Source: Cyclobacterium xiamenense (lineage in GTDB: Bacteria > Bacteroidota > Bacteroidia > Cytophagales > Cyclobacteriaceae). From it: a stretch of DNA of 64,000 nucleotides. Positions 1-64,000 of the stretch are shown one piece after another. The notes beneath the pieces are model-generated. The model worked only from the letters and a program-made list of their open reading frames with translations. It ran no database searches and was not told the origin of the DNA. The stretch's first letter is position 1. Every line of letters begins with the position of its first letter. The DNA lies in the NCBI RefSeq assembly GCF_009467825.1, contig NZ_WIOK01000008.1, forward strand, positions 124,001 through 188,000, written 5' to 3'. The position numbers and the translations under genes are program-made.

Positions 1-1
1 T

Positions 2-1441
2 TTAACCAATCAGATCGCAAGCAAAAAAGAACTGGATCGCATTGACGAGTCAGCCAAACAGTTGGTTAAAGAAAACAAGGACAAGGCCTGGAAGGCGTTT
101 ACCAGTACCATAAAAAAGGAATTGGACGAGGCGGTTGCGCTCATACGTGAGCTGGCCACGCATTGTGCTTGCTCCGAGGAATTGAATCAGTTGGCGCAGG
201 ACCTGGTACAAACGCTAAACCCCATCCGCATGGATGTGATCGGGACCGTTCGAAAAGCCTTGCTTTTGGTTCGGAATGAGCCGCAGGAGATCAAAGCCAG
301 CCTTCAGGATTGGTACAAATTACAACAACGGTTAAATAACGAAAGATACTCAAGTCACCAATACAGTGAATCTGCAGAAAATGCCAGGGCGATTGCTCCC
401 CAGCCGGCCGTATATGATCCCGATGCTGCCATGGTGGATGGAAGGGAGATTTTAAAGGCCTGTTTTGACGCCATGCTTAGCCGGGATCCCCGGGTATTTG
501 CCATCGGTGAGGACGTTGGGTTGATCGGAGACGTGAATCAGGCGTTTGCCGGGCTTCAGGCAAAACACGGGGAATTGCGGGTAACAGATACCGGCATCCG
601 GGAAGTAAGCATCATCGGTCAGGGAATAGGTACTGCACTGAGAGGCTTGCGTCCCATTACCGAAATTCAGTATCTCGACTACCTGATTTATGCCTTGATG
701 ACCTTGTCGGATGACCTGGCCTGTTTGCATTACCGGACAAAAGGAGGGCAAAAAGCACCCCTCATCATTCGTACCCGTGGCCATAGGCTGGAAGGTGTAT
801 GGCATTCCGGTTCGCCCATAGGAATGATAGTGAATAGTCTGCGGGGCATTCTGGTCTGTGTTCCACGCAACATGACCCAGGCTGCAGGAATGTATAATAC
901 ACTTTTGGAAGCGGATGAGCCCGCCTTGCTGATTGAGGTGTTGAATGGGTACCGTCTGAAAGAAAAAATGCCGGCAAATATCGGGGAATTTAAAGTGGCG
1001 TTGGGCGTACCCGAAATTTTGCGGGAGGGAGAGGACGTGACCATCGTTACCTATGGCGCCATGTGCCGGATTGTGATGAGCGCCGCCCAGCAGTTGGAAG
1101 AAATTGGCATTTCCGTGGAAGTTATTGACGTACAAACCCTCGTTCCCTTCGATTTGCAGGGGGTCATTTCCCGATCCATTCAAAAAACCAACCGGGTAAT
1201 CTTTGCTGATGAAGACGTACCGGGTGGGGCTTCGGCTTTCATGATGCAGCAGGTCATCGAAGAACAGAACGCGTATTTTTACCTGGACTCCAAACCCATC
1301 ACCCTATCGGCCAGGGAACACCGCCCGGCCTATTCTTCCGACGGCGATTATTTTTCCAAACCGAGTGTAGACGATGTGGTGGATAACGTATACCAACTCA
1401 TGCACGAAGCGAACCCCAACCGATTTCCTCCCATTTACTAG
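2..1441 (+). CDS. Fused E1 alpha/beta 2-oxoacid dehydrogenase, C-terminal part (5' end outside window)
   Basis: The reading frame is open to the left edge, so this is the 3' part of a longer gene; the TTG at 62 is internal and not the start. The first 110 or so residues look like the end of an E1-alpha region and a linker. From about residue 140 the protein is a full E1-beta (transketolase pyrimidine-binding) domain, with the GEDVG motif, a histidine-containing GVWHSGSP segment, and a C-terminal transketolase domain with the ILREGEDVTIVTYG and DEDVPGGA stretches. Known relatives are the E1 (thiamine diphosphate) component of branched-chain 2-oxoacid or pyruvate dehydrogenase complexes, in which Bacteroidota often fuse alpha and beta. 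Which substrate is used cannot be read from this part. The gene stands alone in the visible context and faces a convergent lipoprotein gene 33 bases downstream. Confidence 0.9.
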   Translation, partial: LTNQIASKKELDRIDESAKQLVKENKDKAWKAFTSTIKKELDEAVALIRELATHCACSEELNQLAQDLVQTLNPIRMDVIGTVRKALLLVRNEPQEIKASLQDWYKLQQRLNNERYSSHQYSESAENARAIAPQPAVYDPDAAMVDGREILKACFDAMLSRDPRVFAIGEDVGLIGDVNQAFAGLQAKHGELRVTDTGIREVSIIGQGIGTALRGLRPITEIQYLDYLIYALMTLSDDLACLHYRTKGGQKAPLIIRTRGHRLEGVWHSGSPIGMIVNSLRGILVCVPRNMTQAAGMYNTLLEADEPALLIEVLNGYRLKEKMPANIGEFKVALGVPEILREGEDVTIVTYGAMCRIVMSAAQQLEEIGISVEVIDVQTLVPFDLQGVISRSIQKTNRVIFADEDVPGGASAFMMQQVIEEQNAYFYLDSKPITLSAREHRPAYSSDGDYFSKPSVDDVVDNVYQLMHEANPNRFPPIY

Positions 1442-1474
1442 GGAAAAAGCCGGCAATTGACGAGCGATTTCCGA

Positions 1475-2146
1475 CTACCTTTCAATCTGAGAAAGCGTAA
1501 AATCCGGGCTACTCACTACGTTACTTCTGTTCAGTGCGCGGTCTTGAATTTGAATCTCTAAACGGATGGTATCTGTCCGAAAGATACTGTTCCATCCAAG
1601 GGAAAGCATGGAATACCGTATTTGACCCTCTATGGAGCGGGGACGCTCTTCTTCAAGCATCCGCGGAAACCGTCCGTCAAAAGTGGTGAAGTAGGGGGGG
1701 GCGGACCAGTCAAACTCGGTGTAATTTCCCCCGCGTTTGATGAAAAAATCCACAAAAATATTGTAATGATCCGGGTTTTCGGATACCCACAAGGTATCTG
1801 GAATTTCTACGTTATTAATCAAAGGGAAAATCACCCAATCCCGGTTGTTAAAATCCGGGGCATCTTCCGGGCGGTTGCTGTAGGTGATGAAATTTCCACT
1901 GGCATCGGTGATGTAGTTTAATTCGTTGAAAGGGGGAAAGATATCCCGCGCATTCAATCCCAAATCACCCTCTGCATCTCGAAATTGAATCGAAAGAATC
2001 AGGGAATCCGCTCCAGGCGTCTGCACAAATTCCATAGTATTGAATTCAATCTGAGGGACAGTCGGGAAATCTTCCGGAGGAGAAATGCAGCCCATTCCGG
2101 CAGCGAGGATTAAAAGAAGGTAGTAAATGTTATTTTTTAACTTCAT
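1475..2146 (-). CDS. Hypothetical lipoprotein
   Basis: The 223-residue product starts with a short basic N-terminus and a hydrophobic segment that ends in AAGMGC, so Cys20 is the probable lipidation site; the mature protein is likely anchored to the outer membrane or periplasmic face. The rest is rich in Asp, Asn, Pro and aromatic residues and looks all-beta; no catalytic motif is visible and I do not recognise the family. It is divergent from the LuxE-like gene, with 76 bases between the two starts, and convergent with the E1 gene. No function is assigned. Confidence 0.75.
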   Translation of the reverse strand: MKLKNNIYYLLLILAAGMGCISPPEDFPTVPQIEFNTMEFVQTPGADSLILSIQFRDAEGDLGLNARDIFPPFNELNYITDASGNFITYSNRPEDAPDFNNRDWVIFPLINNVEIPDTLWVSENPDHYNIFVDFFIKRGGNYTEFDWSAPPYFTTFDGRFPRMLEEERPRSIEGQIRYSMLSLGWNSIFRTDTIRLEIQIQDRALNRSNVVSSPDFTLSQIER

Positions 2147-2222
2147 GGGTAATCCGTAAGTTTACATGTCCGGCAGCACGATGTAAAAATGATCAAATTT
2201 TGGGTTTTACCATAAAATAACG

Positions 2223-3215
2223 ATGAATTATTTTAAAAGTTTTAGCGAAAAAATATTTTCCGGTAAAATTCGGGATTTTGATGCACTGGCGCTAGACCTG
2301 TTTCATTTTCAGTCCCGTAACAACCCGGTGTACCGTCGCTACCTTGAAGCCAGAAACCTACACAGCGAGGCCATAACCCGGTTGGAAGACATTCCTTTTT
2401 TACCCATTTCATTTTTTAAAACAGAAAAAATTATTTCCGGACCCGAAGAGGCCTTCGCCTACAGCTACAGCAGTAGCGGCACAACGGGCATGCAGACCAG
2501 CCGGCACTACATCTGGTCAAAAGAGTTTTACTTGCGGCACAGCCGTCTCTTATTTGAGTCCGTTTACGGTTCGCTGCGGGATTTCCATGTGCTGGCGCTG
2601 TTACCCTCCTATCTGGAGCGGGAGGGGAGTTCCCTGGTCGCTATGGCAGCCCATTTTATTCAGGAAAGCGGGTCGCCTCATTCCGGGTTTTACTTGAATG
2701 AATACGATTTATTGTACAAGAAACTACTGGCCCTGAAAGAAAGTCCAAAAAAGATCCTTTTGTTGGGCGTGACATTTGCCTTACTAGACCTTGCAGAGCA
2801 GTTCACATGTAGCGGATTTGAGCGGCTGCTTGTGATGGAAACCGGTGGCATGAAGGGTAGGAGAAAGGAAATGATTCGGGAAGAGGTACACGATGTGCTG
2901 ACCCGGGCTTTTGGTGTTGACCGGATACATTCGGAGTATGGAATGACCGAATTACTCTCGCAGGCCTATTCTACCGGAGAGGGTACGTTTAGGGAGCCCT
3001 GGACCATGCGGATTGTTATTCGGGATACCTACGATCCCTTTGCCTGTGTTGTGGGAAAGTCCGGGGCGATTAATATCATTGACCTGGCAAATTTTCATTC
3101 CTGCGCATTCCTGGAAACAGAGGATTTGGGAAAAAAAAACGCAGACGGGAGCTTCACGGTGTTGGGACGAATGGATAACAGCGAGGTGCGGGGCTGTAAT
3201 TTATTGATCAATTAA
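2223..3215 (+). CDS. LuxE-like acyl-protein synthetase / acyl-activating protein
   Basis: The 330-residue protein resembles LuxE-type acyl-protein synthetases, the adenylate-forming branch that activates fatty acids and passes them on to a carrier or reductase. The clearest mark is a phosphate-binding loop SSSGTTG at residues 83-89, preceded by a conserved FKTEK element near residue 65. A segment MEGGMKG-like (METGGMKGRRKEM) and an EYGMTEL motif follow in the C-terminal half, as in other adenylating enzymes. No luxC or luxD homologue is next to it, so bioluminescence is not implied. In Bacteroidota such orphan LuxE-like genes are common and their acceptor is unknown. A 38-residue lipoprotein gene follows 50 bases downstream on the same strand. 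Confidence 0.8.
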   Translation: MNYFKSFSEKIFSGKIRDFDALALDLFHFQSRNNPVYRRYLEARNLHSEAITRLEDIPFLPISFFKTEKIISGPEEAFAYSYSSSGTTGMQTSRHYIWSKEFYLRHSRLLFESVYGSLRDFHVLALLPSYLEREGSSLVAMAAHFIQESGSPHSGFYLNEYDLLYKKLLALKESPKKILLLGVTFALLDLAEQFTCSGFERLLVMETGGMKGRRKEMIREEVHDVLTRAFGVDRIHSEYGMTELLSQAYSTGEGTFREPWTMRIVIRDTYDPFACVVGKSGAINIIDLANFHSCAFLETEDLGKKNADGSFTVLGRMDNSEVRGCNLLIN

Positions 3216-3265
3216 TTTTGTATTTCAGGACTTATTACACATATTTGGCCATAAATTGGTTGAAG

Positions 3266-3382
3266 ATGAAAACAGCGTTGATTATTTTATTAGCAGGAGT
3301 GGTTTTGGTGATGTCTTCCTGCGCTTCCAGCAAGCCTTGTCCAGCCTATGCTTGGACATCCGATGTGGAAGTAAACGGCTGA
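3266..3382 (+). CDS. Very small lipoprotein (38 aa)
   Basis: A complete small reading frame from ATG at 3266 to TGA at 3380-3382. The N-terminus MKTALIILLAGVVLVMSSC is a textbook lipoprotein signal with lipobox MSSC (Cys19). The mature part is only 20 residues and contains a CPAY motif (Cys24) followed by an acidic tail. Short lipoproteins with a Cys-Pro-Ala-Tyr motif recur in Bacteroidota in my recollection, without an assigned role; I cannot verify that here. It ends 9 bases from the convergent response regulator gene and may be co-transcribed with the LuxE-like gene 50 bases upstream. Support is the strong signal sequence; no homology search was possible. Confidence 0.6.
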   Translation: MKTALIILLAGVVLVMSSCASSKPCPAYAWTSDVEVNG

Positions 3383-3391
3383 TTAGACGGC

Positions 3392-4549
3392 TTAGTAGTT
3401 CGCATACTTTTTTATGTCTTCGGCGGATATGTTTTTTCCGCCCAGAATTACCAGCCTTTCAATCACGTTTCGCAGCTCACGGATGTTCCCCGTCCAGGGA
3501 AATTCCTGTAGTTTATTCAGTGCAGCGGTATCAATCACCTTTTTGCTGGTGCCGTATTCTCCTGCAATCTCTGTCAAAAACTTGTCTACCAAAAGGGGGA
3601 TGTCTTCGGCCCGCTCTTTAAGGGGAGGTACTTGTATGAGGATGACACTTATCCGGTGATACAGGTCCTCTCTGAATTTATTTTCAGCAATTTCTTTCTT
3701 TAGGTCCTTGTTGGTGGCTGCCAACACCCGTACGTCTACCTTTATTTCCTTATCGCCGCCTACCCGGCTGACTTTGTGTTCCTGCAAGGCGCGCAAGACC
3801 TTTGCCTGGGCGGAAAGGCTCATGTCTCCGATTTCGTCCAAAAACAAGGTGCCTCCGTGTGCCTGTTCAAACTTCCCCTGCCGTTGTTTCATCGCGGAAG
3901 TGAAGGCTCCTTTTTCGTGGCCAAAAAGCTCACTTTCGATGAGTTCTGAGGGTATTGCCGCACAGTTGACCGCAATGAAGGGAGCGGACGAGCGGTTGCT
4001 TTTTTGGTGAATCCAGTGAGCTACCAGTTCTTTTCCGGTACCGTTTGGCCCGGTGATTAATACCCGGGCATCCGTAGGGGCGACCTTTTCGATGGTTTCT
4101 TTTACGATAGTGATCGCCTGCGATTCTCCTACCATATCCAGTTTTTTCGAAAGCTTTTTCTTCAGGACCGTCGTTTCCTGAACCAGGTGCTTTTTATCCA
4201 GCGCATTCCTGACCGTAAGTAATAGTCGGTTAAGGTCCGGTGGTTTTGGGATGAAGTCAAATGCCCCTTTTTTGGTGGCCTCCACTGCCGTCTCGATGGT
4301 GCCATGGGCAGATATCATGATGAACTGGGGCTGTTTTTGCATCTCGGCTGCCTTCGTCAACACCTCGATTCCATCCATTTTCGGCATTTTGATATCGCAC
4401 AGAACCAGGTCAAACTCCTCGTTTTGGATCATTTCCAGCCCTTTTGCCCCATCCTGGGCTTCAAAGATCTCGTATTTTTCGTATTCCAGAATTTCTTTTA
4501 GCGTGGACCGGATAACTTTTTCGTCATCAATAATCAAAATCTTGGGCAT
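3392..4549 (-). CDS. NtrC-family response regulator lacking the DNA-binding domain
   Basis: The 385 residues comprise a receiver domain (acidic pair Asp8/Asp9, phospho-acceptor Asp52 in LCDIKMPKMDG, Lys102) and a sigma-54 interaction AAA+ domain: Walker A GPNGTGKE at 167-174, L1 loop GAFTSA at 214-219, Walker B GGTLFLDE at 232-239, and arginine-finger region FREDLYHR near 292-299. It stops at the end of the AAA+ lid (NIRELRNVIERL, then about 20 residues), so the usual Fis-type helix-turn-helix is absent; normal family length is 440-480. The L1 loop reads GAFTSA, not the canonical GAFTGA. Known HTH-less members such as FlgR activate sigma-54 polymerase from solution; a similar mode is inferred here. 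No histidine kinase gene is adjacent. Downstream on the same strand nothing follows before the convergent small lipoprotein; rnpB lies upstream. Confidence 0.93.
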   Translation of the reverse strand: MPKILIIDDEKVIRSTLKEILEYEKYEIFEAQDGAKGLEMIQNEEFDLVLCDIKMPKMDGIEVLTKAAEMQKQPQFIMISAHGTIETAVEATKKGAFDFIPKPPDLNRLLLTVRNALDKKHLVQETTVLKKKLSKKLDMVGESQAITIVKETIEKVAPTDARVLITGPNGTGKELVAHWIHQKSNRSSAPFIAVNCAAIPSELIESELFGHEKGAFTSAMKQRQGKFEQAHGGTLFLDEIGDMSLSAQAKVLRALQEHKVSRVGGDKEIKVDVRVLAATNKDLKKEIAENKFREDLYHRISVILIQVPPLKERAEDIPLLVDKFLTEIAGEYGTSKKVIDTAALNKLQEFPWTGNIRELRNVIERLVILGGKNISAEDIKKYANY

Positions 4550-4577
4550 ATACCGTTGTTTTTTTTATCCGTAAAAA

Positions 4578-4977
4578 TGTGCAGGCCTGTAAGCCGGGTT
4601 CTGTACTTTTTTCAAAGTGTTTGTCATTTATCTAGCCTTTTCTTCACAGAAAAGATCAAACGACCTACCCACTCCGGTTTCCCGTTGACCGGGATTGGAC
4701 GAGCAGCCCTTGGACCGGAGCCTATTTGGTCTTTCAACCCATAAGGTTTGCCATGCGGTGACGGTCACCCCTCACCCGGTGGGCTCTTACTCCACCATTT
4801 CACCCTTATCCAAGTACCGATTTCCGGCTCGAGGACGGTATATTTTCTGTGGCACTGTCTGTTGCCTGCCTATTCCTAAGCAGGCACCTTCCCGTTAGGA
4901 AGTATGGCGCTCTGCGTTGCCCGGACTTTCCTCTTCTCCCCGACAAAGCAGGGAGCAGCGACAAACCGGCCTGCACC
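4578..4977 (-). ncRNA. rnpB: RNase P RNA (catalytic subunit), bacterial type A
   Basis: Read on the minus strand, the element opens with a GC-rich P1 strand (complement of 4968-4975) that pairs with 4580-4587 at the other end. Just inside comes the conserved GAGGAAAGTCCGGGC block (CR-I), then a P3/P4 region, the AGGGTGAAATGGTGGAGTAA core in the middle, and the terminal CR-V block ACAGAACCCGGCTTA. Total length is about 400 nt, normal for type A. The RNA cleaves 5' leaders from tRNA precursors together with RnpA, which is not in the window. The ends are placed from the P1 helix and could be off by several bases. Confidence 0.93.
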
Positions 4978-4980
4978 CTG

Positions 4981-5013
4981 CAAAAATAAACGAAATAAAG
5001 ACATTTATCCCAA
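4981..5013 (-). promoter_or_regulatory. Promoter of rnpB
   Basis: On the minus strand a TATTTTTG element (4988-4981) fits the Bacteroidota -7 consensus TAnnTTTG and lies about 5 bases before the rnpB 5' end. A TTG triplet at 5013-5011 could serve as -33, with a 22-base spacer, a little longer than the ideal 19-21. Confidence 0.55.
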
Positions 5014-5365
5014 CAGACGCTTCTTTTCTTGACAGTGGCGAGCCTTGGGTCGCCCATACCTACACAAGCCACCGATTACCCACAGTACTCCCAAGCCGGC
5101 AAGAAAGTGGGGTAGACTTGCCCCTAACCGAGCAAATTTGGGGCACTTGAGATGCAGTGCCGGCACCATCCTGGTACCAATACCGAGCCTGGGAGTGCTT
5201 ACCCCACCAAAAAAACGATAGCAGTAAAGGGCACCGGGGTGCCGGGTATAGGTGGCTGCAAGCGAATCTTTTTCGGGTTGATAAAAAAATCTTCAAACAT
5301 TTTACGCTGCTTGCTGTTTATCTTTTTGTAAGGCTTTTACGAGCTTTTCTTCATAGTGCTGGGTT
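4990..5365. other. Unassigned intergenic stretch with crossing inverted repeats
   Basis: No credible gene is found between rnpB and the DUF3109 gene. The stretch is GC-richer than the flanking spacers and full of paired segments: arm a at 5084-5099 pairs (one or two mismatches) with 5183-5199, and arm b GTGGGGTA at 5107-5114 pairs perfectly with TACCCCAC at 5200-5207. The two helices cross, which is the layout of an H-type pseudoknot. Smaller hairpins are visible at 5037-5054 and near 5231-5246 (GGCACcggGGTGCC). Together with the terminator at 5366-5395 this could be a structured plus-strand RNA, but it does not match tmRNA, SRP RNA or any family I recognise. Confidence 0.35.
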
Positions 5366-5395
5366 ATGCCGCCTCCATTGGGGGCGGCATTTTTG
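5366..5395 (+). terminator. Intrinsic terminator (orphan)
   Basis: ATGCCGCC (5366-5373) pairs with GGCGGCAT (5383-5390), followed by TTTTTG. It is a good plus-strand terminator but no annotated plus-strand gene lies upstream within the intergenic region, which hints at an RNA transcribed from the stretch before it. Confidence 0.6.
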
Positions 5396-5456
5396 TTCAA
5401 TTCCGGCTTGATGCTTCGGTATGCTGCGTTTCGTTTTTTTCCCTTCCCGAAATCGG

Positions 5457-5464
5457 TATCTTTG
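5457..5464 (+). promoter_or_regulatory. -7 promoter element of DUF3109 gene
   Basis: TATCTTTG matches the Bacteroidota -7 consensus TAnnTTTG, 16 bases upstream of the ATG at 5481. The expected -33 position holds only a T-rich run, so the upstream element is weak. Because the element would lie inside a longer reading frame starting at 5421, it also supports the start at 5481. Confidence 0.5.
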
Positions 5465-5480
5465 TAAAAAAAATCTAGCC

Positions 5481-6053
5481 ATGATCATAGTTGGAAACGC
5501 CGTCATCAGTGACGATATCAAAGATCATCTCTTTGTGTGTGACCTGGAGGCATGCAAAGGTGCCTGTTGTGTGGAAGGCGATGCCGGAGCTCCGCTAACG
5601 GACGAAGAGACGGAGACTTTGGAAAGAGAAATGCCAGCCATAGCTCCTTTTCTGACCGAGGAAGGAAGGAAAGCGATTGAAGAAAAGGGTACCTGGGTAA
5701 TTGATCAGGAAAACGAAAAAGGGACCACCACCGTGGGAAAGAACGGTGCTTGTGCCTTTGCCATTCGCGATAAAAAGGGCGTATTGAAGTGCGGGATTGA
5801 GCAGGCATGGAGCGAGGGTAAGTCCAATTTCAGAAAGCCAATTAGTTGCCACCTGTATCCCATTCGAATCACCAAATACGATGCCTACGATGCCCTGAAC
5901 TACGACCGATGGCATATTTGCGATCCGGCATGTAGCCTGGGAAAATCCCTGGGTGTTCCTCTGTACCAGTTTTTGAAAGATGCGCTGCTGCGTAAATACG
6001 GAGAAGCCTGGTATGCAGAACTTCTGGAAAAAATAGCTGCCACTGAAAAATAA
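5481..6053 (+). CDS. DUF3109 family cysteine-rich protein
   Basis: The 190-residue product starts [13 protein letters not shown], the conserved beginning of DUF3109 proteins, and carries Cys-rich motifs typical of the family: [11 protein letters not shown] near residues 20-30, further cysteines at GACAF, KCGIEQA, SCHLYPI and ICDPACSLG. These resemble the YkgJ type of metal or Fe-S binding cytoplasmic proteins. The biochemical role of the family is not established. An in-frame ATG 60 bases upstream is not preferred because a -7 promoter element lies between the two and conservation begins at the later Met. The gene looks monocistronic. Confidence 0.85.
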
Positions 6054-6451
6054 TTTCGTTAGGGATTCTTCTCCATAAGACGTTGCCTGCTGCCGTTTTC
6101 ATTGACTTTTTTGCAGTTGCTCGCACCATAAAAGCGACTGTTGATTTTTTGTCGAAAATCCCGCTTATCCTGCTGACTATCAGCTTTTACATTTTTTTCA
6201 CAACTCCTTTGTTGCTATCAAATTATTCTATTTATTACTTAAAGTAATTATATTTTACAATATATGTTTTAGTATATGTAAAACGAATATTACTTATTAT
6301 CAAAAAATAAAATACTTTTTAGATAAAGTAAACGACAAATTACACGGAGTAAAAGTGATGCGGGATGGTTACAGGTACCGATACGGGTTTGCTGCTCAAA
6401 AAAGGCTTGCGATTGGACTGCGGACGCCTGCCAAATGCGAGGTATTTTAAT
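6054..6451. promoter_or_regulatory. AT-rich leader of the giant adhesin gene, with palindromes
   Basis: The spacer holds no gene. From about 6180 to 6340 it is extremely AT-rich and contains a palindrome ATTACTT-A-AAGTAAT at 6234-6248 and a larger inverted repeat TTTTAC...GTAAAA at 6253-6283 with one bulge; the octamer TATTACTT occurs again near 6288. No TAnnTTTG element with good spacing is visible. These features would suit an operator or a curved upstream promoter region; this is inference from composition only. Confidence 0.35.
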
Positions 6452-9400
6452 ATGGTGACCCGTATCCCACATAGCGTTGTTTGGTTCTGTTTGAGCTTGT
6501 TTTGGCTTTCAGGAATCAGCGAAGCGGGAGCCGCCCCGATTATCCGGGATGTCTTCCAGTTTTCCGAATGTGAAAAAATGGCGTCTATCCGGGTACGCAA
6601 CGGAGTGGCTCCCTACACCTATGTATGGAGTTACGGAGGCAACGTGATCCAGACCGATGTGGATTTAGGGGAAAGCGAGATGAGTACCATTGAGCAGGCC
6701 CAGGGAGGGGACTATACCCTGAACGTAACCGACAGTGATGGAAACACCTACACAGAAGTCATTAATTTTTCCGGAAGCACGAATTTTATACTAAACATTC
6801 TCTACGAAGAAAACCAAGAGTGCGAGGGCGAAACCTTTGGCCAGGTATATGGAACCATCGAAAATGGGATCGCGCCATTTACCGTCAATTTCTTTGACGA
6901 AAATCAGGTAATCGTATTGACCACGGTCTTGAACGGACGAAACCTGGACCTAAACGGCGTTCCGGCCGGAGAGTACCTGGTGGAAGTGATTGACGCCTCG
7001 GGTTGCAAGGAATTGACCAACGTGACCATAGAGGAAGTAGATCCCTTGCAGATAGCACCGGCGGCGGGGACCGGCACAACGCCCGAAACCTGCGTTGCTA
7101 ACGGAGGTATTCGCTTTGATGTTTCGGACTATGCAGGAGACGTTACTTTTCGGATCCGCCGAGCCAATGGAAGTTACGAAACTGCCTGGCTTACTGCCAA
7201 TTCTGGTGAAATTCGGTACGATCAGCTAGTTGCGGGCGACTACGTACTTGAAATCAGGGATGATTTCCGCTTGGAAGACTGCCCGGAAGAGCTGGTTTTC
7301 ACCATTGCAAACGAGCAACTTCTGGATGTTACCCTCGGCGCTTCTTCCGTCGGTTGTTTTGGTGCTTCCGATGGGGTCATCCATTTGGAAGCCGAACGCT
7401 TATTTATGGGGTTTGCCTTTCCACCCAACCAGCTTACTGTCGATATACTGGACGCGGCAAACCAGCCGGTTCGTACCAACGAAGTAGTTTCGATCGGGGC
7501 ACTTACCGGAGCGGCTGATTTTTCCGGATTTTCTGCGGGAGATTATACCGCTATCGTACGGCACGGAGGCACGGATTATCCGGAATGTACGCTTACCTAC
7601 GGGGTGACCATCGATGCGCCTGTGGCTCCTTTGACGGCTACTGTCAGCAGCACACCGGAAATCTGTTTTGGTGAACAAAACGGAACTGCCACCGTTAGTC
7701 GTTCCGGTGGTTGGGGCGGCTACAGTTATTCGTGGAGCGACGGACAAACGGGCCGGACAGCTACCGGCCTTGCCCCGGGGACTTACTCGGTCCGCGTTTC
7801 GGACAGCAGGGGTTGCTTTGTGGATCTGCCGGTGACCGTAGATGGCCCTTCGGAAGTGATAAGCGGAACCATCGCACTCGTTTCTGGACTGACTTGTGTG
7901 GGAGCCAACGATGGCTCCGCCAGGCTTTCTGACGTGCAGGGAGGGTGGGGAAACTACAGCATTGAATGGAGTAACGGAGAGACCGGTCCCGAAGCCACGG
8001 AGCTTCCGGCAGGCACAAATTCGGTAATGGTTCGCGACGAAGAGGGTTGTGAGCAGATTTTTTACGTGGATGTTCCGGTGCCCGATGCGCCGGATGTCAG
8101 CTATTCGCTCACGGAACCGACCTGTTTTGGGGCAGCGGATGGAAGTATACGGGTGCAGATCCATGAGTCCTCCATTACCTTTCAGGTTACGGTGGATGGC
8201 ATCACCCAAACGGGCAATGATCTGATGTTTAATGGACTTACTGCGGATCAGTACGAAGTTCGGATCAGCTATTCGGGAGCCTGCTCGATTACCGATTTTG
8301 TCACCATCGGACAGCCGGACGCGCTGCTGATCGATGAGGATGATTTGCTGATCAGCCCGGTAAGTTGTGCGGGGTTCGGTGACGGATCCATTTCCGGGCT
8401 TGCCGTAGCTGGAGGAACGGGTCCGTACCTGTACCAATGGCAACAAGAAATCAGCGGGACCTTTGAAAACCTTCCCGGAGAAAATGGACTCTCGTTGGTA
8501 AACCTTTCCGGTGGCAGGTACCGATTGCAGGTGAGCGACGCGAATGCCTGCGCTGTCTACCAGGATTACGAGGTAGACGAACCGGCGCCACTTCAAACCG
8601 GCACGCCAGTGATTGAAGATGTTCGTTGTTTCGGAAGTAGCGATGGCCGGATTTCCTTCCCTGTAAGTGGCGGGACGGCTCCTTATACTTATGTATTAAA
8701 TGGGGGAGCGGCTCAATCGACTTCTGGCTCTCAGATTGAAATTACGGGATTGCCAGCGGGCATGAATTATTTTATCAGCCTGACTGATGCCCGGGGCTGC
8801 GCGGTTCCAAATATAAATTTCGATATTGCTTCGCCTCCATTGATTCAAGTTTCGAACGTATCGGTACTCGCCGAAACCTGCTTTGGTCAGGGGAATGGAT
8901 CCATATCGCTGGACGTCGCAGGCGGATCCGGGAGTTTTTCCTTCGAGTGGCGGCGTACCTCCAATCCATCCACTGTCATTGCCACTACCGAAGACCTGGC
9001 CAATCAGGGGCCGGGTGAGTACCAATTGAACATTACGGATCTTGCAAATCCGTCTTGCATCCTTTCAGAAATCTATACCATTCCGCCTACTCCGGCGCTA
9101 CAGCTGGCCCTGGATGGGGATCCGGTGGATGTAGCCTGCTATGGGGAAAGCACCGGATCCATCGCCCTGGAGGCGCAAGGCGGTACGGGAGCCTATACCT
9201 TTTCCTGGTCGGGCCCCAATGGCTACACCTCGGATCAGCAAAACCCCGACGATCTCGCAGCAGGCTTGTACCGGGTTCGCGTCACGGATGAAAACGGCTG
9301 CTGGGAGGAGTTGGCAGATATTTTGATACGCGAACCCGCTTCCGCCTTGACGGTAAATCTTTTGACCCAAGTCGCACCATCCTGTCACGATTCCGAGGAT

Positions 9401-12400
9401 GGGCGCATTGAAATTCAGGTAGGGGGCGGAATGCCTGGATACCTGATATCCTGGGAAAAGGAAATTTCTCCCGGGGTATTCGTTGCACATCCAGGTTCAT
9501 CGCTGACCTTATCCGGTATTGGTTCGGGCACCTATCGGGCCCTGGTAAGGGATGCAAATTCCTGTGTAAGTACCCTGGAGGTTGACCTCCAGGCGCCTCC
9601 GCCTTTGAATGTGCAGTTGATCGAAAGAACGGATGTTTCCTGTTTTGGAAGAAACGATGGGCGGATTACCTTGGAAGTAACCGGCGGAACGGGCGTATAT
9701 TTCTTTGATTGGGACCATGGGTTTATCAACCAAAACCCGACCAATCTCGGTGAGGGCACCTACGGTGTGACGGTGAGAGATGCGAATGGATGCAGCTTCC
9801 GGCTAGAAAATATATCCATTACACAGCCCGATGAGTTGGCGATCGATCTGGTCCGGGTGGACGAGCCCAGTTGCGGATTGGCGGACGGTGGCATTGAGGT
9901 GGCATTCAGCGGGGGCAACCCGCTTACCTCGACCAGCCGCTGGGTGGAATTGGCCACCGAAACCGTGGTGGCAGAAAATGTCAACCAGGTAGATGGATTG
10001 TCTCCGGGGTATTATCGGGTGGAGTATGGTACCGGTGCGGGTTGTATGGTCACCCGTACGGTTCTGGTGCCAGGACCTTCCAGCCCGCTGCAGTTGGTGA
10101 CCAATTCCCAGAACGCTGCCTGTCCGGGTGAGAACGGGATTTTATTTCTTTCTGCTACGGGAGGGGTACCCGGATACAGTTATTTTGTACGAAACGGGGG
10201 GATTTGGGAAGTGGCGTCAAGTGCAATTCTAGCGGGATTACCGGCAGGTGACTACGAGGTGCGCGTTACCGATGCCTCGGGTTGTGAGGATGTGGAAACC
10301 ATCACCATCGATGAGCCCAATCCGCCGGTAATTGATGCGGAAATCACTCGCCATGTTTCCTGTTTTGGAGCGGACGATGGGGCCATTTCGTTTGCAATTT
10401 CCGGCGGTTCCGGCGGTTATTCCCTGCAATGGTACCGAAAGACAGCCCTGGGAGGAAAAAGTCCCGTTGCTACAGCCGACTTGAATAACCTGATCGCCGG
10501 CACCTATTTTATGGAATTGGTGTATGCTGGAGGGTGTACCGTCACCTCTCCGGACTATGAAATCACCAGCCCACAACCGATTGCCCATACCGTAGACTTG
10601 GAACAACCCGAGTGTGCGGAAGACCTGGGTATTTTTTCGATTACCTTTTCTGGAGGAAATCCGGGAAAAGAATTGACGCTTTCTGCGAACAATGGCTATT
10701 CCCAATCGTATGGGGATGAGGTTTCCGGTACCTATACCTTTGATGACCTTTCTCCCGGCACCTATACCTGGAGGTTGACCGATCCTTCCTGCCCGGTTAT
10801 TGAGGGAGATTTTACGATTAACCCGGTTATTCAACCGTCGTTTTCGACCAGCTTCCAGGATATTTCCTGCTTTGGCGCGGGCGACGGCCTACTGGAAATT
10901 GAGAATCCAGAGGTTCAGGCGGGAAGAACCTTCTCGGTTTGGGTGAATGGAGTCAATCAAGGAAACCAGACCGCTTTTTTCAACTTGCTACCGGGTGGGT
11001 ATCAGGTTTGGATTCAGGATAGCCGTGGCTGTCAATCCGGAGTTCAACTTATCGAGATTGCGCAGCCCGACCGACCGTTGGCCTTTGACCAGGTCGATAT
11101 CTCTCCAGTGGCCTGTCATGGGGAGGCTTCCGGTTCCCTGCGTTTCGCCTTTTCGGGTGGAAGACCGGATTACCGGGCCGTATTGGTACCCGAAGCAGGT
11201 GCAACCCAGGCATTGTCCGGCCTGGCAGCAGCGACTCCCTATGAATTCACCGGTTTGTCTGCCGGCGATTATACCCTGGAGGTATGGGATCAGAACGATA
11301 ATTGTGTCGTTTCCGGAACGTATACCGTGGAGGAACCCGATGCATTGACTGCGGACCTGGAAGCCGGCCAGGTGCTTTGCGAAGGGGGAACTACTTCTCT
11401 GGAGCTTACGGTAACCGGAGGGTCCCTGCCACATGAGATTACCTGGGAAGCTTTCAATTCGACCGGGAATAGCTGGGAAACGCTTCCTGCTACTGGCTAC
11501 AGCCTTACCGGAATACCGGCCGGAACCTATCGGTATACGGTGACAGATGCCCTTTCCTGTTTGGAGCTTAGCGAAACCGTTGACATTGCGGATGCGGCAC
11601 CAGTCAGTCTATCATTCGACGCAGGAGATATTGGATGTTATGGAGCGACCACAGTCGTAACGCTTTCCGCCAGTGCCCCCGGTAAAGACAGTTTTACGTA
11701 TTTTGTTAATGGGGCGCAGATTTTTGGCGATACGTTTACGGCCCAGTCAGGCACCTACGCCGTCTATGCGCGGGATAACATCAACGGATGCCTTTCCGAG
11801 GAGCAGTTTATTACAGTGGATCAACCGGTGGCACCGCTTTCGGTGGTGGACTATTCCTGGCAGGACTTGAGCTGTTTCGAAGCGGCGGACGGCAGCATGA
11901 CGCTTACGCTAGCTGGAGGGACCGCCCCTTATTCCATTGAATTTAACGGAGGCACCTACACCGCCGGTGAAAATGAGACACTTCTTTTCGACGGGCTTAA
12001 CGCGGACACGGCTTACTTGCCGCTGGTTAGGGATGCCAATAGCTGTACCGTGGACTTGCCTCAGCGGACACTGCAGCAGCCTTTACCGCTACAAGCATCG
12101 GCGATTGTTCCTAACATATCCTGTTTTGGAGGCCGTACATCGATTGATCTTCAGATTACCGGTGGGTCAAGGCCCTATGCCATTTCCTGGGAATTCGCAA
12201 CCGATGGAACCGATTTTTCCCCCATACCGTCCTGGGAAAACGAAAACTTACTTTTAGACGTTGGTCCCGGTTATTACCGGTATTCAATCGCCGATGGAAG
12301 CTGCTCGGATTTGTGGGACCTGCTGGTAGTGGAGGCTCCTGCGCCAGTTGTCCTGGACGCTACCGTTTTCCCGGTCGCTTGTTTCGGCGGGACTGACGGC

Positions 12401-15400
12401 AGGGTGGAGCTTTTACCTTCGGGGGGTACCGGCTCCGGTTACCGAATATTTTTCAATGGAGCGGAGATTCAAGGGACAACGGTGGACGGGCTGCGTGCAG
12501 GAACCTACACGGCCTTTGTCATGAATGGTAGCTGTCGCTCCGAAGACATTTCCATCGAGGTAACCCAACCGGCAGCGCCCCTCAGCGGATCAGTGGATTA
12601 CCCCGAAAACCTTTCCTGTGCCGGTGATACAGGAAGCGTCGCCCTGTTGGTAAGTGGTGGAACGGCTCCCTACACGGCTATTTTTGCGGGAGAGACCTAT
12701 ATCCTTTCCAGTCCGGGAGAACAATTGTTTCCTGGAGTGGGTGCGGGAAGCTATTCGATACAAGTTAGCGATGCAGCAGGCTGTATCTGGGGAACCAGCA
12801 TTCTGATGGAAGAGCCTGATGCATTGGAAATAGTCCTTGAAAACCGGGCCAACGTGAGTTGTTTCGATGGAGAAGACGGATCCCTTACGGTTTTGGCTTC
12901 CGGGGGAACAGGAAACGTTCAGTACCTGTGGACAGATGCCGCCGGTCAGGAAATCGGTACGAGCCGGCACCTTGCCAACCTGAGGGCCGGCGTGTACGAG
13001 GTTGAAATCCGGGATGAAAACGGCTGCATGTTGGTGGAGGAATACGAGATTGAAGAACCGGATCCGGTAGGCTTTACCTATCAAGTACAAGATGTCTCTT
13101 GTTCCGGCTCGCAAAATGGACAAATCAGTGCCGAAGGATTTGGCGGCAGTGCTGGCTATCATTTGGTGATCAATGGCATTCAATTGCCGGGAATGCTGGC
13201 CACCGGTCTTTTTGCCGGTACCTATCAGGTCATGGTCATGGACCAATTTGGTTGTGCCTCCCCTGTTCAGGAAGTTATCGTTGAAGAACCGCTTCCCCTT
13301 CAGTTGGACATCGATGCGGTGGACGTAAGCTGTTATGCGGCAAACGACGGTTCCGTGGAGGTGCGTATGCAAGGGGGAACGGCTCCCTACAGGTTTCGCT
13401 GGTCGGACGGCAACAGCCTTGCCACCAGAACGGGCATGGCTCCCGGAAACTACGAAGTGATTGTTACCGATGCAAACGGCTGTACCATCCGGGATCAGGT
13501 GCTGATTCAACAGCCGGAAGCCCTGTTGGTGGCGGCATCCATTGTTCCAGTGAGTTGTCATGCCGGAAATGACGGTGAGATCCGGTTGGATATCAGCGGT
13601 GGGTCTGGGGCGTTTGACGTGATTTGGGAGGAAGTAGGCTCGGGAATTCAACGGGGAGCAGGTACGGTAGTCACCGGCCTGGAAGCGGGCAGGTACCGCG
13701 CGCGGATACAGGACGAAAATGGCTGTAGCATACAACGGGAGTACGAGGTGTTGGAGCCCAGTACTCCGTTGACGGTAGTGCCGTTGGTTACGGACATTCG
13801 CTGTTTTGGCGAGGAAACGGGCAGTATCAGTCTGGTGGTTTCGGGAGGAACGGCACCCTATGCGTTCCGCTGGTCCTCCGGAGAAAATATGAGTATGGTT
13901 TCCAACAAACCGGGAGGCACCTATCAGGTACAGGTTTCGGACGCCCGGGGCTGTATTTGGGTTGAGGATATCCTTATCGACGAACCGGACCCCGTGTCCG
14001 TTCAGGCTTCGGTTTCCGATGTTTCCTGCTACATGGGAGTTGATGGTGCGATTGATTTGGCAATCACTGGAGGAAGTGGGGAGCCCAGGGTGCAGTGGAG
14101 CAATGGGATGACCGGCGCATCCATTGCCGGGCTGCGGGCGGGTACCTACACCGCTTTCATTCTCGATGGACAATCCTGTTTTGATAGCTATACGTTTCTG
14201 GTAAACGAGCCGGAGGAAGCCTTGCGGGTAGAGGGCATCGGATCTTTCGAAGTGTGTGGGTTGGATGATGCGATGAGCCTGGAGCTTCAGGTTTCGGGAG
14301 GTACCGCACCCTACAGTTATTCCTGGTCTCACGGAGCTACAGAAAAAGACATTTTCGACCTACAGCCCGGAACCTATGAGGTGACGGTAAGCGATGCGAA
14401 AGGCTGTTCGGTGGTAGAAAGCTTTGAGGTTCCGTCTCCCACTTTACCCATGGACCTGTCCGTCACGGGTAAATTGGGTATCTGCACAAATGACGAGCGG
14501 GGAGAAGCCGCAGTTACAGTCAGCGGGGGAATGGCTCCCTACAGCTTTTTGTGGTCCAATGGTGCGACCACTTCTGCGGTGGAAAACCTGGGTCCAGGTA
14601 GCTATTTTGTGGACGTGACGGACGCCCGGGGCTGTACGGTCCGGGAAGGTGTGGAAATTATTCGTTCCCGTAATCTGCAGGTTGGACTGGAAGACCTTCA
14701 AAGCATCTCCTGTTTTGGAGCAAATGACGGATCCATCCGCATCCGTATCCCGGAAAACAGTGGTCCCTACCAGATAAGCTGGAGCAATGGTATTTCGGAT
14801 CAATTGGCGCTATCCGGCTTGGGACCCGGGATTTACACGGCTTCCATTACCGATGAGGCGGGCTGTGTTACCTCCGTGGCCTATCAGATCAGGCAACCGG
14901 AAATTCTTGCCGTATACGAAACCATTCAGGATGTGACCTGCTTTGGAAACGAAAATGGAAGCCTCTTGTTGGAGGTGCGGGGCGGAACCGCTCCCTATTC
15001 GTACCAGTGGTCGAATGGGGCTAGCAGCAAAGACCTTCGTAATTTGGGTCCAGGTACGTATTCTGTACTGGTTACGGACCGGATGGGCTGCTCCACGGGA
15101 GCGACCTATACCGTAGCCGAACCCGAACCACTGGAAGTGGCCGTCAGTCAGACGGATACACTTGCCTGTCACGGGGATAGCAATGGGTTTATCAATTTAG
15201 CGATCACCGGAGGAGTTCAGCCGTATCAAATCACCTGGGCCGATGCTCCGGAACTGGGTACACAGAATAGAAATGGTCTGGAAGCAGGGACCTATACTGT
15301 TTTGGTGAGCGATGCCAATAATTGTTCGCAGGTAACGCAGGTGGAAATAGCCGAACCCCCAGCACTCGAAGTGCAATTGTTTACCCGAATTGATGTGGAC

Positions 15401-16141
15401 TGTGAGCAGGAATTGCTTACGGGAGAAGCCTGGATAGAGATTCGGGGAGGAAGCGGAGAGGTTTTTGATATTGCCTGGAATACCGGTGATCGCGGCGTTT
15501 TGGAAACCCAATTTTTCGAAGATGGGGTAATAGGCGTACGGGTTACCGACGAAAACGGCTGTTCGGTAGAAGTATCCGAGGTAGTGACCATGCCGCTTGC
15601 TTTTTCCGAGGCCTCGTTTTTATACACGGTACTTTCTACCGGAGTGGAGGGGGAAATATTGGTCAATGACCCGGTTCAATTCAGGGATCAGACTCTGGGA
15701 AATGTCTTTACCTGGGAATGGGATTTTGGAGACGGTACGAGAAGCAACGAGCAACATCCGATTCATGCCTACAGCCGTCCCGGTACCTATACCATCCGGC
15801 TGACCACATTTGATGTGCTGGGCTGCGTATCGGAGACCGAGCGTACCGTGGAGGTGGTTTCCTCCTATCGTATTTTGATTCCCAACGCGTTCACTCCCAA
15901 TGGGGATGGATTGAACGATCGTTTTCTACCCAAATTACGGGGAATAGATGATTTTGAAATGCATGTTTTCAATAAATGGGGGGAACTGGTCTACTCTTCC
16001 TTTAGTCAGGAAGATGGGGGATGGGATGGAACACTGAACGGCAAATTGAGTCCCAATGGCAACTACGTGTACAAGATAACCTTTACTGCGGTGGATGGAG
16101 AGACCGGCTCGCGAACGGGTGTTTTTACATTGATATACTAG
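6452..16141 (+). CDS. Giant SprB-like repeat surface protein with type IX (type B) sorting domain
   Basis: The product is about 3,229 residues. A signal peptide MVTRIPHSVVWFCLSLF... ending around SEAGAA follows the ATG at 6452, which is why that start is preferred over an in-frame ATG at 6365. From about residue 130 to 3045 come roughly 35 SprB-type repeats of about 80-85 residues, each with a CFGxxDGSI opening, a GGTAPYxYxW centre and a closing GTYxVxVTDxxGC. A PKD domain (EWDFGDGTRSNEQHP) covers about 3050-3136. The last 90 residues, starting NAFTPNGDGLND and containing VFNKWGELVY, are the gliding-motility-associated C-terminal domain, a type B sorting signal for the type IX secretion system. 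In Flavobacterium the related SprB is a mobile gliding adhesin. Adhesion or motility here is inferred. The PorP/SprF gene follows 58 bases downstream. Confidence 0.93.
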   Translation: MVTRIPHSVVWFCLSLFWLSGISEAGAAPIIRDVFQFSECEKMASIRVRNGVAPYTYVWSYGGNVIQTDVDLGESEMSTIEQAQGGDYTLNVTDSDGNTYTEVINFSGSTNFILNILYEENQECEGETFGQVYGTIENGIAPFTVNFFDENQVIVLTTVLNGRNLDLNGVPAGEYLVEVIDASGCKELTNVTIEEVDPLQIAPAAGTGTTPETCVANGGIRFDVSDYAGDVTFRIRRANGSYETAWLTANSGEIRYDQLVAGDYVLEIRDDFRLEDCPEELVFTIANEQLLDVTLGASSVGCFGASDGVIHLEAERLFMGFAFPPNQLTVDILDAANQPVRTNEVVSIGALTGAADFSGFSAGDYTAIVRHGGTDYPECTLTYGVTIDAPVAPLTATVSSTPEICFGEQNGTATVSRSGGWGGYSYSWSDGQTGRTATGLAPGTYSVRVSDSRGCFVDLPVTVDGPSEVISGTIALVSGLTCVGANDGSARLSDVQGGWGNYSIEWSNGETGPEATELPAGTNSVMVRDEEGCEQIFYVDVPVPDAPDVSYSLTEPTCFGAADGSIRVQIHESSITFQVTVDGITQTGNDLMFNGLTADQYEVRISYSGACSITDFVTIGQPDALLIDEDDLLISPVSCAGFGDGSISGLAVAGGTGPYLYQWQQEISGTFENLPGENGLSLVNLSGGRYRLQVSDANACAVYQDYEVDEPAPLQTGTPVIEDVRCFGSSDGRISFPVSGGTAPYTYVLNGGAAQSTSGSQIEITGLPAGMNYFISLTDARGCAVPNINFDIASPPLIQVSNVSVLAETCFGQGNGSISLDVAGGSGSFSFEWRRTSNPSTVIATTEDLANQGPGEYQLNITDLANPSCILSEIYTIPPTPALQLALDGDPVDVACYGESTGSIALEAQGGTGAYTFSWSGPNGYTSDQQNPDDLAAGLYRVRVTDENGCWEELADILIREPASALTVNLLTQVAPSCHDSEDGRIEIQVGGGMPGYLISWEKEISPGVFVAHPGSSLTLSGIGSGTYRALVRDANSCVSTLEVDLQAPPPLNVQLIERTDVSCFGRNDGRITLEVTGGTGVYFFDWDHGFINQNPTNLGEGTYGVTVRDANGCSFRLENISITQPDELAIDLVRVDEPSCGLADGGIEVAFSGGNPLTSTSRWVELATETVVAENVNQVDGLSPGYYRVEYGTGAGCMVTRTVLVPGPSSPLQLVTNSQNAACPGENGILFLSATGGVPGYSYFVRNGGIWEVASSAILAGLPAGDYEVRVTDASGCEDVETITIDEPNPPVIDAEITRHVSCFGADDGAISFAISGGSGGYSLQWYRKTALGGKSPVATADLNNLIAGTYFMELVYAGGCTVTSPDYEITSPQPIAHTVDLEQPECAEDLGIFSITFSGGNPGKELTLSANNGYSQSYGDEVSGTYTFDDLSPGTYTWRLTDPSCPVIEGDFTINPVIQPSFSTSFQDISCFGAGDGLLEIENPEVQAGRTFSVWVNGVNQGNQTAFFNLLPGGYQVWIQDSRGCQSGVQLIEIAQPDRPLAFDQVDISPVACHGEASGSLRFAFSGGRPDYRAVLVPEAGATQALSGLAAATPYEFTGLSAGDYTLEVWDQNDNCVVSGTYTVEEPDALTADLEAGQVLCEGGTTSLELTVTGGSLPHEITWEAFNSTGNSWETLPATGYSLTGIPAGTYRYTVTDALSCLELSETVDIADAAPVSLSFDAGDIGCYGATTVVTLSASAPGKDSFTYFVNGAQIFGDTFTAQSGTYAVYARDNINGCLSEEQFITVDQPVAPLSVVDYSWQDLSCFEAADGSMTLTLAGGTAPYSIEFNGGTYTAGENETLLFDGLNADTAYLPLVRDANSCTVDLPQRTLQQPLPLQASAIVPNISCFGGRTSIDLQITGGSRPYAISWEFATDGTDFSPIPSWENENLLLDVGPGYYRYSIADGSCSDLWDLLVVEAPAPVVLDATVFPVACFGGTDGRVELLPSGGTGSGYRIFFNGAEIQGTTVDGLRAGTYTAFVMNGSCRSEDISIEVTQPAAPLSGSVDYPENLSCAGDTGSVALLVSGGTAPYTAIFAGETYILSSPGEQLFPGVGAGSYSIQVSDAAGCIWGTSILMEEPDALEIVLENRANVSCFDGEDGSLTVLASGGTGNVQYLWTDAAGQEIGTSRHLANLRAGVYEVEIRDENGCMLVEEYEIEEPDPVGFTYQVQDVSCSGSQNGQISAEGFGGSAGYHLVINGIQLPGMLATGLFAGTYQVMVMDQFGCASPVQEVIVEEPLPLQLDIDAVDVSCYAANDGSVEVRMQGGTAPYRFRWSDGNSLATRTGMAPGNYEVIVTDANGCTIRDQVLIQQPEALLVAASIVPVSCHAGNDGEIRLDISGGSGAFDVIWEEVGSGIQRGAGTVVTGLEAGRYRARIQDENGCSIQREYEVLEPSTPLTVVPLVTDIRCFGEETGSISLVVSGGTAPYAFRWSSGENMSMVSNKPGGTYQVQVSDARGCIWVEDILIDEPDPVSVQASVSDVSCYMGVDGAIDLAITGGSGEPRVQWSNGMTGASIAGLRAGTYTAFILDGQSCFDSYTFLVNEPEEALRVEGIGSFEVCGLDDAMSLELQVSGGTAPYSYSWSHGATEKDIFDLQPGTYEVTVSDAKGCSVVESFEVPSPTLPMDLSVTGKLGICTNDERGEAAVTVSGGMAPYSFLWSNGATTSAVENLGPGSYFVDVTDARGCTVREGVEIIRSRNLQVGLEDLQSISCFGANDGSIRIRIPENSGPYQISWSNGISDQLALSGLGPGIYTASITDEAGCVTSVAYQIRQPEILAVYETIQDVTCFGNENGSLLLEVRGGTAPYSYQWSNGASSKDLRNLGPGTYSVLVTDRMGCSTGATYTVAEPEPLEVAVSQTDTLACHGDSNGFINLAITGGVQPYQITWADAPELGTQNRNGLEAGTYTVLVSDANNCSQVTQVEIAEPPALEVQLFTRIDVDCEQELLTGEAWIEIRGGSGEVFDIAWNTGDRGVLETQFFEDGVIGVRVTDENGCSVEVSEVVTMPLAFSEASFLYTVLSTGVEGEILVNDPVQFRDQTLGNVFTWEWDFGDGTRSNEQHPIHAYSRPGTYTIRLTTFDVLGCVSETERTVEVVSSYRILIPNAFTPNGDGLNDRFLPKLRGIDDFEMHVFNKWGELVYSSFSQEDGGWDGTLNGKLSPNGNYVYKITFTAVDGETGSRTGVFTLIY
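7330..15590 (+). repeat. Tandem SprB-type repeat array within the giant gene
   Basis: About 35 degenerate units of 240-270 bp. The best conserved DNA block codes for GGTAPY and recurs, for example, near 8670, 12657, 13375, 13848, 14298, 14526 and 14985. Units near the C-terminal end (13300-15150) are the most alike, with a WSNG centre, while those near the N-terminal end are more diverged. Such arrays can gain or lose units by recombination and are difficult for short-read assembly. Confidence 0.8.
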
Positions 16142-16199
16142 CGGAGGGAACGGGAGACAGGAGTGATGATGCGAGAAGGATGACTTAACAAATGGAACG

Positions 16200-17225
16200 A
16201 TGAAAAAATTACAAACCCTACTGATTTTTCTGCTGAGCTGGAATTTGGTGACGGCTCAGGACATGCAGTATTCCCAGTTTTATGCAGCGCCTTTGTACCT
16301 GAATCCGGCCTTTGCTGGTTCCACGGAATTGACGCGTATTGGTGCCAATTACCGAAACCAATGGCCTGGTCTGGACCATTCCTTTGTATCGTATTCGGCT
16401 TATATCGACCATTACATGTTTGACATCAATTCGGGAGTCGGGCTGATTGTTAATTCTACCCGAGAGAGCCAGTCGAGGCTGAGCACCAACGAAGTGGGCC
16501 TGGCCTATTCCTACAAGCTTCACCTGGGCCTGGATTCTTACCTCCGATTTGGCGGGCAAGCCAGTTTCATCACCCGTGATGCTTATTTTGGCGATTTGAT
16601 TTTTGGGTCGCAGTTAGACATTGACCGGGGATACGTGGACGATTTTAGCGGGGAATTGATGGCGGCCGATTACAAACACAGTTTCGTGGATTATAATTTT
16701 GGCATGCTGTTTCACACCCAAATGATGTGGTTCGGAATTTCCGGACACCATTTATCGGAGCCGAATACCTCCTTTGTGGATGGAAACATCAGCCAATTAC
16801 CCATGAAACTTTCTGCGCACGGAGGTATTAAATTTAGCCTGGGTGAGGGAATGATCAACAATTACTACAGCAACACGCGCCAGGAGCGTTCCGCATTTTT
16901 TGCGTTCAATTACAAGCACCAGGATCCCTTCAACCAATTGGATGTGGGGGCGCAGCTGTTTGTCGAACCCTTGATTCTTGGGGTTTGGTACAGGGGCTTT
17001 CCTGTCAAGTACAACCTGCCAAACAATGAATCCATTGTCGGATTACTGGGCGTGGCGCTGAGTAGTGGAATTGATATCGGATACAGCTTTGATTTTACCG
17101 CATCCAAGCTTAGTTTGGGTAGTTCTGCAGGGGCGCATGAGTTTTCGATACGGTATTCATTTTTATACGGAGATCCCAAAGACCGCAACAAGAAAAGCAC
17201 GATTATCCCCTGTTTCCGGTTCTAG
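16200..17225 (+). CDS. PorP/SprF family type IX secretion membrane protein
   Basis: The 341-residue protein has a signal peptide ending near TAQ and the diagnostic start of the mature PorP/SprF family, QDMQYSQFYAAPLYLNPAFAGS. The rest alternates hydrophobic and polar residues as in an outer-membrane beta-barrel and ends in an aromatic residue (PCFRF). Members of this family are required for secretion or surface attachment of specific substrates carrying type B sorting domains, and their genes usually follow that substrate gene, exactly as here. It is convergent with murA, 6 bases away. Confidence 0.95.
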   Translation: MKKLQTLLIFLLSWNLVTAQDMQYSQFYAAPLYLNPAFAGSTELTRIGANYRNQWPGLDHSFVSYSAYIDHYMFDINSGVGLIVNSTRESQSRLSTNEVGLAYSYKLHLGLDSYLRFGGQASFITRDAYFGDLIFGSQLDIDRGYVDDFSGELMAADYKHSFVDYNFGMLFHTQMMWFGISGHHLSEPNTSFVDGNISQLPMKLSAHGGIKFSLGEGMINNYYSNTRQERSAFFAFNYKHQDPFNQLDVGAQLFVEPLILGVWYRGFPVKYNLPNNESIVGLLGVALSSGIDIGYSFDFTASKLSLGSSAGAHEFSIRYSFLYGDPKDRNKKSTIIPCFRF

Positions 17226-17231
17226 ACCCCG

Positions 17232-18539
17232 TCAATCAAACCGTACGATATCTGCTCCCAGGGCATTGAGTCGCTGGTCGATGTACTGATACCCCCGGTC
17301 GATTTGTTCCACATTATCGATCACGGATGTCCCGTCTGAGGACATGGCGGCGATAAGCAGCGCAACCCCTGCTCGAATATCGGGGGAAGTCATGCGGATA
17401 GCTTTGAGGGGATATTTGCGGGCAAGACCGATAACGGTGGCCCGGTGTGGGTCGCATAAAATGATCTGTGCACCCATATCGATTAATTTGTCGACAAAGA
17501 AAAGTCGGCTTTCAAACATTTTTTGATGGACGAGCACGGTGCCTTTGGCCTGGGTGGCCACCACAAGTACGATACTCAACAAGTCAGGCGTGAAGCCGGG
17601 CCAGATGGCATCGGAAACCGTCAGGATGGATCCATCGATAAACGTTTCGATTTCGTACAGCTTTTGGGAGGGGATGTAAATATCGTCTCCTTTAATTTCC
17701 AGTTTGATGCCCAGGCGTTGAAAAGTCTCGGGTATCAGCCCCAGTTTATCTACACGGGCGTTTTTGATGGTGATTTCGGATTGGGTCATGGCAGCCAGGC
17801 CAATAAACGAACCGATTTCAATCATGTCTGGCAGCAGGGTATGGCTGGTCCCCTTCAGACTTTCCACGCCCTCGATCTGCAGTAAATTGGATCCTATACC
17901 GCTGATTTTTCCGCCCATGCGGTTGATCATCAGGCACAGTTGCTGGATGTACGGTTCACAGGCAGCATTGTAAATAGTGGTTTTGCCCTGCGCCATGGAT
18001 GCGGCCATGATGATGTTGGCGGTGCCGGTGACCGATGCTTCGTCCAAAAGCATGTAGGCGCCCGTAAGTTTGCTTCCGTCTATCTTGTATATGCCTTTTT
18101 TCCCATCGTAATGAAATTTCGCTCCCAGTTTCTGGAAGCCGGTAAAGTGCGTATCCATTCTTCTTCTGCCAATTTTATCCCCACCGGGTTTGGCGATTCG
18201 GCCTTTACCAAATCGGGCAAGCAGGGGCCCGAGCAGCATAACAGAGCCGCGAAGACTGGAGGCTTTTTCAAGGTACTCCTCAGTATCTAGATACGCAATT
18301 TTGATGTTTCGGGCAGTAAACGAATAGCTTTCAGGGCCTTTTTTTTCCACCCGAACCCCCATGTCGGAAAGCAGCTCGATCAGTTTATTGACATCCCGAA
18401 TTGCGGGGATTTTGTGGATGATTACCTCCTCCGAGGTAAGCAATACAGCACAAAGAATCTGGAGCGCCTCGTTTTTAGCACCCTGAGGAATAATCTCTCC
18501 CTTGAGTTGCGTCCCTCCTTTTACCCGGAATGAACCCAT
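17232..18539 (-). CDS. murA: UDP-N-acetylglucosamine 1-carboxyvinyltransferase
   Basis: MurA catalyses the first committed step of peptidoglycan synthesis, transfer of enolpyruvate from PEP to UDP-GlcNAc, in the cytoplasm. The 435-residue length is normal. Lys22-Asn23 of the substrate site are present in GAKNEAL. The active-site loop reads PGGDKIGRRRMDTH, so the catalytic cysteine alkylated by fosfomycin (Cys115 in E. coli) is Asp121 here; the same change in Mycobacterium leaves the enzyme active and fosfomycin-insensitive. The start codon overlaps the TAA stop of the upstream DUF4290 gene by one base, suggesting translational coupling. Confidence 0.97.
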   Translation of the reverse strand: MGSFRVKGGTQLKGEIIPQGAKNEALQILCAVLLTSEEVIIHKIPAIRDVNKLIELLSDMGVRVEKKGPESYSFTARNIKIAYLDTEEYLEKASSLRGSVMLLGPLLARFGKGRIAKPGGDKIGRRRMDTHFTGFQKLGAKFHYDGKKGIYKIDGSKLTGAYMLLDEASVTGTANIIMAASMAQGKTTIYNAACEPYIQQLCLMINRMGGKISGIGSNLLQIEGVESLKGTSHTLLPDMIEIGSFIGLAAMTQSEITIKNARVDKLGLIPETFQRLGIKLEIKGDDIYIPSQKLYEIETFIDGSILTVSDAIWPGFTPDLLSIVLVVATQAKGTVLVHQKMFESRLFFVDKLIDMGAQIILCDPHRATVIGLARKYPLKAIRMTSPDIRAGVALLIAAMSSDGTSVIDNVEQIDRGYQYIDQRLNALGADIVRFD

Positions 18540-19216
18540 TAATTCCTTCTTTTTTTGCTATTCGAGCCGCTGTTTCTCCGCTTACCCCCGGTATAGTTTC
18601 TTCTTCCTCCGGCACTGGTAGAAGTGGGCTGTGGGGTTGCCACATTCGTTTTAAAATCCCTGCGCATGCTGGTTTCAAAAAGTCCGTTCTCCTTTACCTT
18701 TTCAAGGTCTATGTGAAGTTTTCCCTTGGATAGGGTTTTGATATCGTCAATGATGATGGCATCGTCAAAATTTTCCCGATTCCAGGTGGAATGAAAACTA
18801 CGCATCAATTGGCCGATATAAATCAGGGCAGCCTCTTGTTCGTCGTCATCTTCGATCTCGATGGCTTTTTCGATAAGCTTTTCGATGTTTCTGCCGTAAT
18901 GTTTGAATCGGACTTCCCCTTCTGGATAGCCGATAGGCTGGGGTTTTTTTCCCAAAAGCTCCTTTGGGGGCATGGGAAAGGGGCCGTTTACTTCCAACTC
19001 AAAGTCAGACATGATGTACATGTCGTCCCAGAGTTTCTGGTCGCTTTCGGTTTTTAATTGGGGATTGAGCTGTTTCATCAATTCCACCAGGGCAAAAGCG
19101 TATTCCGTTCGTTTTTCTTCGTCGGCAACCGTCTTGATGTAATCCACTAATTTCTGGATGTTTTTTCCGTATTCTTTCAAAATAACTTTGTTTTTAGGCT
19201 TTTCATTGTCAGTCAT
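18539..19216 (-). CDS. DUF4290 domain protein
   Basis: The 225-residue cytoplasmic protein matches the DUF4290 family, restricted to Bacteroidota, recognised from the repeated YGKNIQKLV / YGRNIEKLI elements and the NPQLK...LWDDMYIMSDFEL segment. The C-terminal 30 residues are a low-complexity basic tail rich in Arg, Lys, Gly and Ser, possibly nucleic-acid binding. Its consistent pairing with murA, with a one-base TAATG overlap here, suggests shared expression. Its function is unknown. Confidence 0.88.
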   Translation of the reverse strand: MTDNEKPKNKVILKEYGKNIQKLVDYIKTVADEEKRTEYAFALVELMKQLNPQLKTESDQKLWDDMYIMSDFELEVNGPFPMPPKELLGKKPQPIGYPEGEVRFKHYGRNIEKLIEKAIEIEDDDEQEAALIYIGQLMRSFHSTWNRENFDDAIIIDDIKTLSKGKLHIDLEKVKENGLFETSMRRDFKTNVATPQPTSTSAGGRRNYTGGKRRNSGSNSKKRRN

Positions 19217-19310
19217 GATACCTGCATTTAAGTTTCCTGAACTTTTGACAATATACTAAAAAATAGGTAATGGTCAGTCTGCCATGCGCTGGGTATCGGT
19301 CTTCTCGTGT

Positions 19311-21554
19311 TTATTCTAGGATGCGAAGTTTTGCAAAGCTAAGTAATAATGTTTTATCTCCAAAATGCTCGAAGTGAATACGCGCTTTTCGGTTGGCACC
19401 TTCCGTCTCTATTGCGGCGACTTTTCCGAAGCCAAATTTTGGGTGTTCTACCTGCATGCCCTCCAGCAGGTTGTTGGTATTGGAGGGTTTGAAATCGGGG
19501 CTTGGCGTATGCAGCTTTGCCGTGCTCGCTCGCATGGCTGGTTTCTTCAGCCCCACGAAGCCCTGGCTACCCTCTCGGTCCCGGAAACTGCTCGAAAGAT
19601 TGCTGCTGATCTTTTTGTTCACTTTTATAAAGGTCGGATCGATCTCTTCCAGAAAGCGGCTGGGTTCGCAGTTGAGCAGCCTGCCGTAGCGGTATCGGGT
19701 CAGGGCATAGCTCAAGAATAAACGGTCCATCGCCCGGGTGGTAGCCACGTAAAAAAGCCGTCTTTCTTCTTCCAGATCCTCCCGGCTTTGCATCATCATT
19801 TGGGAGGGAAAGAGGTCTTCTTCCATACCTACCACAAATACGTACTTAAATTCAAGCCCCTTGGAGGAGTGAATGGTCATCAGGGTTACCGTGTCCTGGT
19901 TTTCCTTGTTTTGGTCCTCATCGGTCAGCAGGGCAATCTCCTGCAGGAATGCCCCGAGGGATTTGTCCTCGTTTTCCGGATTGTCTACGTATTCTTTGAT
20001 GGCATTCAGCAATTCCTGTACGTTTTCGTACCGATTTAGTCCTTCAATGGTTTTGTCTTCGTAGAGTTCGCGCAGCAATCCGGATTGCTTTGCAATGCTG
20101 CTTGCAGTTTCAAATGCGTCTTTTCGTTCGGCTTCAATCTTAAAACTGCGGATCATCGTGCAGAAATCCCCTACCGTATTGGCGGCTCTTCCCGTCAAAA
20201 AGCTGCTGCTATTGGAGATGACTTCCCACAGGGGAATGTCGTGTTCGTAAGCGGCGATCATCATTTTTTCCACGCTGGTGGAGCCGATCCCTCGCTTGGG
20301 GTAATTGATGATTCGTTTGAAGGCCTCCTCGTCCTCCTGGTTGACCACGTACCGGAGGTAGCCCATCAGGTCTTTGATTTCCCGTCGTTGATAGAAGGAG
20401 AGGCCCCCGACGATCCGATAGGAGATACCCAGTTTCCGAAGCGCCTCCTCCATGGAACGGGATTGAGAATTGGTTCGGTAAAGAATTGCGAAATCGCTGT
20501 TTCGCAGTTTTTTGTTGTTTTTTTCTTCGAAGATGGTGGTAGCCACCATGCGTCCTTCCTCGTTGTCGGAGGCAGCCTTCATGAGTTCGATCAAATCCCC
20601 GTTGGCATTTTGGGTCCAAACGTTTTTCTGGAGTTGGGATTTGTTTTTGGCAATAATGGAGTTTGCAATCTCCACGATGTTTTTCGTCGACCGGTAATTT
20701 TGCTCCAGCTTTACAACGAAAAGATCGGGATAATCTTTTTCAAAGTTTAGGATGTTTTGAATGTCGGCACCCCGGAAGGCATAAATGCTCTGCGCATCAT
20801 CCCCTACCACACAAATGTTTTGGTGGACGGCCGCCAGTTTTTTGGTGATCAGGTACTGGGAGAGGTTGGTATCTTGAAATTCGTCCACCATCACGTAGCG
20901 AAAGCGTTGCTGGTATTTATTCAGGACGTCCGGATGGTCACGGAAGAGCACATTCGTATTGAAAAGCAGGTCATCAAAATCCATGGCCCCTGCGCGAAAC
21001 AAACGGTTCTGGTAGTTTTTATAGATTTCTCCGACCCGTGGTTTCATGGCTGCTTCGTCGTCTGCTTTGATGAAGGGATCATTCAGGTACGTTTCCCAGG
21101 CGATGAGTCGGTTTTTTGCGCCGGAAATGCGGGACAGGACCGTATTGGCTTTGTAGACTTTGTCGTCCAGTTTCATCTCCTTCACGATGGAGCGTAACAG
21201 CGATTTGCTGTCATCGGTATCGTAGATGGTAAAGTTACTTGGGTAGCCAAGCTTTTGAGCTTCCACCCGGAGAATTTTTGCAAATACGGAGTGAAACGTG
21301 CCCATCCAGGTATTCCGTGCATCCAGGCCGATAAGTTTTTCGATCCGATGCTTCATTTCACTCGCGGCTTTGTTGGTAAAGGTCAGGGAGAGAATCTGAA
21401 AAGGATCAATCTGCCGGGCATGAATCAAGTGAGCAATTCGATAGGTCAATACCCTGGTCTTTCCAGAGCCGGCTCCTGCAATGATCATTACCGGACCCTC
21501 CGTTCGTTCTACTGCTTCTCGTTGCGGGGGGTTGAGGCTTGCTAGGTAATCCAT
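19311..21554 (-). CDS. uvrD: UvrD/PcrA-type superfamily 1 DNA helicase
   Basis: The 747-residue protein is a 3'-5' SF1A helicase of the UvrD/PcrA/Rep group, acting in repair and in clearing recombination or replication blocks. Visible motifs: Q motif LNPPQREAV, Walker A GAGSGKT at 27-33, motif II VMVDEFQDTN, motif III VVGDDAQSIYAFRGAD, motif IV EQNYRSTKNI, motif V TIHSSKGLEF and motif VI VATTRAMDRL. The C-terminus ends in a small beta-rich Tudor-like module (HPKFGFGKVA) common in PcrA. Start ATG at 21554. It lies between the acyltransferase and DUF4290 genes on the same strand, with gaps of 61 and 94 bases. Confidence 0.95.
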   Translation of the reverse strand: MDYLASLNPPQREAVERTEGPVMIIAGAGSGKTRVLTYRIAHLIHARQIDPFQILSLTFTNKAASEMKHRIEKLIGLDARNTWMGTFHSVFAKILRVEAQKLGYPSNFTIYDTDDSKSLLRSIVKEMKLDDKVYKANTVLSRISGAKNRLIAWETYLNDPFIKADDEAAMKPRVGEIYKNYQNRLFRAGAMDFDDLLFNTNVLFRDHPDVLNKYQQRFRYVMVDEFQDTNLSQYLITKKLAAVHQNICVVGDDAQSIYAFRGADIQNILNFEKDYPDLFVVKLEQNYRSTKNIVEIANSIIAKNKSQLQKNVWTQNANGDLIELMKAASDNEEGRMVATTIFEEKNNKKLRNSDFAILYRTNSQSRSMEEALRKLGISYRIVGGLSFYQRREIKDLMGYLRYVVNQEDEEAFKRIINYPKRGIGSTSVEKMMIAAYEHDIPLWEVISNSSSFLTGRAANTVGDFCTMIRSFKIEAERKDAFETASSIAKQSGLLRELYEDKTIEGLNRYENVQELLNAIKEYVDNPENEDKSLGAFLQEIALLTDEDQNKENQDTVTLMTIHSSKGLEFKYVFVVGMEEDLFPSQMMMQSREDLEEERRLFYVATTRAMDRLFLSYALTRYRYGRLLNCEPSRFLEEIDPTFIKVNKKISSNLSSSFRDREGSQGFVGLKKPAMRASTAKLHTPSPDFKPSNTNNLLEGMQVEHPKFGFGKVAAIETEGANRKARIHFEHFGDKTLLLSFAKLRILE

Positions 21555-21615
21555 AAGGGTAGTTCTATTTTCTTTTTACTATAGCCGCTTCAAAGTTACC
21601 ATTTCTTTTTCTATG

Positions 21616-22470
21616 TTACACGTTTGCATTTGCTTGCTTTTTCCATCGATTGTGGGACCAGAGGTACAGTGCCGGTTGCTCGCGAATATTCTCCTCCAGT
21701 ACGGAAACGAATGCATCGGTAATGGAATGTGGCTGTTGATCGGTGTAGGGAGGAGCAGTGAGCAGCCGGTAGTCAAATTCGTAATATCCTCGCCGGGGCT
21801 TGCTGGTATGGGCATAAATTACCGTCAGGTTAAATTTTTTTGCCAGTTTTTCAGCACCCTCAAAAAAAGTAGTATCGCGATGCATAAACGATCGTCGGTA
21901 ACGAATATCGGCACGTGAGGGTCGTTGGTCAGCAGCAAGGACGATGAGTCGGGGTTCGGTCCGCTTTTTTAGGAATACCCGTTGAAACAATTTACGTTCG
22001 GTCAGTGCCGCGCCCATTCTCCCCCGGATTTTTTGCATCAGGTTTTCAAAAAACGGCTGGTTTACCCGGGTGTAGATGGTTTCGCATTTTTCCTGCACCT
22101 CGGAAGAAACCGAAAGCAGGTGCCCTTCCCAGTTGAAAAAATGCCCGCACATCCCGATGATGATTTCTCCATCGCCCACTTTGTCAAAGATGAGCGCGGG
22201 ATTTTTAGAAAGAAATCGCCGGGTTAATTCCTTTTTGCCGATGGTAAGAAGTTTGATGGTTTCTGCCAGGGAATCGGTAAAATTCCGGTAAAAAGCTCGT
22301 TCGATGGCTCGCCGTTCGCGGTCGGTTTTTTCCGGAAAAGCATGAATCAGGTTCTCCCGTACAACTTTTTTTCTGTACCCGAGCAAGTAGTAGGCCAACA
22401 GGTAGAGCAGATCTGAAAAAATAAACAAGACCGGAAGCGGCAATCTGGAGAACAGGCGAATCAGGAGCAT
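21616..22470 (-). CDS. LpxL/HtrB-type lipid A acyltransferase
   Basis: The 284-residue protein belongs to the lysophospholipid/lipid A late acyltransferase family (LpxL, LpxM, HtrB). It has an N-terminal membrane anchor (hydrophobic residues about 11-30), the catalytic HX4E motif at His110-Glu115 (GHFFNWE) and an AADQRPSR region near the middle. It probably adds a secondary acyl chain to lipid A on the inner face of the cytoplasmic membrane. Acyl donor and position cannot be deduced. It is divergent from the ECF sigma gene, with 113 bases between starts. Confidence 0.88.
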   Translation of the reverse strand: MLLIRLFSRLPLPVLFIFSDLLYLLAYYLLGYRKKVVRENLIHAFPEKTDRERRAIERAFYRNFTDSLAETIKLLTIGKKELTRRFLSKNPALIFDKVGDGEIIIGMCGHFFNWEGHLLSVSSEVQEKCETIYTRVNQPFFENLMQKIRGRMGAALTERKLFQRVFLKKRTEPRLIVLAADQRPSRADIRYRRSFMHRDTTFFEGAEKLAKKFNLTVIYAHTSKPRRGYYEFDYRLLTAPPYTDQQPHSITDAFVSVLEENIREQPALYLWSHNRWKKQANANV

Positions 22471-22583
22471 GCAGAATGAGTGCGGTGTTTAGCTAGGTAA
22501 CGAAAGATCAAAATAATGAAATAATGATGACTTTCTTGGTTTAAATTAGTTATAAATAAAGTCAATTTGTAATTTTATGCCCT

Positions 22584-23174
22584 ATGTCCGAAGTGCAGCG
22601 AAAAAAATATTCCGATAAAGAAAAAAATAGCATCTTTGATCATGAGTTCATGCCTCACATTGATTCCATGTACAATTTTGCCTACCGATTGACTTTTGAT
22701 GAGGACGATGCGAAAGATCTGGTACAGGATACCTACCTGAAGGCCTATCGGTTTATCAATTCGTTTGAAAAAGGCACCAATGCGAAGGCCTGGCTTTTTC
22801 GGATTTTAAAAAACAGTTTTATCAACGAATACCGGAAGAAGAGCAAGCAACCTTCGAAGGTAGATTATCAGGAAGTTGAAACTTATTATAACTCCGATAA
22901 TGTTGACTATACGATGACCTCAGATTTGAGGGTGGACGCAGTCAAAGACATGTTGGGAGACGAGATCTCCAATGCGCTCAATAGCCTTGCCGTGGATTTC
23001 AGAACGGTTATTATCCTTTGTGACCTTGAAGGATTTACCTACGAAGAAATGGCTAAAATACTGGATATCCCCATTGGTACGGTCCGATCCAGACTTCACC
23101 GAGCCAGGAACCTATTGAAGGACAAACTTCGATCCTACGCTGAAAACATGGGCTACGATACGGAGGAAGAATAA
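22584..23174 (+). CDS. ECF-type RNA polymerase sigma factor
   Basis: The 196-residue protein has sigma region 2 at about 25-90 (MYNFAYRLTFDEDDAKDLVQ, then AWLFRILKNSFINEYRKK) and sigma region 4 near 130-185 (CDLEGFTYEEMAKIL, GTVRSRLHRARNLL). There is no region 3, as expected for group 4 (ECF) factors, close to the SigW/RpoE-R type. A small cysteine-rich protein 17 bases downstream is the probable anti-sigma factor, and gmk and nadD follow in the same direction, so the stress regulator and nucleotide/NAD genes may share a transcript. Confidence 0.93.
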   Translation: MSEVQRKKYSDKEKNSIFDHEFMPHIDSMYNFAYRLTFDEDDAKDLVQDTYLKAYRFINSFEKGTNAKAWLFRILKNSFINEYRKKSKQPSKVDYQEVETYYNSDNVDYTMTSDLRVDAVKDMLGDEISNALNSLAVDFRTVIILCDLEGFTYEEMAKILDIPIGTVRSRLHRARNLLKDKLRSYAENMGYDTEEE

Positions 23175-23191
23175 TCGAAAAATAAGTTGAA

Positions 23192-23473
23192 ATGGACAAA
23201 AACCGAAACAAATCCAGCGAATCCGGTAAACGAAAATTGAACTGTAGTGACGAGAGCAAGTGCTTTGAGCTATTGGAAAGCATTCTGGATGGGGAAGAAA
23301 CGTCAAGTTCAAAGGAGATTTTAGATGAAAAACTAGCCAAGTGCCAGCCCTGTTTTGAGCATTACCACCTGGAAAAGGTGATCCGGGAAATTTTAAAAAA
23401 TAAATGCACCAAACAGATGGTGCCTGCCGAGTTAGCCGATAGCATTCGACAAAAAATCCAAGAGATCAAATAA
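23192..23473 (+). CDS. Probable zinc-type anti-sigma factor, atypical
   Basis: The 93-residue cytoplasmic protein resembles RsrA-like ZAS anti-sigma factors: an early Cys pair (LNCSDESKC), a short helix with DGEE, then KLAKCQPC with a CxxC, a helix, a further Cys (ILKNKC) and a C-terminal PAELADSIRQKIQE segment. The canonical motif is HxxxCxxC; here the His is Lys, so zinc binding, if kept, must use other ligands. Location directly after the ECF sigma gene supports the role. It lies 6 bases before gmk. Confidence 0.7.
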   Translation: MDKNRNKSSESGKRKLNCSDESKCFELLESILDGEETSSSKEILDEKLAKCQPCFEHYHLEKVIREILKNKCTKQMVPAELADSIRQKIQEIK

Positions 23474-23479
23474 CTTTTT

Positions 23480-24061
23480 ATGGCTCAGGGAAAAGCAATT
23501 ATTTTTTCAGCCCCCTCCGGTTCAGGAAAAACCACCATCGTAAAGCACCTCTTGCAGCATGTCCCCCAATTGGGTTTTTCCATATCTGCCTGTACCCGGG
23601 ACAAACGGGGACGGGACGAAGTCAACGGAAAGGATTATTATTTCCTCTCGCCAGAGGAATTTCGGAAGAAGATCAATCAGGATGCCTTCATCGAATGGGA
23701 AGAAGTATACGAGGGTAACTTTTACGGAACCCTGAAAGAGGAAATTCAGCGCATTTGGGATCAGGGAAAACACGTGATTTTTGATGTGGATGTTAAGGGT
23801 GGGCTGAATCTAAAAAATTATTTTGGGGAAAACGGGTTGGCAATCTTTGTAAAGGTACCGACCATGCAGGATCTCGCCGAACGGCTCCGGGGCCGGGGGA
23901 CGGAATCGGAGGAAAGCCTTTCCCGAAGGATTTACAAAGCCAAATTTGAAATGGGTTTCGAAGACCGGTTTGATGTGACGCTGATCAACAAGGACCTGGA
24001 GGTTTCCTTTCGGGAGGCAGAAAAGCTTGTTAGGGACTTTATAGGAGAAAAGACGGTTTGA
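23480..24061 (+). CDS. gmk: Guanylate kinase
   Basis: The enzyme phosphorylates GMP to GDP using ATP. The 193-residue length is typical. The P-loop SAPSGSGKTT is near residues 10-19, followed by GMP-binding elements (SISACTRDKRGRDEVNGKDYYF, shown in part; EWEEVYEGNFYG) and the lid with RLRGRGTESEESLSRR. The last bases overlap the downstream nadD start by four bases. Confidence 0.97.
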   Translation: MAQGKAIIFSAPSGSGKTTIVKHLLQHVPQLGFSISACTRDKRGRDEVNGKDYYFLSPEEFRKKINQDAFIEWEEVYEGNFYGTLKEEIQRIWDQGKHVIFDVDVKGGLNLKNYFGENGLAIFVKVPTMQDLAERLRGRGTESEESLSRRIYKAKFEMGFEDRFDVTLINKDLEVSFREAEKLVRDFIGEKTV

Positions 24062-24624
24062 AAATAGGATTATTTTTCGGCTCGTTTAACCCTATCCACG
24101 TGGGCCACTTGATCATTGCGGATATCTTGCAGGACCAAACCGATCTGGAGGAAGTTTGGTTTGTGGTCTCCCCACAAAACCCCCACAAATCCAGCCGTTC
24201 CCTACTACACGAATTTGACCGGTTACGGATGGTAGAATTGGCCACCGCCGATCATTTTGGATTCAAGGTGCTGGACGTGGAATTTCACATGCCAAGACCA
24301 AGTTATACCATTGATACCCTGACGTACCTTTCGGAAAAATACCCCCGGCACGATTTTTCCCTCATTGTCGGAGGGGATAATATGACGCACTTTCACCGAT
24401 GGAAAAACAGCGAACAAATTCTGCATCACTACGGGCTGTATGTGTATCCCCGACCGGGCAAAAATAAGGTCATCGAGCACGAGGCGGTGCGCTACGTGGA
24501 GGCCCCTTTGCTGGATATATCGGCTACCTTTATCCGAAAAACCCTACAAAAAGGAGGTTCTGTGAGGTACCTGCTACACCCCCACGTCTTGGATTATATC
24601 AGGGACAAGAAATTCTTCACCTAA
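24058..24624 (+). CDS. nadD: Nicotinate-nucleotide adenylyltransferase
   Basis: The enzyme makes deamido-NAD from nicotinate mononucleotide and ATP. The 188 residues include the nucleotidyltransferase signature GSFNPIHVGHL near the start (HxGH), SPQNPHK, a GGDNMTHFHRW motif and the C-terminal ISATFIRK (ISxTxxR). The start is TTG at 24058, inside the gmk stop region (TTGA overlap); there is no better start downstream before the conserved GLFFGSFNP. It is convergent with the haloperoxidase-like gene, 4 bases away. Confidence 0.95.
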   Translation: MKIGLFFGSFNPIHVGHLIIADILQDQTDLEEVWFVVSPQNPHKSSRSLLHEFDRLRMVELATADHFGFKVLDVEFHMPRPSYTIDTLTYLSEKYPRHDFSLIVGGDNMTHFHRWKNSEQILHHYGLYVYPRPGKNKVIEHEAVRYVEAPLLDISATFIRKTLQKGGSVRYLLHPHVLDYIRDKKFFT

Positions 24625-24628
24625 TTCC

Positions 24629-26014
24629 TTATGGGCGAGTGGCCGTTTCTGCCAAGGAGATTTTCCGGGTACGAATCCGCCCTTCGATCCAGGAGGCAAC
24701 GGCTCTTCCCTGGTCCACCCCGTTGGTGATAGCGGGCAGGTAGTGGATGCCCCCGTAAAAGCGACTGATTGCCGCCTCCTCCGCAGCTTCCCGAAATGAA
24801 TTAAATTCCCGGGTGCCCAATCCGTATTTTACCTCGGTTGAATCCAGAAAATAAAAAGGCTCTCCCAACAATCCCGTAAGGGCTTGTGAAGCTGCTGTGG
24901 AAATCACGCTATGCCCACTGGTATATTCCGGAAAGGGGGGCGTTTGAAGCAGCGGCGTCCATTCCTCATCCATGTACCGGTTGATATACGTCTCCGGTCG
25001 AATCAGCACGCTTCGGTATTTTTCATCCCAGCAGGAAATAAAGGCATCAAACAGGTAGATGGATGCGACGGCCATGGCTTCAGCGGTTTGCCGCCAATTC
25101 AGATTTTTTGCTTTGGATGCGATCCCCGTGATGCCCATCCAGTGGCCCCCAGGTGTAATTTTCTTTTCCGCATACATCACGTGCCCTTTGACGTTCATTT
25201 TATAGGGATTACAATCCCAGAAATAGGCGATTTCTTCCTGGAAGTCGTTCAGCTGGTTGCCCGCATCCATGACCTCTTTCGCATCCTGAAAAAACCGGCT
25301 TTCGGGAAGTGTGTCGAACGGCGGCGGGGGCTCCGGGACAAACTGATTTGCCGAATCCAAAAAAAACGTCCGGATCTTGTTCCAATGCGGCTCAATTCCT
25401 TCCATGTAGGCGGGAGGTGTTGGCCGCCAACTACCCAGGTCGTCGCGAATGGTGTATTTTTCAAAGGACCTGCTCTCATGGTAGTTGTCCTGCGCGGCAT
25501 AGGCCAGGATTTGCTCCGCTACGGATTCACCCAAGTCAACCGCACGGGCAAATTCAGCGGCAGGCATTCCCGCATCTTTTACCCTTTGAAACAGCGCATC
25601 CCGCCGGTCTATTATGTCCTGTTCGGAAAACACCAGTTTGGAGGCGACCCGGTAATAGGCAGTTAGTGCCGCCATCTGGTAATTGATTGGTTGTCCATCC
25701 GTATCCACTGAAATGTCTAGCGGCTCGGACCCATTCAACTGGCCCATTAAGGATACATAGGTATCCGGCTCGGCCAATACCGCCACCTCATACGCAGCAA
25801 TGGCCGGGTAGGTGTAAATACGGCTTGCCACGGGCGGGGAAAATATATCGTGCACCATGACCTCCGTTAACTGCTCGTTGGCATCTACCAAAAAGAAACT
25901 CTCTTGGAGGATTTCTTTGTAGGATTCATCCGGTGTGCAGGCCATCCAGGTAAGCATGCTTGCAAATAGGCTTACCCACAATCCGTTTTGATTTCGTTTT
26001 ACTCGTGCGATCAT
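24629..26014 (-). CDS. Vanadium-haloperoxidase-like PAP2 superfamily lipoprotein (copy 1)
   Basis: The 461-residue protein has an N-terminal signal with Cys26 (WMAC, a loose lipobox) and a C-terminal vanadate/phosphate-binding site of the PAP2/haloperoxidase type: Lys332 and Arg339 in DEKYRSVLIRP, SGH at 366-368 and Arg418...His424 in SRFYGGIH. These line up with Lys353, Arg360, His404, Arg490 and His496 of the Curvularia chloroperoxidase. It is therefore either a vanadium-dependent haloperoxidase or an acid phosphatase of the same fold; the sequence does not settle this. It is exported and probably lies on the cell surface. It is the last gene of a likely operon, 32 bases after a paralogue. 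Confidence 0.88.
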   Translation of the reverse strand: MIARVKRNQNGLWVSLFASMLTWMACTPDESYKEILQESFFLVDANEQLTEVMVHDIFSPPVASRIYTYPAIAAYEVAVLAEPDTYVSLMGQLNGSEPLDISVDTDGQPINYQMAALTAYYRVASKLVFSEQDIIDRRDALFQRVKDAGMPAAEFARAVDLGESVAEQILAYAAQDNYHESRSFEKYTIRDDLGSWRPTPPAYMEGIEPHWNKIRTFFLDSANQFVPEPPPPFDTLPESRFFQDAKEVMDAGNQLNDFQEEIAYFWDCNPYKMNVKGHVMYAEKKITPGGHWMGITGIASKAKNLNWRQTAEAMAVASIYLFDAFISCWDEKYRSVLIRPETYINRYMDEEWTPLLQTPPFPEYTSGHSVISTAASQALTGLLGEPFYFLDSTEVKYGLGTREFNSFREAAEEAAISRFYGGIHYLPAITNGVDQGRAVASWIEGRIRTRKISLAETATRP

Positions 26015-26046
26015 GTCTTCTGAACTAGCCGGTTAAGAAAATGAAT

Positions 26047-27420
26047 TTACTCGTTTATTTGCAAGGCCTGTCGCTGTCCCAGGTGTGCTTCGCGTTTCTG
26101 TAGGATCCATTGGCCCACCTTTCTTCCCTGGTCCTGTCCCCGGGTGATGGCATCCATGAAATGAATGCCTCCATACAATCGGGAAATACTGGCTTCCTCC
26201 GATGCCTGGAGAAACGAACTGAATTCCCGGGTTCCCAATCCATATTTTTCCTCTACGGTATCCACGTAAGAAAATGCATCTCCGAAGAAATGGGTTAGAA
26301 TCACCGCCGAGCTGGTTGAAATCGTGGAATGCCCGCTCAGGTATTCTGGAAACGGAGGCGTTTGCAGCAAGGGCTGGTACGTCGGATTCAGGAGTTTCCG
26401 GATGGCCGTCTCGGGTCGGATGCGGTCGCTTCGATACTTTTCATCCCAACAACTGATAAACCCATCCATCAAACCAAGGGCGACGAAGGTGTTTATTTCC
26501 ATGGATTCGTCAAAAGGCAACCCCGCCTTTTGGCAAGCGATGTCTGCGATACCCATCCAATGGCCACCTGGGGATATCTGCTTGATGCCCACCATCAGGT
26601 GTCCGGTCTCTTCCAGCGCAAAAGGATTGCAATCCCAGAACGCAGCAATTTCCCGCTTTTCCCGGTCTAAATCGAGTTCGTATACCTCTTTCATCAAGGT
26701 ATAAAATTCTGAATCGGGATCCTCGGAAAACGGAACGGGGGGATCCGGCTTAAATTGATCGGCGCTTTCAATCAAAAAGGGACGGATCGTGTTGAAATAC
26801 GGCTCTACCGGAGGAAAGTAACCGGGAGGAGTAGGGTACCATTTCCCTTCCCCTGTACTGGGTTGGTACCGGGGATAATTGCTAATTTCCCGGTATCTAT
26901 CAGCCTTGGCATAATCCAAAATCTGTTGACTAATTTGTTCTCCATATTCCTTTGCCTGAGCGATTTCCTGTGAATCGTACCCCCAACTCCTGCAGGAGTC
27001 GGCAAAAGTTGCCTCAAAGGCGCTTAGTTGCGAGCCGGAAGGTTGCAATGCAGCTGCCGTGTGTACCATGGCAAAAATGGCGCTCATGGGAACAGAAGGA
27101 CTATCTCCTTCCGGCCGGGATAGTGAATCCAGTCCGTTTACCAGCCCGGAAAGAGAGGGATGGGTCTCACTGCCAGACGCAATTACCTCGTATCCGGAGA
27201 GGCAGGCATAGGCGTAAAATCGTGCCGCAAGGGGAGGATTGGTAATGTCGTGGACCATGAGGTCTGTCATTTTTTCCGTCACCCACCCGATGCTTTTGGC
27301 GGGTACCGGGTTTTTTTCTACGGCAGACTGGCAAGAAACCAGGAGTACAGCGAGTGTCCAGCCAAGGAGCTTCCCTGCTTGACGGAAAAGGTTTAGTAGA
27401 GGTGTCCCTGTTGATTTCAT
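26047..27420 (-). CDS. Vanadium-haloperoxidase-like PAP2 superfamily lipoprotein (copy 2)
   Basis: The 457-residue paralogue of the following gene has a clear lipoprotein signal (LLVSC, Cys30) and the same complete anion site: Lys328 and Arg335 in DEKYRSDRIRP, SGH at 362-364 and Arg414...His420 in SRLYGGIH. Shared blocks with its neighbour, such as LLQTPPFPEY, EKYGLGTREF and CWDEKYR, show a tandem duplication with considerable divergence in the N-terminal halves, so the two may differ in substrate. Its start lies 3 bases after the stop of the FG-GAP/UnbV gene, which indicates one transcript. Confidence 0.88.
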   Translation of the reverse strand: MKSTGTPLLNLFRQAGKLLGWTLAVLLVSCQSAVEKNPVPAKSIGWVTEKMTDLMVHDITNPPLAARFYAYACLSGYEVIASGSETHPSLSGLVNGLDSLSRPEGDSPSVPMSAIFAMVHTAAALQPSGSQLSAFEATFADSCRSWGYDSQEIAQAKEYGEQISQQILDYAKADRYREISNYPRYQPSTGEGKWYPTPPGYFPPVEPYFNTIRPFLIESADQFKPDPPVPFSEDPDSEFYTLMKEVYELDLDREKREIAAFWDCNPFALEETGHLMVGIKQISPGGHWMGIADIACQKAGLPFDESMEINTFVALGLMDGFISCWDEKYRSDRIRPETAIRKLLNPTYQPLLQTPPFPEYLSGHSTISTSSAVILTHFFGDAFSYVDTVEEKYGLGTREFSSFLQASEEASISRLYGGIHFMDAITRGQDQGRKVGQWILQKREAHLGQRQALQINE

Positions 27421-27423
27421 GCA

Positions 27424-30400
27424 TTAATAGTTTTCCTGGTTCTGTAGCCGATAGGCGACGAGGCGTTCCCGGTTGATGCCTACATAAAGGACACCGTTCA
27501 GCAATTGCATGCTGCGTACATCCCCTTTGATGTCCAATCCGGAGTTTCTTTGGGGCAGGTAGGAAAAGTTTCCCTGCCCATCTCCCAGCAGTACCGTGCC
27601 GTAATTTGCATCGTATTTACCAAAACGCAATCTGGCCCGTTCAATGTTCCCGCCCAGGATAAAATCCAGGTGACCGTCCCCGTTTAGATCTTCGCCGATG
27701 ACCGAAAAAACGGGCGAAAACTGGGCTTCCGCAGGCAAGGAAGCTTGGCTAAACCCCCCATCTTTCTGATTGATAAACAAGCTGGTTTCCAAAGAGGTTG
27801 CTTTTAGGTAGCCGGCGTCTTCCAATTCCGATTTGGAAAAAATGTTTTCCAGTTTTGCATCGGCGTAGCTGGCGTAATCCGTGAAACGCGTTCGCATACT
27901 GGAGATCTGATCCAGCAACTCGTCCCGGGTCAGGTAGGGGTAGGGTTCGCCTTCTATGTATAAGCTCAGAATTGGATCGATAGCGCCGTTGTCATCAAAA
28001 TCCTTGAAATACATTTCCGCGGGCGCTTCTTTGCTGGCTGTTGCCTGGCTGTTCAGCCCTTGATTGCCCACGAGTAGGTCTGGAAGGCCATCCCCATTTA
28101 CATCGGATACGTGCAGGGTATTCCACCAACCCGATTGCGGTTCGTCAAAGAATGTACCGGTGGAGGGCTGTAGGGTTTCTCCGGTCTGTTCGAAAATCGA
28201 TACGGGCATCCATTCTCCCACAACAATCAACTCCGCCTTCCCATCACCGTTAAGGTCCGCCCAACTTGCATCGGTTACCAGTCCAAGTCTGGAGAATTCC
28301 GGATACCAGTCCTCGGTCTCATCCACCATCCTTCCTCCGCCTTGGTTGATGAGCAGGTAGCTTGGGGGGATTTCCGGATACCTGCCTGGAATCACCCTGC
28401 TCCCAACAAAAAGGTCGGGCAGACCGTCCCCATTGAGATCCTGGGCGGCAACAGCCCCGGTGCTGCTGTGCATTTCCGGGAGTAAATCCGGTGCGCGGGA
28501 GAATGTGCCGGTACCGTCGTTTACGTACAACCGGTCTTGGAGCAAGGGATCCTGGGGCATGAGCGAGCCGTAACCGCCGCTTGCTACATACAAGTCAGGC
28601 CATCCATCCCCGGTAAAGTCCGCCATGAGGGCGTCCGTATCCTGAAATGCTTTGTCTACCTCAAAAGCGTTTGCATTTTGCAGGCGAAAGCTACCGTCCG
28701 CTTGCTGAATGTAGAGTTTCCCTGCCTGTCCGCTTTCACCGCCGATATACAGGTCCAGTTTGCCATCTCCTGTAACGTCGCCGCTGCACAGCACAGGGCC
28801 AGAAAACGACAAAGGATTCACCATTAGAGGTTGCCGTTTAAAATCATTAATGGTGTTTGTGGGAGATCGATGATCAATCGCCGGTGAAACCTCCGCAAAG
28901 AGCGTAGGAGGTATCTTCGTCGCAGGTCTTTTTTTCGTGGCATTTTCTTGTACAAGCGTCAGTGTCTGATTACTTGAAACATCGGTTAGCTTTTCAGAAA
29001 GCCCTCCGGGCCAGGTAACCCAGAGGGAATCAATTTTACCCACGTTGCCCAATCCAAAATGAAGGGTAGGCGATACGCTCGACTGGTACCCGCGACTTGG
29101 CATTTGTTCGATCACCTGGAGTTGATCCTGGTAATAAAGGCTGACTTTTGCACCGATGCCCAGGTTATTTCCCGGCTTTCCCTGTAGCTTTATGCGCAGG
29201 AAGTGCTGATCGCTTTGCAACGAATCCGCGTTGTTTCGGTAGATAAAAGCCGGTTGGTTGATGTTGTTTACGATCAGGTCCAGATCGCCGTCATTATCCA
29301 GGTCGGCATAGGCTGCCCCGTTGCTATTTGCCTGCTGATGGACTCCCCAATCTTCCGATTTTTTTTGAAAAAACAGGCCGTCTTTGTTTTTGAAAATGTA
29401 ATTGGTCAGGTTGGAGGAAGGCATGCTTTGTACCAGTTTGAGGATGTTTTCTCGCCGCAAACCGTTTTGGTTGTTTTTCAGGTAGTCGGCCATGTACTTC
29501 AAAAAATCCTGATTGGTATAGTCCCGAAAATATCCGTTGGTTACGTACAGGTCTTTGTGCCCGTCGTTGTCAAAATCTGCCAGCAAGGCAGCCCAGCTCC
29601 AATCGGTATTGGATACACCTGCCAACTGCCCCACTTCGCTAAACGAGCCGTTTCCATGGTTGAGGTGGAGCATGTTCCGCATGTATTGGTGATGAAAGCC
29701 CACATTGAGGTTGTATTCAAATTTTTCGTAATTGTCCGGAGCCATGAGTAGTTTTTGGCGTCTGTTGTCTTCCGGCAGCATGTCCAGGGTAAAAATATCG
29801 GGGTACCCGTCGTTATTGATGTCGGCAATATCGTTGCCCATGGAAAAATGGGAGGTATGGCCAAGTGCTTCGCCAATAGCATCGGTAAACGTTCCGTCTC
29901 CGTTGTTTAGATAGAGGTAGTCGGGCACCGTGTAGTCATTGCTGATGTAGATGTCCATCCATCCATCGCCGTTCAGGTCTGAAATACCAGCACCCAGGCC
30001 ATAGGAAAGGGCCACCCGCAAAATACCCGCTTCGGCCGTGACTTCCGTAAAGGTATCCCCATCGTTTCTAAAAAGTTGGGGACCTGCCGGGTCCATATTT
30101 TTGAGGATGTCGGCCGTACTGGCTTCGTCCAGTACGGGAAGCGATTTTGGGTTGTGGTTAAGTAGGAAAAGATCCAGATCGCCGTCGTTGTCGTAGTCAA
30201 AGAAGCTGGCCTGAGTGCTGGTGGCCTCGCTGTCTATACCGTAAGCAGCAGCCATTTCCTCAAAGACGGGTATGCCGTCCGAATTGGGTCCCTGGTTGAT
30301 ATACAGTTCGTTTTTCCGCTTTTCCGGGGGCAGACTTCCGGAGTAACAGACATAAATGTCCAGCCAGCCGTCTCCATTTACATCGGCCATGCTAACCCCG

Positions 30401-30762
30401 GTTTTCCAGGGGCCTGGGCGGGTTTGGACCCCTGCGGTTTGCGTAATATCTTCGAATTCCAGGTTCCCTTTGTTCAGGTAAAGCTGGTTTTCAACCATGT
30501 TTCCCGAAAAATACAAATCGTCCAGCCCGTCTCCATTGAGGTCACCGACGGCCACTCCCCCTCCGTTGTAGAAATACTCATACATCAGTATGTTCGTATT
30601 CAATCCTTCAGTGAGTGTATTTTCGAACAGCACCCTGGTTTTTTCCGTAGGCAGATGGGTAAACTGCTTTGTTTGAGGGGCTTTTTCGGTTTCCACCTGG
30701 CAGGATAAAAGAAGCAGGATGCCTGCCAAAACCTGTATTTTACTAAGGAAGTAATTGCACAT
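27424..30762 (-). CDS. FG-GAP/VCBS repeat lipoprotein with ASPIC/UnbV domain (CRTAC1-like)
   Basis: The product is about 1,112 residues from the ATG at 30762, giving a signal peptide with lipobox LLSC (Cys21). A TTG further upstream at 30786 is rejected because a -7 promoter element covers it. Two sets of FG-GAP/VCBS calcium-binding blades carry many DxNxDGxxD loops (DLNGDGLDD, DVNGDGWLD, DFDNDGHKD and others), a beta-propeller arrangement like integrin alpha chains. Between them is an ASPIC/UnbV domain (GIGAKVSLYY, SRGYQSSVSP, HFGLG, WPGG). Such proteins are surface lipoproteins of unknown biochemical role and occur with SusCD pairs. The gene heads the operon that contains both haloperoxidase-like genes. 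Confidence 0.88.
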   Translation of the reverse strand: MCNYFLSKIQVLAGILLLLSCQVETEKAPQTKQFTHLPTEKTRVLFENTLTEGLNTNILMYEYFYNGGGVAVGDLNGDGLDDLYFSGNMVENQLYLNKGNLEFEDITQTAGVQTRPGPWKTGVSMADVNGDGWLDIYVCYSGSLPPEKRKNELYINQGPNSDGIPVFEEMAAAYGIDSEATSTQASFFDYDNDGDLDLFLLNHNPKSLPVLDEASTADILKNMDPAGPQLFRNDGDTFTEVTAEAGILRVALSYGLGAGISDLNGDGWMDIYISNDYTVPDYLYLNNGDGTFTDAIGEALGHTSHFSMGNDIADINNDGYPDIFTLDMLPEDNRRQKLLMAPDNYEKFEYNLNVGFHHQYMRNMLHLNHGNGSFSEVGQLAGVSNTDWSWAALLADFDNDGHKDLYVTNGYFRDYTNQDFLKYMADYLKNNQNGLRRENILKLVQSMPSSNLTNYIFKNKDGLFFQKKSEDWGVHQQANSNGAAYADLDNDGDLDLIVNNINQPAFIYRNNADSLQSDQHFLRIKLQGKPGNNLGIGAKVSLYYQDQLQVIEQMPSRGYQSSVSPTLHFGLGNVGKIDSLWVTWPGGLSEKLTDVSSNQTLTLVQENATKKRPATKIPPTLFAEVSPAIDHRSPTNTINDFKRQPLMVNPLSFSGPVLCSGDVTGDGKLDLYIGGESGQAGKLYIQQADGSFRLQNANAFEVDKAFQDTDALMADFTGDGWPDLYVASGGYGSLMPQDPLLQDRLYVNDGTGTFSRAPDLLPEMHSSTGAVAAQDLNGDGLPDLFVGSRVIPGRYPEIPPSYLLINQGGGRMVDETEDWYPEFSRLGLVTDASWADLNGDGKAELIVVGEWMPVSIFEQTGETLQPSTGTFFDEPQSGWWNTLHVSDVNGDGLPDLLVGNQGLNSQATASKEAPAEMYFKDFDDNGAIDPILSLYIEGEPYPYLTRDELLDQISSMRTRFTDYASYADAKLENIFSKSELEDAGYLKATSLETSLFINQKDGGFSQASLPAEAQFSPVFSVIGEDLNGDGHLDFILGGNIERARLRFGKYDANYGTVLLGDGQGNFSYLPQRNSGLDIKGDVRSMQLLNGVLYVGINRERLVAYRLQNQENY

Positions 30763-30783
30763 AGAAATGAAACGATTTCCCTG

Positions 30784-30791
30784 CAAATATA
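30784..30791 (-). promoter_or_regulatory. -7 promoter element of the UnbV-haloperoxidase operon
   Basis: On the minus strand TATATTTG matches the Bacteroidota -7 consensus and lies 21 bases before the ATG at 30762. No good TTTG is found at the -33 position, so a regulator or a weaker promoter is possible. It sits downstream of the susD terminator, so the operon can be expressed apart from susCD. Confidence 0.5.
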
Positions 30792-30861
30792 GAAATAATT
30801 GTGGAGCTTCCCGGTAATTTGTTCCCTGGATAGGTCGCTGGAAATCACGGGCAAGCGCCGA

Positions 30862-30892
30862 AAGAAAAAAAGGCGATCCGAAGATCGCCTTT
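30862..30892 (-). terminator. Intrinsic terminator of the susC-susD unit
   Basis: On the minus strand AAGGCGATC and GATCGCCTT (30892-30884 and 30879-30871) form a perfect 9-bp stem with a TTCG tetraloop, followed by a T-rich run. It lies 25 bases after the susD stop codon and is a strong terminator. Confidence 0.85.
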
Positions 30893-30917
30893 TATCGTTT
30901 GGGAGCAGCAAAAGCTA

Positions 30918-32786
30918 TTAATTTTCGTAACCCGGATTCTGAATCAGGTTGCCGTTTCGCTGCATTTCATCAAAATTGATGGGCATCCAGTACATTTTAT
31001 CCAACCAGAGACGGTTTTCTTTTCCCGGGTCAATTTCAATGACTTCGTAGGAATAATCATAGAATTCGGGATCATAGCGGTAGAGGGAAAGCTCTTTGCC
31101 CGGCTTAAGGGTTCCGACGATGCTGATTCCATCGGCTTGTCTTCCCAATGTTTCCGGTGCGATCATCCAACGACGTGCATCGTAATACCGTTGCTCCTCG
31201 TGGACCATTTCTACGCGCTTTTCGTTAATGAAGGCATTTAAGAGGTCCTCACCCGACGCGTCGATGGCTGGCAGGCCTGCACGGAAACGAATTTTGTTCA
31301 GCCAGTTTCTGGCTTCCTCGTCGTTGCCAAGCGCAATGTTCGCTTCCACGTAATTAAAGACCACCTCGGTGAAGCGGATATGCGGCCAGGGAATTTCCTG
31401 CCAGGTGTTCTGGTCGACGAAATTCGGATCCGGCTCGATAAATTTCCGCAGGTAATACCCGGTGTAGCTTCCGTTCCAGTCTTCTATAGGGCTGTTTCGG
31501 GTATCCAGACCAAAATGGGTTACTTTTTCTCCTTGGGAATTTACCACTTCGTAGGTACCGGTTTGGATTTGTCCAAGTGGGTCACGGGCCTGATTGGCTG
31601 GAGAACGAGGCTTCCAGGGAGCGCCTTCATACAAGAAGGTGGCGTAGAAGCGGGCCTCCCGATCTTCGTAGGGAGCGCTGGCGTGTTCTTCGTTATCCCA
31701 GTCAAACTCCGTGCCATCCATCATCTGGTAGTCATCGATCAATAGCTGTACGGGCGTGTTTCCGGCCCAGTTGTTGTAGCCATTGGGTCCGTTATGAAGC
31801 CCGTGGCGGCCACCCCATTCCGGCTTTTGAGAGAGGAAGTACCTTCCAAAAATCATCTCGGCTTCCCCGCCGTTTCTGGAGAGGGAGTTGTTCATGTAGG
31901 TTTGGATGGCCTCTTCGTGGGGAAGGGGAGCAGTCAGGTCAAGCATGTTACCACTGGTTTTGTCCAGAACTGCTTTGGCAGCATCCAGGGCTCGCTGGTA
32001 ACGTTCGGTTTGGCTACCGGAGGTGAATCCGATCAGCTCCTTGTTCTGATAACCTGCGATCACGTCCGATTTGGCAGAAGCCGTAGGCATGTCGTGAAGG
32101 TCAGAAGCGGCGTAGATCAATACCCTGGACTTCAGGGCAAGCGCGGCAATCTCATTGGCACGTCCGCGGATGGGGTTGTGGTCGCTCAGCAAATCCGCCG
32201 CACGATCCAAATCCGCCACGATGAAATCCACGACTTCCTGGAAGGTGTTTCGAGGGAGTTCGTAGGTTTCTTCCTCCAGCGTAAAGGGGCGGTCAGCCAA
32301 GGGGACAGCACCGAAGTTCCGAAGCAACTGGTGGTGGAAGTATGCGCGCATAAACGTGGCTTCTCCCAAAAGCCGATCCACGATTCCTCCGGTATTGGGA
32401 AACTGTGGGTCGCTCAGGTTTGCAATCGCTATATTGGTTGCCCGCAAGCTGTTGTACATGTTTGGCCAGTTCCGGGTGGCATCGATCCAGCCTGGATTTT
32501 GCGGGTTGGAACGGGCTTCCGTGACGGTGTTGATATTTCTACCCGGGTGGGTAAAGATGGCTTCGTCTGTCAGTGAAGACAAGGCTTGCTCATTGAATCC
32601 ACCTTGGGCCAGGCCACTGTACAGATCGGTAACGAAGGCCTCTGCAAGCCCTGCATCCCGCCAAACGGCAGATTCAGAAACTTCTCCTAACGGTTGTGTA
32701 TTCAGAAATTCTTCGTCGCAAGAAGTAGTGAACAAAGAAATCGCCAGACCCAACCCTAAATATTTTATATTTTTCATCATATTCAA
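30918..32786 (-). CDS. SusD/RagB family outer-membrane lipoprotein
   Basis: The 622-residue lipoprotein has lipobox TTSC (Cys23) followed by the usual DEEFLNTQP start of mature SusD proteins. The body has the TPR-like helical SusD fold: RAxYHHQLLRNFGAVPL in the first third and the terminal segments ARRWMIAPETLGRQ and LIQNPGYEN. Family members sit on the cell surface and close as a lid over the SusC barrel, binding the nutrient. It starts 11 bases after the SusC gene, forming a pair. The substrate cannot be inferred, since no glycoside hydrolase, sulfatase or peptidase is adjacent. Confidence 0.95.
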   Translation of the reverse strand: MNMMKNIKYLGLGLAISLFTTSCDEEFLNTQPLGEVSESAVWRDAGLAEAFVTDLYSGLAQGGFNEQALSSLTDEAIFTHPGRNINTVTEARSNPQNPGWIDATRNWPNMYNSLRATNIAIANLSDPQFPNTGGIVDRLLGEATFMRAYFHHQLLRNFGAVPLADRPFTLEEETYELPRNTFQEVVDFIVADLDRAADLLSDHNPIRGRANEIAALALKSRVLIYAASDLHDMPTASAKSDVIAGYQNKELIGFTSGSQTERYQRALDAAKAVLDKTSGNMLDLTAPLPHEEAIQTYMNNSLSRNGGEAEMIFGRYFLSQKPEWGGRHGLHNGPNGYNNWAGNTPVQLLIDDYQMMDGTEFDWDNEEHASAPYEDREARFYATFLYEGAPWKPRSPANQARDPLGQIQTGTYEVVNSQGEKVTHFGLDTRNSPIEDWNGSYTGYYLRKFIEPDPNFVDQNTWQEIPWPHIRFTEVVFNYVEANIALGNDEEARNWLNKIRFRAGLPAIDASGEDLLNAFINEKRVEMVHEEQRYYDARRWMIAPETLGRQADGISIVGTLKPGKELSLYRYDPEFYDYSYEVIEIDPGKENRLWLDKMYWMPINFDEMQRNGNLIQNPGYEN

Positions 32787-32797
32787 AGTTTATGGAT

Positions 32798-35700
32798 TTA
32801 GAATGTAACGGATAAGCCCGCGTTAATTACCCTGGCTTGTGGATAGTATTGCCCGGTGGCGCTATCGGATTCTGGGTCGTATACATCCAGCTTATCCCAG
32901 GTGAGTAGGTTTAGCCCGTTGGCATAAAAGCGCAGGTTGCTGATACCAAATCGCTCGCCCACCTGCTGAGGTACGGTATACCCTATCTCCAGGTTCTTTA
33001 AACGGATGTAATCGGAACTTCTGAACCAGAAGTCGTTTCCACTTGAATAGTACTGATCGCTACGGTTGGCAATTCGTGGGTACTCGGCACTTTCGTTATC
33101 GATGGTCCATCGGTTTTCATAGAACTCCAATAGGTAATTACCGATGTTTCCGGATTCGCCCAAACTAACCAAGGCAATGGCTCCGGCAGCTCCCTGAAAC
33201 AGCACAGACATGTCCCAGTTTCGGAAACTGGCATTCATGTTGACACCTCCCTGGAAACGGGGGATGTTGTTTCGGTCCAAACGAACCCGGTCAAGGGGGG
33301 TAATGGCACCGTCTCCATCGTAATCCTTAAAGCGCATGTCACCAGGTCGCAATTGGTTGGTGATATCCGTGTAATCCAGGGTCTCTGCATCGATCGCAGC
33401 CTGATTAGGGAATACGCCGTCATACAGGTAAACCGGGGCAGGGGTATTCATCGGCTTGCCGGTGGATCGTTGCCAGTCAGGTGCTCCCGGAGGCTCGTCC
33501 CAGAATAGGATTTTGTTGTAGGCATAGCCACCGTTGGCACTGACGCTGTACGATAGATCGCCTTTCTGACCACGGTATCCGATATTGAAGTCAAAGCCCT
33601 GGTTTTCTACCTCACCTATGTTTTCCGCAGGAAGCAAGGAGGAAAGTCCACTAGATTGTGGAACAGAGGCATTCTTTCTCCAAAGGATATTGGTTCGCTT
33701 GTTGTAAAAGTAATCCAATTCGAAGAAGATTTTACCCTGAAGCAATTGTCCTTCCACACCAAGGTTAGAGTTGTTGGCCACTTCCCAGGTAATTGCCGTG
33801 TTGGGTACGCGGGTCTCAAACAAGGTTTTCGCTTCGGTATTTTCCAAGATCTGGCTTCGGAAACCGTAAGTGGATAAGAATTGGTATTCCTGAAGGGATC
33901 CACCAAAGAAGATCTGGTCGTTACCCATTTGGCCCCAGGATCCTCTTATTTTGAAGAAGTCCATCACCGGGATGTTGTTTTTCCAGAAACTTTCTTCGGA
34001 AACAACCCATCCGGCCATCACACCAGGGAAGAAACCAAATCGGGTAGGCTCAGGGAAAATGTAGGATCCATCGTATCGCCACAAAAATTCAAAGAGGTAT
34101 TTTTCCTGATAGTTGTAGGCAACCCGGCCGAAATAGTTGAGACGGGCTCTTTCAAAGGCTCCTCCGCCGTTGTCTTTTTCTGCATCACCGCCGGCAAACA
34201 TTTGGTCAATAGCGGGGGAAATAAAGAACCTTCGGTAGGCAAAGAAGTTGTCTCCTCCCACGGTCTCTTGGTTCACACCGGCCAGCGCATTGATTCCGTG
34301 ATCACCAATTTGCTTTTCGTAACTGAAAACACCTCCCAGCAAGATATTCAACTGGTTGATATTGGTCTGCCGTAGACGAGGTTCGGCAGGTCCCCTCTCA
34401 CTGGGAACCAATACGGGCGTAACTCCATCCGCTTCAAAGCCGCTGCCTCTTTGGTACAATATCCAGGGTGTTTCCCATCGTTTGATGAATCGGCTCAGGT
34501 TATCCACGGAGGCCGTACCTTGAAATTTCAAGCCTTCTACTCCCGGGATCTTGATGTTCAATGCTCCGTTTGTCTGGAAGTAGTTGCGCGTATCCCGATC
34601 GTATCCGGTCGCATTGGTGGTGATTACCACGGGGTTTTCACCGTTTTCGATATCTGGTCCGGGTCTGCCGTCAGGCCAGAAAGCTGGCTCATGGGGCTTA
34701 CCTCGCATCTGCATACGGAAAATGGCACCTGCGCCCCGAGTAGGGAAGAAGCGGTATTCCTGACGGGCTAGCACGCCCAGCTGCAAATCCACGTATTCGT
34801 TGATCTTTGCATCCAGGTTGATCCGCATGTCGTACTGCTTGTAACCGGTAGCGGAATTCTTGTAATACGCATCCTGGTTTTGGTAGCCCAAAGAGGCCAT
34901 GTACCGCAAGTTTTCAGAACCACCGTTTAACTGTAGGTTGTGGCGTACTTGTGGAGACCATGTCTTAAGCGTCTCTCCGTACCAGTCGGTGTTGGGATAG
35001 TTCCAGGGATCGGTCCCTGCCCGGTGCAAAGCCAATGCTTCAGGGCTAAAAGGAGCGGTTCGTACCTGACCGTCGGGCCGGGTGTAGCTGCCTGTAGATC
35101 GGTAAGCATCGGTAGCAGACCGCCATTCGTTTACGGGTAATTCGTACACGCTAAGATCATTCAGCATCTCTCCATACTGGGCAGCATCTGCCAGATCGGG
35201 AATAACGGTAGGTTGAGCGAATCCCTGGTTAAACTGGTAGGTCAATTCAGGCTTGCCTTCTTTACCTCGTTTGGTCGTAACCAGGATAACCCCGTTGGCT
35301 GCCCGGGCTCCATAAATGGCAGCAGAGGCATCTTTCAATACCGAAATGGTTTCGATATCGTTGGGGTTTAGTCGCTCGATACCACCTGCTCTGGCTGGTA
35401 TACCGTCGATTACGATCAGGGCATCGTTGTTTCCAAGGGTGTTTGATCCCCGAATTCGAATACCCGAACCATCATAACCCGGTTCGCCGCTGCGGTTTAC
35501 GGCAATTACCCCCGCCATTCGGCCGGCAATGGAGTTGGTCAGGTTCATGGCAGGTGATTTCACCAATTCGGCGCCCTGAACCGTCGCCACTGAGCCCGTG
35601 ATGGTTTCTTTCTTCTGCTCACCGTAGCCCACGACGATCACCTCGCTTAGCGACTGCATGTCGGGGCTAAGGGTGATGTCAATGGTGCTCTGGTTTCCGA

Positions 35701-35974
35701 CCACCACTTCCTGGCTGTCAAACCCAACAAAAGAAAAGACCAGCGTTTCGTCTCCGGATTGTAAGGCTACCCGGTAGTTACCGTCAATATCGGTCACTGC
35801 TCCACGAGTCGTGCCCTTTACCAATACCGAAACCCCCGGCAGGGGAAAATCGTCCTCGGAGGATAAGACCGTACCGGTCACCTCCCTGGACTGCGCATGT
35901 ACTGTCAAGCTGCTTGCTAATAGCAATGCCAAACCCAACAAAAACAGTTTTGTTTTAGGTAAATAGTTTTGCAT
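32798..35974 (-). CDS. SusC/RagA family TonB-linked outer-membrane protein
   Basis: The 1,058-residue receptor has a signal peptide cleaved near HA27-Q28, an N-terminal carboxypeptidase D-like domain (about 30-105, ending in [19 protein letters not shown]), a plug domain with the SusC signatures [10 protein letters not shown] and [26 protein letters not shown], and a 22-strand-type barrel ending INAGLSVTF with an aromatic final residue. It imports the ligand captured by its SusD partner in a TonB-dependent way. There is no extra N-terminal signalling domain, and no sigma/anti-sigma pair is adjacent, so regulation differs from the trans-envelope type. Confidence 0.96.
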   Translation of the reverse strand: [1058 protein letters not shown]

Positions 35975-36454
35975 ACGTAAAAGAAATAGGTTAATAATTG
36001 ATTGAAGTTATTGTTAAAATAACACTTTAAACTTGATGGTATTTTTTGGCTTATGCAATAGCCCGTTTCGAGCCCTCAAAAATGACCAATGGTTTGTTTT
36101 CAATGGAATTGTCTTTTCCATGAATTATTTCAATAAGGTTTGTCAAACGGTTATCACTTTTTAAAAAATCGGCCAAAAAATTAACAGTTAGTAAAGTCGG
36201 TGTTTTTTGGTTTCTTGTAAAAAAAAGTAGAAACAATTGGTATTTGCCGAAGATTTCGGGGGATTGAAGAGGTAGTTATTCAGCTGGTGCTTCCCGACCG
36301 GAAAGTAGCAGGGAGGACAGGTCACCGAACTCGCCGCGAAATTGAGAGGAAAAAGGCGCGTTTGCTAGCCCCTTCCCGAGGCTTTTCGAAGGAAAAACCG
36401 TATTCAGGGAAAAAAGCGGCAAAAAGTAGGTTTTTAATCCAGGGGAAAAATGGT
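35975..36454. other. Intergenic region upstream of susC
   Basis: No supported gene. The part next to susC is AT-rich and carries a GTTATT...AATAAC inverted repeat at 36009-36026 that could be an operator for susC. A 61-codon reading frame on the minus strand at 36051-36236 shows no recognisable signal or motif and was not accepted. No TAnnTTTG promoter with good spacing was identified for susC. Confidence 0.4.
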
Positions 36455-36462
36455 TATCTTTG
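36431..36462 (+). promoter_or_regulatory. Promoter of small-RNA candidate
   Basis: TATCTTTG (36455-36462) fits the -7 consensus, and a TTTTT run at 36431-36435 sits 19 bases upstream where TTTG is expected. It points to the plus strand, where only a short unit ending in a terminator follows. Confidence 0.45.
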
Positions 36463-36466
36463 CCTG

Positions 36467-36524
36467 GTAAGGTTTAATACAGGAAAGAATAGTCAGCTAT
36501 TAGCTGTCTGTTCTTTATTTTTTT
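36467..36524 (+). ncRNA. Candidate small RNA (about 58 nt)
   Basis: A predicted transcript start about 5 bases after the -7 element is followed, 20 bases on, by a 13-bp stem with one mismatch (36486-36498 with 36502-36514, ATT loop) and a TTTATTTTTTT tract. There is no room for a protein. The unit lies between divergent susC and the 3' end of frr. The same hairpin could serve frr from the other strand, but its U tract is much better on the plus strand. I recognise no known RNA family. Confidence 0.4.
36486..36524 (+). terminator. Intrinsic terminator between frr and the small-RNA candidate
   Basis: AGAATAGTCAGCT pairs with AGCTGTCTGTTCT (one mismatch, one G-U) and is followed by a T-rich run on the plus strand. 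On the minus strand it follows the frr stop by about 30 bases and may also terminate that operon less efficiently. Confidence 0.65.
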
Positions 36525-36551
36525 GGACCCCTGCCAAGTACGGTGGTTGCG

Positions 36552-37112
36552 TTAGACCTTCATGATCTCCGCCTCTTTCTTTTCGAAATGCGCATCAATC
36601 TTGGAAGTATAGGTGTCGGTGAATTTTTGAACGGTGTCTTCGGCGCGCTTTACCTCGTCCTCGGAAGCGCCCTCTTTCAGTAGCTTTTTTAGCGCGTCAT
36701 TGGTATCTTTACGGACGGTTCGGATGCTAATTTTACCGTTTTCGCACTCGTTTTTAACCTGCTTCACCAGGTTTTTTCTACGTTCCTCGGTCAGCGGCGG
36801 GATGGTGAGCATAACCATCTCTCCATTATTTTGCGGATTCAGACCTAAGTCAGAGTTGATGATGGCTTTTTCCACCTCCGGAATAAGCGTTTTCTCCCAG
36901 GGCTTGATGGCCAATGTCCGGGCATCTGGAGTGGTAATGGAGGCTACCTGCTGAATGGGAGTAGGGGTACCGTAATAGGCCACCAGTATTCCGTCCAGAA
37001 AATTGGGCATCGCCTTACCCGCCCTGATTTTGACTAGTTCGGCAGCCGTGTGCTGAACAGCTTTTTCCATCAGCGATTTCGCTTCCTCTAAATACATTTG
37101 GATCTCTTCCAT
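36552..37112 (-). CDS. frr: Ribosome recycling factor
   Basis: The 186-residue protein frees ribosomes from mRNA after termination together with EF-G. Family landmarks are VKIRAGKAMPNFLDG (residues about 26-40), the TIPPLTEERRKNLVKQ segment and the terminal three-helix-bundle part with KKLLKEGASEDEVKRAED. Length is normal. It follows pyrH by 6 bases, the common pyrH-frr order. Confidence 0.97.
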   Translation of the reverse strand: MEEIQMYLEEAKSLMEKAVQHTAAELVKIRAGKAMPNFLDGILVAYYGTPTPIQQVASITTPDARTLAIKPWEKTLIPEVEKAIINSDLGLNPQNNGEMVMLTIPPLTEERRKNLVKQVKNECENGKISIRTVRKDTNDALKKLLKEGASEDEVKRAEDTVQKFTDTYTSKIDAHFEKKEAEIMKV

Positions 37113-37118
37113 TGGACT

Positions 37119-37832
37119 TTATTGGTTTGATGTAATCAATGTTCCTACTTCCTCTCCCTGTATCAGATGCAATAAATTATCGGTCCTATTCATGTCAAAA
37201 ACAATAATGGGCAGGTTGTTTTCCTGACACAGGGTAAACGCCGTCATGTCCATGACATTCAGGTTTTTTTCGTACACCTCTTGAAAGGTGATGCGGGCAT
37301 AGCGGGTGGCATTTTTGTCCTTTTCTGGATCGGCGGAATATACCCCGTCCACGCGTGTACCTTTTAGAACCACCTCTGCTTCGATCTCAATCGCCCGTAG
37401 ACTTGCTGTCGAGTCGGTTGTAAAATAGGGATTACCGATACCTGCCCCAAATATCACGATCCTTCCTTTTTCCAAATGGCGGATTGCCCGTCTGCGGATA
37501 AATGGCTCGCAGACACTTTCTACCTTGATACCTGACATCAGCCGGGTGTACATCCCGTTTTGCTCCAGGGAACTTTGTAGGGCCATGGCGTTAATTAGGG
37601 TCGCAAGCATTCCCATGTAGTCGCCCTGAACCCGGTCAATTCCTACTTTTCCAGCCTGAACTCCCCTGAAAATATTCCCTCCACCGATTACGATCGCCAC
37701 TTCCACGCCCATATCGTGTACATTTTTTATCTGAGTGGCGTATTCCTGCAGACGTTTGGAGTCAATGCCGTAGCTGTTTTCACCCATTAGGGCTTCCCCG
37801 CTAAGCTTCAGGAGAATTCGTTTGTATTTCAT
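37119..37832 (-). CDS. pyrH: UMP kinase
   Basis: The 237-residue hexameric enzyme phosphorylates UMP to UDP. It shows the amino-acid kinase fold signatures: [14 protein letters not shown] at the start, [28 protein letters not shown] and a [12 protein letters not shown] stretch near the C-terminus. In bacteria it is GTP-activated and UTP-inhibited. It is the first gene of the pyrH-frr unit. Confidence 0.97.
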
Positions 37833-38002
37833 CTGTTTATAATTTGTTTTTTAGCTGTCAGATGGAATCTTGCATACTTTATTATTACCCCACTGTGTGA
37901 CGGATACGTCATGCTCGATTTCATGTTGGAATAATTTTGAGTGGTAGACCGACCTGACTATAATTGGATACCGGGCATACGTATTTTAGATTTATAGCCC
38001 GA

Positions 38003-38010
38003 CAAATATA
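38003..38010 (-). promoter_or_regulatory. Candidate -7 element upstream of pyrH
   Basis: TATATTTG on the minus strand fits TAnnTTTG and lies about 170 bases before the pyrH ATG, which implies a long 5' untranslated region. No convincing -33 TTTG precedes it. Confidence 0.35.
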
Positions 38011-38120
38011 AATCCTTGTTTTTAGAATACTAAATCTTATTCTTAAAAATGGGTCGGGCGGTCGTTTTTTTCTGTCCTCCCCCTTCTTGAGGTGGACGGT
38101 TGGAATGGGGCTAAAACAGA

Positions 38121-38300
38121 TCAAATCTGTGGCGGGGGAGCACGATAGGAATCAACCACATTGTTTCCGCGAACCGGTCCTGAATCGCTTTTCCGTCGGG
38201 ATTGCATGGGTAGTTTGATCGAAACACCGAAGGATACCCCGCAGGCATCTGCCAGAAAGTTTCTCCCTACATTCATTTTTGCGAATCCATAAGTAGTGGT
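38121..38300 (-). pseudogene. Possible gene fragment or short peptide gene
   Basis: A frame open from 38300 (TAA just upstream) to TGA at 38121-38123, with an ATG at 38276 that would give 51 residues. The translation contains a segment RNFLADACGVSFGVSIKLP that looks like the last beta-strands of an outer-membrane barrel, followed by a polar tail ending PPPQI. No signal sequence is present. It may be the 3' remnant of a lost membrane protein gene, or chance. The remaining parts of the 602-base spacer between pyrH and the M1 gene hold the pyrH promoter candidate and a hairpin near 38400; nothing else is seen. Confidence 0.3.
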
Positions 38301-38388
38301 TTAGTTAGTTAAAGTTCGGTCCTTTCCTTAATTTTAAGCCGCGTAAGTGCAGCCTTACTGATGTAGCTGTTTGGCAGGTAGTTCCACT

Positions 38389-38411
38389 CAGCAGAAGGGC
38401 TGCTGTTTTTT
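38389..38411 (+). terminator. Hairpin with T run upstream of the M1 peptidase gene
   Basis: CAGCAG (38389-38394) and CTGCTG (38400-38405) form a 6-bp stem followed by six T residues. It points in the plus direction, but no plus-strand gene precedes it, so it could end an unrecognised transcript or act in the leader of the following gene. Confidence 0.4.
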
Positions 38412-38434
38412 GGTCACAGAAACGAAATTTATTC

Positions 38435-41050
38435 ATGCATTTAACATACAGCCAATTATTTTGCTACCTGGGCGTACTGCTTTGCCTACTTTCATGCAAA
38501 CCTGCCGCGCAAACGCTGCAGGGAGAAGCGCCTCGGCCGGAACCTGTACTGGCGGAAACCGCCCCGGAAAAGCGAGCGAATCTACACCTGCAACGGATCC
38601 GGGAAAAGGAGCAGGCCCTGCAGGGCTACAAGGCCAGTGCAACCCGTACCTTTGACCTGGTACACACGGACCTTTGGTTGGCTTTCGATTATGCCAAAAA
38701 AGCAGTGATGGGGGAAGCGCTCCTGACAGTGACTCCCTATTTTTATGAGCAGAATACATTGGTAGTGGATGCGGTGGACTTTGAAGTTCACGAAGCCGTC
38801 CTACAGGAGGGGGTGGAGCAAATCCCGCTTGCCTTTACCTACGATCAGCAAGCGCTGACACTGGTGCTGCCTAGAACGTTTAGCAAGGGGGACACGCTTC
38901 AGGTAGGGATTCGCTATACCGCTTTTCCTGAAAAGGGTAGCTCGGAAAGTAGTGCAGCATTTACGGATACTAAGGGCCTTTATTTTATAAATGCCGATTC
39001 GACCGATTCGGATAAGCCGGTTCAAATTTGGACCCAGGGAGAAACGGAATTTACCTCCAAATGGTACCCAACAATCGATCATCCCAACGAGCGACAAACC
39101 CATGATTTTCACCTTCGGGTACCGGAAGGCTACCGTAGCCTTAGCAATGGAAAACTATTGGGTAGCCTGTCCCATGGTGACGGCACCCGAACGGATCACT
39201 GGCGCATGGATATGCCCCATGCTCCCTACCTTTCCGCGGTAGTAGTTGGTGATTTTGCGGCCGTTGATGGAGGTACGGTGGATGGAATTCCCCTACGTTA
39301 TTTTGTAGAGCCGAAATACCAGGCGGGGGCCAAAAAAGTATTTGCCCATACCGGAGAGATGATGCGATTTTTTTCGGATCTCCTGGACCTACCCTTTCCC
39401 TGGCAAAAATACGATCAGGTAGTGGTTCGGGATTTTGTCTCCGGGGCCATGGAAAACACCACCTTGTCGGTATTCATGGAAGCATTGCAACTCAACGAGC
39501 GGGAAGCCCTGGATAGCGAATGGGATTACATCATCGCACACGAGTTGTTTCATCAGTGGTTTGGCAATTACGTGACGACGGAGTCCTGGGCCAACCTTAC
39601 CCTAAACGAGGCCTTTGCCGACTACTCCGAATACCTGTGGATAGCGCACAAAGAGGGAACTGATCCTGCGGACATGCACCATTTTAATGCCGTGGAGCAA
39701 TACCTGGATGAGGCCGAGGAGAAACAGGAGCCGCTGATTCGTTACCAGTACGAAGACAGTGAGGACCTGTTTGACAGCCACACCTACGCGAAAGGCGGGC
39801 GGGTATTACACATGCTGAGAAGGTATCTGGGCGACGAGGCTTTTTTTCAGGGCTTGCACCGGTACCTCATAGAGAATGCGCTGGGTAGTGTGGAGGTACA
39901 CCAGTTGCGGTTGGCTTTTGAGGCGGTATCCGGAATGGATTTGCAGTGGTTTTTTGATCAATGGTTTCTTTCCCCCGGCCATCCCGAGTTAGCGATACAC
40001 TGGGATTATTCGGAGGAAGACAACGTGTTGCTAACCCTTGAGCAGCATCAGGATTTAGAGAAAACGCCCCTTTACAAGGTGCCGTTCACCGTTACCTTAT
40101 ACAAGGAGGGCGAACGCATCGAAAGAGAATTTGTGCTGGATCGGGCCTACCAGCAATTTGCACTGGAAAACGGCCCGGGTACGGATCTGATTCTCTTTGA
40201 CGAGCGGCAGGTACTATTGGCAGAAAAAGCGCAATATAGAGGTAGGAAACTTTTGGAAAAGCAATTTGTCTACGCCCAGTCCGGCCTGTCCAGGGTAGAA
40301 GCGTTGGATAGCCTTACCTCAGACGCGCGCAATGGGGAGGATACGCGGTCCTTGCTTCAATCGGCCCTTTCGGATTCGTTTTGGGTGGTACGTGAGCTTG
40401 CCCTTCACCGAATGCTTCGCAGCGAGTCCGATTGGGAACCAGTGCTTTCCTTGGAAAATGCGATTTTGGATCTGGCAGAAAACGATCCGAACAATGCCGT
40501 AAGGTCCGTAGCCCTGGAGGTATTGGCAGGGGTTGATCCCGTAAAATTCCAGCCTCTGTTTTATCGCCTAATCAACGATTCATCCTACCAGGTGGCCGGA
40601 GCAGCGCTAAGGGCATTTATGGACCTGGAAGGCGAGGCAGCCAGTAAAAAAGAATTATTTGAGCGGTTGCGGGAGGAGGAAAACATACGGATGATTGCCC
40701 CGTTGGCGGATTACCTTACCGAGAGTGCCGAGGTGGAGGGGGCTGCCTGGATGCATGATAAGCTTCGGCTTCTTACTGGTGAGTCACTCTATTATTTTAT
40801 AGGGTATTACGGGGATTACTTTGCAAGTCGGTTGGATGTGGACGCAACAGAAGCGATAGCACGGCTGGTAGCCTTGGGGCGGGAGCATCCGCAGAATTAT
40901 GTGAGATTGGCGGCATTCCAGTCGCTCTTCGGATTTATCGACGAAGAAAGCGTGCTAAAACAAGCCAAATCCTTGTTTGCGGGAGAGGAGGATGAAATGG
41001 TGCGCCGCTACCAGGAATATTACCTGGAACCGTATCTGAATGGGGAGTAA
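38435..41050 (+). CDS. M1 family metallo-aminopeptidase, lipoprotein
   Basis: The 871-residue protein has a lipoprotein signal (CLLSC, Cys21). The M1 zinc site is complete: exopeptidase motif GAMEN at 337-341, HELFH at 369-373 and the third zinc ligand Glu392 in NEAF. After the catalytic and thermolysin-like domains come HEAT-like helical repeats (from about residue 640) as in other large M1 enzymes. It probably trims N-terminal residues from peptides on the outer face of a membrane or in the periplasm. The gene is monocistronic with its own terminator. Confidence 0.94.
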   Translation: MHLTYSQLFCYLGVLLCLLSCKPAAQTLQGEAPRPEPVLAETAPEKRANLHLQRIREKEQALQGYKASATRTFDLVHTDLWLAFDYAKKAVMGEALLTVTPYFYEQNTLVVDAVDFEVHEAVLQEGVEQIPLAFTYDQQALTLVLPRTFSKGDTLQVGIRYTAFPEKGSSESSAAFTDTKGLYFINADSTDSDKPVQIWTQGETEFTSKWYPTIDHPNERQTHDFHLRVPEGYRSLSNGKLLGSLSHGDGTRTDHWRMDMPHAPYLSAVVVGDFAAVDGGTVDGIPLRYFVEPKYQAGAKKVFAHTGEMMRFFSDLLDLPFPWQKYDQVVVRDFVSGAMENTTLSVFMEALQLNEREALDSEWDYIIAHELFHQWFGNYVTTESWANLTLNEAFADYSEYLWIAHKEGTDPADMHHFNAVEQYLDEAEEKQEPLIRYQYEDSEDLFDSHTYAKGGRVLHMLRRYLGDEAFFQGLHRYLIENALGSVEVHQLRLAFEAVSGMDLQWFFDQWFLSPGHPELAIHWDYSEEDNVLLTLEQHQDLEKTPLYKVPFTVTLYKEGERIEREFVLDRAYQQFALENGPGTDLILFDERQVLLAEKAQYRGRKLLEKQFVYAQSGLSRVEALDSLTSDARNGEDTRSLLQSALSDSFWVVRELALHRMLRSESDWEPVLSLENAILDLAENDPNNAVRSVALEVLAGVDPVKFQPLFYRLINDSSYQVAGAALRAFMDLEGEAASKKELFERLREEENIRMIAPLADYLTESAEVEGAAWMHDKLRLLTGESLYYFIGYYGDYFASRLDVDATEAIARLVALGREHPQNYVRLAAFQSLFGFIDEESVLKQAKSLFAGEEDEMVRRYQEYYLEPYLNGE

Positions 41051-41072
41051 ATTACTGACGGTGAACAAGATA

Positions 41073-41107
41073 CTTTTGGTTCCGTAAAAAACCGAAGATT
41101 TTTTTTT
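41073..41107 (+). terminator. Terminator of the M1 peptidase gene
   Basis: CTTTTGGTT (41073-41081) pairs with AACCGAAG (41090-41097) with one bulge, followed by a run of nine T residues, 23 bases after the stop codon. Confidence 0.75.
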
Positions 41108-41114
41108 ATAATAT

Positions 41115-41145
41115 TTTGAATGTTTAGTAAAAGGGTATAATTTTG
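41115..41145 (+). promoter_or_regulatory. Promoter of the tRNA-tuf operon
   Basis: TTTG at 41115-41118, a 19-base spacer and TAATTTTG at 41138-41145 match the Bacteroidota housekeeping promoter TTTG-N19-TAnnTTTG exactly. The first tRNA begins 63 bases downstream. Confidence 0.8.
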
Positions 41146-41208
41146 CCATCCGTTACGACAACAAAGATGGTCCGTGGAGGATAGAAACGAATAAATTTGT
41201 TGTTTTTT

Positions 41209-41291
41209 GGGGGAATACCAAAGCGGCCAACTGGGACGGACTGTAAATCCGTTGACTTATGTCTTCACAGGTTCGAATCCTGTTTCCCCCA
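41209..41291 (+). tRNA. tRNA-Tyr (GTA)
   Basis: Acceptor stem GGGGGAA pairs with TTCCCCC (41284-41290). Anticodon GTA is at 41243-41245. The 83-nt length and long variable arm are those of a class II tRNA, as expected for bacterial tRNA-Tyr. The T arm contains GGTTCGAATCC. The 3' CCA is not encoded. Confidence 0.95.
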
Positions 41292-41461
41292 CGAAAGCTT
41301 GTTCACGTTTGCTCATTGGGTAAATTCGGAATAGGGGAGCGATTCGGGTTATTGTTTTCTTAATAATAGCTTGATATTTTTGGATTCTAAAAATAAAATA
41401 GGGAATTTGGACGCCTCTAAGCGGGGACGTAGTTCAGCGAACTATTTAATTATCGAAATAA

Positions 41462-41534
41462 GCGGGAGTAGCTCAGTTGGTAGAGCGGCAGCCTTCCAAG
41501 CTGCAGGTCGCGGGTTCGAGCCTCGTCTCCCGCT
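41462..41534 (+). tRNA. tRNA-Gly (TCC)
   Basis: Acceptor GCGGGAG pairs with CTCCCGC (41527-41533). Anticodon TCC is at 41495-41497, in the loop CTTCCAA. The T arm has GGGTTCGAGCC. Length is 73 nt, without encoded CCA. Confidence 0.95.
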
Positions 41535-41572
41535 CTATGCTTTAGTATAGGGCATAAAACTGGATGTAAAAA

Positions 41573-41644
41573 GCCGACGTAGCTCAGGGGTAGAGTGCTT
41601 CCTTGGTAAGGAAGAGGTCACGGGTTCAAATCCCGTCGTTGGCT
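41573..41644 (+). tRNA. tRNA-Thr (GGT)
   Basis: Acceptor GCCGACG pairs with CGTTGGC (41637-41643) with one G-U. Anticodon GGT is at 41605-41607. The T arm is GGGTTCAAATCCC. Length is 72 nt, without CCA. It lies 59 bases before tuf, the Tyr-Gly-Thr-tuf order found in many bacteria. Confidence 0.95.
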
Positions 41645-41703
41645 CTGAACATTTCAATCATTTAAAAAAATTTAATCTTTAACTAAACAGAGGATTTTCA
41701 CGC

Positions 41704-42891
41704 ATGGCAAAAGCAACCTTTGACCGTTCCAAACCACACGTAAATATCGGTACGATTGGTCACGTCGATCATGGTAAGACTACTTTGACTGCTGCCATTA
41801 CCACTGTATTGGCCAGAAAGGGTCTTTCTGAATTAAGAGACTTTGCTTCCATCGACAACGCGCCGGAAGAAAAGGAAAGGGGTATTACGATCAATACCTC
41901 ACACGTAGAGTATCAAACGGAGTTAAGGCACTACGCCCACGTTGACTGTCCCGGTCACGCAGACTACGTTAAAAACATGGTTACTGGTGCTGCTCAGATG
42001 GACGGTGCAATTCTTGTAGTTGCCGCCACTGATGGTCCAATGCCTCAAACCAGAGAACACATCCTGCTTGCACGTCAGGTAGGGGTGCCGGCTTTGGTGG
42101 TATTCATGAACAAAGTAGATTTGGTGGATGATCCCGAGCTACTTGAATTGGTAGAGATGGAAGTACGGGAATTGCTTTCCTTCTACGAATTTGACGGAGA
42201 TAACATTCCGGTAATTGCAGGGTCTGCCCTGGGTGCTCTGAATGGAGATGCCAAATGGGAAGAGACCGTAATGGAGTTGATGAACGCAGTAGACGAGCAC
42301 ATTCCGCTTCCTGAACGAGCGATTGACAAGGATTTCCTAATGCCGGTGGAAGATGTGTTCTCCATCACCGGTAGGGGTACTGTAGCGACGGGTCGAATCG
42401 AGCGTGGTGTTGTCAATTCCGGTGAAGGCGTTGATATCATCGGTATGGGTGCCGAGGGACTGAAGTCTACCGTAACTGGTGTGGAGATGTTCCGTAAGAT
42501 CCTCGACCGTGGGGAAGCAGGTGACAACGTTGGTTTGTTGCTGAGAGGTATCGAAAAGAGCCAGATCAAACGAGGTATGATTATTTGTAAGCCTGGATCT
42601 GTAACGCCTCATGCTCACTTCAAAGCAGAAGTTTACGTTCTTTCGAAGGAAGAGGGTGGACGACATACACCTTTCTTTAACAAATACCGGCCTCAGTTCT
42701 ACTTGAGAACCACGGATGTAACAGGTGAAATCAAGCTTCCCGAAAATGTGGAGATGGTGATGCCAGGTGACAACGTGACCATCGAGGTGACACTGATCAA
42801 TCCGGTAGCACTTGAGAAGGGGCTTCGATTTGCCATCCGAGAAGGTGGTAGAACGGTAGGTGCCGGTCAGGTAACTGAAATTTTGGACTAA
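41704..42891 (+). CDS. tuf: Elongation factor Tu
   Basis: EF-Tu delivers aminoacyl-tRNA to the ribosome as a GTP complex. The 395-residue protein has G1 GHVDHGKT (19-26), the switch [13 protein letters not shown] segment, DCPGH (G3), NKVD (G4) and the beta-barrel domains 2 and 3 ending [14 protein letters not shown]. It is linked to upstream tRNAs and to tRNA-Trp-secE downstream, the tufB-type setting; no tuf copy follows fusA in this window, so this may be the only one. Confidence 0.98.
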
Positions 42892-42916
42892 GCTTGATTA
42901 GCTGATCATAGTATGA

Positions 42917-42950
42917 ATGCGATCCTGAAATTACTCGGGATCGCATTTGT
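42917..42950 (+). terminator. Terminator after tuf
   Basis: ATGCGATCC (42917-42925) pairs perfectly with GGATCGCAT (42938-42946) around a 12-base loop, followed by a T-rich stretch (TTGTTTCTTT). It lies 25 bases after the tuf stop. Confidence 0.75.
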
Positions 42951-42977
42951 TTCTTTGGCCTTTAATCACTACTTTTG
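42946..42977 (+). promoter_or_regulatory. Promoter of tRNA-Trp-secE-nusG unit
   Basis: TTTG (42946-42949), a 20-base spacer and TACTTTTG (42970-42977) match the -33/-7 consensus. The -33 element overlaps the end of the tuf terminator stem, and tRNA-Trp begins 28 bases after the -7. Confidence 0.7.
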
Positions 42978-43004
42978 CGTTCCTTATTCGAAGTTCGCAA
43001 AAAA

Positions 43005-43075
43005 ACGGGCGTAGTTCAATGGCAGAATAGCGGTCTCCAAAACCGTTGATGGGAGTTCGAATCTCTCCGCCCGTG
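43005..43075 (+). tRNA. tRNA-Trp (CCA)
   Basis: Acceptor ACGGGCG pairs with CGCCCGT (43068-43074). Anticodon CCA is at 43037-43039 in the loop TCTCCAAAA. The T arm has GAGTTCGAATCTC. Length is 71 nt. Position just before secE is the widespread bacterial order. Confidence 0.95.
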
Positions 43076-43092
43076 CAATAAAATGTAAGTAA

Positions 43093-43182
43093 AACCATCG
43101 TTGACAGAGGTTGACTTCAGGGCTTTTGGACACATGTTTTGAATAAGGACCAGCTCCTAAAAATGGAGCGCCGACAATGGTT
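43093..43182 (+). promoter_or_regulatory. Structured leader between tRNA-Trp and secE
   Basis: A long-range stem of AACCATCGTTG (43093-43103) with CGACAATGGTT (43172-43182), 10 of 11 positions pairing, encloses a smaller hairpin GCTCC/GGAGC (43153-43157 with 43165-43169). It could help tRNA processing or control secE-nusG expression. Support is base pairing only. Confidence 0.3.
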
Positions 43183-43205
43183 CTTTGTTAACCAATTTTA
43201 CACGA

Positions 43206-43394
43206 ATGAATGTTAAAAATTTTGTAGTAGAGTCAATTGACGAGATGAAGAATAAGGTCACCTGGCCGAAGTACGCATCCCTTCAAAACAGCGCTGTATT
43301 GGTGTTGGTGGCTTCCTTGATTTTCGCCTTGGTCATTGGGCTAATTGACCTGACCTTCGAAAACATCATGACATGGTTTTATGATTTATTCTAA
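43206..43394 (+). CDS. secE: Preprotein translocase subunit SecE
   Basis: The 62-residue protein has the short SecE form: an amphipathic cytoplasmic helix with the conserved KVTWPKYASLQNS (residues about 16-28) and one membrane-spanning helix (about 30-52). It clamps SecY in the inner-membrane translocon. The start at 43206 (MNVKNFVV) is preferred over an ATG-less extension upstream. It lies 18 bases before nusG, the usual neighbour. Confidence 0.95.
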   Translation: MNVKNFVVESIDEMKNKVTWPKYASLQNSAVLVLVASLIFALVIGLIDLTFENIMTWFYDLF

Positions 43395-43412
43395 AGAGAA
43401 TTAAAAAACGGG

Positions 43413-43970
43413 ATGGCAGATCACAAATGGTACGTGCTCAGGGTAGTGGCGGGTCAGGAAAAAAAGGCAAAGACTTATCTTGACAATGAAATTGCCCGTC
43501 AGAAACTCGAGGAATTCATTCCGGAAGTTTTGATACCTTCTGAGAAAGTATACGAGATGCGTAACGGCAAAAAGCGGGTTCGGGAGCGAAATTTCTTTCC
43601 TGGCTACGTTTTGGTCAATGCGGACCTCAGTCATGGAGAAGCCAATCACGTTATTACGAGCATACCGGGAGTTATCGGTTTTTTAGGGTCAAACCAAGGG
43701 GGGGCTTCCAAAACCCCTGAGCCATTACGTCAGTCAGAAATCAACCGGATTTTAGGTCGGGTTGAGGAGATTGATGAGTTTGCGGAAAAACTGGATACAC
43801 CATTTATAGTTGGAGAGACCGTAAAGGTAATGGACGGTCCTTTCAGTGGATTCTCGGGTGTAATAGAGGAAGTATTTGAAGACAAGAAAAAGCTTAATGT
43901 TATGGTTAAGATATTCGGTCGGAATACTCCCGTAGAGTTAAACTTTATACAAGTAGAAAAACAAGATTAG
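43413..43970 (+). CDS. nusG: Transcription termination/antitermination factor NusG
   Basis: The 185-residue factor binds the RNA polymerase clamp through its N-terminal NGN domain (WYVLRVVAGQEKKAK at the start, FFPGYVLV near 68) and Rho or ribosomal S10 through the C-terminal KOW domain (VKVMDGPFSGFSGVIEEV, about 135-152). Length is normal. It is followed by rplK after 3 bases. Confidence 0.97.
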   Translation: MADHKWYVLRVVAGQEKKAKTYLDNEIARQKLEEFIPEVLIPSEKVYEMRNGKKRVRERNFFPGYVLVNADLSHGEANHVITSIPGVIGFLGSNQGGASKTPEPLRQSEINRILGRVEEIDEFAEKLDTPFIVGETVKVMDGPFSGFSGVIEEVFEDKKKLNVMVKIFGRNTPVELNFIQVEKQD

Positions 43971-43973
43971 GAA

Positions 43974-44417
43974 ATGGCTAAAGAAATCTCTGGTTATCTG
44001 AAACTACAAGTGAAGGGTGGCCAGGCAAACCCATCTCCTCCAGTTGGTCCGGCCCTTGGTTCAAAAGGGTTGAACATCATGGAGTTCTGCAAGCAGTTTA
44101 ACGCCAGAACTCAGGATAAAATGGGCCAGGTTCTTCCTGTACTTGTGACGATTTATTCGGACAAGTCCTTTGATTTTGTGGTAAAAACGCCACCCGCAGC
44201 GATCATGCTGTTGGAGGCAGCAAAGTTGAAGAGTGGTTCTGCTGAACCCAACAGGAAAAAGGTAGGCGCAGTGTCCTGGGATCAGGTGAAAGAAATTGCA
44301 GAAGTGAAAATGCCCGATTTGAATGCTTTTCAGGTAGAGTCTGCCATGCGAATGGTAGCCGGTACCGCTAGAAGTATGGGAATCACAGTTTCAGGAAAAG
44401 CTCCTTGGGAGGAATAA
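43974..44417 (+). CDS. rplK: 50S ribosomal protein L11
   Basis: The 147-residue L11 binds the GTPase centre of 23S rRNA. It has the conserved proline-rich N-terminal loop ([14 protein letters not shown], residues about 15-28), where thiostrepton contacts occur, and the C-terminal rRNA-binding domain with [10 protein letters not shown]. Fourth gene of the tRNA-Trp-secE-nusG-rplKAJL string. Confidence 0.98.
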
Positions 44418-44427
44418 TTCGTAAAAA

Positions 44428-45126
44428 ATGGCTAAGTTAACAAAAAAGAAAAAAGAAGCTCTTTCTAAATACGACCCTAGCCAACACTATTCCCTGGCAG
44501 AGGCTTCGTCGTTAGTTAAGGAAATTACAAACACCAAGTTTGATTCCTCCATAGATCTGGATATCCGGTTGGGAGTGGACCCGCGAAAGGCTGACCAAAT
44601 GGTTAGAGGCGTGGTAGCACTGCCGCATGGAACAGGTAAGGAGTTAAAGGTATTGGTGCTTTGTAGTCCTGACAAAGAAGAAGAAGCCAAAGAGGCAGGA
44701 GCCGATTATGTTGGTTTAGACGAGTACATTGCAAAGATTGAAGGGGGATGGACCGACATTGATGTCATCATCACCACTCCAAATGTAATGGCGAAAGTAG
44801 GTAGATTGGGTAGGGTTTTGGGTCCGCGAGGACTGATGCCAAATCCAAAGTCCGGTACCGTTACCCTCGATGTGGGGAAGGCGGTTAAAGAAGTGAAGGC
44901 TGGTAAAATTGATTTCAAGGTCGATAAATTTGGTATCATTCACGCAAGCGTTGGAAAGGTTTCCTTTACTCCTGAAAAAATTCAGGAAAACGCCCGGGAG
45001 TTGATCCTGACTATATCCAAATTGAAACCATCTGCTGCAAAGGGTACTTATTTTAGGAGTATTCATTTATCCAGCACTATGTCTCCGGGTATCGTCATCG
45101 ATAAAAGTAGTATTCAAGGTATATAA
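44428..45126 (+). CDS. rplA: 50S ribosomal protein L1
   Basis: The 232-residue protein forms the L1 stalk near the ribosomal E site and is a known translational repressor of its own operon in other bacteria. Landmarks are [13 protein letters not shown] near residue 48, [19 protein letters not shown] (about 128-146) and [15 protein letters not shown] near the end. rplJ starts 2 bases after its stop. Confidence 0.98.
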
Positions 45127-45128
45127 TT

Positions 45129-45668
45129 ATGACGAGAGAAGATAAAAAGACCATAATTGAAGAACTTACCGACAAACTGAAGACTACTCCGCATTTTTAC
45201 ATTGCCGATGCGTCGGGGTTCAGCGTGGCCCAAATTAATAGCTTCAGAAAGGTTTGTTTCGAAAAAGGACTGGAATATCGGGTGTATAAGAATACCCTGA
45301 TCAAAAAAGCCCTTGAAAACCTGGAAGCTGACTATGCCGAACTTGCCGAACAAACACTGAAAGGATTTTCCGGCATCTTGTTTTCACAGGAAGTGGGTAA
45401 CCTGCCGGCAAAAGTCATCCTTGATTTCCGGAAAAAACTGGGACCTAAGGAGAAACGTCCGGTGTTCAAAGGAGCCTCTGTAGACGGGGATCAATTTCTT
45501 GGAGAAGCAAATCTGGAAGTCCTGTCTAAATTGAAATCCAAAGAGGAGTTGGTTGGAGAAGTCATCAGCTTGCTGCAATCTCCGGCTACCAATGTGGTAT
45601 CTGCGCTTCAAAGCGGTAAAAATATTCTTGCCGGTCTGGTAAAAACCCTGGCCGAGAAAGAAGCTTAA
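45129..45668 (+). CDS. rplJ: 50S ribosomal protein L10
   Basis: The 179-residue protein anchors L7/L12 dimers to the ribosome through its C-terminal helix. The N-terminal rRNA-binding part shows YIADASGFSVAQIN and FRKVCFEKGLEYRVYKNTL. The gene starts just after rplA, with no room for a separate L10 leader, so any L10 autoregulation must act on an element inside rplA or elsewhere. Confidence 0.97.
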   Translation: MTREDKKTIIEELTDKLKTTPHFYIADASGFSVAQINSFRKVCFEKGLEYRVYKNTLIKKALENLEADYAELAEQTLKGFSGILFSQEVGNLPAKVILDFRKKLGPKEKRPVFKGASVDGDQFLGEANLEVLSKLKSKEELVGEVISLLQSPATNVVSALQSGKNILAGLVKTLAEKEA

Positions 45669-45716
45669 TCAAATCATTCAAATTAGTAAAAACAATCAAT
45701 TTAAATATTTAATACA

Positions 45717-46097
45717 ATGGCAGATCTTAAAGCATTCGCTGAGCAGTTAGTTAACTTGACTGTAAAAGAGGTAAATGAGTTGGCCGCAATTTTGAAAGAT
45801 GAATATGGTATCGAACCCGCTGCTGCTGCCGCTACTGTAGTAGCTGGAGGTGGAGCCGCTGGCGAAGGTGCTGCTGAAGAAGAAAAAACTTCTTTTGATG
45901 TTGTCTTAAAAGCTGCAGGTGGACAAAAATTGGCAGTCGTGAAACTTGTAAAAGAATTGACAGGTTTGGGACTAAAAGAAGCCAAAGAAGTGGTAGACAG
46001 CGCTCCTAAAGCTGTAAAAGAAGGAGTAAGCAAAGAAGAAGCCGAAGCGCTTAAAAAGCAACTTGAAGAAGCCGGAGCTGAAGTCGAGCTTAAATAA
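45717..46097 (+). CDS. rplL: 50S ribosomal protein L7/L12
   Basis: The 126-residue stalk protein has an N-terminal dimerisation region, an Ala/Gly-rich hinge (about residues 36-55) and the C-terminal factor-binding domain with [21 protein letters not shown]. It recruits translational GTPases. Codon use is strongly biased, as expected for a product made in several copies per ribosome. A terminator follows before rpoB. Confidence 0.98.
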
Positions 46098-46139
46098 CAT
46101 TGAATAGCCAACTCCGATTGGATTTGGTTTACCGGTAAC

Positions 46140-46168
46140 AGACCTGACTTATCAGTCAGGTCTTTTCC
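46140..46168 (+). terminator. Terminator/attenuator between rplL and rpoB
   Basis: AGACCTGACT (46140-46149) and AGTCAGGTCT (46154-46163) form a perfect 10-bp stem with a TATC loop, followed by TTTTCC. It lies 42 bases after rplL. The T run is short, so partial read-through into rpoBC is likely, as for the E. coli rplL-rpoB attenuator. Confidence 0.75.
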
Positions 46169-46254
46169 TGTTTGTGGACAATAAAATAATTATACTTTTT
46201 TAAGTGCAAATTGTCCTTTGTTTATAAAAACTTTCACTAAAATTATATACTGCC

Positions 46255-49200
46255 TTGGCTATCCAGAATCAAACCGAAAGGAAAAGTTTCTCATCCATAA
46301 AGGTAGTCAAAGACTATCCGGATTTCTTAGATATTCAACTGCAATCCTTCAAGGATTTCTTCCAGTTGGATACCCCTGCAGAGAAAAGAAGGCAGGATGG
46401 TCTGTTCAAGGTATTTTCTGAGAATTTCCCGATCAGTGACTCCCGGGAAAACTTCACCCTTGAATTCATCGACTATACCGTAGATCCCCCAAAATACAAT
46501 GTTTCCGAAAGCATCGACCGAGGGCTTACGTACTCCGTACCCCTGAAGGCGAAATTGCGGCTGCTTTGCTCCGACGAAGACAACGAGGATTTTGAAACCA
46601 TCGAGCAGGAGGTATTCCTAGGTAATCTTCCCTACATGACCGAAAAGGGGTCCTTCGTCATCAACGGTGCCGAAAGGGTCATTGTCTCCCAACTGCACCG
46701 GTCTCCTGGTGTCTTCTTTGCCCAGAGTAAACATACCAACGGTACCAAACTGTATTCTGCCCGGATCATTCCTTTCAAGGGATCCTGGATCGAATTTGCG
46801 ACCGATATCAATAACGTGATGTACGCCTATATTGACCGGAAAAAGAAGTTTCCGGTAACAACCCTGTTGCGGGCGATTGGCTATGGATCGGATAAGCAAA
46901 TTTTGGATTTGTTCGGACTTTCGGAGGAAGTGGAGTCCAACAAATCAACGCTGAAGAAAATTATTGGGAGAAAACTGGCAGCCCGCGTATTGCGGACCTG
47001 GGTGGAGGATTTTGTCGACGAAGATACCGGGGAAGTGGTGTCCATCGACCGAAACGAAGTGTTGCTCGAAAGGGACAGTATTCTTACAGACGAAGACATT
47101 GATCTGATCCTTGAATCCGGCACGAAAAGCGTAATCCTACACCGGGAAGACGTAAACATTGCTGACTATTCGATCATCTACAATACCCTTCAGAAAGATA
47201 ATTCCAACTCCGAAAAGGAGGCGGTAGAGGTGATTTACCGGCAGCTGAGAAATACCGAAGCACCGGATGAAGCCACCGCAAGAGAGGTCATTCACGGCCT
47301 TTTCTTCTCTGACAAGCGGTACGACCTGGGAGAAGTAGGCCGGTACCGAATCAACAAGAAGTTAGGGCTCAACATCGATGCCGAAAAGATCGTGTTGACT
47401 ACCGAGGACATTATTTCGATTGTAAAATACCTGATCGGCTTGATCAATTCGAAAGCAGTAGTAGACGATATTGATCACCTGAGCAACCGCCGGGTACGAA
47501 CGGTGGGCGAGCAGCTTTACAGTCAATTCGGGGTAGGACTCGCCCGAATGGCCCGCACCATACGCGAGCGGATGAATGTACGGGACAACGAAGATTTCAA
47601 ACCGGTTGATCTGATTAATGCCAGGACCTTGTCTTCGGTAATTAATTCCTTTTTTGGCACCAACCAGTTGAGCCAGTTTATGGACCAAACCAACCCCCTC
47701 GCCGAACTTACACACAAGCGTAGGTTGTCGGCTTTGGGTCCGGGTGGACTATCCAGGGAGCGTGCCGGATTTGAGGTTCGGGATGTTCACTACACCCATT
47801 ACGGGCGTTTGTGTACGATCGAGACTCCTGAAGGTCCAAATATTGGATTGATATCTTCTCTCTGTGTGCATGCAAAGGTGAACAGCATGGGCTTTCTCGA
47901 AACACCTTACCGAAAAGTAAGCGAGGGAAAAGTGAGTATGAATGTGGAAGACATTGTATTCCTTACGGCCGAAGAAGAAGATGATAACAACATTGCCCAG
48001 GCCAATGCACCTTTGGATGAAAAAGGGAATTTTGTTAACGATAAGGTAAAAGCCAGATTTGAGGGTGATTTCCCTGTATTGGAACCCAAAGAGATTTCCT
48101 ACATGGACGTTGCGCCCAACCAGATTGTTTCTGTGGCGGCTTCGTTGATTCCGTTTCTGGAGCATGACGATGCCAACCGGGCACTCATGGGCTCGAACAT
48201 GCAGCGCCAGGCGGTTCCTCTTTTGAAGGCGGAAGCGCCAATCGTTGGTACGGGACTCGAAGGCAAGGCCGCGATCGATTCACGTTCCCTTATTTTGGCA
48301 GAAGCGGATGGCGTAGTCGACTACGTGGACGCCGAAAAAATCGTATTAAAATACGAACTGTCCAGCGACGAACTGTTGGTCAATTTTAGTGACGAATACA
48401 AAACATACGATCTGATTAAGTTCAGAAGGACAAACCAGGACACTACCATCAACCTGACTCCCATCGTTTTGAAGGGACAGAAAGTAGTGAAAGGTCAGGT
48501 GCTGGTCGAAGGGTATTCTACCAATAAAGGAGAACTGGCCTTGGGTAAAAACCTGCTGGTGGCCTACATGCCTTGGCAGGGATACAACTTCGAGGATGCC
48601 ATTGTAATTTCCGAGCGGGTGGTACGGGAGGATATATTTACCTCCATTCACATCGAAGAGTTTCAGCTGGAGGTTCGGGATACCAAACGAGGGGAGGAAG
48701 AACTAACCTCTGAAATTCCGAATGTATCCGAAGACGCGGTCAAAAACCTCGACGAAAACGGGATTATCCGCGTTGGATCGGAGATCAAAGAAGGCGACAT
48801 CATCATCGGTAAAATTACACCAAAGGGTGAGACGGATCCGACTCCGGAAGAGAAGCTGCTACGGGCGATCTTTGGTGATAAGGCTGGTGATGTAAAAGAT
48901 GCTTCCTTGAAAGCCTCTCCCTCCTTAAACGGAGTGGTGATTGAGACCAAATTATTTTCCAGACCGAAAAAAGACAAGGATCTCCGGGCCAAGGCCAAAG
49001 CTGAGGTAGAGCGCTTGAAACAAAAGTACAGCAAGGATTTGTTGGCTGTTCGTGCCAAGATGATTGAGAAACTCGTTCAGATCCTGAAAGGGAAAGTTTC
49101 GAACGGCGTGCGCCATAAATTTGGAGATGAGATCATCAGCAAAGGCGTCAAGTTTAACTACCAAAACATCGAGAACAACCTGTTTCCAGCCAAAAACCCG

Positions 49201-50130
49201 TATAGGGACGAGAGCAACTACAATGTAGCGGAGGAGGTTAACCTGATATCCGATATTATTTTGGATGATTGGACCGACGACGAGCACGTAAACCTTTTGG
49301 TGCAGAAACTGGTGAAGAACTATACGAACACGCGTAACGAGATTTCCGGAATTTTCAAACGGGATAAATTCACGCTGGAAGTTGGGGACGAGTTGCCCGC
49401 AGGTATCGTTCAGCTGGCCAAGGTTTACGTTGCCAAGAAGCGAAAGCTAAAAGTGGGGGATAAAATGGCCGGTCGGCACGGTAACAAAGGCATCGTGGCC
49501 CGAATTGTTCGGGATGAGGACATGCCTTTCCTGGAAGACGGTTCTCCCATGGACATCGTGTTGAATCCGCTTGGCGTACCATCGCGAATGAACATTGGTC
49601 AGATTTTTGAAACCGTATTGGCTTGGGCTGGCAGGACGTTGGGTAAGACCTACGCCACGCCGATCTTTGATGGGGCGACCACGGAAGAAGTTGCGGCCGA
49701 ACTTGAGAAGGCAGGTCTTCCCTCTTTCGGGAGAACGTACCTGTACGATGGATTGACGGGTAAGAAGTTTGACCAACCGGTGACGGTAGGAATTTCCTAC
49801 ATGTTGAAGTTGGGTCACCTCGTGGACGACAAGATGCATGCACGGTCCATTGGACCGTATTCGTTGATTACCCAACAGCCCCTGGGTGGAAAGGCCCAAT
49901 TTGGCGGTCAGCGTTTTGGAGAAATGGAAGTATGGGCCTTGGAGGCTTTCGGTGCGTCACACGTATTGCGGGAGATCCTGACGGTGAAATCGGATGATGT
50001 CATCGGGCGGGCCAAAGCCTATGAATCCATTGTAAAGGGCGAAAATTTGCCAAAAGCAAATATCCCTGAGTCGTTTAACGTACTGGTACACGAACTCCGG
50101 GGACTTGCATTGGAAATTACGCTTGACTAA
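46255..50130 (+). CDS. rpoB: RNA polymerase beta subunit
   Basis: The 1,291-residue subunit forms one pincer of RNA polymerase and the rifampicin pocket. The rifampicin region at about 466-494 ([13 protein letters not shown], then [13 protein letters not shown]) has Asp477, His487 and Ser492, equal to Asp516, His526 and Ser531 of E. coli, so no resistance substitution is seen. Other landmarks are [16 protein letters not shown], the C-terminal [20 protein letters not shown] and the end LRGLALEI. The start is TTG at 46255; no ATG lies upstream in frame near the conserved N-terminus (ERKSFSSIK). Confidence 0.97.
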
Positions 50131-50178
50131 CTTAGAAACCATTAGGCCTTTCGGGGTCTTCAACTACACACAAAAACT

Positions 50179-53100
50179 ATGGCGTTCAGAAAAAATAAGA
50201 AACTAAACAACGACTTTTCCAGAGTCACCATAAGTTTGGCTTCTCCGGAGTCCATTTTGGACAGTTCGCATGGGGAAGTTACGCAGCCGGAAACCATCAA
50301 CTACCGAACGTATAAGCCTGAGATGGGCGGGTTGTTTTGCGAGCGGATATTTGGTCCGGTCAAGGACTGGGAATGTCATTGTGGAAAATACAAGCGCATA
50401 CGATACAAGGGGATTATTTGTGACCGTTGTGGAGTGGAAGTGACAGAAAAGAAGGTACGAAGGGAGCGGATGGGACACATCGAACTGGTGGTTCCCGTTG
50501 CACATATCTGGTACTTCAAGTCCTTACCCAATAAGATTGGTTACCTGTTGGGATTGCCTACAAAGAAATTGGATCAAATCGTCTATTACGAGCGATACGT
50601 CGTGATACAGGCTGGAGCGAAGGCAGACGATGGCCTGCAATACCTGGATTTTTTGACCGAAGACGAGTACCTGGATATCATGGACAAGCTTCCGAAAGAA
50701 AACCAAATGCTGGATGATGACGATCCCAATAAATTCATCGCCAAAATGGGTGCGGAGGCATTGGAGATGCTCCTCGCCAGGTTGGATTTGGATGACCTGT
50801 CGTACAGCCTGCGGCATCAGGCAGCTACCGATACTTCCCAACAGCGAAAGGCAGAGGCCTTGAAGCGGTTGAAAGTAGTCGAAGCGTTTCGGGATGCCCG
50901 AACTAGAATCGAAAACCGACCCGAATGGATGGTTGTGCGGATGGTTCCGGTAATTCCACCCGAACTTCGCCCGCTGGTTCCTCTGGACGGAGGGAGATTT
51001 GCTACCTCGGATCTGAACGACCTTTACCGCCGTGTAATCATACGAAACAATCGTCTGAAGCGCTTGATCGACATAAAAGCGCCCGAAGTCATTCTTAGAA
51101 ACGAAAAAAGAATGCTTCAGGAGGCGGTGGATTCCCTGTTCGACAATTCCCGAAAGGTGAATGCCGTACGTTCGGATGGTAATCGAGCCTTGAAATCCCT
51201 TTCCGACATGTTGAAAGGAAAGCAGGGACGTTTCCGTCAAAACCTGCTGGGTAAACGAGTGGATTATTCTGGTCGTTCCGTGATCGTGGTAGGTCCGGAA
51301 CTGAAATTGCACGAATGCGGTCTCCCGAAGAACATGGCAGCCGAGCTTTTCAAGCCTTTTATTATTCGAAAACTTATCGAAAGAGGCATCGTAAAGACGG
51401 TGAAGTCCGCAAAGAAAATCGTGGACAGAAAAGATCCGGTAGTATGGGATATCCTGGAAAATGTACTGAAAGGGCACCCGGTATTACTGAACCGTGCACC
51501 GACCCTGCACCGATTGGGAATTCAGGCATTTCAACCCAAGTTGATTGAAGGCAAAGCGATTCAGTTGCACCCCTTGGTGTGTACCGCCTTTAATGCGGAT
51601 TTTGATGGGGATCAGATGGCGGTTCACGTGCCATTGGGACACGAAGCAATTCTGGAGGCATCTACTCTGATGCTCTCCTCTCATAACATCCTTAACCCGG
51701 CAAATGGAGCACCTATTACCGTTCCTTCTCAGGACATGGTATTGGGATTGTACTACGTGACCAAAGGGATGAAATCCACGGAAGAAATTCCGGTGGAAGG
51801 AGAGGGCATGACGTTCTATGGACAGGAGGAAGTCCTTATCGCACTGAATGAGGGGGCCATTTCCAAGCATGCCCATGTAAAATGTAAAGTAAAAGTAAGA
51901 AACGAAGACGGTTCACTTTCCGAGAAAATCGTCGATACGGTGGCTGGCAGGCTTATTTTTAATCAGTTTGTGCCCGAGCAGGTTGGTTTTGTCAACGAAT
52001 TGTTGACGAAAAAGAAGTTGCAGCAGATCATCGCGGAGGTCGTGAAGATTTGCGGTATCGCCCGCTCGGCTCAGTTTTTGGACGACATTAAGCACCTGGG
52101 ATTCCAGATGGCCTACCAGGGCGGATTGTCCATGGGACTGGACGATGTGATTATTCCGGAAGACAAAGAACCGCTGATCGAAAAAGCGAAAAGTGAAGTC
52201 GATCAGGTATGGAACAACTACCTGATGGGCTTAATCACCGACAACGAACGGTACAATCAGGTAATCGATATCTGGACCCGAACCAACTCTAACCTGACGA
52301 ATATTCTGATGCGTCAGATGGAAGAGGACAATCAGGGATTCAATGCCATTTATATGATGATGCACTCCGGAGCCCGGGGTTCCAGAGAGCAGATTCGTCA
52401 GTTGGGAGGCATGAGGGGCTTGATGGCCAAGCCGCAGAAAAACCTTCAGGGATCTGTTGGAGAAATCATCGAGAACCCCATTCTGTCCAACTTTAAAGAA
52501 GGATTGGATGTATTGGAATACTTTATTTCTACGCACGGAGCTAGAAAGGGTCTGGCGGATACCGCACTAAAAACAGCCGATGCCGGGTACCTTACCCGGC
52601 GATTGGTGGACGTGGCACAGGACATGATTATCTCGGAAGAGGATTGTGGAACCCTACGGGGGCTGGTTGTTCAGGCCCTGAAGGACAACGACGAAATCGT
52701 TGAGCCGCTGTCCGAGCGCGTCGTGGGTAGGATTGCGGTGCACGACGTGATCGACCCAATTTCCGACGAAGTGATCATCGAATCCGGTGAGGAGATTACG
52801 GACATTGTGGCCAAAGCCATTGATGACTCCGCAGTAGAAGAAATCGAGATCAGATCCGTACTTACCTGCGAAACCCGTAGGGGGGTATGTTCCAAATGCT
52901 ACGGACGCAACCTGGCAACCGGCAAGCAAGTACAAGTAGGCGAGTCGGTAGGCGTGATTGCTGCCCAGTCCATTGGAGAGCCCGGGACGCAGTTGACGCT
53001 ACGAACCTTCCACGTGGGAGGTACCGCTTCAAATATTTCCGTAGAAGCCAGCATCAACTCCAAGTTTGACGGTGTGGTGGAATTTGAGGAAGAATTGCGT

Positions 53101-54489
53101 TGGATTAAGACCACCAATAAGGATGGGGACGAAGTTTCCATTGTGATGGGCAGGTCCGGAGAGATCAAAGTGAACGACGTAAAGTCTGGAAAAACACTGG
53201 TCTCCAACCACGTTCCATACGGAGCGATCCTGAACGTAACGGACGGTCAAAAAATCGCTAAAGGCGAATCCCTGTGTACATGGGATCCGTACAATGCGGT
53301 AATTTTGTCGGAGTTTGACGGGAAAGTCGATTTTGAAGCCATCATTGAGGGAATCACCTACAAAGAGGTGGCAGATGATCAGACCGGATACCGGGAAAAA
53401 GTAATCATTGATACCAAGGATAAGACCAAAAACCCGGCGGTGGTAGTTGCGCATGGCGAGGAATCCAAGTCGTACAACATTCCAGTGGGAGCCCACCTTT
53501 CGGTGGAGAAGGGCGAAGACGTGAAAGCCGGTCAGATTTTGGTAAAAATCCCTCGGTCTGTGGGTAAAACCCGGGACATTACCGGTGGTTTGCCACGAGT
53601 TACGGAATTGTTTGAAGCGAGAAACCCTTCCAATCCGGCAGTGGTCTCTGAAATAGACGGTGTAGTGATTTACGGTGGTATCAAGCGGGGTAACCGGGAG
53701 ATTTTTATTGAATCCAGAGATGGGGTGAAGAAGCGCTACATGGTTTCTCTTTCCAAGCACATTTTGGTTCAGGAAAACGACTTTATCCGCGCAGGAGAAC
53801 CCCTGTCGGATGGGGCCATCACCCCCAACGATATCCTATCGATCAAAGGGCCTACAGCGGTACAGGAGTACCTGGTCAACGAGATTCAGGAGGTATACCG
53901 ATTGCAGGGCGTGAAAATCAATGATAAGCACATCGAGGTGATCGTCAGTCAGATGATGCAGAAAGTAGAAATACTGGACGCAGGTGACACGGGATTTTTG
54001 CAAAATCAGATTGTGGACAAATGGGCGTTCCGTGAGGAAAACGACATGATTCTGGATAAAAAAGTTGTCATGGATGCGGGTGACTCTGCTACCCTGAAAC
54101 CGGGAATGATCATCACGGCCAGAAGGCTGCGGGACGAGAACTCCAGTCTGAAGCGGAAGGACATGAAACTGGTTCAGGTGCGGGATGCACAGACTGCGGT
54201 ATCACAGCCTACACTACAGGGAATAACCGCTTCCTCCTTGGGAACAGAGAGCTTTATCTCTGCGGCTTCTTTTCAGGAAACCACCAAGGTATTGAGCGAA
54301 GCAGCCATTCGTGGCAAGCGAGACGAACTGTTGGGACTGAAGGAAAACGTGATCGTGGGTCATTTGATTCCCGCTGGAACGGGTCAACGTAAGTTTAATA
54401 ACTTGATCGTAGGATCGAAAGAAGAATACGAACTACTGACGGCTGAGAAAGAAAACAGCACTAAAAAAGTTCGTGAAACGATAAAATAA
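50179..54489 (+). CDS. rpoC: RNA polymerase beta' subunit
   Basis: The 1,436-residue catalytic subunit has an N-terminal zinc-binding group ([15 protein letters not shown] and CDRCGVEVT), the catalytic Mg site [12 protein letters not shown] with Asp474, Asp476 and Asp478, and a second zinc site ([15 protein letters not shown]) near residue 900. [16 protein letters not shown] in the bridge/trigger region is intact. It follows rpoB by 48 bases and ends before a strong terminator. Confidence 0.98.
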
Positions 54490-54503
54490 GGAGATAGCTT
54501 GCA

Positions 54504-54538
54504 AAAAAGGGTCTGCACAATGCGGCAGGCCCTTTTTT
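54504..54538 (+). terminator. Terminator after rpoC
   Basis: GGGTCTGC (54509-54516) pairs with GCAGGCCC (54525-54532) with one G-U, preceded by six A and followed by six T residues. It lies about 20 bases after the rpoC stop and would end the rpoBC transcript. Confidence 0.88.
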
Positions 54539-54557
54539 ATTCAAACACTGGTAACTC

Positions 54558-54887
54558 ATGGAAGACGACACTACACCTGATAACGAGCAGCAACAGCAGA
54601 TCAACGTGGAATTGAGCGACGAGGTGGCTGAGGGGATCTATTCCAACCTGGCCATGATCGCCCATTCCAACTCTGAATTTGTTGTCGATTTTATCCGCTT
54701 AATGCCGGGTATTACCAAGGCCAAGGTAAAAGCAAGGATCATCATGACGCCCGACCATGCCAAGCGTTTGTTGCTGGCATTAAAAGACAATATTGAGAAG
54801 TATGAAAAAGCTTTTGGGAAAATTGAAGGTGGTAACGATGCCCCTAGGTTTCCTTTGAATTTTGGTGGTACCCTGGGCGAAGCCTGA
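54558..54887 (+). CDS. DUF3467 domain protein
   Basis: The 109-residue cytoplasmic protein matches the DUF3467 family: an acidic/Gln-rich head, then INVELSDEVAEGIYSNLAMI, SNSEFVVDFIRLMPG and TPDHAKRLLLALKDNI. Family function is unknown. Position directly after rpoC is common in Bacteroidota, and it lies between the rpoC terminator and the rpsL promoter, so it may depend on read-through. A weak hairpin follows its stop. Confidence 0.88.
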   Translation: MEDDTTPDNEQQQQINVELSDEVAEGIYSNLAMIAHSNSEFVVDFIRLMPGITKAKVKARIIMTPDHAKRLLLALKDNIEKYEKAFGKIEGGNDAPRFPLNFGGTLGEA

Positions 54888-54896
54888 TGGCTTTTC
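54880..54896 (+). terminator. Weak terminator after DUF3467 gene
   Basis: AAGCC and GGCTT form a 5-bp stem with a TGAT loop, then TTC. It overlaps the stop codon of the DUF3467 gene. The stem is short, so the call is tentative. Confidence 0.3.
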
Positions 54897-54966
54897 TGTA
54901 AACGTGCGAGGCGGGGAACAGGAGCCAATGTACGATTCACCGAAAGCTAAAATATAAGTCCTTAAT

Positions 54967-54997
54967 TTTGTTTGTTTTATTGATTTGTTTACCTTTG
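54967..54997 (+). promoter_or_regulatory. Promoter of the rpsL operon
   Basis: TTTG (54967-54970), 19-base spacer, TACCTTTG (54990-54997): an exact match to the Bacteroidota consensus. The rpsL start codon is 49 bases downstream. Confidence 0.85.
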
Positions 54998-55046
54998 CAA
55001 TCCGAAATTTATAAGTTTAAAAGCAGAATAATTAATTTATCTATTA

Positions 55047-55430
55047 ATGCCTACTATACAACAGTTAGTTAGAAAAGGTAGAACCACTCTAGAGAGTAAG
55101 TCCAAGTCAAGAGCCTTGGATGCCTGTCCTCAGAGGAGGGGTGTGTGCACCAGGGTGTACACCACCACGCCGAAAAAGCCTAATTCTGCCATGAGAAAGG
55201 TAGCCAGGGTTCGATTGACCAACGGGAAAGAGGTCAATGCGTACATTCCAGGAGAAGGTCACAACCTGCAGGAGCACTCCATCGTGTTAATCCGGGGTGG
55301 ACGGGTGAAGGATTTGCCAGGGGTACGGTACCACATCATTCGTGGAGCCTTGGATACTGCCGGTGTGAAAGACCGAAAGCAGGGTCGTTCCAAGTACGGA
55401 GCGAAGCGTCCAAAGGCCGCCAAAAAGTAA
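55047..55430 (+). CDS. rpsL: 30S ribosomal protein S12
   Basis: The 127-residue S12 lies at the decoding centre. The segments [13 protein letters not shown] and [13 protein letters not shown] keep the wild-type lysines at the positions of Lys43 and Lys88 of E. coli, so no streptomycin-resistance change is seen. The first gene of the rpsL-rpsG-fusA-rpsJ operon. Confidence 0.98.
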
Positions 55431-55450
55431 TTATTTAATCCGAGAATAAA

Positions 55451-55918
55451 ATGAGAAAAGCGAAACCAAAAAAGAGGTATATTCTTCCTGATCCCAAATT
55501 CAATGACACGTTGGTCACCAGGTTTGTCAATTGTTTGATGGTGGATGGTAAGAAAAGTATTGCCTACCGAATCTTCTACGATGCCATAGAAAAGGTAGAG
55601 GAAAAAGTAGGTGAGAATGGTCTTGAGGTTTGGAAAAAAGCGCTTAACAATATTACTCCCGCTGTAGAGGTGAAGAGTCGTAGGGTTGGGGGTGCAACTT
55701 TCCAGGTACCTTTGGAAGTAAGACCAGAACGGAAAATTTCCCTGGGTATCAAGTGGATGATCACTTTTGCCAGAAAGAGGGGCGAGAAAACCATGATGGA
55801 TCGATTGGCGGGGGAGATTATTTCTGCATCCAAAGGTGAAGGAGCTGCGGTAAAGAAAAAGGATGACACGCATAGAATGGCAGAGGCCAATAAAGCATTC
55901 TCGCATTTTAGATTTTAA
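55451..55918 (+). CDS. rpsG: 30S ribosomal protein S7
   Basis: The 155-residue S7 initiates assembly of the small-subunit head. It starts MRKAKPKKR and shows [20 protein letters not shown] (about 27-46), [16 protein letters not shown] and [14 protein letters not shown] at the end. It follows rpsL by 20 bases and precedes fusA by 6. Confidence 0.98.
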
Positions 55919-55924
55919 TAGATA

Positions 55925-58072
55925 ATGGCAAAAAAAGACTTAAAATATTTAAGAAACATCGGTATCATGGCTCACATTGACGCCGGAAAGACGACCACTT
56001 CCGAGCGTATTTTGTATTACACCGGCTTGTCTCACAAGATTGGTGAAGTACACGATGGAGCGGCTACCATGGACTGGATGGAGCAGGAGCAAGAAAGAGG
56101 CATCACCATTACCTCTGCCGCCACTACTACCAAGTGGAAGTATCCGACTGTTCAAGGAGTTGCCAACGACGATACCAAAGACTATCAGATCAACCTGATC
56201 GATACTCCCGGTCACGTGGATTTTACCGTAGAGGTAGAACGATCGCTTCGGGTGTTGGATGGTGCAGTGGCCTTATTCTGTGCCGTATCTGGTGTGGAGC
56301 CACAATCTGAAACCGTCTGGAGACAAGCCGATAAATACCACGTGCCAAGAATTTGTTTTGTCAACAAAATGGACCGGGCAGGAGCAGACTTTTTTAATGC
56401 TGTCGCCGAAATAAAAGATAAATTGGGTGCCAATCCGGTGCCCCTTCAGATTCCGATTGGAGCTGAAGAAACGTTTAAAGGGGTGGTCGATCTGATTACC
56501 AATCAGGCAGTAGTCTGGAATGAAGAAGATCAGGGCATGACCTACAAGGTGATTGAGATTCCCGAAGATCTGAAAGAGACTGTTGCGGAATATCGGCAAA
56601 GCCTAATTGAGCAAGTTGCATCGTATGACGAGGCCTTGATGGAAAAGTTCTTTGAGGACGAGAACTCCATCACAAAGGAAGAAATGATGGCGGCCATCCG
56701 TAAAGCCGTAATCAACATGGATTTTTCTCCGGTACTCTGTGGTTCGGCGTTTAAAAACAAAGGAGTGCAGGCCCTGCTGGATGCCGTTATTGCGTACTTG
56801 CCTTGTCCGTTAGATTTGCCGCCTGTCAAGGGTACCAATCCGGATACCGAAGAGCCAGTAGTACGCCACCCGGATAGCGACGACCATTTTGCTGCCCTGG
56901 CGTTTAAAATTGCTACGGATCCGTTTGTAGGGCGTCTGGCCTTTATGCGGGTGTATTCCGGCAAACTGGAGGCCGGTTCGTATGTGTTCAACACCCGGAC
57001 CGACAAAAAAGAACGTATTTCCCGATTGCTTCAAATGCACTCCAACAAGCAAAACCCCATCGATCGCGTAGAAGCGGGAGATATTTGCGCCGGTGTTGGG
57101 TTCAAGGACATTAAGACAGGGGATACGCTTTGCGATGAAAAGCATAAGGTGGTACTCGAAGAGATGACGTTCCCAGAGCCGGTAATCGGCTATGCCATTG
57201 AGGCCAAGACACAGGCCGATGTGGATAAATTGGGAATGGCTATTTCCAAATTGGTAGAGGAAGATCCTACACTGCATGTAAATACCGACCACGAAACTGG
57301 TCAGGTTATCTTGCGAGGCATGGGCGAACTTCACCTTGAAATCATTATCGATCGCTTAAAGCGGGAGTTCAAAGTTGAAATCAACCAGGGTGCACCGCAG
57401 GTGGCTTACAAGGAAGCCTTGTTTGCCAGTGTTGAGCACAAGGAAGTATACAAGAAACAAACCGGTGGTAAAGGTAAATTTGCCGATATTGTTTTTGAGA
57501 TTGGTCCAAGAGAGCCAGAACCAGAAACCAATGAAATCAAGCAAGGGTTGGATTTTGTGAATGGCATTGTGGGTGGTGTGATCCCGAAGGAATTTATCCC
57601 AGCCATTCAAAAGGGTTTTGCAGAAGCGATGAAAAACGGTCCATTGGCCGGTTATCCCATCGAGTCAATGAAGGTAAGGTTGTTTCATGGATCTTTCCAC
57701 GACGTGGATTCGGATTCCCTTTCTTTTGAGATGGCCGCCAGGATTGGTTTCAAGGAGGCTGCAAAGAAATGTAAGCCGCAGTTATTGGAGCCCATTATGG
57801 CAGTAGAGGTCGTTTCTCCCGATGAGTACACAGGACCCGTTACCGGTGACCTTAACCGTAGAAGAGGCCTAATGAAGGGAATGGATACAAAAGGTGCAGC
57901 CACGGTAATCAAAGCTTCCGTGCCCTTATCTGAGCTGTTTGGGTATGTTACCGATTTAAGGACCATATCTTCCGGGCGGGCATCTGCTTCCCTTACATTT
58001 TCCCACTACGATCCTGTACCAACCAATATTGCTGAAGGCATCATTGCCAAAGTAAAAGGAGAGAAGGCTTAA
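55925..58072 (+). CDS. fusA: Elongation factor G
   Basis: The 715-residue GTPase drives translocation and, with RRF, ribosome recycling. G1 is AHIDAGKTT near residue 17, switch region [11 protein letters not shown]3 DTPGHVDF and G4 NKMDRAG. Domain IV and V elements such as [10 protein letters not shown] and [15 protein letters not shown] are intact. It lies between rpsG and rpsJ; no tuf copy follows it. Confidence 0.98.
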
Positions 58073-58083
58073 ATCAATCGAAA

Positions 58084-58389
58084 ATGAATCAGAAAATCAG
58101 AATAAAATTAAAGTCATACGATCACAGTCTGGTGGATAAGTCATCGGAGAAGATTGTGAAAGCTGTAAAATCCACAGGTGCCGTGGTAGTAGGACCAATT
58201 CCGCTACCTACGAAGAAAGAGAAGTTCACCGTGTTAAAGTCTCCCCATGTCAACAAGAAGGCCCGGGAGCAGTTTCAGCTGTGCACGTACAAGCGACTTG
58301 TAGATATTTACTCCAATAGTTCCAAAACGGTGGATGCTTTAATGAAAATTGAGCTTCCTAGCGGTGTGGATGTAGAGATCAAGGTCTGA
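58084..58389 (+). CDS. rpsJ: 30S ribosomal protein S10
   Basis: The 101-residue S10 is a small-subunit head protein and the NusG/NusB partner. It shows [15 protein letters not shown] at the start and [28 protein letters not shown] (in part) in the middle. It is the last gene of the rpsL operon, not the first of the rplC operon: a terminator and a promoter follow. Confidence 0.97.
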
Positions 58390-58414
58390 CCTGATCGGAA
58401 GCGAGCTAAAAATA

Positions 58415-58444
58415 AGCCCGTGCCAGTATTGGTACGGGCTTTTT
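58415..58444 (+). terminator. Terminator after rpsJ
   Basis: AGCCCGTGCC (58415-58424) pairs with GGTACGGGCT (58431-58440) with one G-U, loop AGTATT, then TTTT. It lies 26 bases after the rpsJ stop. Confidence 0.85.
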
Positions 58445-58540
58445 AGGTTCACGGTAATTGGTCCGGCCGGACTTACGGAAAATATTCTCTTGCAGAATGC
58501 TTTTGAGGTAGCTAATTGTTTGAAAATATTCAGGTTGCGG

Positions 58541-58571
58541 TTTGCAAGCTGGAATTAAATTACTAACTTTG
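58541..58571 (+). promoter_or_regulatory. Promoter of the rplC (S10/spc-type) operon
   Basis: TTTG (58541-58544), 19-base spacer, TAACTTTG (58564-58571), an exact consensus match. The rplC ATG is 64 bases downstream, leaving a leader that could carry a control element. Confidence 0.85.
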
Positions 58572-58635
58572 CAATCCTTTAAAAGGGCACAGGTGTGTAA
58601 ATGCTTGTGTATCATCGTATATTATATATCCAAAG

Positions 58636-59268
58636 ATGTCTGGAATTATAGGTAAGAAAATCGGAATGACTAGTATTTTTAGTGCCGATGGACGTAATGT
58701 CGCATGCACGTTAATAGAAGCTGGTCCTTGCGTAGTGACGCAAGTAAAAAATGTAGAAACAGACGGGTACAACGCTGTACAATTGGCATATGGGGAGCGT
58801 AAGGAAAAGAATACGCCCAAGCCGTTGATTGGCCATTTCAAAAAGGCTGGCACCACGCCAAAGCAGAAAGTTGTTGAATTCAGGGATTTCAGAGTGGAAT
58901 TCGAAGGACAGGTAGACATGGGTAAAACCGTGATCTCCGATCAGGTTTTTGTGGAAGGAGATTTCGTGGATGCCATCGGAACCTCCAAGGGAAAAGGATT
59001 TCAGGGTGTAGTAAAGCGGCACGGCTTTGGTGGTGTTGGTGGAGCTACACACGGGCAGCACAACCGGGCACGTCATCCAGGTTCCATCGGTGCCTGCTCC
59101 TGGCCTTCCAGGGTATTTAAGGGCATGCGAATGGCCGGAAGAACCGGAGGCAACAGGGTTAAGGTACTTAATTTACGTGTGCTGAAAATTTACCCTGAAA
59201 AAAACCTGCTTTTAGTAAGCGGGTCCATTCCGGGAGCCAAAAATTCTTTTGTGATTCTAGAGAAGTAA
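58636..59268 (+). CDS. rplC: 50S ribosomal protein L3
   Basis: The 210-residue L3 lies near the peptidyl-transferase centre. It shows [10 protein letters not shown] at the start, [19 protein letters not shown] (about 115-133) and [23 protein letters not shown] sequence after it. It is the first gene after a strong promoter and heads the long ribosomal protein operon. Confidence 0.97.
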
Positions 59269-59272
59269 GAAG

Positions 59273-59902
59273 ATGGAATTAGCAATATTAAAACAAACCG
59301 GTGAAGATACCGGACGGAAAATCACGCTCTCTGAGGATATTTTTGCTCTGGAGCCGAATGATCATGCGATTTACCTGGATGTCAAACAATACCTGGCAAA
59401 CAAAAGACAGGGAACGCATAAGTCAAAGGAAAGAGCGGAGATTTCCGGTTCTACCAAGAAGATTAAGAAACAAAAAGGTACCGGTGGGGCTCGTGCAGGT
59501 TCTATCAAATCTCCCGTTTTCAGGGGAGGAGGTAGGGTATTTGGCCCGAAACCCCGGGATTATTCCTTTAAGTTAAATAAAAAGTTAAAACAGGTCGCCA
59601 GAAAATCAGCGCTTTCCTACAAAGCAAAGGAAAATGGGCTGTTGGTACTGGAAGACCTGGTTTTTGACGCGCCACGCACCAAAGATTACATCAGTCTGCT
59701 TACCAACCTGTCCCTGCTGGGAAAGAAAACGCTACTGGTGGTGGCCGAAAACAACAAGAATCTGTACCTGTCCTCCAGGAATTTGCAGAAAACCAAGGTC
59801 AGAATGGTGGACGAGTTGAACACCTATGAGCTGTTAGATGCAGATAGTTTAGTCCTTTGTGAAGGTGCAGTGAGTAAATTAGAAACCCTTTTATCGAAGT
59901 AA
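59273..59902 (+). CDS. rplD: 50S ribosomal protein L4
   Basis: The 209-residue L4 lines the exit tunnel. The extended loop with KKQKGTGGARAGSIKSPVFRGGGRVFGP (about 63-90, given in part) is the macrolide-relevant region and looks normal. In enteric bacteria L4 represses the S10 operon; that control is not established for this phylum. Confidence 0.96.
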   Translation: MELAILKQTGEDTGRKITLSEDIFALEPNDHAIYLDVKQYLANKRQGTHKSKERAEISGSTKKIKKQKGTGGARAGSIKSPVFRGGGRVFGPKPRDYSFKLNKKLKQVARKSALSYKAKENGLLVLEDLVFDAPRTKDYISLLTNLSLLGKKTLLVVAENNKNLYLSSRNLQKTKVRMVDELNTYELLDADSLVLCEGAVSKLETLLSK

Positions 59903-59906
59903 AATC

Positions 59907-60194
59907 ATGGATATATTAAAAAGACCTTTGATTACGGAAAAGATCTCTGCCATGAACGAACGTGGGGTCTATGGTTTTGTAGTGGAAAAAACTGCTAAAA
60001 AGCCGCAGATCAAAGCCGCCGTGGAAAAAATGTACGGGGTGAAGGTAGTGGACGTGCGCACCATGCGCTACGCGGCCAAGAAAAAGACCAGGTACACCAA
60101 ATCCAAAATCGTGTCCGGGTACACCAACACGTTTAAGAAAGCAATGGTACAGGTAGCAGAAGGTGAAATCATTGATTTTTACGGAGAAATTTAA
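59907..60194 (+). CDS. rplW: 50S ribosomal protein L23
   Basis: The 95-residue L23 sits at the tunnel exit and is the docking site for trigger factor and SRP. It shows LKRPLITEKISAMNE at the start and VEKMYGVKVVDVRTM in the middle. It lies 4 bases after rplD and 13 before rplB. Confidence 0.97.
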   Translation: MDILKRPLITEKISAMNERGVYGFVVEKTAKKPQIKAAVEKMYGVKVVDVRTMRYAAKKKTRYTKSKIVSGYTNTFKKAMVQVAEGEIIDFYGEI

Positions 60195-60207
60195 TTGAAT
60201 CAAAGCA

Positions 60208-61032
60208 ATGGCAGTTAAGAAATTAAAACCTGTAACCCCCGGTACCCGATTTAGAGTAGCTCCTTCTTTCGATGAGATTACAAAATCAACCCCGGAAAAG
60301 AGCCTTTTGGCTCCTTTGAAGAAGTCCGGTGGCAGGAACCATACCGGTAAGATGACCTCCAGGTACATTGGAGGTGGGCATAAGAGAAAACTAAGGATCG
60401 TTGACTTTAAGCGGGAGAAAGAAGGGATTCCAGCCGTGGTAAAGAGTATTGAGTACGATCCAAACCGAACCGCCCGAATCGCCTTGTTGTACTACGCAGA
60501 CGGCGCGAAGGCCTACATGCTTGCGCCCGAAGGGCTTGAGGTAGGTCAGACCGTATCTTGTGGGGAAAAGGCTGCGCCCGAAGTGGGGAATACACTGTTT
60601 TTAAAGAATATCCCCCTGGGTACCATCATTCACAATATTGAGTTGAAGCCTGGAAAAGGTGGTGCGATGGCGCGAAGTGCAGGTGGCTACGCCCAGTTGT
60701 TGGCCAGGGAAGGAAAGTACGTAACGGTAAAACTTCCCTCCGGTGAGATGCGCATGGTGTTGAGTACCTGCAAAGCGACGATTGGAACCGTATCCAACGG
60801 AGATCATATGAACGTGGTACTTGGAAAAGCAGGTCGAAAGAGATGGTTGGGAAGAAGACCGAGAACCAGAGGTGTGGCCATGAACCCTGTTGATCACCCG
60901 ATGGGTGGTGGGGAAGGCCGTTCTTCGGGAGGGCATCCTCGTTCCAGAACTGGCTTGTTGGCGAAGGGTAAAAAGACCCGTTCGCGCAAGAAGTATTCCA
61001 ATAAATTTATCATAAGCAGAAGATCTAAGTAA
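60208..61032 (+). CDS. rplB: 50S ribosomal protein L2
   Basis: The 274-residue L2 is a core large-subunit protein needed for peptidyl-transferase activity. It has the RNA-binding [19 protein letters not shown] segment near residue 45 and the C-terminal [18 protein letters not shown], which contains the functionally important histidine. The basic tail ends [17 protein letters not shown]. Length is standard. Confidence 0.98.
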
Positions 61033-61033
61033 C

Positions 61034-61312
61034 ATGGCACGTTCGTTAAAAAAAGGCCCGTATATAGAGCATCATTTGGCAAAGAAGGTGGACGTCATGA
61101 ATGAGTCCGGAAAGAAATCCGTGATCAAGACCTGGTCAAGGCGGTCCATGATATCACCGGATTTTGTTGGGCATACCTTTGCAGTGCATAACGGAAATAA
61201 ATTTATTCCAGTTTTTGTTACCGACAACATGGTGGGCCACAAGCTGGGGGAATTTGCACCTACACGAAATTTCCGTGGACACATCGCCAAAAAAGATAAA
61301 GGAAAGAGATAA
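61034..61312 (+). CDS. rpsS: 30S ribosomal protein S19
   Basis: The 92-residue S19 binds 16S rRNA in the head with S13. It starts [15 protein letters not shown] and shows [23 protein letters not shown] and [16 protein letters not shown] (both in part). It starts one base after the rplB stop codon. Confidence 0.98.
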
Positions 61313-61314
61313 TC

Positions 61315-61704
61315 ATGGAAGCAATAGCAAAATTAAAAAATGTTCCAACCTCTCCGAGGAAAATGCGTTTGGTTGCAGATCTGGTCAGAGGGAAGAAAGT
61401 AGGTCACGCCTTAAGTATCCTTAAGTTTACGCCCAACCATGGTGCCATCAGGCTTGAAAAGCTGTTGTTGTCAGCGATCGCAAACTGGCAGGCTAAAAAT
61501 CCAGACGAGAAACTGGAAGATGCGGAGCTGTATGTGAAGACGATTGCTGTGGATAGCGGCAGGATGTTGAAAAGGCTACGACCTGCACCCCAGGGAAGAG
61601 CCCACCGAATCCGCAAAAGATCAAATCATGTAACGTTAGTTGTGGACTCCTATGAAGGAGGCGTTACCGCTGAAAGTGTTGAATCAAATGAAAATGAAGA
61701 CTAG
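61315..61704 (+). CDS. rplV: 50S ribosomal protein L22
   Basis: The 129-residue L22 contacts all 23S rRNA domains and the exit tunnel. It shows [18 protein letters not shown] at the start and the tunnel hairpin near residues 80-100 with [19 protein letters not shown]. No macrolide-type insertion or deletion is apparent. Confidence 0.97.
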
Positions 61705-61707
61705 AAT

Positions 61708-62448
61708 ATGGGACAAAAAGTTAACCCAATCGGTTTAAGGCTTGGTATCATAAAGGGGTGGGACTCTAACTGGTATGGTGGACGTGATTTCGCCGAGAAG
61801 CTTTACGAAGACCAGAATATCAGAAATTATGTATTTGCCAGGATTCCCAAGGGAGGTATTTCCAAGGTTATCATCGAGCGTACCCTCAAGCGGATTACCC
61901 TGACCATTCAGACGGCTCGTCCTGGAGTAGTTATCGGTAAAGGTGGTTCTGAGGTTGATAAATTGAGAGAAGAGCTGAAGAAGCTTACCAATAAGGATGT
62001 TCAGATCAACATATTTGAGATCAAACGTCCGGAGTTGGATGCCAAGTTGGTGGGAGAATCTATTGCCCAGCAATTGGAGGCGCGGATTTCTTTTCGAAGG
62101 GCGATGAAACAGTCGATTGCTGCCACCATGCGTGTAGGTGCAGAAGGCATCAAGGTGAAGCTCTCCGGGAGATTGGGAGGAGCTGAGATGGCCAGATCCG
62201 AGATGTACAAGGAGGGTAGAATTCCCCTGCACACCATTCGTGCGGACGTGGATTATGCCATTTCTGAGGCGCAAACGGTATATGGGAAAATCGGTATTAA
62301 AGTATGGATCTTCAAGGGTGAGGTGTACGGCAAACGAGATCTTTCTCCAAATTTGAGTTCCGCTAGCGATGCTAAGGGCAATGCGCCAGCTGGAAACAGA
62401 CGTAGGAGAGAGGGTGGTGGCCCCAAGAGAAGAAAAAGAAATAATTAA
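61708..62448 (+). CDS. rpsC: 30S ribosomal protein S3
   Basis: The 246-residue S3 is part of the mRNA entry site. The KH domain has [20 protein letters not shown] near residue 71, and [22 protein letters not shown] (in part) follows. The last 25 residues form an extended basic tail ([17 protein letters not shown]), longer than in E. coli. Confidence 0.97.
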
Positions 62449-62468
62449 ACATCTTTAACTGAGCGATC

Positions 62469-62891
62469 ATGTTACAGCCAAGAAGAACGAAATTTAGAAA
62501 AATGCATAAAGGGAGGATCAAGGGGATTGCCCAAAGAGGCCACACGTTGGCTTTTGGCAACTTCGGCATCAAATCCCTTGAGCCTGGATGGATCACTTCG
62601 AGACAGATAGAAGCGGCCCGTATTGCCATGACGCGAGCCATGAAGCGGGAAGGACAGGTTTGGATTCGAATTTTTCCAGATAAACCCATTACCAAGAAGC
62701 CTGCAGAGGTACGAATGGGAAAAGGTAAAGGAGCGCCCGAATATTGGGTAGCGGTGATTAAGCCGGGGACGATCCTTTTTGAAGCAACGGGAGTTTCGGT
62801 GGAAGTAGCGCAGGAAGCGTTGCGACTGGCCCAACAAAAGCTACCGGTAAGCACAAAGTTTGTCGTACGTAGAGATTACGCTGGATCATAA
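62469..62891 (+). CDS. rplP: 50S ribosomal protein L16
   Basis: The 140-residue L16 helps position A-site tRNA. It starts [19 protein letters not shown] and contains [23 protein letters not shown]-like sequence ([11 protein letters not shown] here) and [12 protein letters not shown]. rpmC starts one base after its stop. Confidence 0.98.
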
Positions 62892-62892
62892 G

Positions 62893-63090
62893 ATGATGAA
62901 AAATTCCGAAATCAACGCTCTGACGGAGAGCGAAATCACAGAGCGCATTGCCGCAGAAAAGGAGAACCTGACAAAATTACGTTTTGCTCACGCGATATCT
63001 CCGATAGAGAATCCAAATAGAATTAGAGAATCAAGACGTTTGGTTGCGAGGTTGCATACTTTTTTACGAGCCAAACAACTAGCTAAATAA
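62893..63090 (+). CDS. rpmC: 50S ribosomal protein L29
   Basis: The 65-residue L29 is a helical hairpin at the tunnel exit. Two ATG codons at 62893 and 62896 ([10 protein letters not shown]) are both possible; the first is used. It shows [24 protein letters not shown] (in part). A longer frame upstream would overlap rplP and is not used. Confidence 0.95.
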
Positions 63091-63098
63091 GAAACACA

Positions 63099-63362
63099 AT
63101 GGCTACAATAGAAAGAAACCTTCGTAAAGAAAGAATCGGTAAGGTGGTTAGCAACAAGATGGACAAGTCCATCACCGTAGCTGTGGAGCGGAGAGTAAAA
63201 CATCCTATTTACGGTAAATTTGTTGGGAAAACCACCAAATTCACTGCTCATGACGAAAACAACGAATGCAACCCGGGAGACCTGGTGCGCATCAGTGAAA
63301 CGCGTCCGCTGAGTAAAAATAAACGTTGGAGATTGGTAGAAATAATTGAAAGGGCTTTATAA
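63099..63362 (+). CDS. rpsQ: 30S ribosomal protein S17
   Basis: The 87-residue S17 binds 16S rRNA early in assembly. It shows [24 protein letters not shown] (in part) in an OB-fold and ends [19 protein letters not shown]. It lies between rpmC and rplN, the universal order. Confidence 0.98.
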
Positions 63363-63365
63363 ATC

Positions 63366-63734
63366 ATGATACAGCAGGAATCCAGATTAAGTGTAGCGGA
63401 CAATTCAGGCGCCAAAGAAGTGCTTGTCATTCGCGTATTGGGTGGTACCAAAAGAAGGTACGCCTCTATTGGAGACAAGGTTGTGGTCACGGTAAAATCA
63501 GCCCTCTCATCCAGTAATATGAAAAAAGGTACCGTTTCAAAAGCGGTGATCGTGCGGACGCGAAAAGAAGTCCGAAGAAAAGACGGGTCCTATATCCGGT
63601 TTGAAGACAACGCTGCCGTGCTCCTCAATAACAACGACGAACCCAGGGGGACCCGTATTTTCGGTCCCGTCGCCCGGGAACTCAGGGAGAAGCAGTTTAT
63701 GAAAATTGTATCTTTGGCCCCCGAAGTATTGTAA
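63366..63734 (+). CDS. rplN: 50S ribosomal protein L14
   Basis: The 122-residue L14 forms an intersubunit bridge. It starts [22 protein letters not shown] and shows [10 protein letters not shown], the [20 protein letters not shown] segment and [20 protein letters not shown] in the C-terminal half. Length is standard. Confidence 0.98.
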
Positions 63735-63736
63735 AC

Positions 63737-64000
63737 ATGGAAAGAAAATTCAATAAGCAACCCAAATTGCACATCAAATCCGGAGATACCGTTTTGATCA
63801 TCGCCGGAGATGAAAAAGGCAAAAAAGGTAAAATCCTTTCTGTCGATCAGGCCAAACGAAGGGCCATAGTGGAAGGAATGAATATGGTAACCAAACATAT
63901 CAAACCGACGGCCACTACGCCTCAAGGAGGTATCGAGAAGAAAGAGGCTCCCATTCACATTAGTAACCTAAAGTTGGTGGATCCCAAAACGGGAGACGCG
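63737..64000 (+). CDS. rplX: 50S ribosomal protein L24 (3' end outside window)
   Basis: The frame starts at ATG 63737, 2 bases after rplN, and is open to the window end; 88 codons are visible. The KOW motif [20 protein letters not shown] (residues about 13-32), [13 protein letters not shown] and [13 protein letters not shown] identify L24, which starts large-subunit assembly. The full protein is usually about 105-115 residues. Confidence 0.95.

Follow-up and report, generated by a model that had tools for sequence, protein, structure and literature searches.

What does a SusC–SusD import pair do in a locus whose only enzymes are two putative vanadium haloperoxidases? The question is raised by five genes on the minus strand of the window, i.e. 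the whole 64,000-nucleotide stretch of Cyclobacterium xiamenense DNA analysed here, which comes from a genome of 5.78 Mb in 97 contigs (G000). They encode SusC, SusD, a lipoprotein with an FG-GAP propeller and a UnbV domain (hereafter UnbV) and two lipoproteins of the PAP2 superfamily, VHPO2 and VHPO1 (Table 1); the coordinates and gene content given in the initial annotation are correct, the ORF list and the domain matches being in agreement. The locus is flanked by frr (36552–37112) and pyrH on one side and by nadD (24058–24624) and gmk on the other. Its five genes stand alone between frr and nadD, where the ORF list of the minus strand holds no dedicated regulator and, as first annotated, no glycoside hydrolase, sulfatase, lyase or peptidase; an M1 peptidase (38435–41050) lies outside, past frr and pyrH. 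Nor did the locus show a carbohydrate-active enzyme, a source of hydrogen peroxide, a dehalogenase or a halide carrier. The intergenic gaps are 11 bp (SusC–SusD), 155 bp (SusD to the UnbV ATG), 3 bp (UnbV–VHPO2) and 32 bp (VHPO2–VHPO1). Note that the mechanical ORF start of UnbV is a TTG inside the −7-like element discussed below; the ATG at 30762 was used instead.

Table 1. Genes and predicted transcription signals of the locus (window positions)
Feature	Position	Strand	Evidence
SusC/RagA TonB-dependent outer-membrane transporter, 1058 aa	32798..35974	-	TIGR04056 883.8 bits (cut-off 368.25), TIGR04057, PF07715
SusD/RagB lipoprotein, 622 aa counted from mechanical TTG start	30918..32786	-	PF07980 3.3e-50, PF14322 7.5e-20
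Stem-loop of 11 pairs with T-rich tail downstream of SusD, resembling an intrinsic terminator	30868..30893	-	
-7-like element TATATTTG ahead of UnbV start	30784..30791	-	
UnbV/ASPIC FG-GAP lipoprotein, 1112 aa from ATG 30762	27424..30762	-	PF07593 80.4 bits, PF13517 273.6 bits
VHPO2, vanadium-haloperoxidase-type lipoprotein, 457 aa	26047..27420	-	PF01569 31.7 bits (cut-off 27.2), seven site residues, grouping with L075 and L079
VHPO1, vanadium-haloperoxidase-type lipoprotein, 461 aa	24629..26014	-	PF01569 above cut-off; Zg-VIPO1 (4cit) E 3.7e-133

Both enzymes probably belong to the group of the Zobellia vanadium iodoperoxidases, and iodine oxidation is predicted for them. VHPO1 is about 50% identical to the solved iodoperoxidase Zg-VIPO1, and its predicted structure (mean pLDDT 83.3) matches the two Zg-VIPO1 entries, PDB 4usz and 4cit, with E-values of 1.3e-32 and 3.8e-32 (49–50% identity); weaker matches are NapH3 and chloroperoxidases (3e-11 to 1e-8), then acid phosphatases (from 1.2e-3). 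The seven residues that we take to bind vanadate (Lys, Arg, Ser-Gly-His, Arg, His) are present in VHPO1, as in Zg-VIPO1, and in VHPO2, which bears out the complete haloperoxidase anion site initially assigned to these lipoproteins. We aligned 193 sequences, 177 VIPO-like (>500 bits) and 16 distant, drawn from overlapping sets that were not deduplicated: K332, R339, S366, G367, H368 and R418 are kept in 177/177 VIPO-like sequences and H424 in 176/177, the remaining one having a gap. The signature SRxxxxxHxxxD, presumably diagnostic of acid phosphatases, carries an Asp four residues past the catalytic His; this position is Ala in VHPO1, VHPO2 and 171/177 VIPO-like sequences, and Asp in 4 of the 16 distant relatives. 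Family membership and this Ala favour halide oxidation over dephosphorylation, which sharpens the initial proposal of a substrate halogenated, oxidised or dephosphorylated at the surface. Closer to the site, VHPO1 shares Y271, W329, D330, F361 and T365 with Zg-VIPO1; VHPO2, which is 39% identical to VHPO1, differs from Zg-VIPO1 by Phe271 and Leu365.

The UnbV protein scores well above the PF07593 cut-off (23.4 bits), together with an FG-GAP propeller. The best PDB match of its AlphaFold2 model (mean pLDDT 88.2) is murine CRTAC1 (9etn, E 3.2e-28), with a TM-score of 0.72 by target length and 0.37 by query length and a loose overall superposition (rmsd 11.1). The likeness to the CRTAC1/ASPIC-UnbV proteins consists in the UnbV domain following the propeller; the window protein differs in being a bacterial lipoprotein and in being about twice as long. 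Its propeller is of the calcium-loop type, and the 1,112-residue calcium-loop propeller lipoprotein with an ASPIC/UnbV domain described from the start is thus confirmed by PF07593, PF13517 and the CRTAC1-like model. Each of the six UnbV genes of the window genome has a SusCD pair no more than two ORFs away, and two of the six stand with a VHPO gene, so that UnbV is a frequent SusCD partner rather than a part dedicated to haloperoxidases.

UnbV recurs beside haloperoxidase genes in other genomes. The order SusC–SusD–UnbV–VHPO–VHPO is found in 11 genomes of the same genus (L035–L044 and L067, the latter copy being in pieces) and in Pleomorphovibrio (L116); since the whole gene set thus occurs in other genera, the absence of recurrence, which the initial annotation had named as a possible refutation, is excluded. 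Our set of relatives comprises 59 genomes including that of the window, 36 of which contain VHPO1 matches; 76 of the 79 regions around these matches yielded 87 VHPO ORFs with a length of 380 aa or more. UnbV is the immediate upstream neighbour of 33/71 VIPO-like genes in this set, versus 2/15 distant ones, and 46/71 VIPO-like genes have it upstream when intervening VHPO, KojH, c41 and lipo200 genes are skipped. By chance, adjacency is expected at about 0.0008 per gene (305 UnbV matches in 297.7 Mb). The corresponding figures are 34/77 and, with intervening genes skipped, 46/77 for the VHPO genes of the best 80 of at least 585 named loci, and UnbV is directly upstream in 14 of 20 Flavobacteriaceae regions that we chose from 18 genomes (128/299 genomes had a match). 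A few genomes are common to the named and relatives' sets, and all these recurrence counts are inflated by relatedness. At the genome level, UnbV is present in 36/36 genomes with VHPO and in 13/23 without (Fisher p 1.8e-5), or in 25/25 versus 13/23 once same-genus copies are left out (p 1.7e-4). Conversely, 25/71 VIPO-like genes of relatives, including the third enzyme of the genus (L068), have no UnbV beside them. The gene of a 99% match to Zg-VIPO1 itself (L200) stands after three UnbV genes.

In the first counts, SusC or SusD was present in the same-strand run of 20/67, 13/59 and 3/20 loci, as if SusCD were an optional minority partner. We rejected this view since region ends hid the pair: the run of UnbV-bearing loci reached the end of the region in 9/36 cases among relatives, 1/14 among Flavobacteriaceae and 34/49 among the best 80 of at least 585 named loci, whose flanks were 10 kb. 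Upstream extension covered six of the nine relatives' loci (L045, L047, L049, L062, L080 and L082) plus L048, 22 of the 34 named loci and one Flavobacteriaceae locus, and revealed SusC–SusD in 21/22 extended named loci (from the best 80 of at least 585). SusC–SusD heads the same-strand run in 34/37 resolvable UnbV-bearing loci of that named set and 24/33 of the relatives', counts that leave out 12 named and three relatives' loci lacking a resolved upstream run, and in 4/14 Flavobacteriaceae regions. A commonly seen order is SusC–SusD–UnbV–lipoprotein–UnbV–UnbV–VHPO. The pair is absent from the run in 9/33 resolved relatives' loci: for example, a near relative (G029) displays UnbV–VHPO–VHPO, and the 18 kb of upstream sequence examined contain no SusCD (L045, L220). 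It is also absent from the run in 10/14 UnbV-bearing Flavobacteriaceae regions, including that of the 99% match to Zg-VIPO1, where SusC–SusD lies about 11 kb upstream, separated by other genes (L200, L250), whereas it adjoins UnbV in the window. In this family the run is often broken by an inverted sodium symporter adjoining xylose-isomerase and xylulokinase-type genes, and SusC–SusD stands past the symporter in both such loci extended (L202/L251 and L203/L252). In Croceitalea, whose enzyme is a 75% homologue, SusC–SusD–UnbV occurs in the upstream stretch adjoining its three UnbV genes and VHPO (L190, L248).

How SusCD and the enzymes may be expressed can be gauged from the 155 bp between SusD and UnbV. 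The gap contains a terminator-like stem-loop and, closer to UnbV, the element TATATTTG, which resembles the Bacteroidota −7 consensus. In 15/15 loci examined, the SusD gene has downstream of it a stem-loop that ends in a T-rich tail and varies in stem sequence (a loose rule, applied without a shuffled control), and TATATTTG precedes the UnbV start in 10/15. An exact −33/−7 pattern search found no site in the window locus, sigma-70-type sites were about as frequent as expected by chance (11 versus 11.3) and terminator-like sites over the whole region showed no clear enrichment (19 versus 15.5). SusCD and UnbV–VHPO2–VHPO1 look like two transcription units, the latter being, as predicted from these signals, one transcription-unit-like group just downstream of SusC–SusD, and the terminator would allow separate expression of the importer and the enzymes, the second possible refutation named in the initial annotation. 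Accordingly, the single locus of the initial annotation becomes two predicted transcription units, and its single set of enzymes becomes, by the tree tests that follow, two modules of different descent.

The word tandem is apt for the position of VHPO1 and VHPO2 but would be wrong as a statement of duplication: a constraint that unites the two enzymes is rejected (AU p 6e-34) in a careful tree of 50 rows that we chose from 172. In this tree, VHPO2 groups with the enzymes of L075 and L079 (both SusC–SusD–UnbV–VHPO loci with one enzyme each), L083 and L088, and VHPO1 with those of Algoriphagus, Belliella and Anditalea; its place beside nadD/gmk is common to the enzymes of L117, L120, L123, L127 and L128. 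In a quick tree, the window UnbV similarly groups with the UnbV of L075, L079, L088 and L096, and orthology with the VHPO-adjacent UnbV of Algoriphagus and its kin is rejected (AU p 1.3e-69). Judged by eye, the UnbV tree repeats the main groupings of the VHPO tree. VHPO2 therefore belongs to a SusC–SusD–UnbV–VHPO2 module and VHPO1 to an older cassette beside nadD/gmk; the module occupies, ahead of VHPO1, the place held in related genera by SusC–SusD–UnbV–lipoprotein–UnbV–UnbV. Two further arrangements point to the same kind of surface set being used with different PAP2 branches: in L096 a distant PAP2 protein (355.6 bits) comes after a window-type UnbV, and on contig C50 the window genome carries SusC–SusD–UnbV–DsbH/DUF255 followed by a chloroperoxidase-type VHPO of another branch (PF22778, PF21167).

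The surroundings of related cassettes bear on the imported compound. Genes adjoining VHPO in other Bacteroidota encode a kojibiose hydrolase (NF053734, L132), GH37 trehalase, a sucrose-type MFS transporter, an amylosucrase-like GH13, GlpF/GlpK and ROK kinases, and GlpF/GlpK/GlpD genes adjoin some related cassettes. At least one disaccharide gene is detected in 29 of the best 80 of at least 585 named loci, 8/76 relatives' and 1/20 Flavobacteriaceae loci, as counted with our own cluster models, whose labels (KojH65, GlpK, GH13_treC) sometimes covered other family members when scanned: the "GlpK" of L202 proved to be xylulokinase-type, beside a xylose isomerase, and the "KojH65" of L251 a GH65 of the phosphorylase type. 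In the relatives' genomes, VHPO is no more than 220 bp away from 4 of 9 kojibiose hydrolases that score above the cut-off and from 3 of 15 strong GH37 trehalases. Upstream, a LacI-type gene is near SusC in 9/33 stretches examined, GH31 alpha-glucosidases occur in 4/4 stretches scanned (L235–L237, L239) and alpha-amylase in 2/2 (L222, L223), once with SusE/SusF; neighbouring genes for starch or maltose may represent distinct systems. No alpha-glucoside gene is present in the window locus or in the locus elsewhere in the genus. The best kojibiose-hydrolase match of the window genome reaches 190.4 bits (cut-off 800) and its sole trehalase match 20.5 bits (21.1 with neighbours; cut-off 21), so that glucoside uptake was not adopted as the window's own function. 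The substrates first guessed at (an aromatic, a phospho-compound or a quorum signal) find no support, the related loci adjoining alpha-glucoside genes instead.

Altogether, we give about even chances to the locus encoding a system for halide oxidation at the surface that has its own importer and is coupled to the uptake of a small, possibly glucoside-type, compound. Judging from gene content, surface halide oxidation is likely, and the coupling of the enzymes to UnbV and SusCD is well supported by genomics. On this view, the enzymes, with vanadate, would turn hydrogen peroxide from the environment and iodide (perhaps bromide) into hypohalous acid at the cell surface, next to an organic ligand that the propeller and SusD hold. 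Either this ligand or the matrix or cell that carries it would undergo iodination, oxidation or opening, and SusCD would import a small product, possibly a glucoside-type one. For this explanation speak the homology and fold shared with Zg-VIPO1, the kept site residues, UnbV adjacency, SusCD at locus heads, VHPO–UnbV co-occurrence, the likeness of the UnbV and VHPO trees, the six UnbV genes near SusCD and the C50 set; against it speak the terminator and −7-like element, the loci without SusCD, the 25/71 VIPO-like genes without UnbV, the lack of a peroxide source, dehalogenase or halide carrier in the locus and the lack of glucoside genes in the window locus.

The strongest competitor, which we still regard as unlikely, is a peroxide defence or weapon: the surface enzymes would consume hydrogen peroxide from algae or competitors with iodide, or make hypoiodous acid against neighbours, while SusCD, under its own regulation, would import something unrelated. 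The two predicted transcription units and the loci without SusCD fit this reading, as does the rise of Zobellia vIPO3 on Ascophyllum relative to alginate, reported in connection with coping with algal defence (PMC9296495). It is at odds with SusC–SusD heading most resolved UnbV–VHPO loci, with SusC, SusD, UnbV and VHPO2 being kept together in several genera and with the second SusCD–UnbV set of the same genome, which has a different VHPO branch. The finding of SusC–SusD in 21/22 extended loci in fact brought the preferred explanation from slightly below even chances up to even, and made defence somewhat less plausible than we had held it.

Improbable, in our view, is iodine acquisition, in which hypoiodous acid formed at the surface would serve as the iodine species that cells take up or fix, a route also proposed for Arenibacter C-21. 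This strain is reported to accumulate iodine, to need glucose, oxygen and calcium and to possess at least five PAP2 homologues of the Zobellia enzyme (PMC5064120); the calcium-loop propeller of the window is consistent with such a process. A small ion should, however, need no SusCD. In addition, a homologue with UnbV nearby is found in Lacibacter (L181), a non-marine genus.

Slightly weaker still, the PAP2 lipoproteins could be surface phosphatases that act on organic phosphates, the phosphate or alcohol set free being then imported. The PAP2 fold and site, the GlpF/GlpK/GlpD genes beside some related cassettes and the title of PDB 3bb0, which indicates that dephosphorylation by apo-chloroperoxidase is possible, are compatible with this idea; yet acid phosphatases are far weaker fold matches of the VHPO1 model (E about 1e-3 versus 1e-32), the title of the nearest solved relative is that of an iodoperoxidase, and the Asp of the phosphatase signature is Ala in both enzymes and nearly all their VIPO-like kin. 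We are equally doubtful of a wider reading that makes SusC–SusD–UnbV–VHPO a phylum-wide surface system feeding on living phototrophs. Lipoprotein haloperoxidases would convert algal or cyanobacterial hydrogen peroxide and seawater iodide or bromide to hypohalous acid; neighbours would leak glucoside-type compatible solutes (glucosylglycerol, trehalose, sucrose), to be imported by SusCD and to feed, in many genera, cassette-side alpha-glucoside enzymes (kojibiose hydrolase, trehalase, GH31, GH65) and glycerol genes, Cyclobacterium having kept the oxidation and import parts without linked sugar genes. Finally, that these genes are chance neighbours with no functional link would suit the separate predicted transcription units and the loci lacking one or other partner, and is very improbable, adjacency and co-occurrence being far above chance and SusCD recurrent at locus heads.

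Returning to the surface halide-oxidising system, its nearest known counterparts are the SusCD utilisation loci (PULs, utilisomes), which likewise have an adjacent SusC–SusD pair followed by lipoprotein genes; the window locus differs by having no carbohydrate-active enzymes and by a lipoprotein set with its own −7-like element. Arenibacter C-21 resembles it as a marine member of the Bacteroidota with Zobellia-enzyme homologues and oxygen- and calcium-dependent iodine uptake; it differs in that this uptake is not assigned to particular genes (PMC5064120). Our literature search returned no paper joining haloperoxidase with UnbV, FG-GAP, CRTAC1 or the VCBS repeat; haloperoxidase and SusD are co-mentioned, but apart, and so are haloperoxidase and polysaccharide utilization loci, with no link drawn in the portions of text retrieved. 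The arrangement is thus a real, conserved one of known parts, in a combination not found in print within the literature searched.

A structure has been solved for a bacterial iodoperoxidase, to which, to our knowledge, no physiological partners have been assigned. The recurrent SusC–SusD–UnbV genes, the chloroperoxidase-type second set and the alpha-glucoside neighbours provide a concrete, testable list of such partners. Should these genes prove functionally linked, the surface processing that goes with SusCD uptake would include oxidation or halogenation besides hydrolysis, which would bear on iodine cycling and on the life of Bacteroidota on phototrophs.

The genome that holds the window has a second SusC-SusD-UnbV set (UnbV, FG-GAP/UnbV lipoprotein) on contig C50, whose chloroperoxidase-type vanadium haloperoxidase (VHPO) carries the domains DUF6851, VCPO_2nd and PAP2. 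Another SusCD-UnbV locus, on contig C92, looks non-glycan. The third enzyme of the Zg-VIPO1 (Zobellia iodoperoxidase) group in this genome stands behind a ROK gene, a gene for a 780-aa protein and another ROK gene, and is kept across the genus; the match of the 780-aa protein to PIG-L is weak, lying under Pfam's cut-off.

A conserved lipoprotein of ~200 aa sits between the UnbV genes of VHPO cassettes (fetched regions L121, L122, L126, L128 and others) and occurs in 26 of the 80 named loci, which are the best 80 of at least 585; the single member scanned (L157:211-813) gave no Pfam match.

Coordinates of the additional features, within the window or the fetched region (L)
Feature	Location
SprB-repeat protein and PorP/SprF protein	window 6365-17225
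SusC-SusD, opposite-strand ORF, UnbV, PLP-dependent enzyme, amidohydrolase, GFO/IDH oxidoreductase, in order	L194 (own genome, C92 near 57 kb) 1691-15537	
Third VIPO-like enzyme, without UnbV	L068 (own genome, C26) 4483-10661	
Protein carrying an HD and a Pycsar-effector-type TM domain, near Zg-VIPO1-like locus	L200 194-1444	
SusC-SusD-UnbV, then DsbH/DUF255 protein, then chloroperoxidase-type VHPO	L069 (own genome, C50) 303-12737	

Elsewhere in the window, a 3,258-aa SprB-repeat protein bearing a CHU_C type IX secretion domain is followed by a PorP/SprF protein, and the two are an SprB-SprF-type pair.
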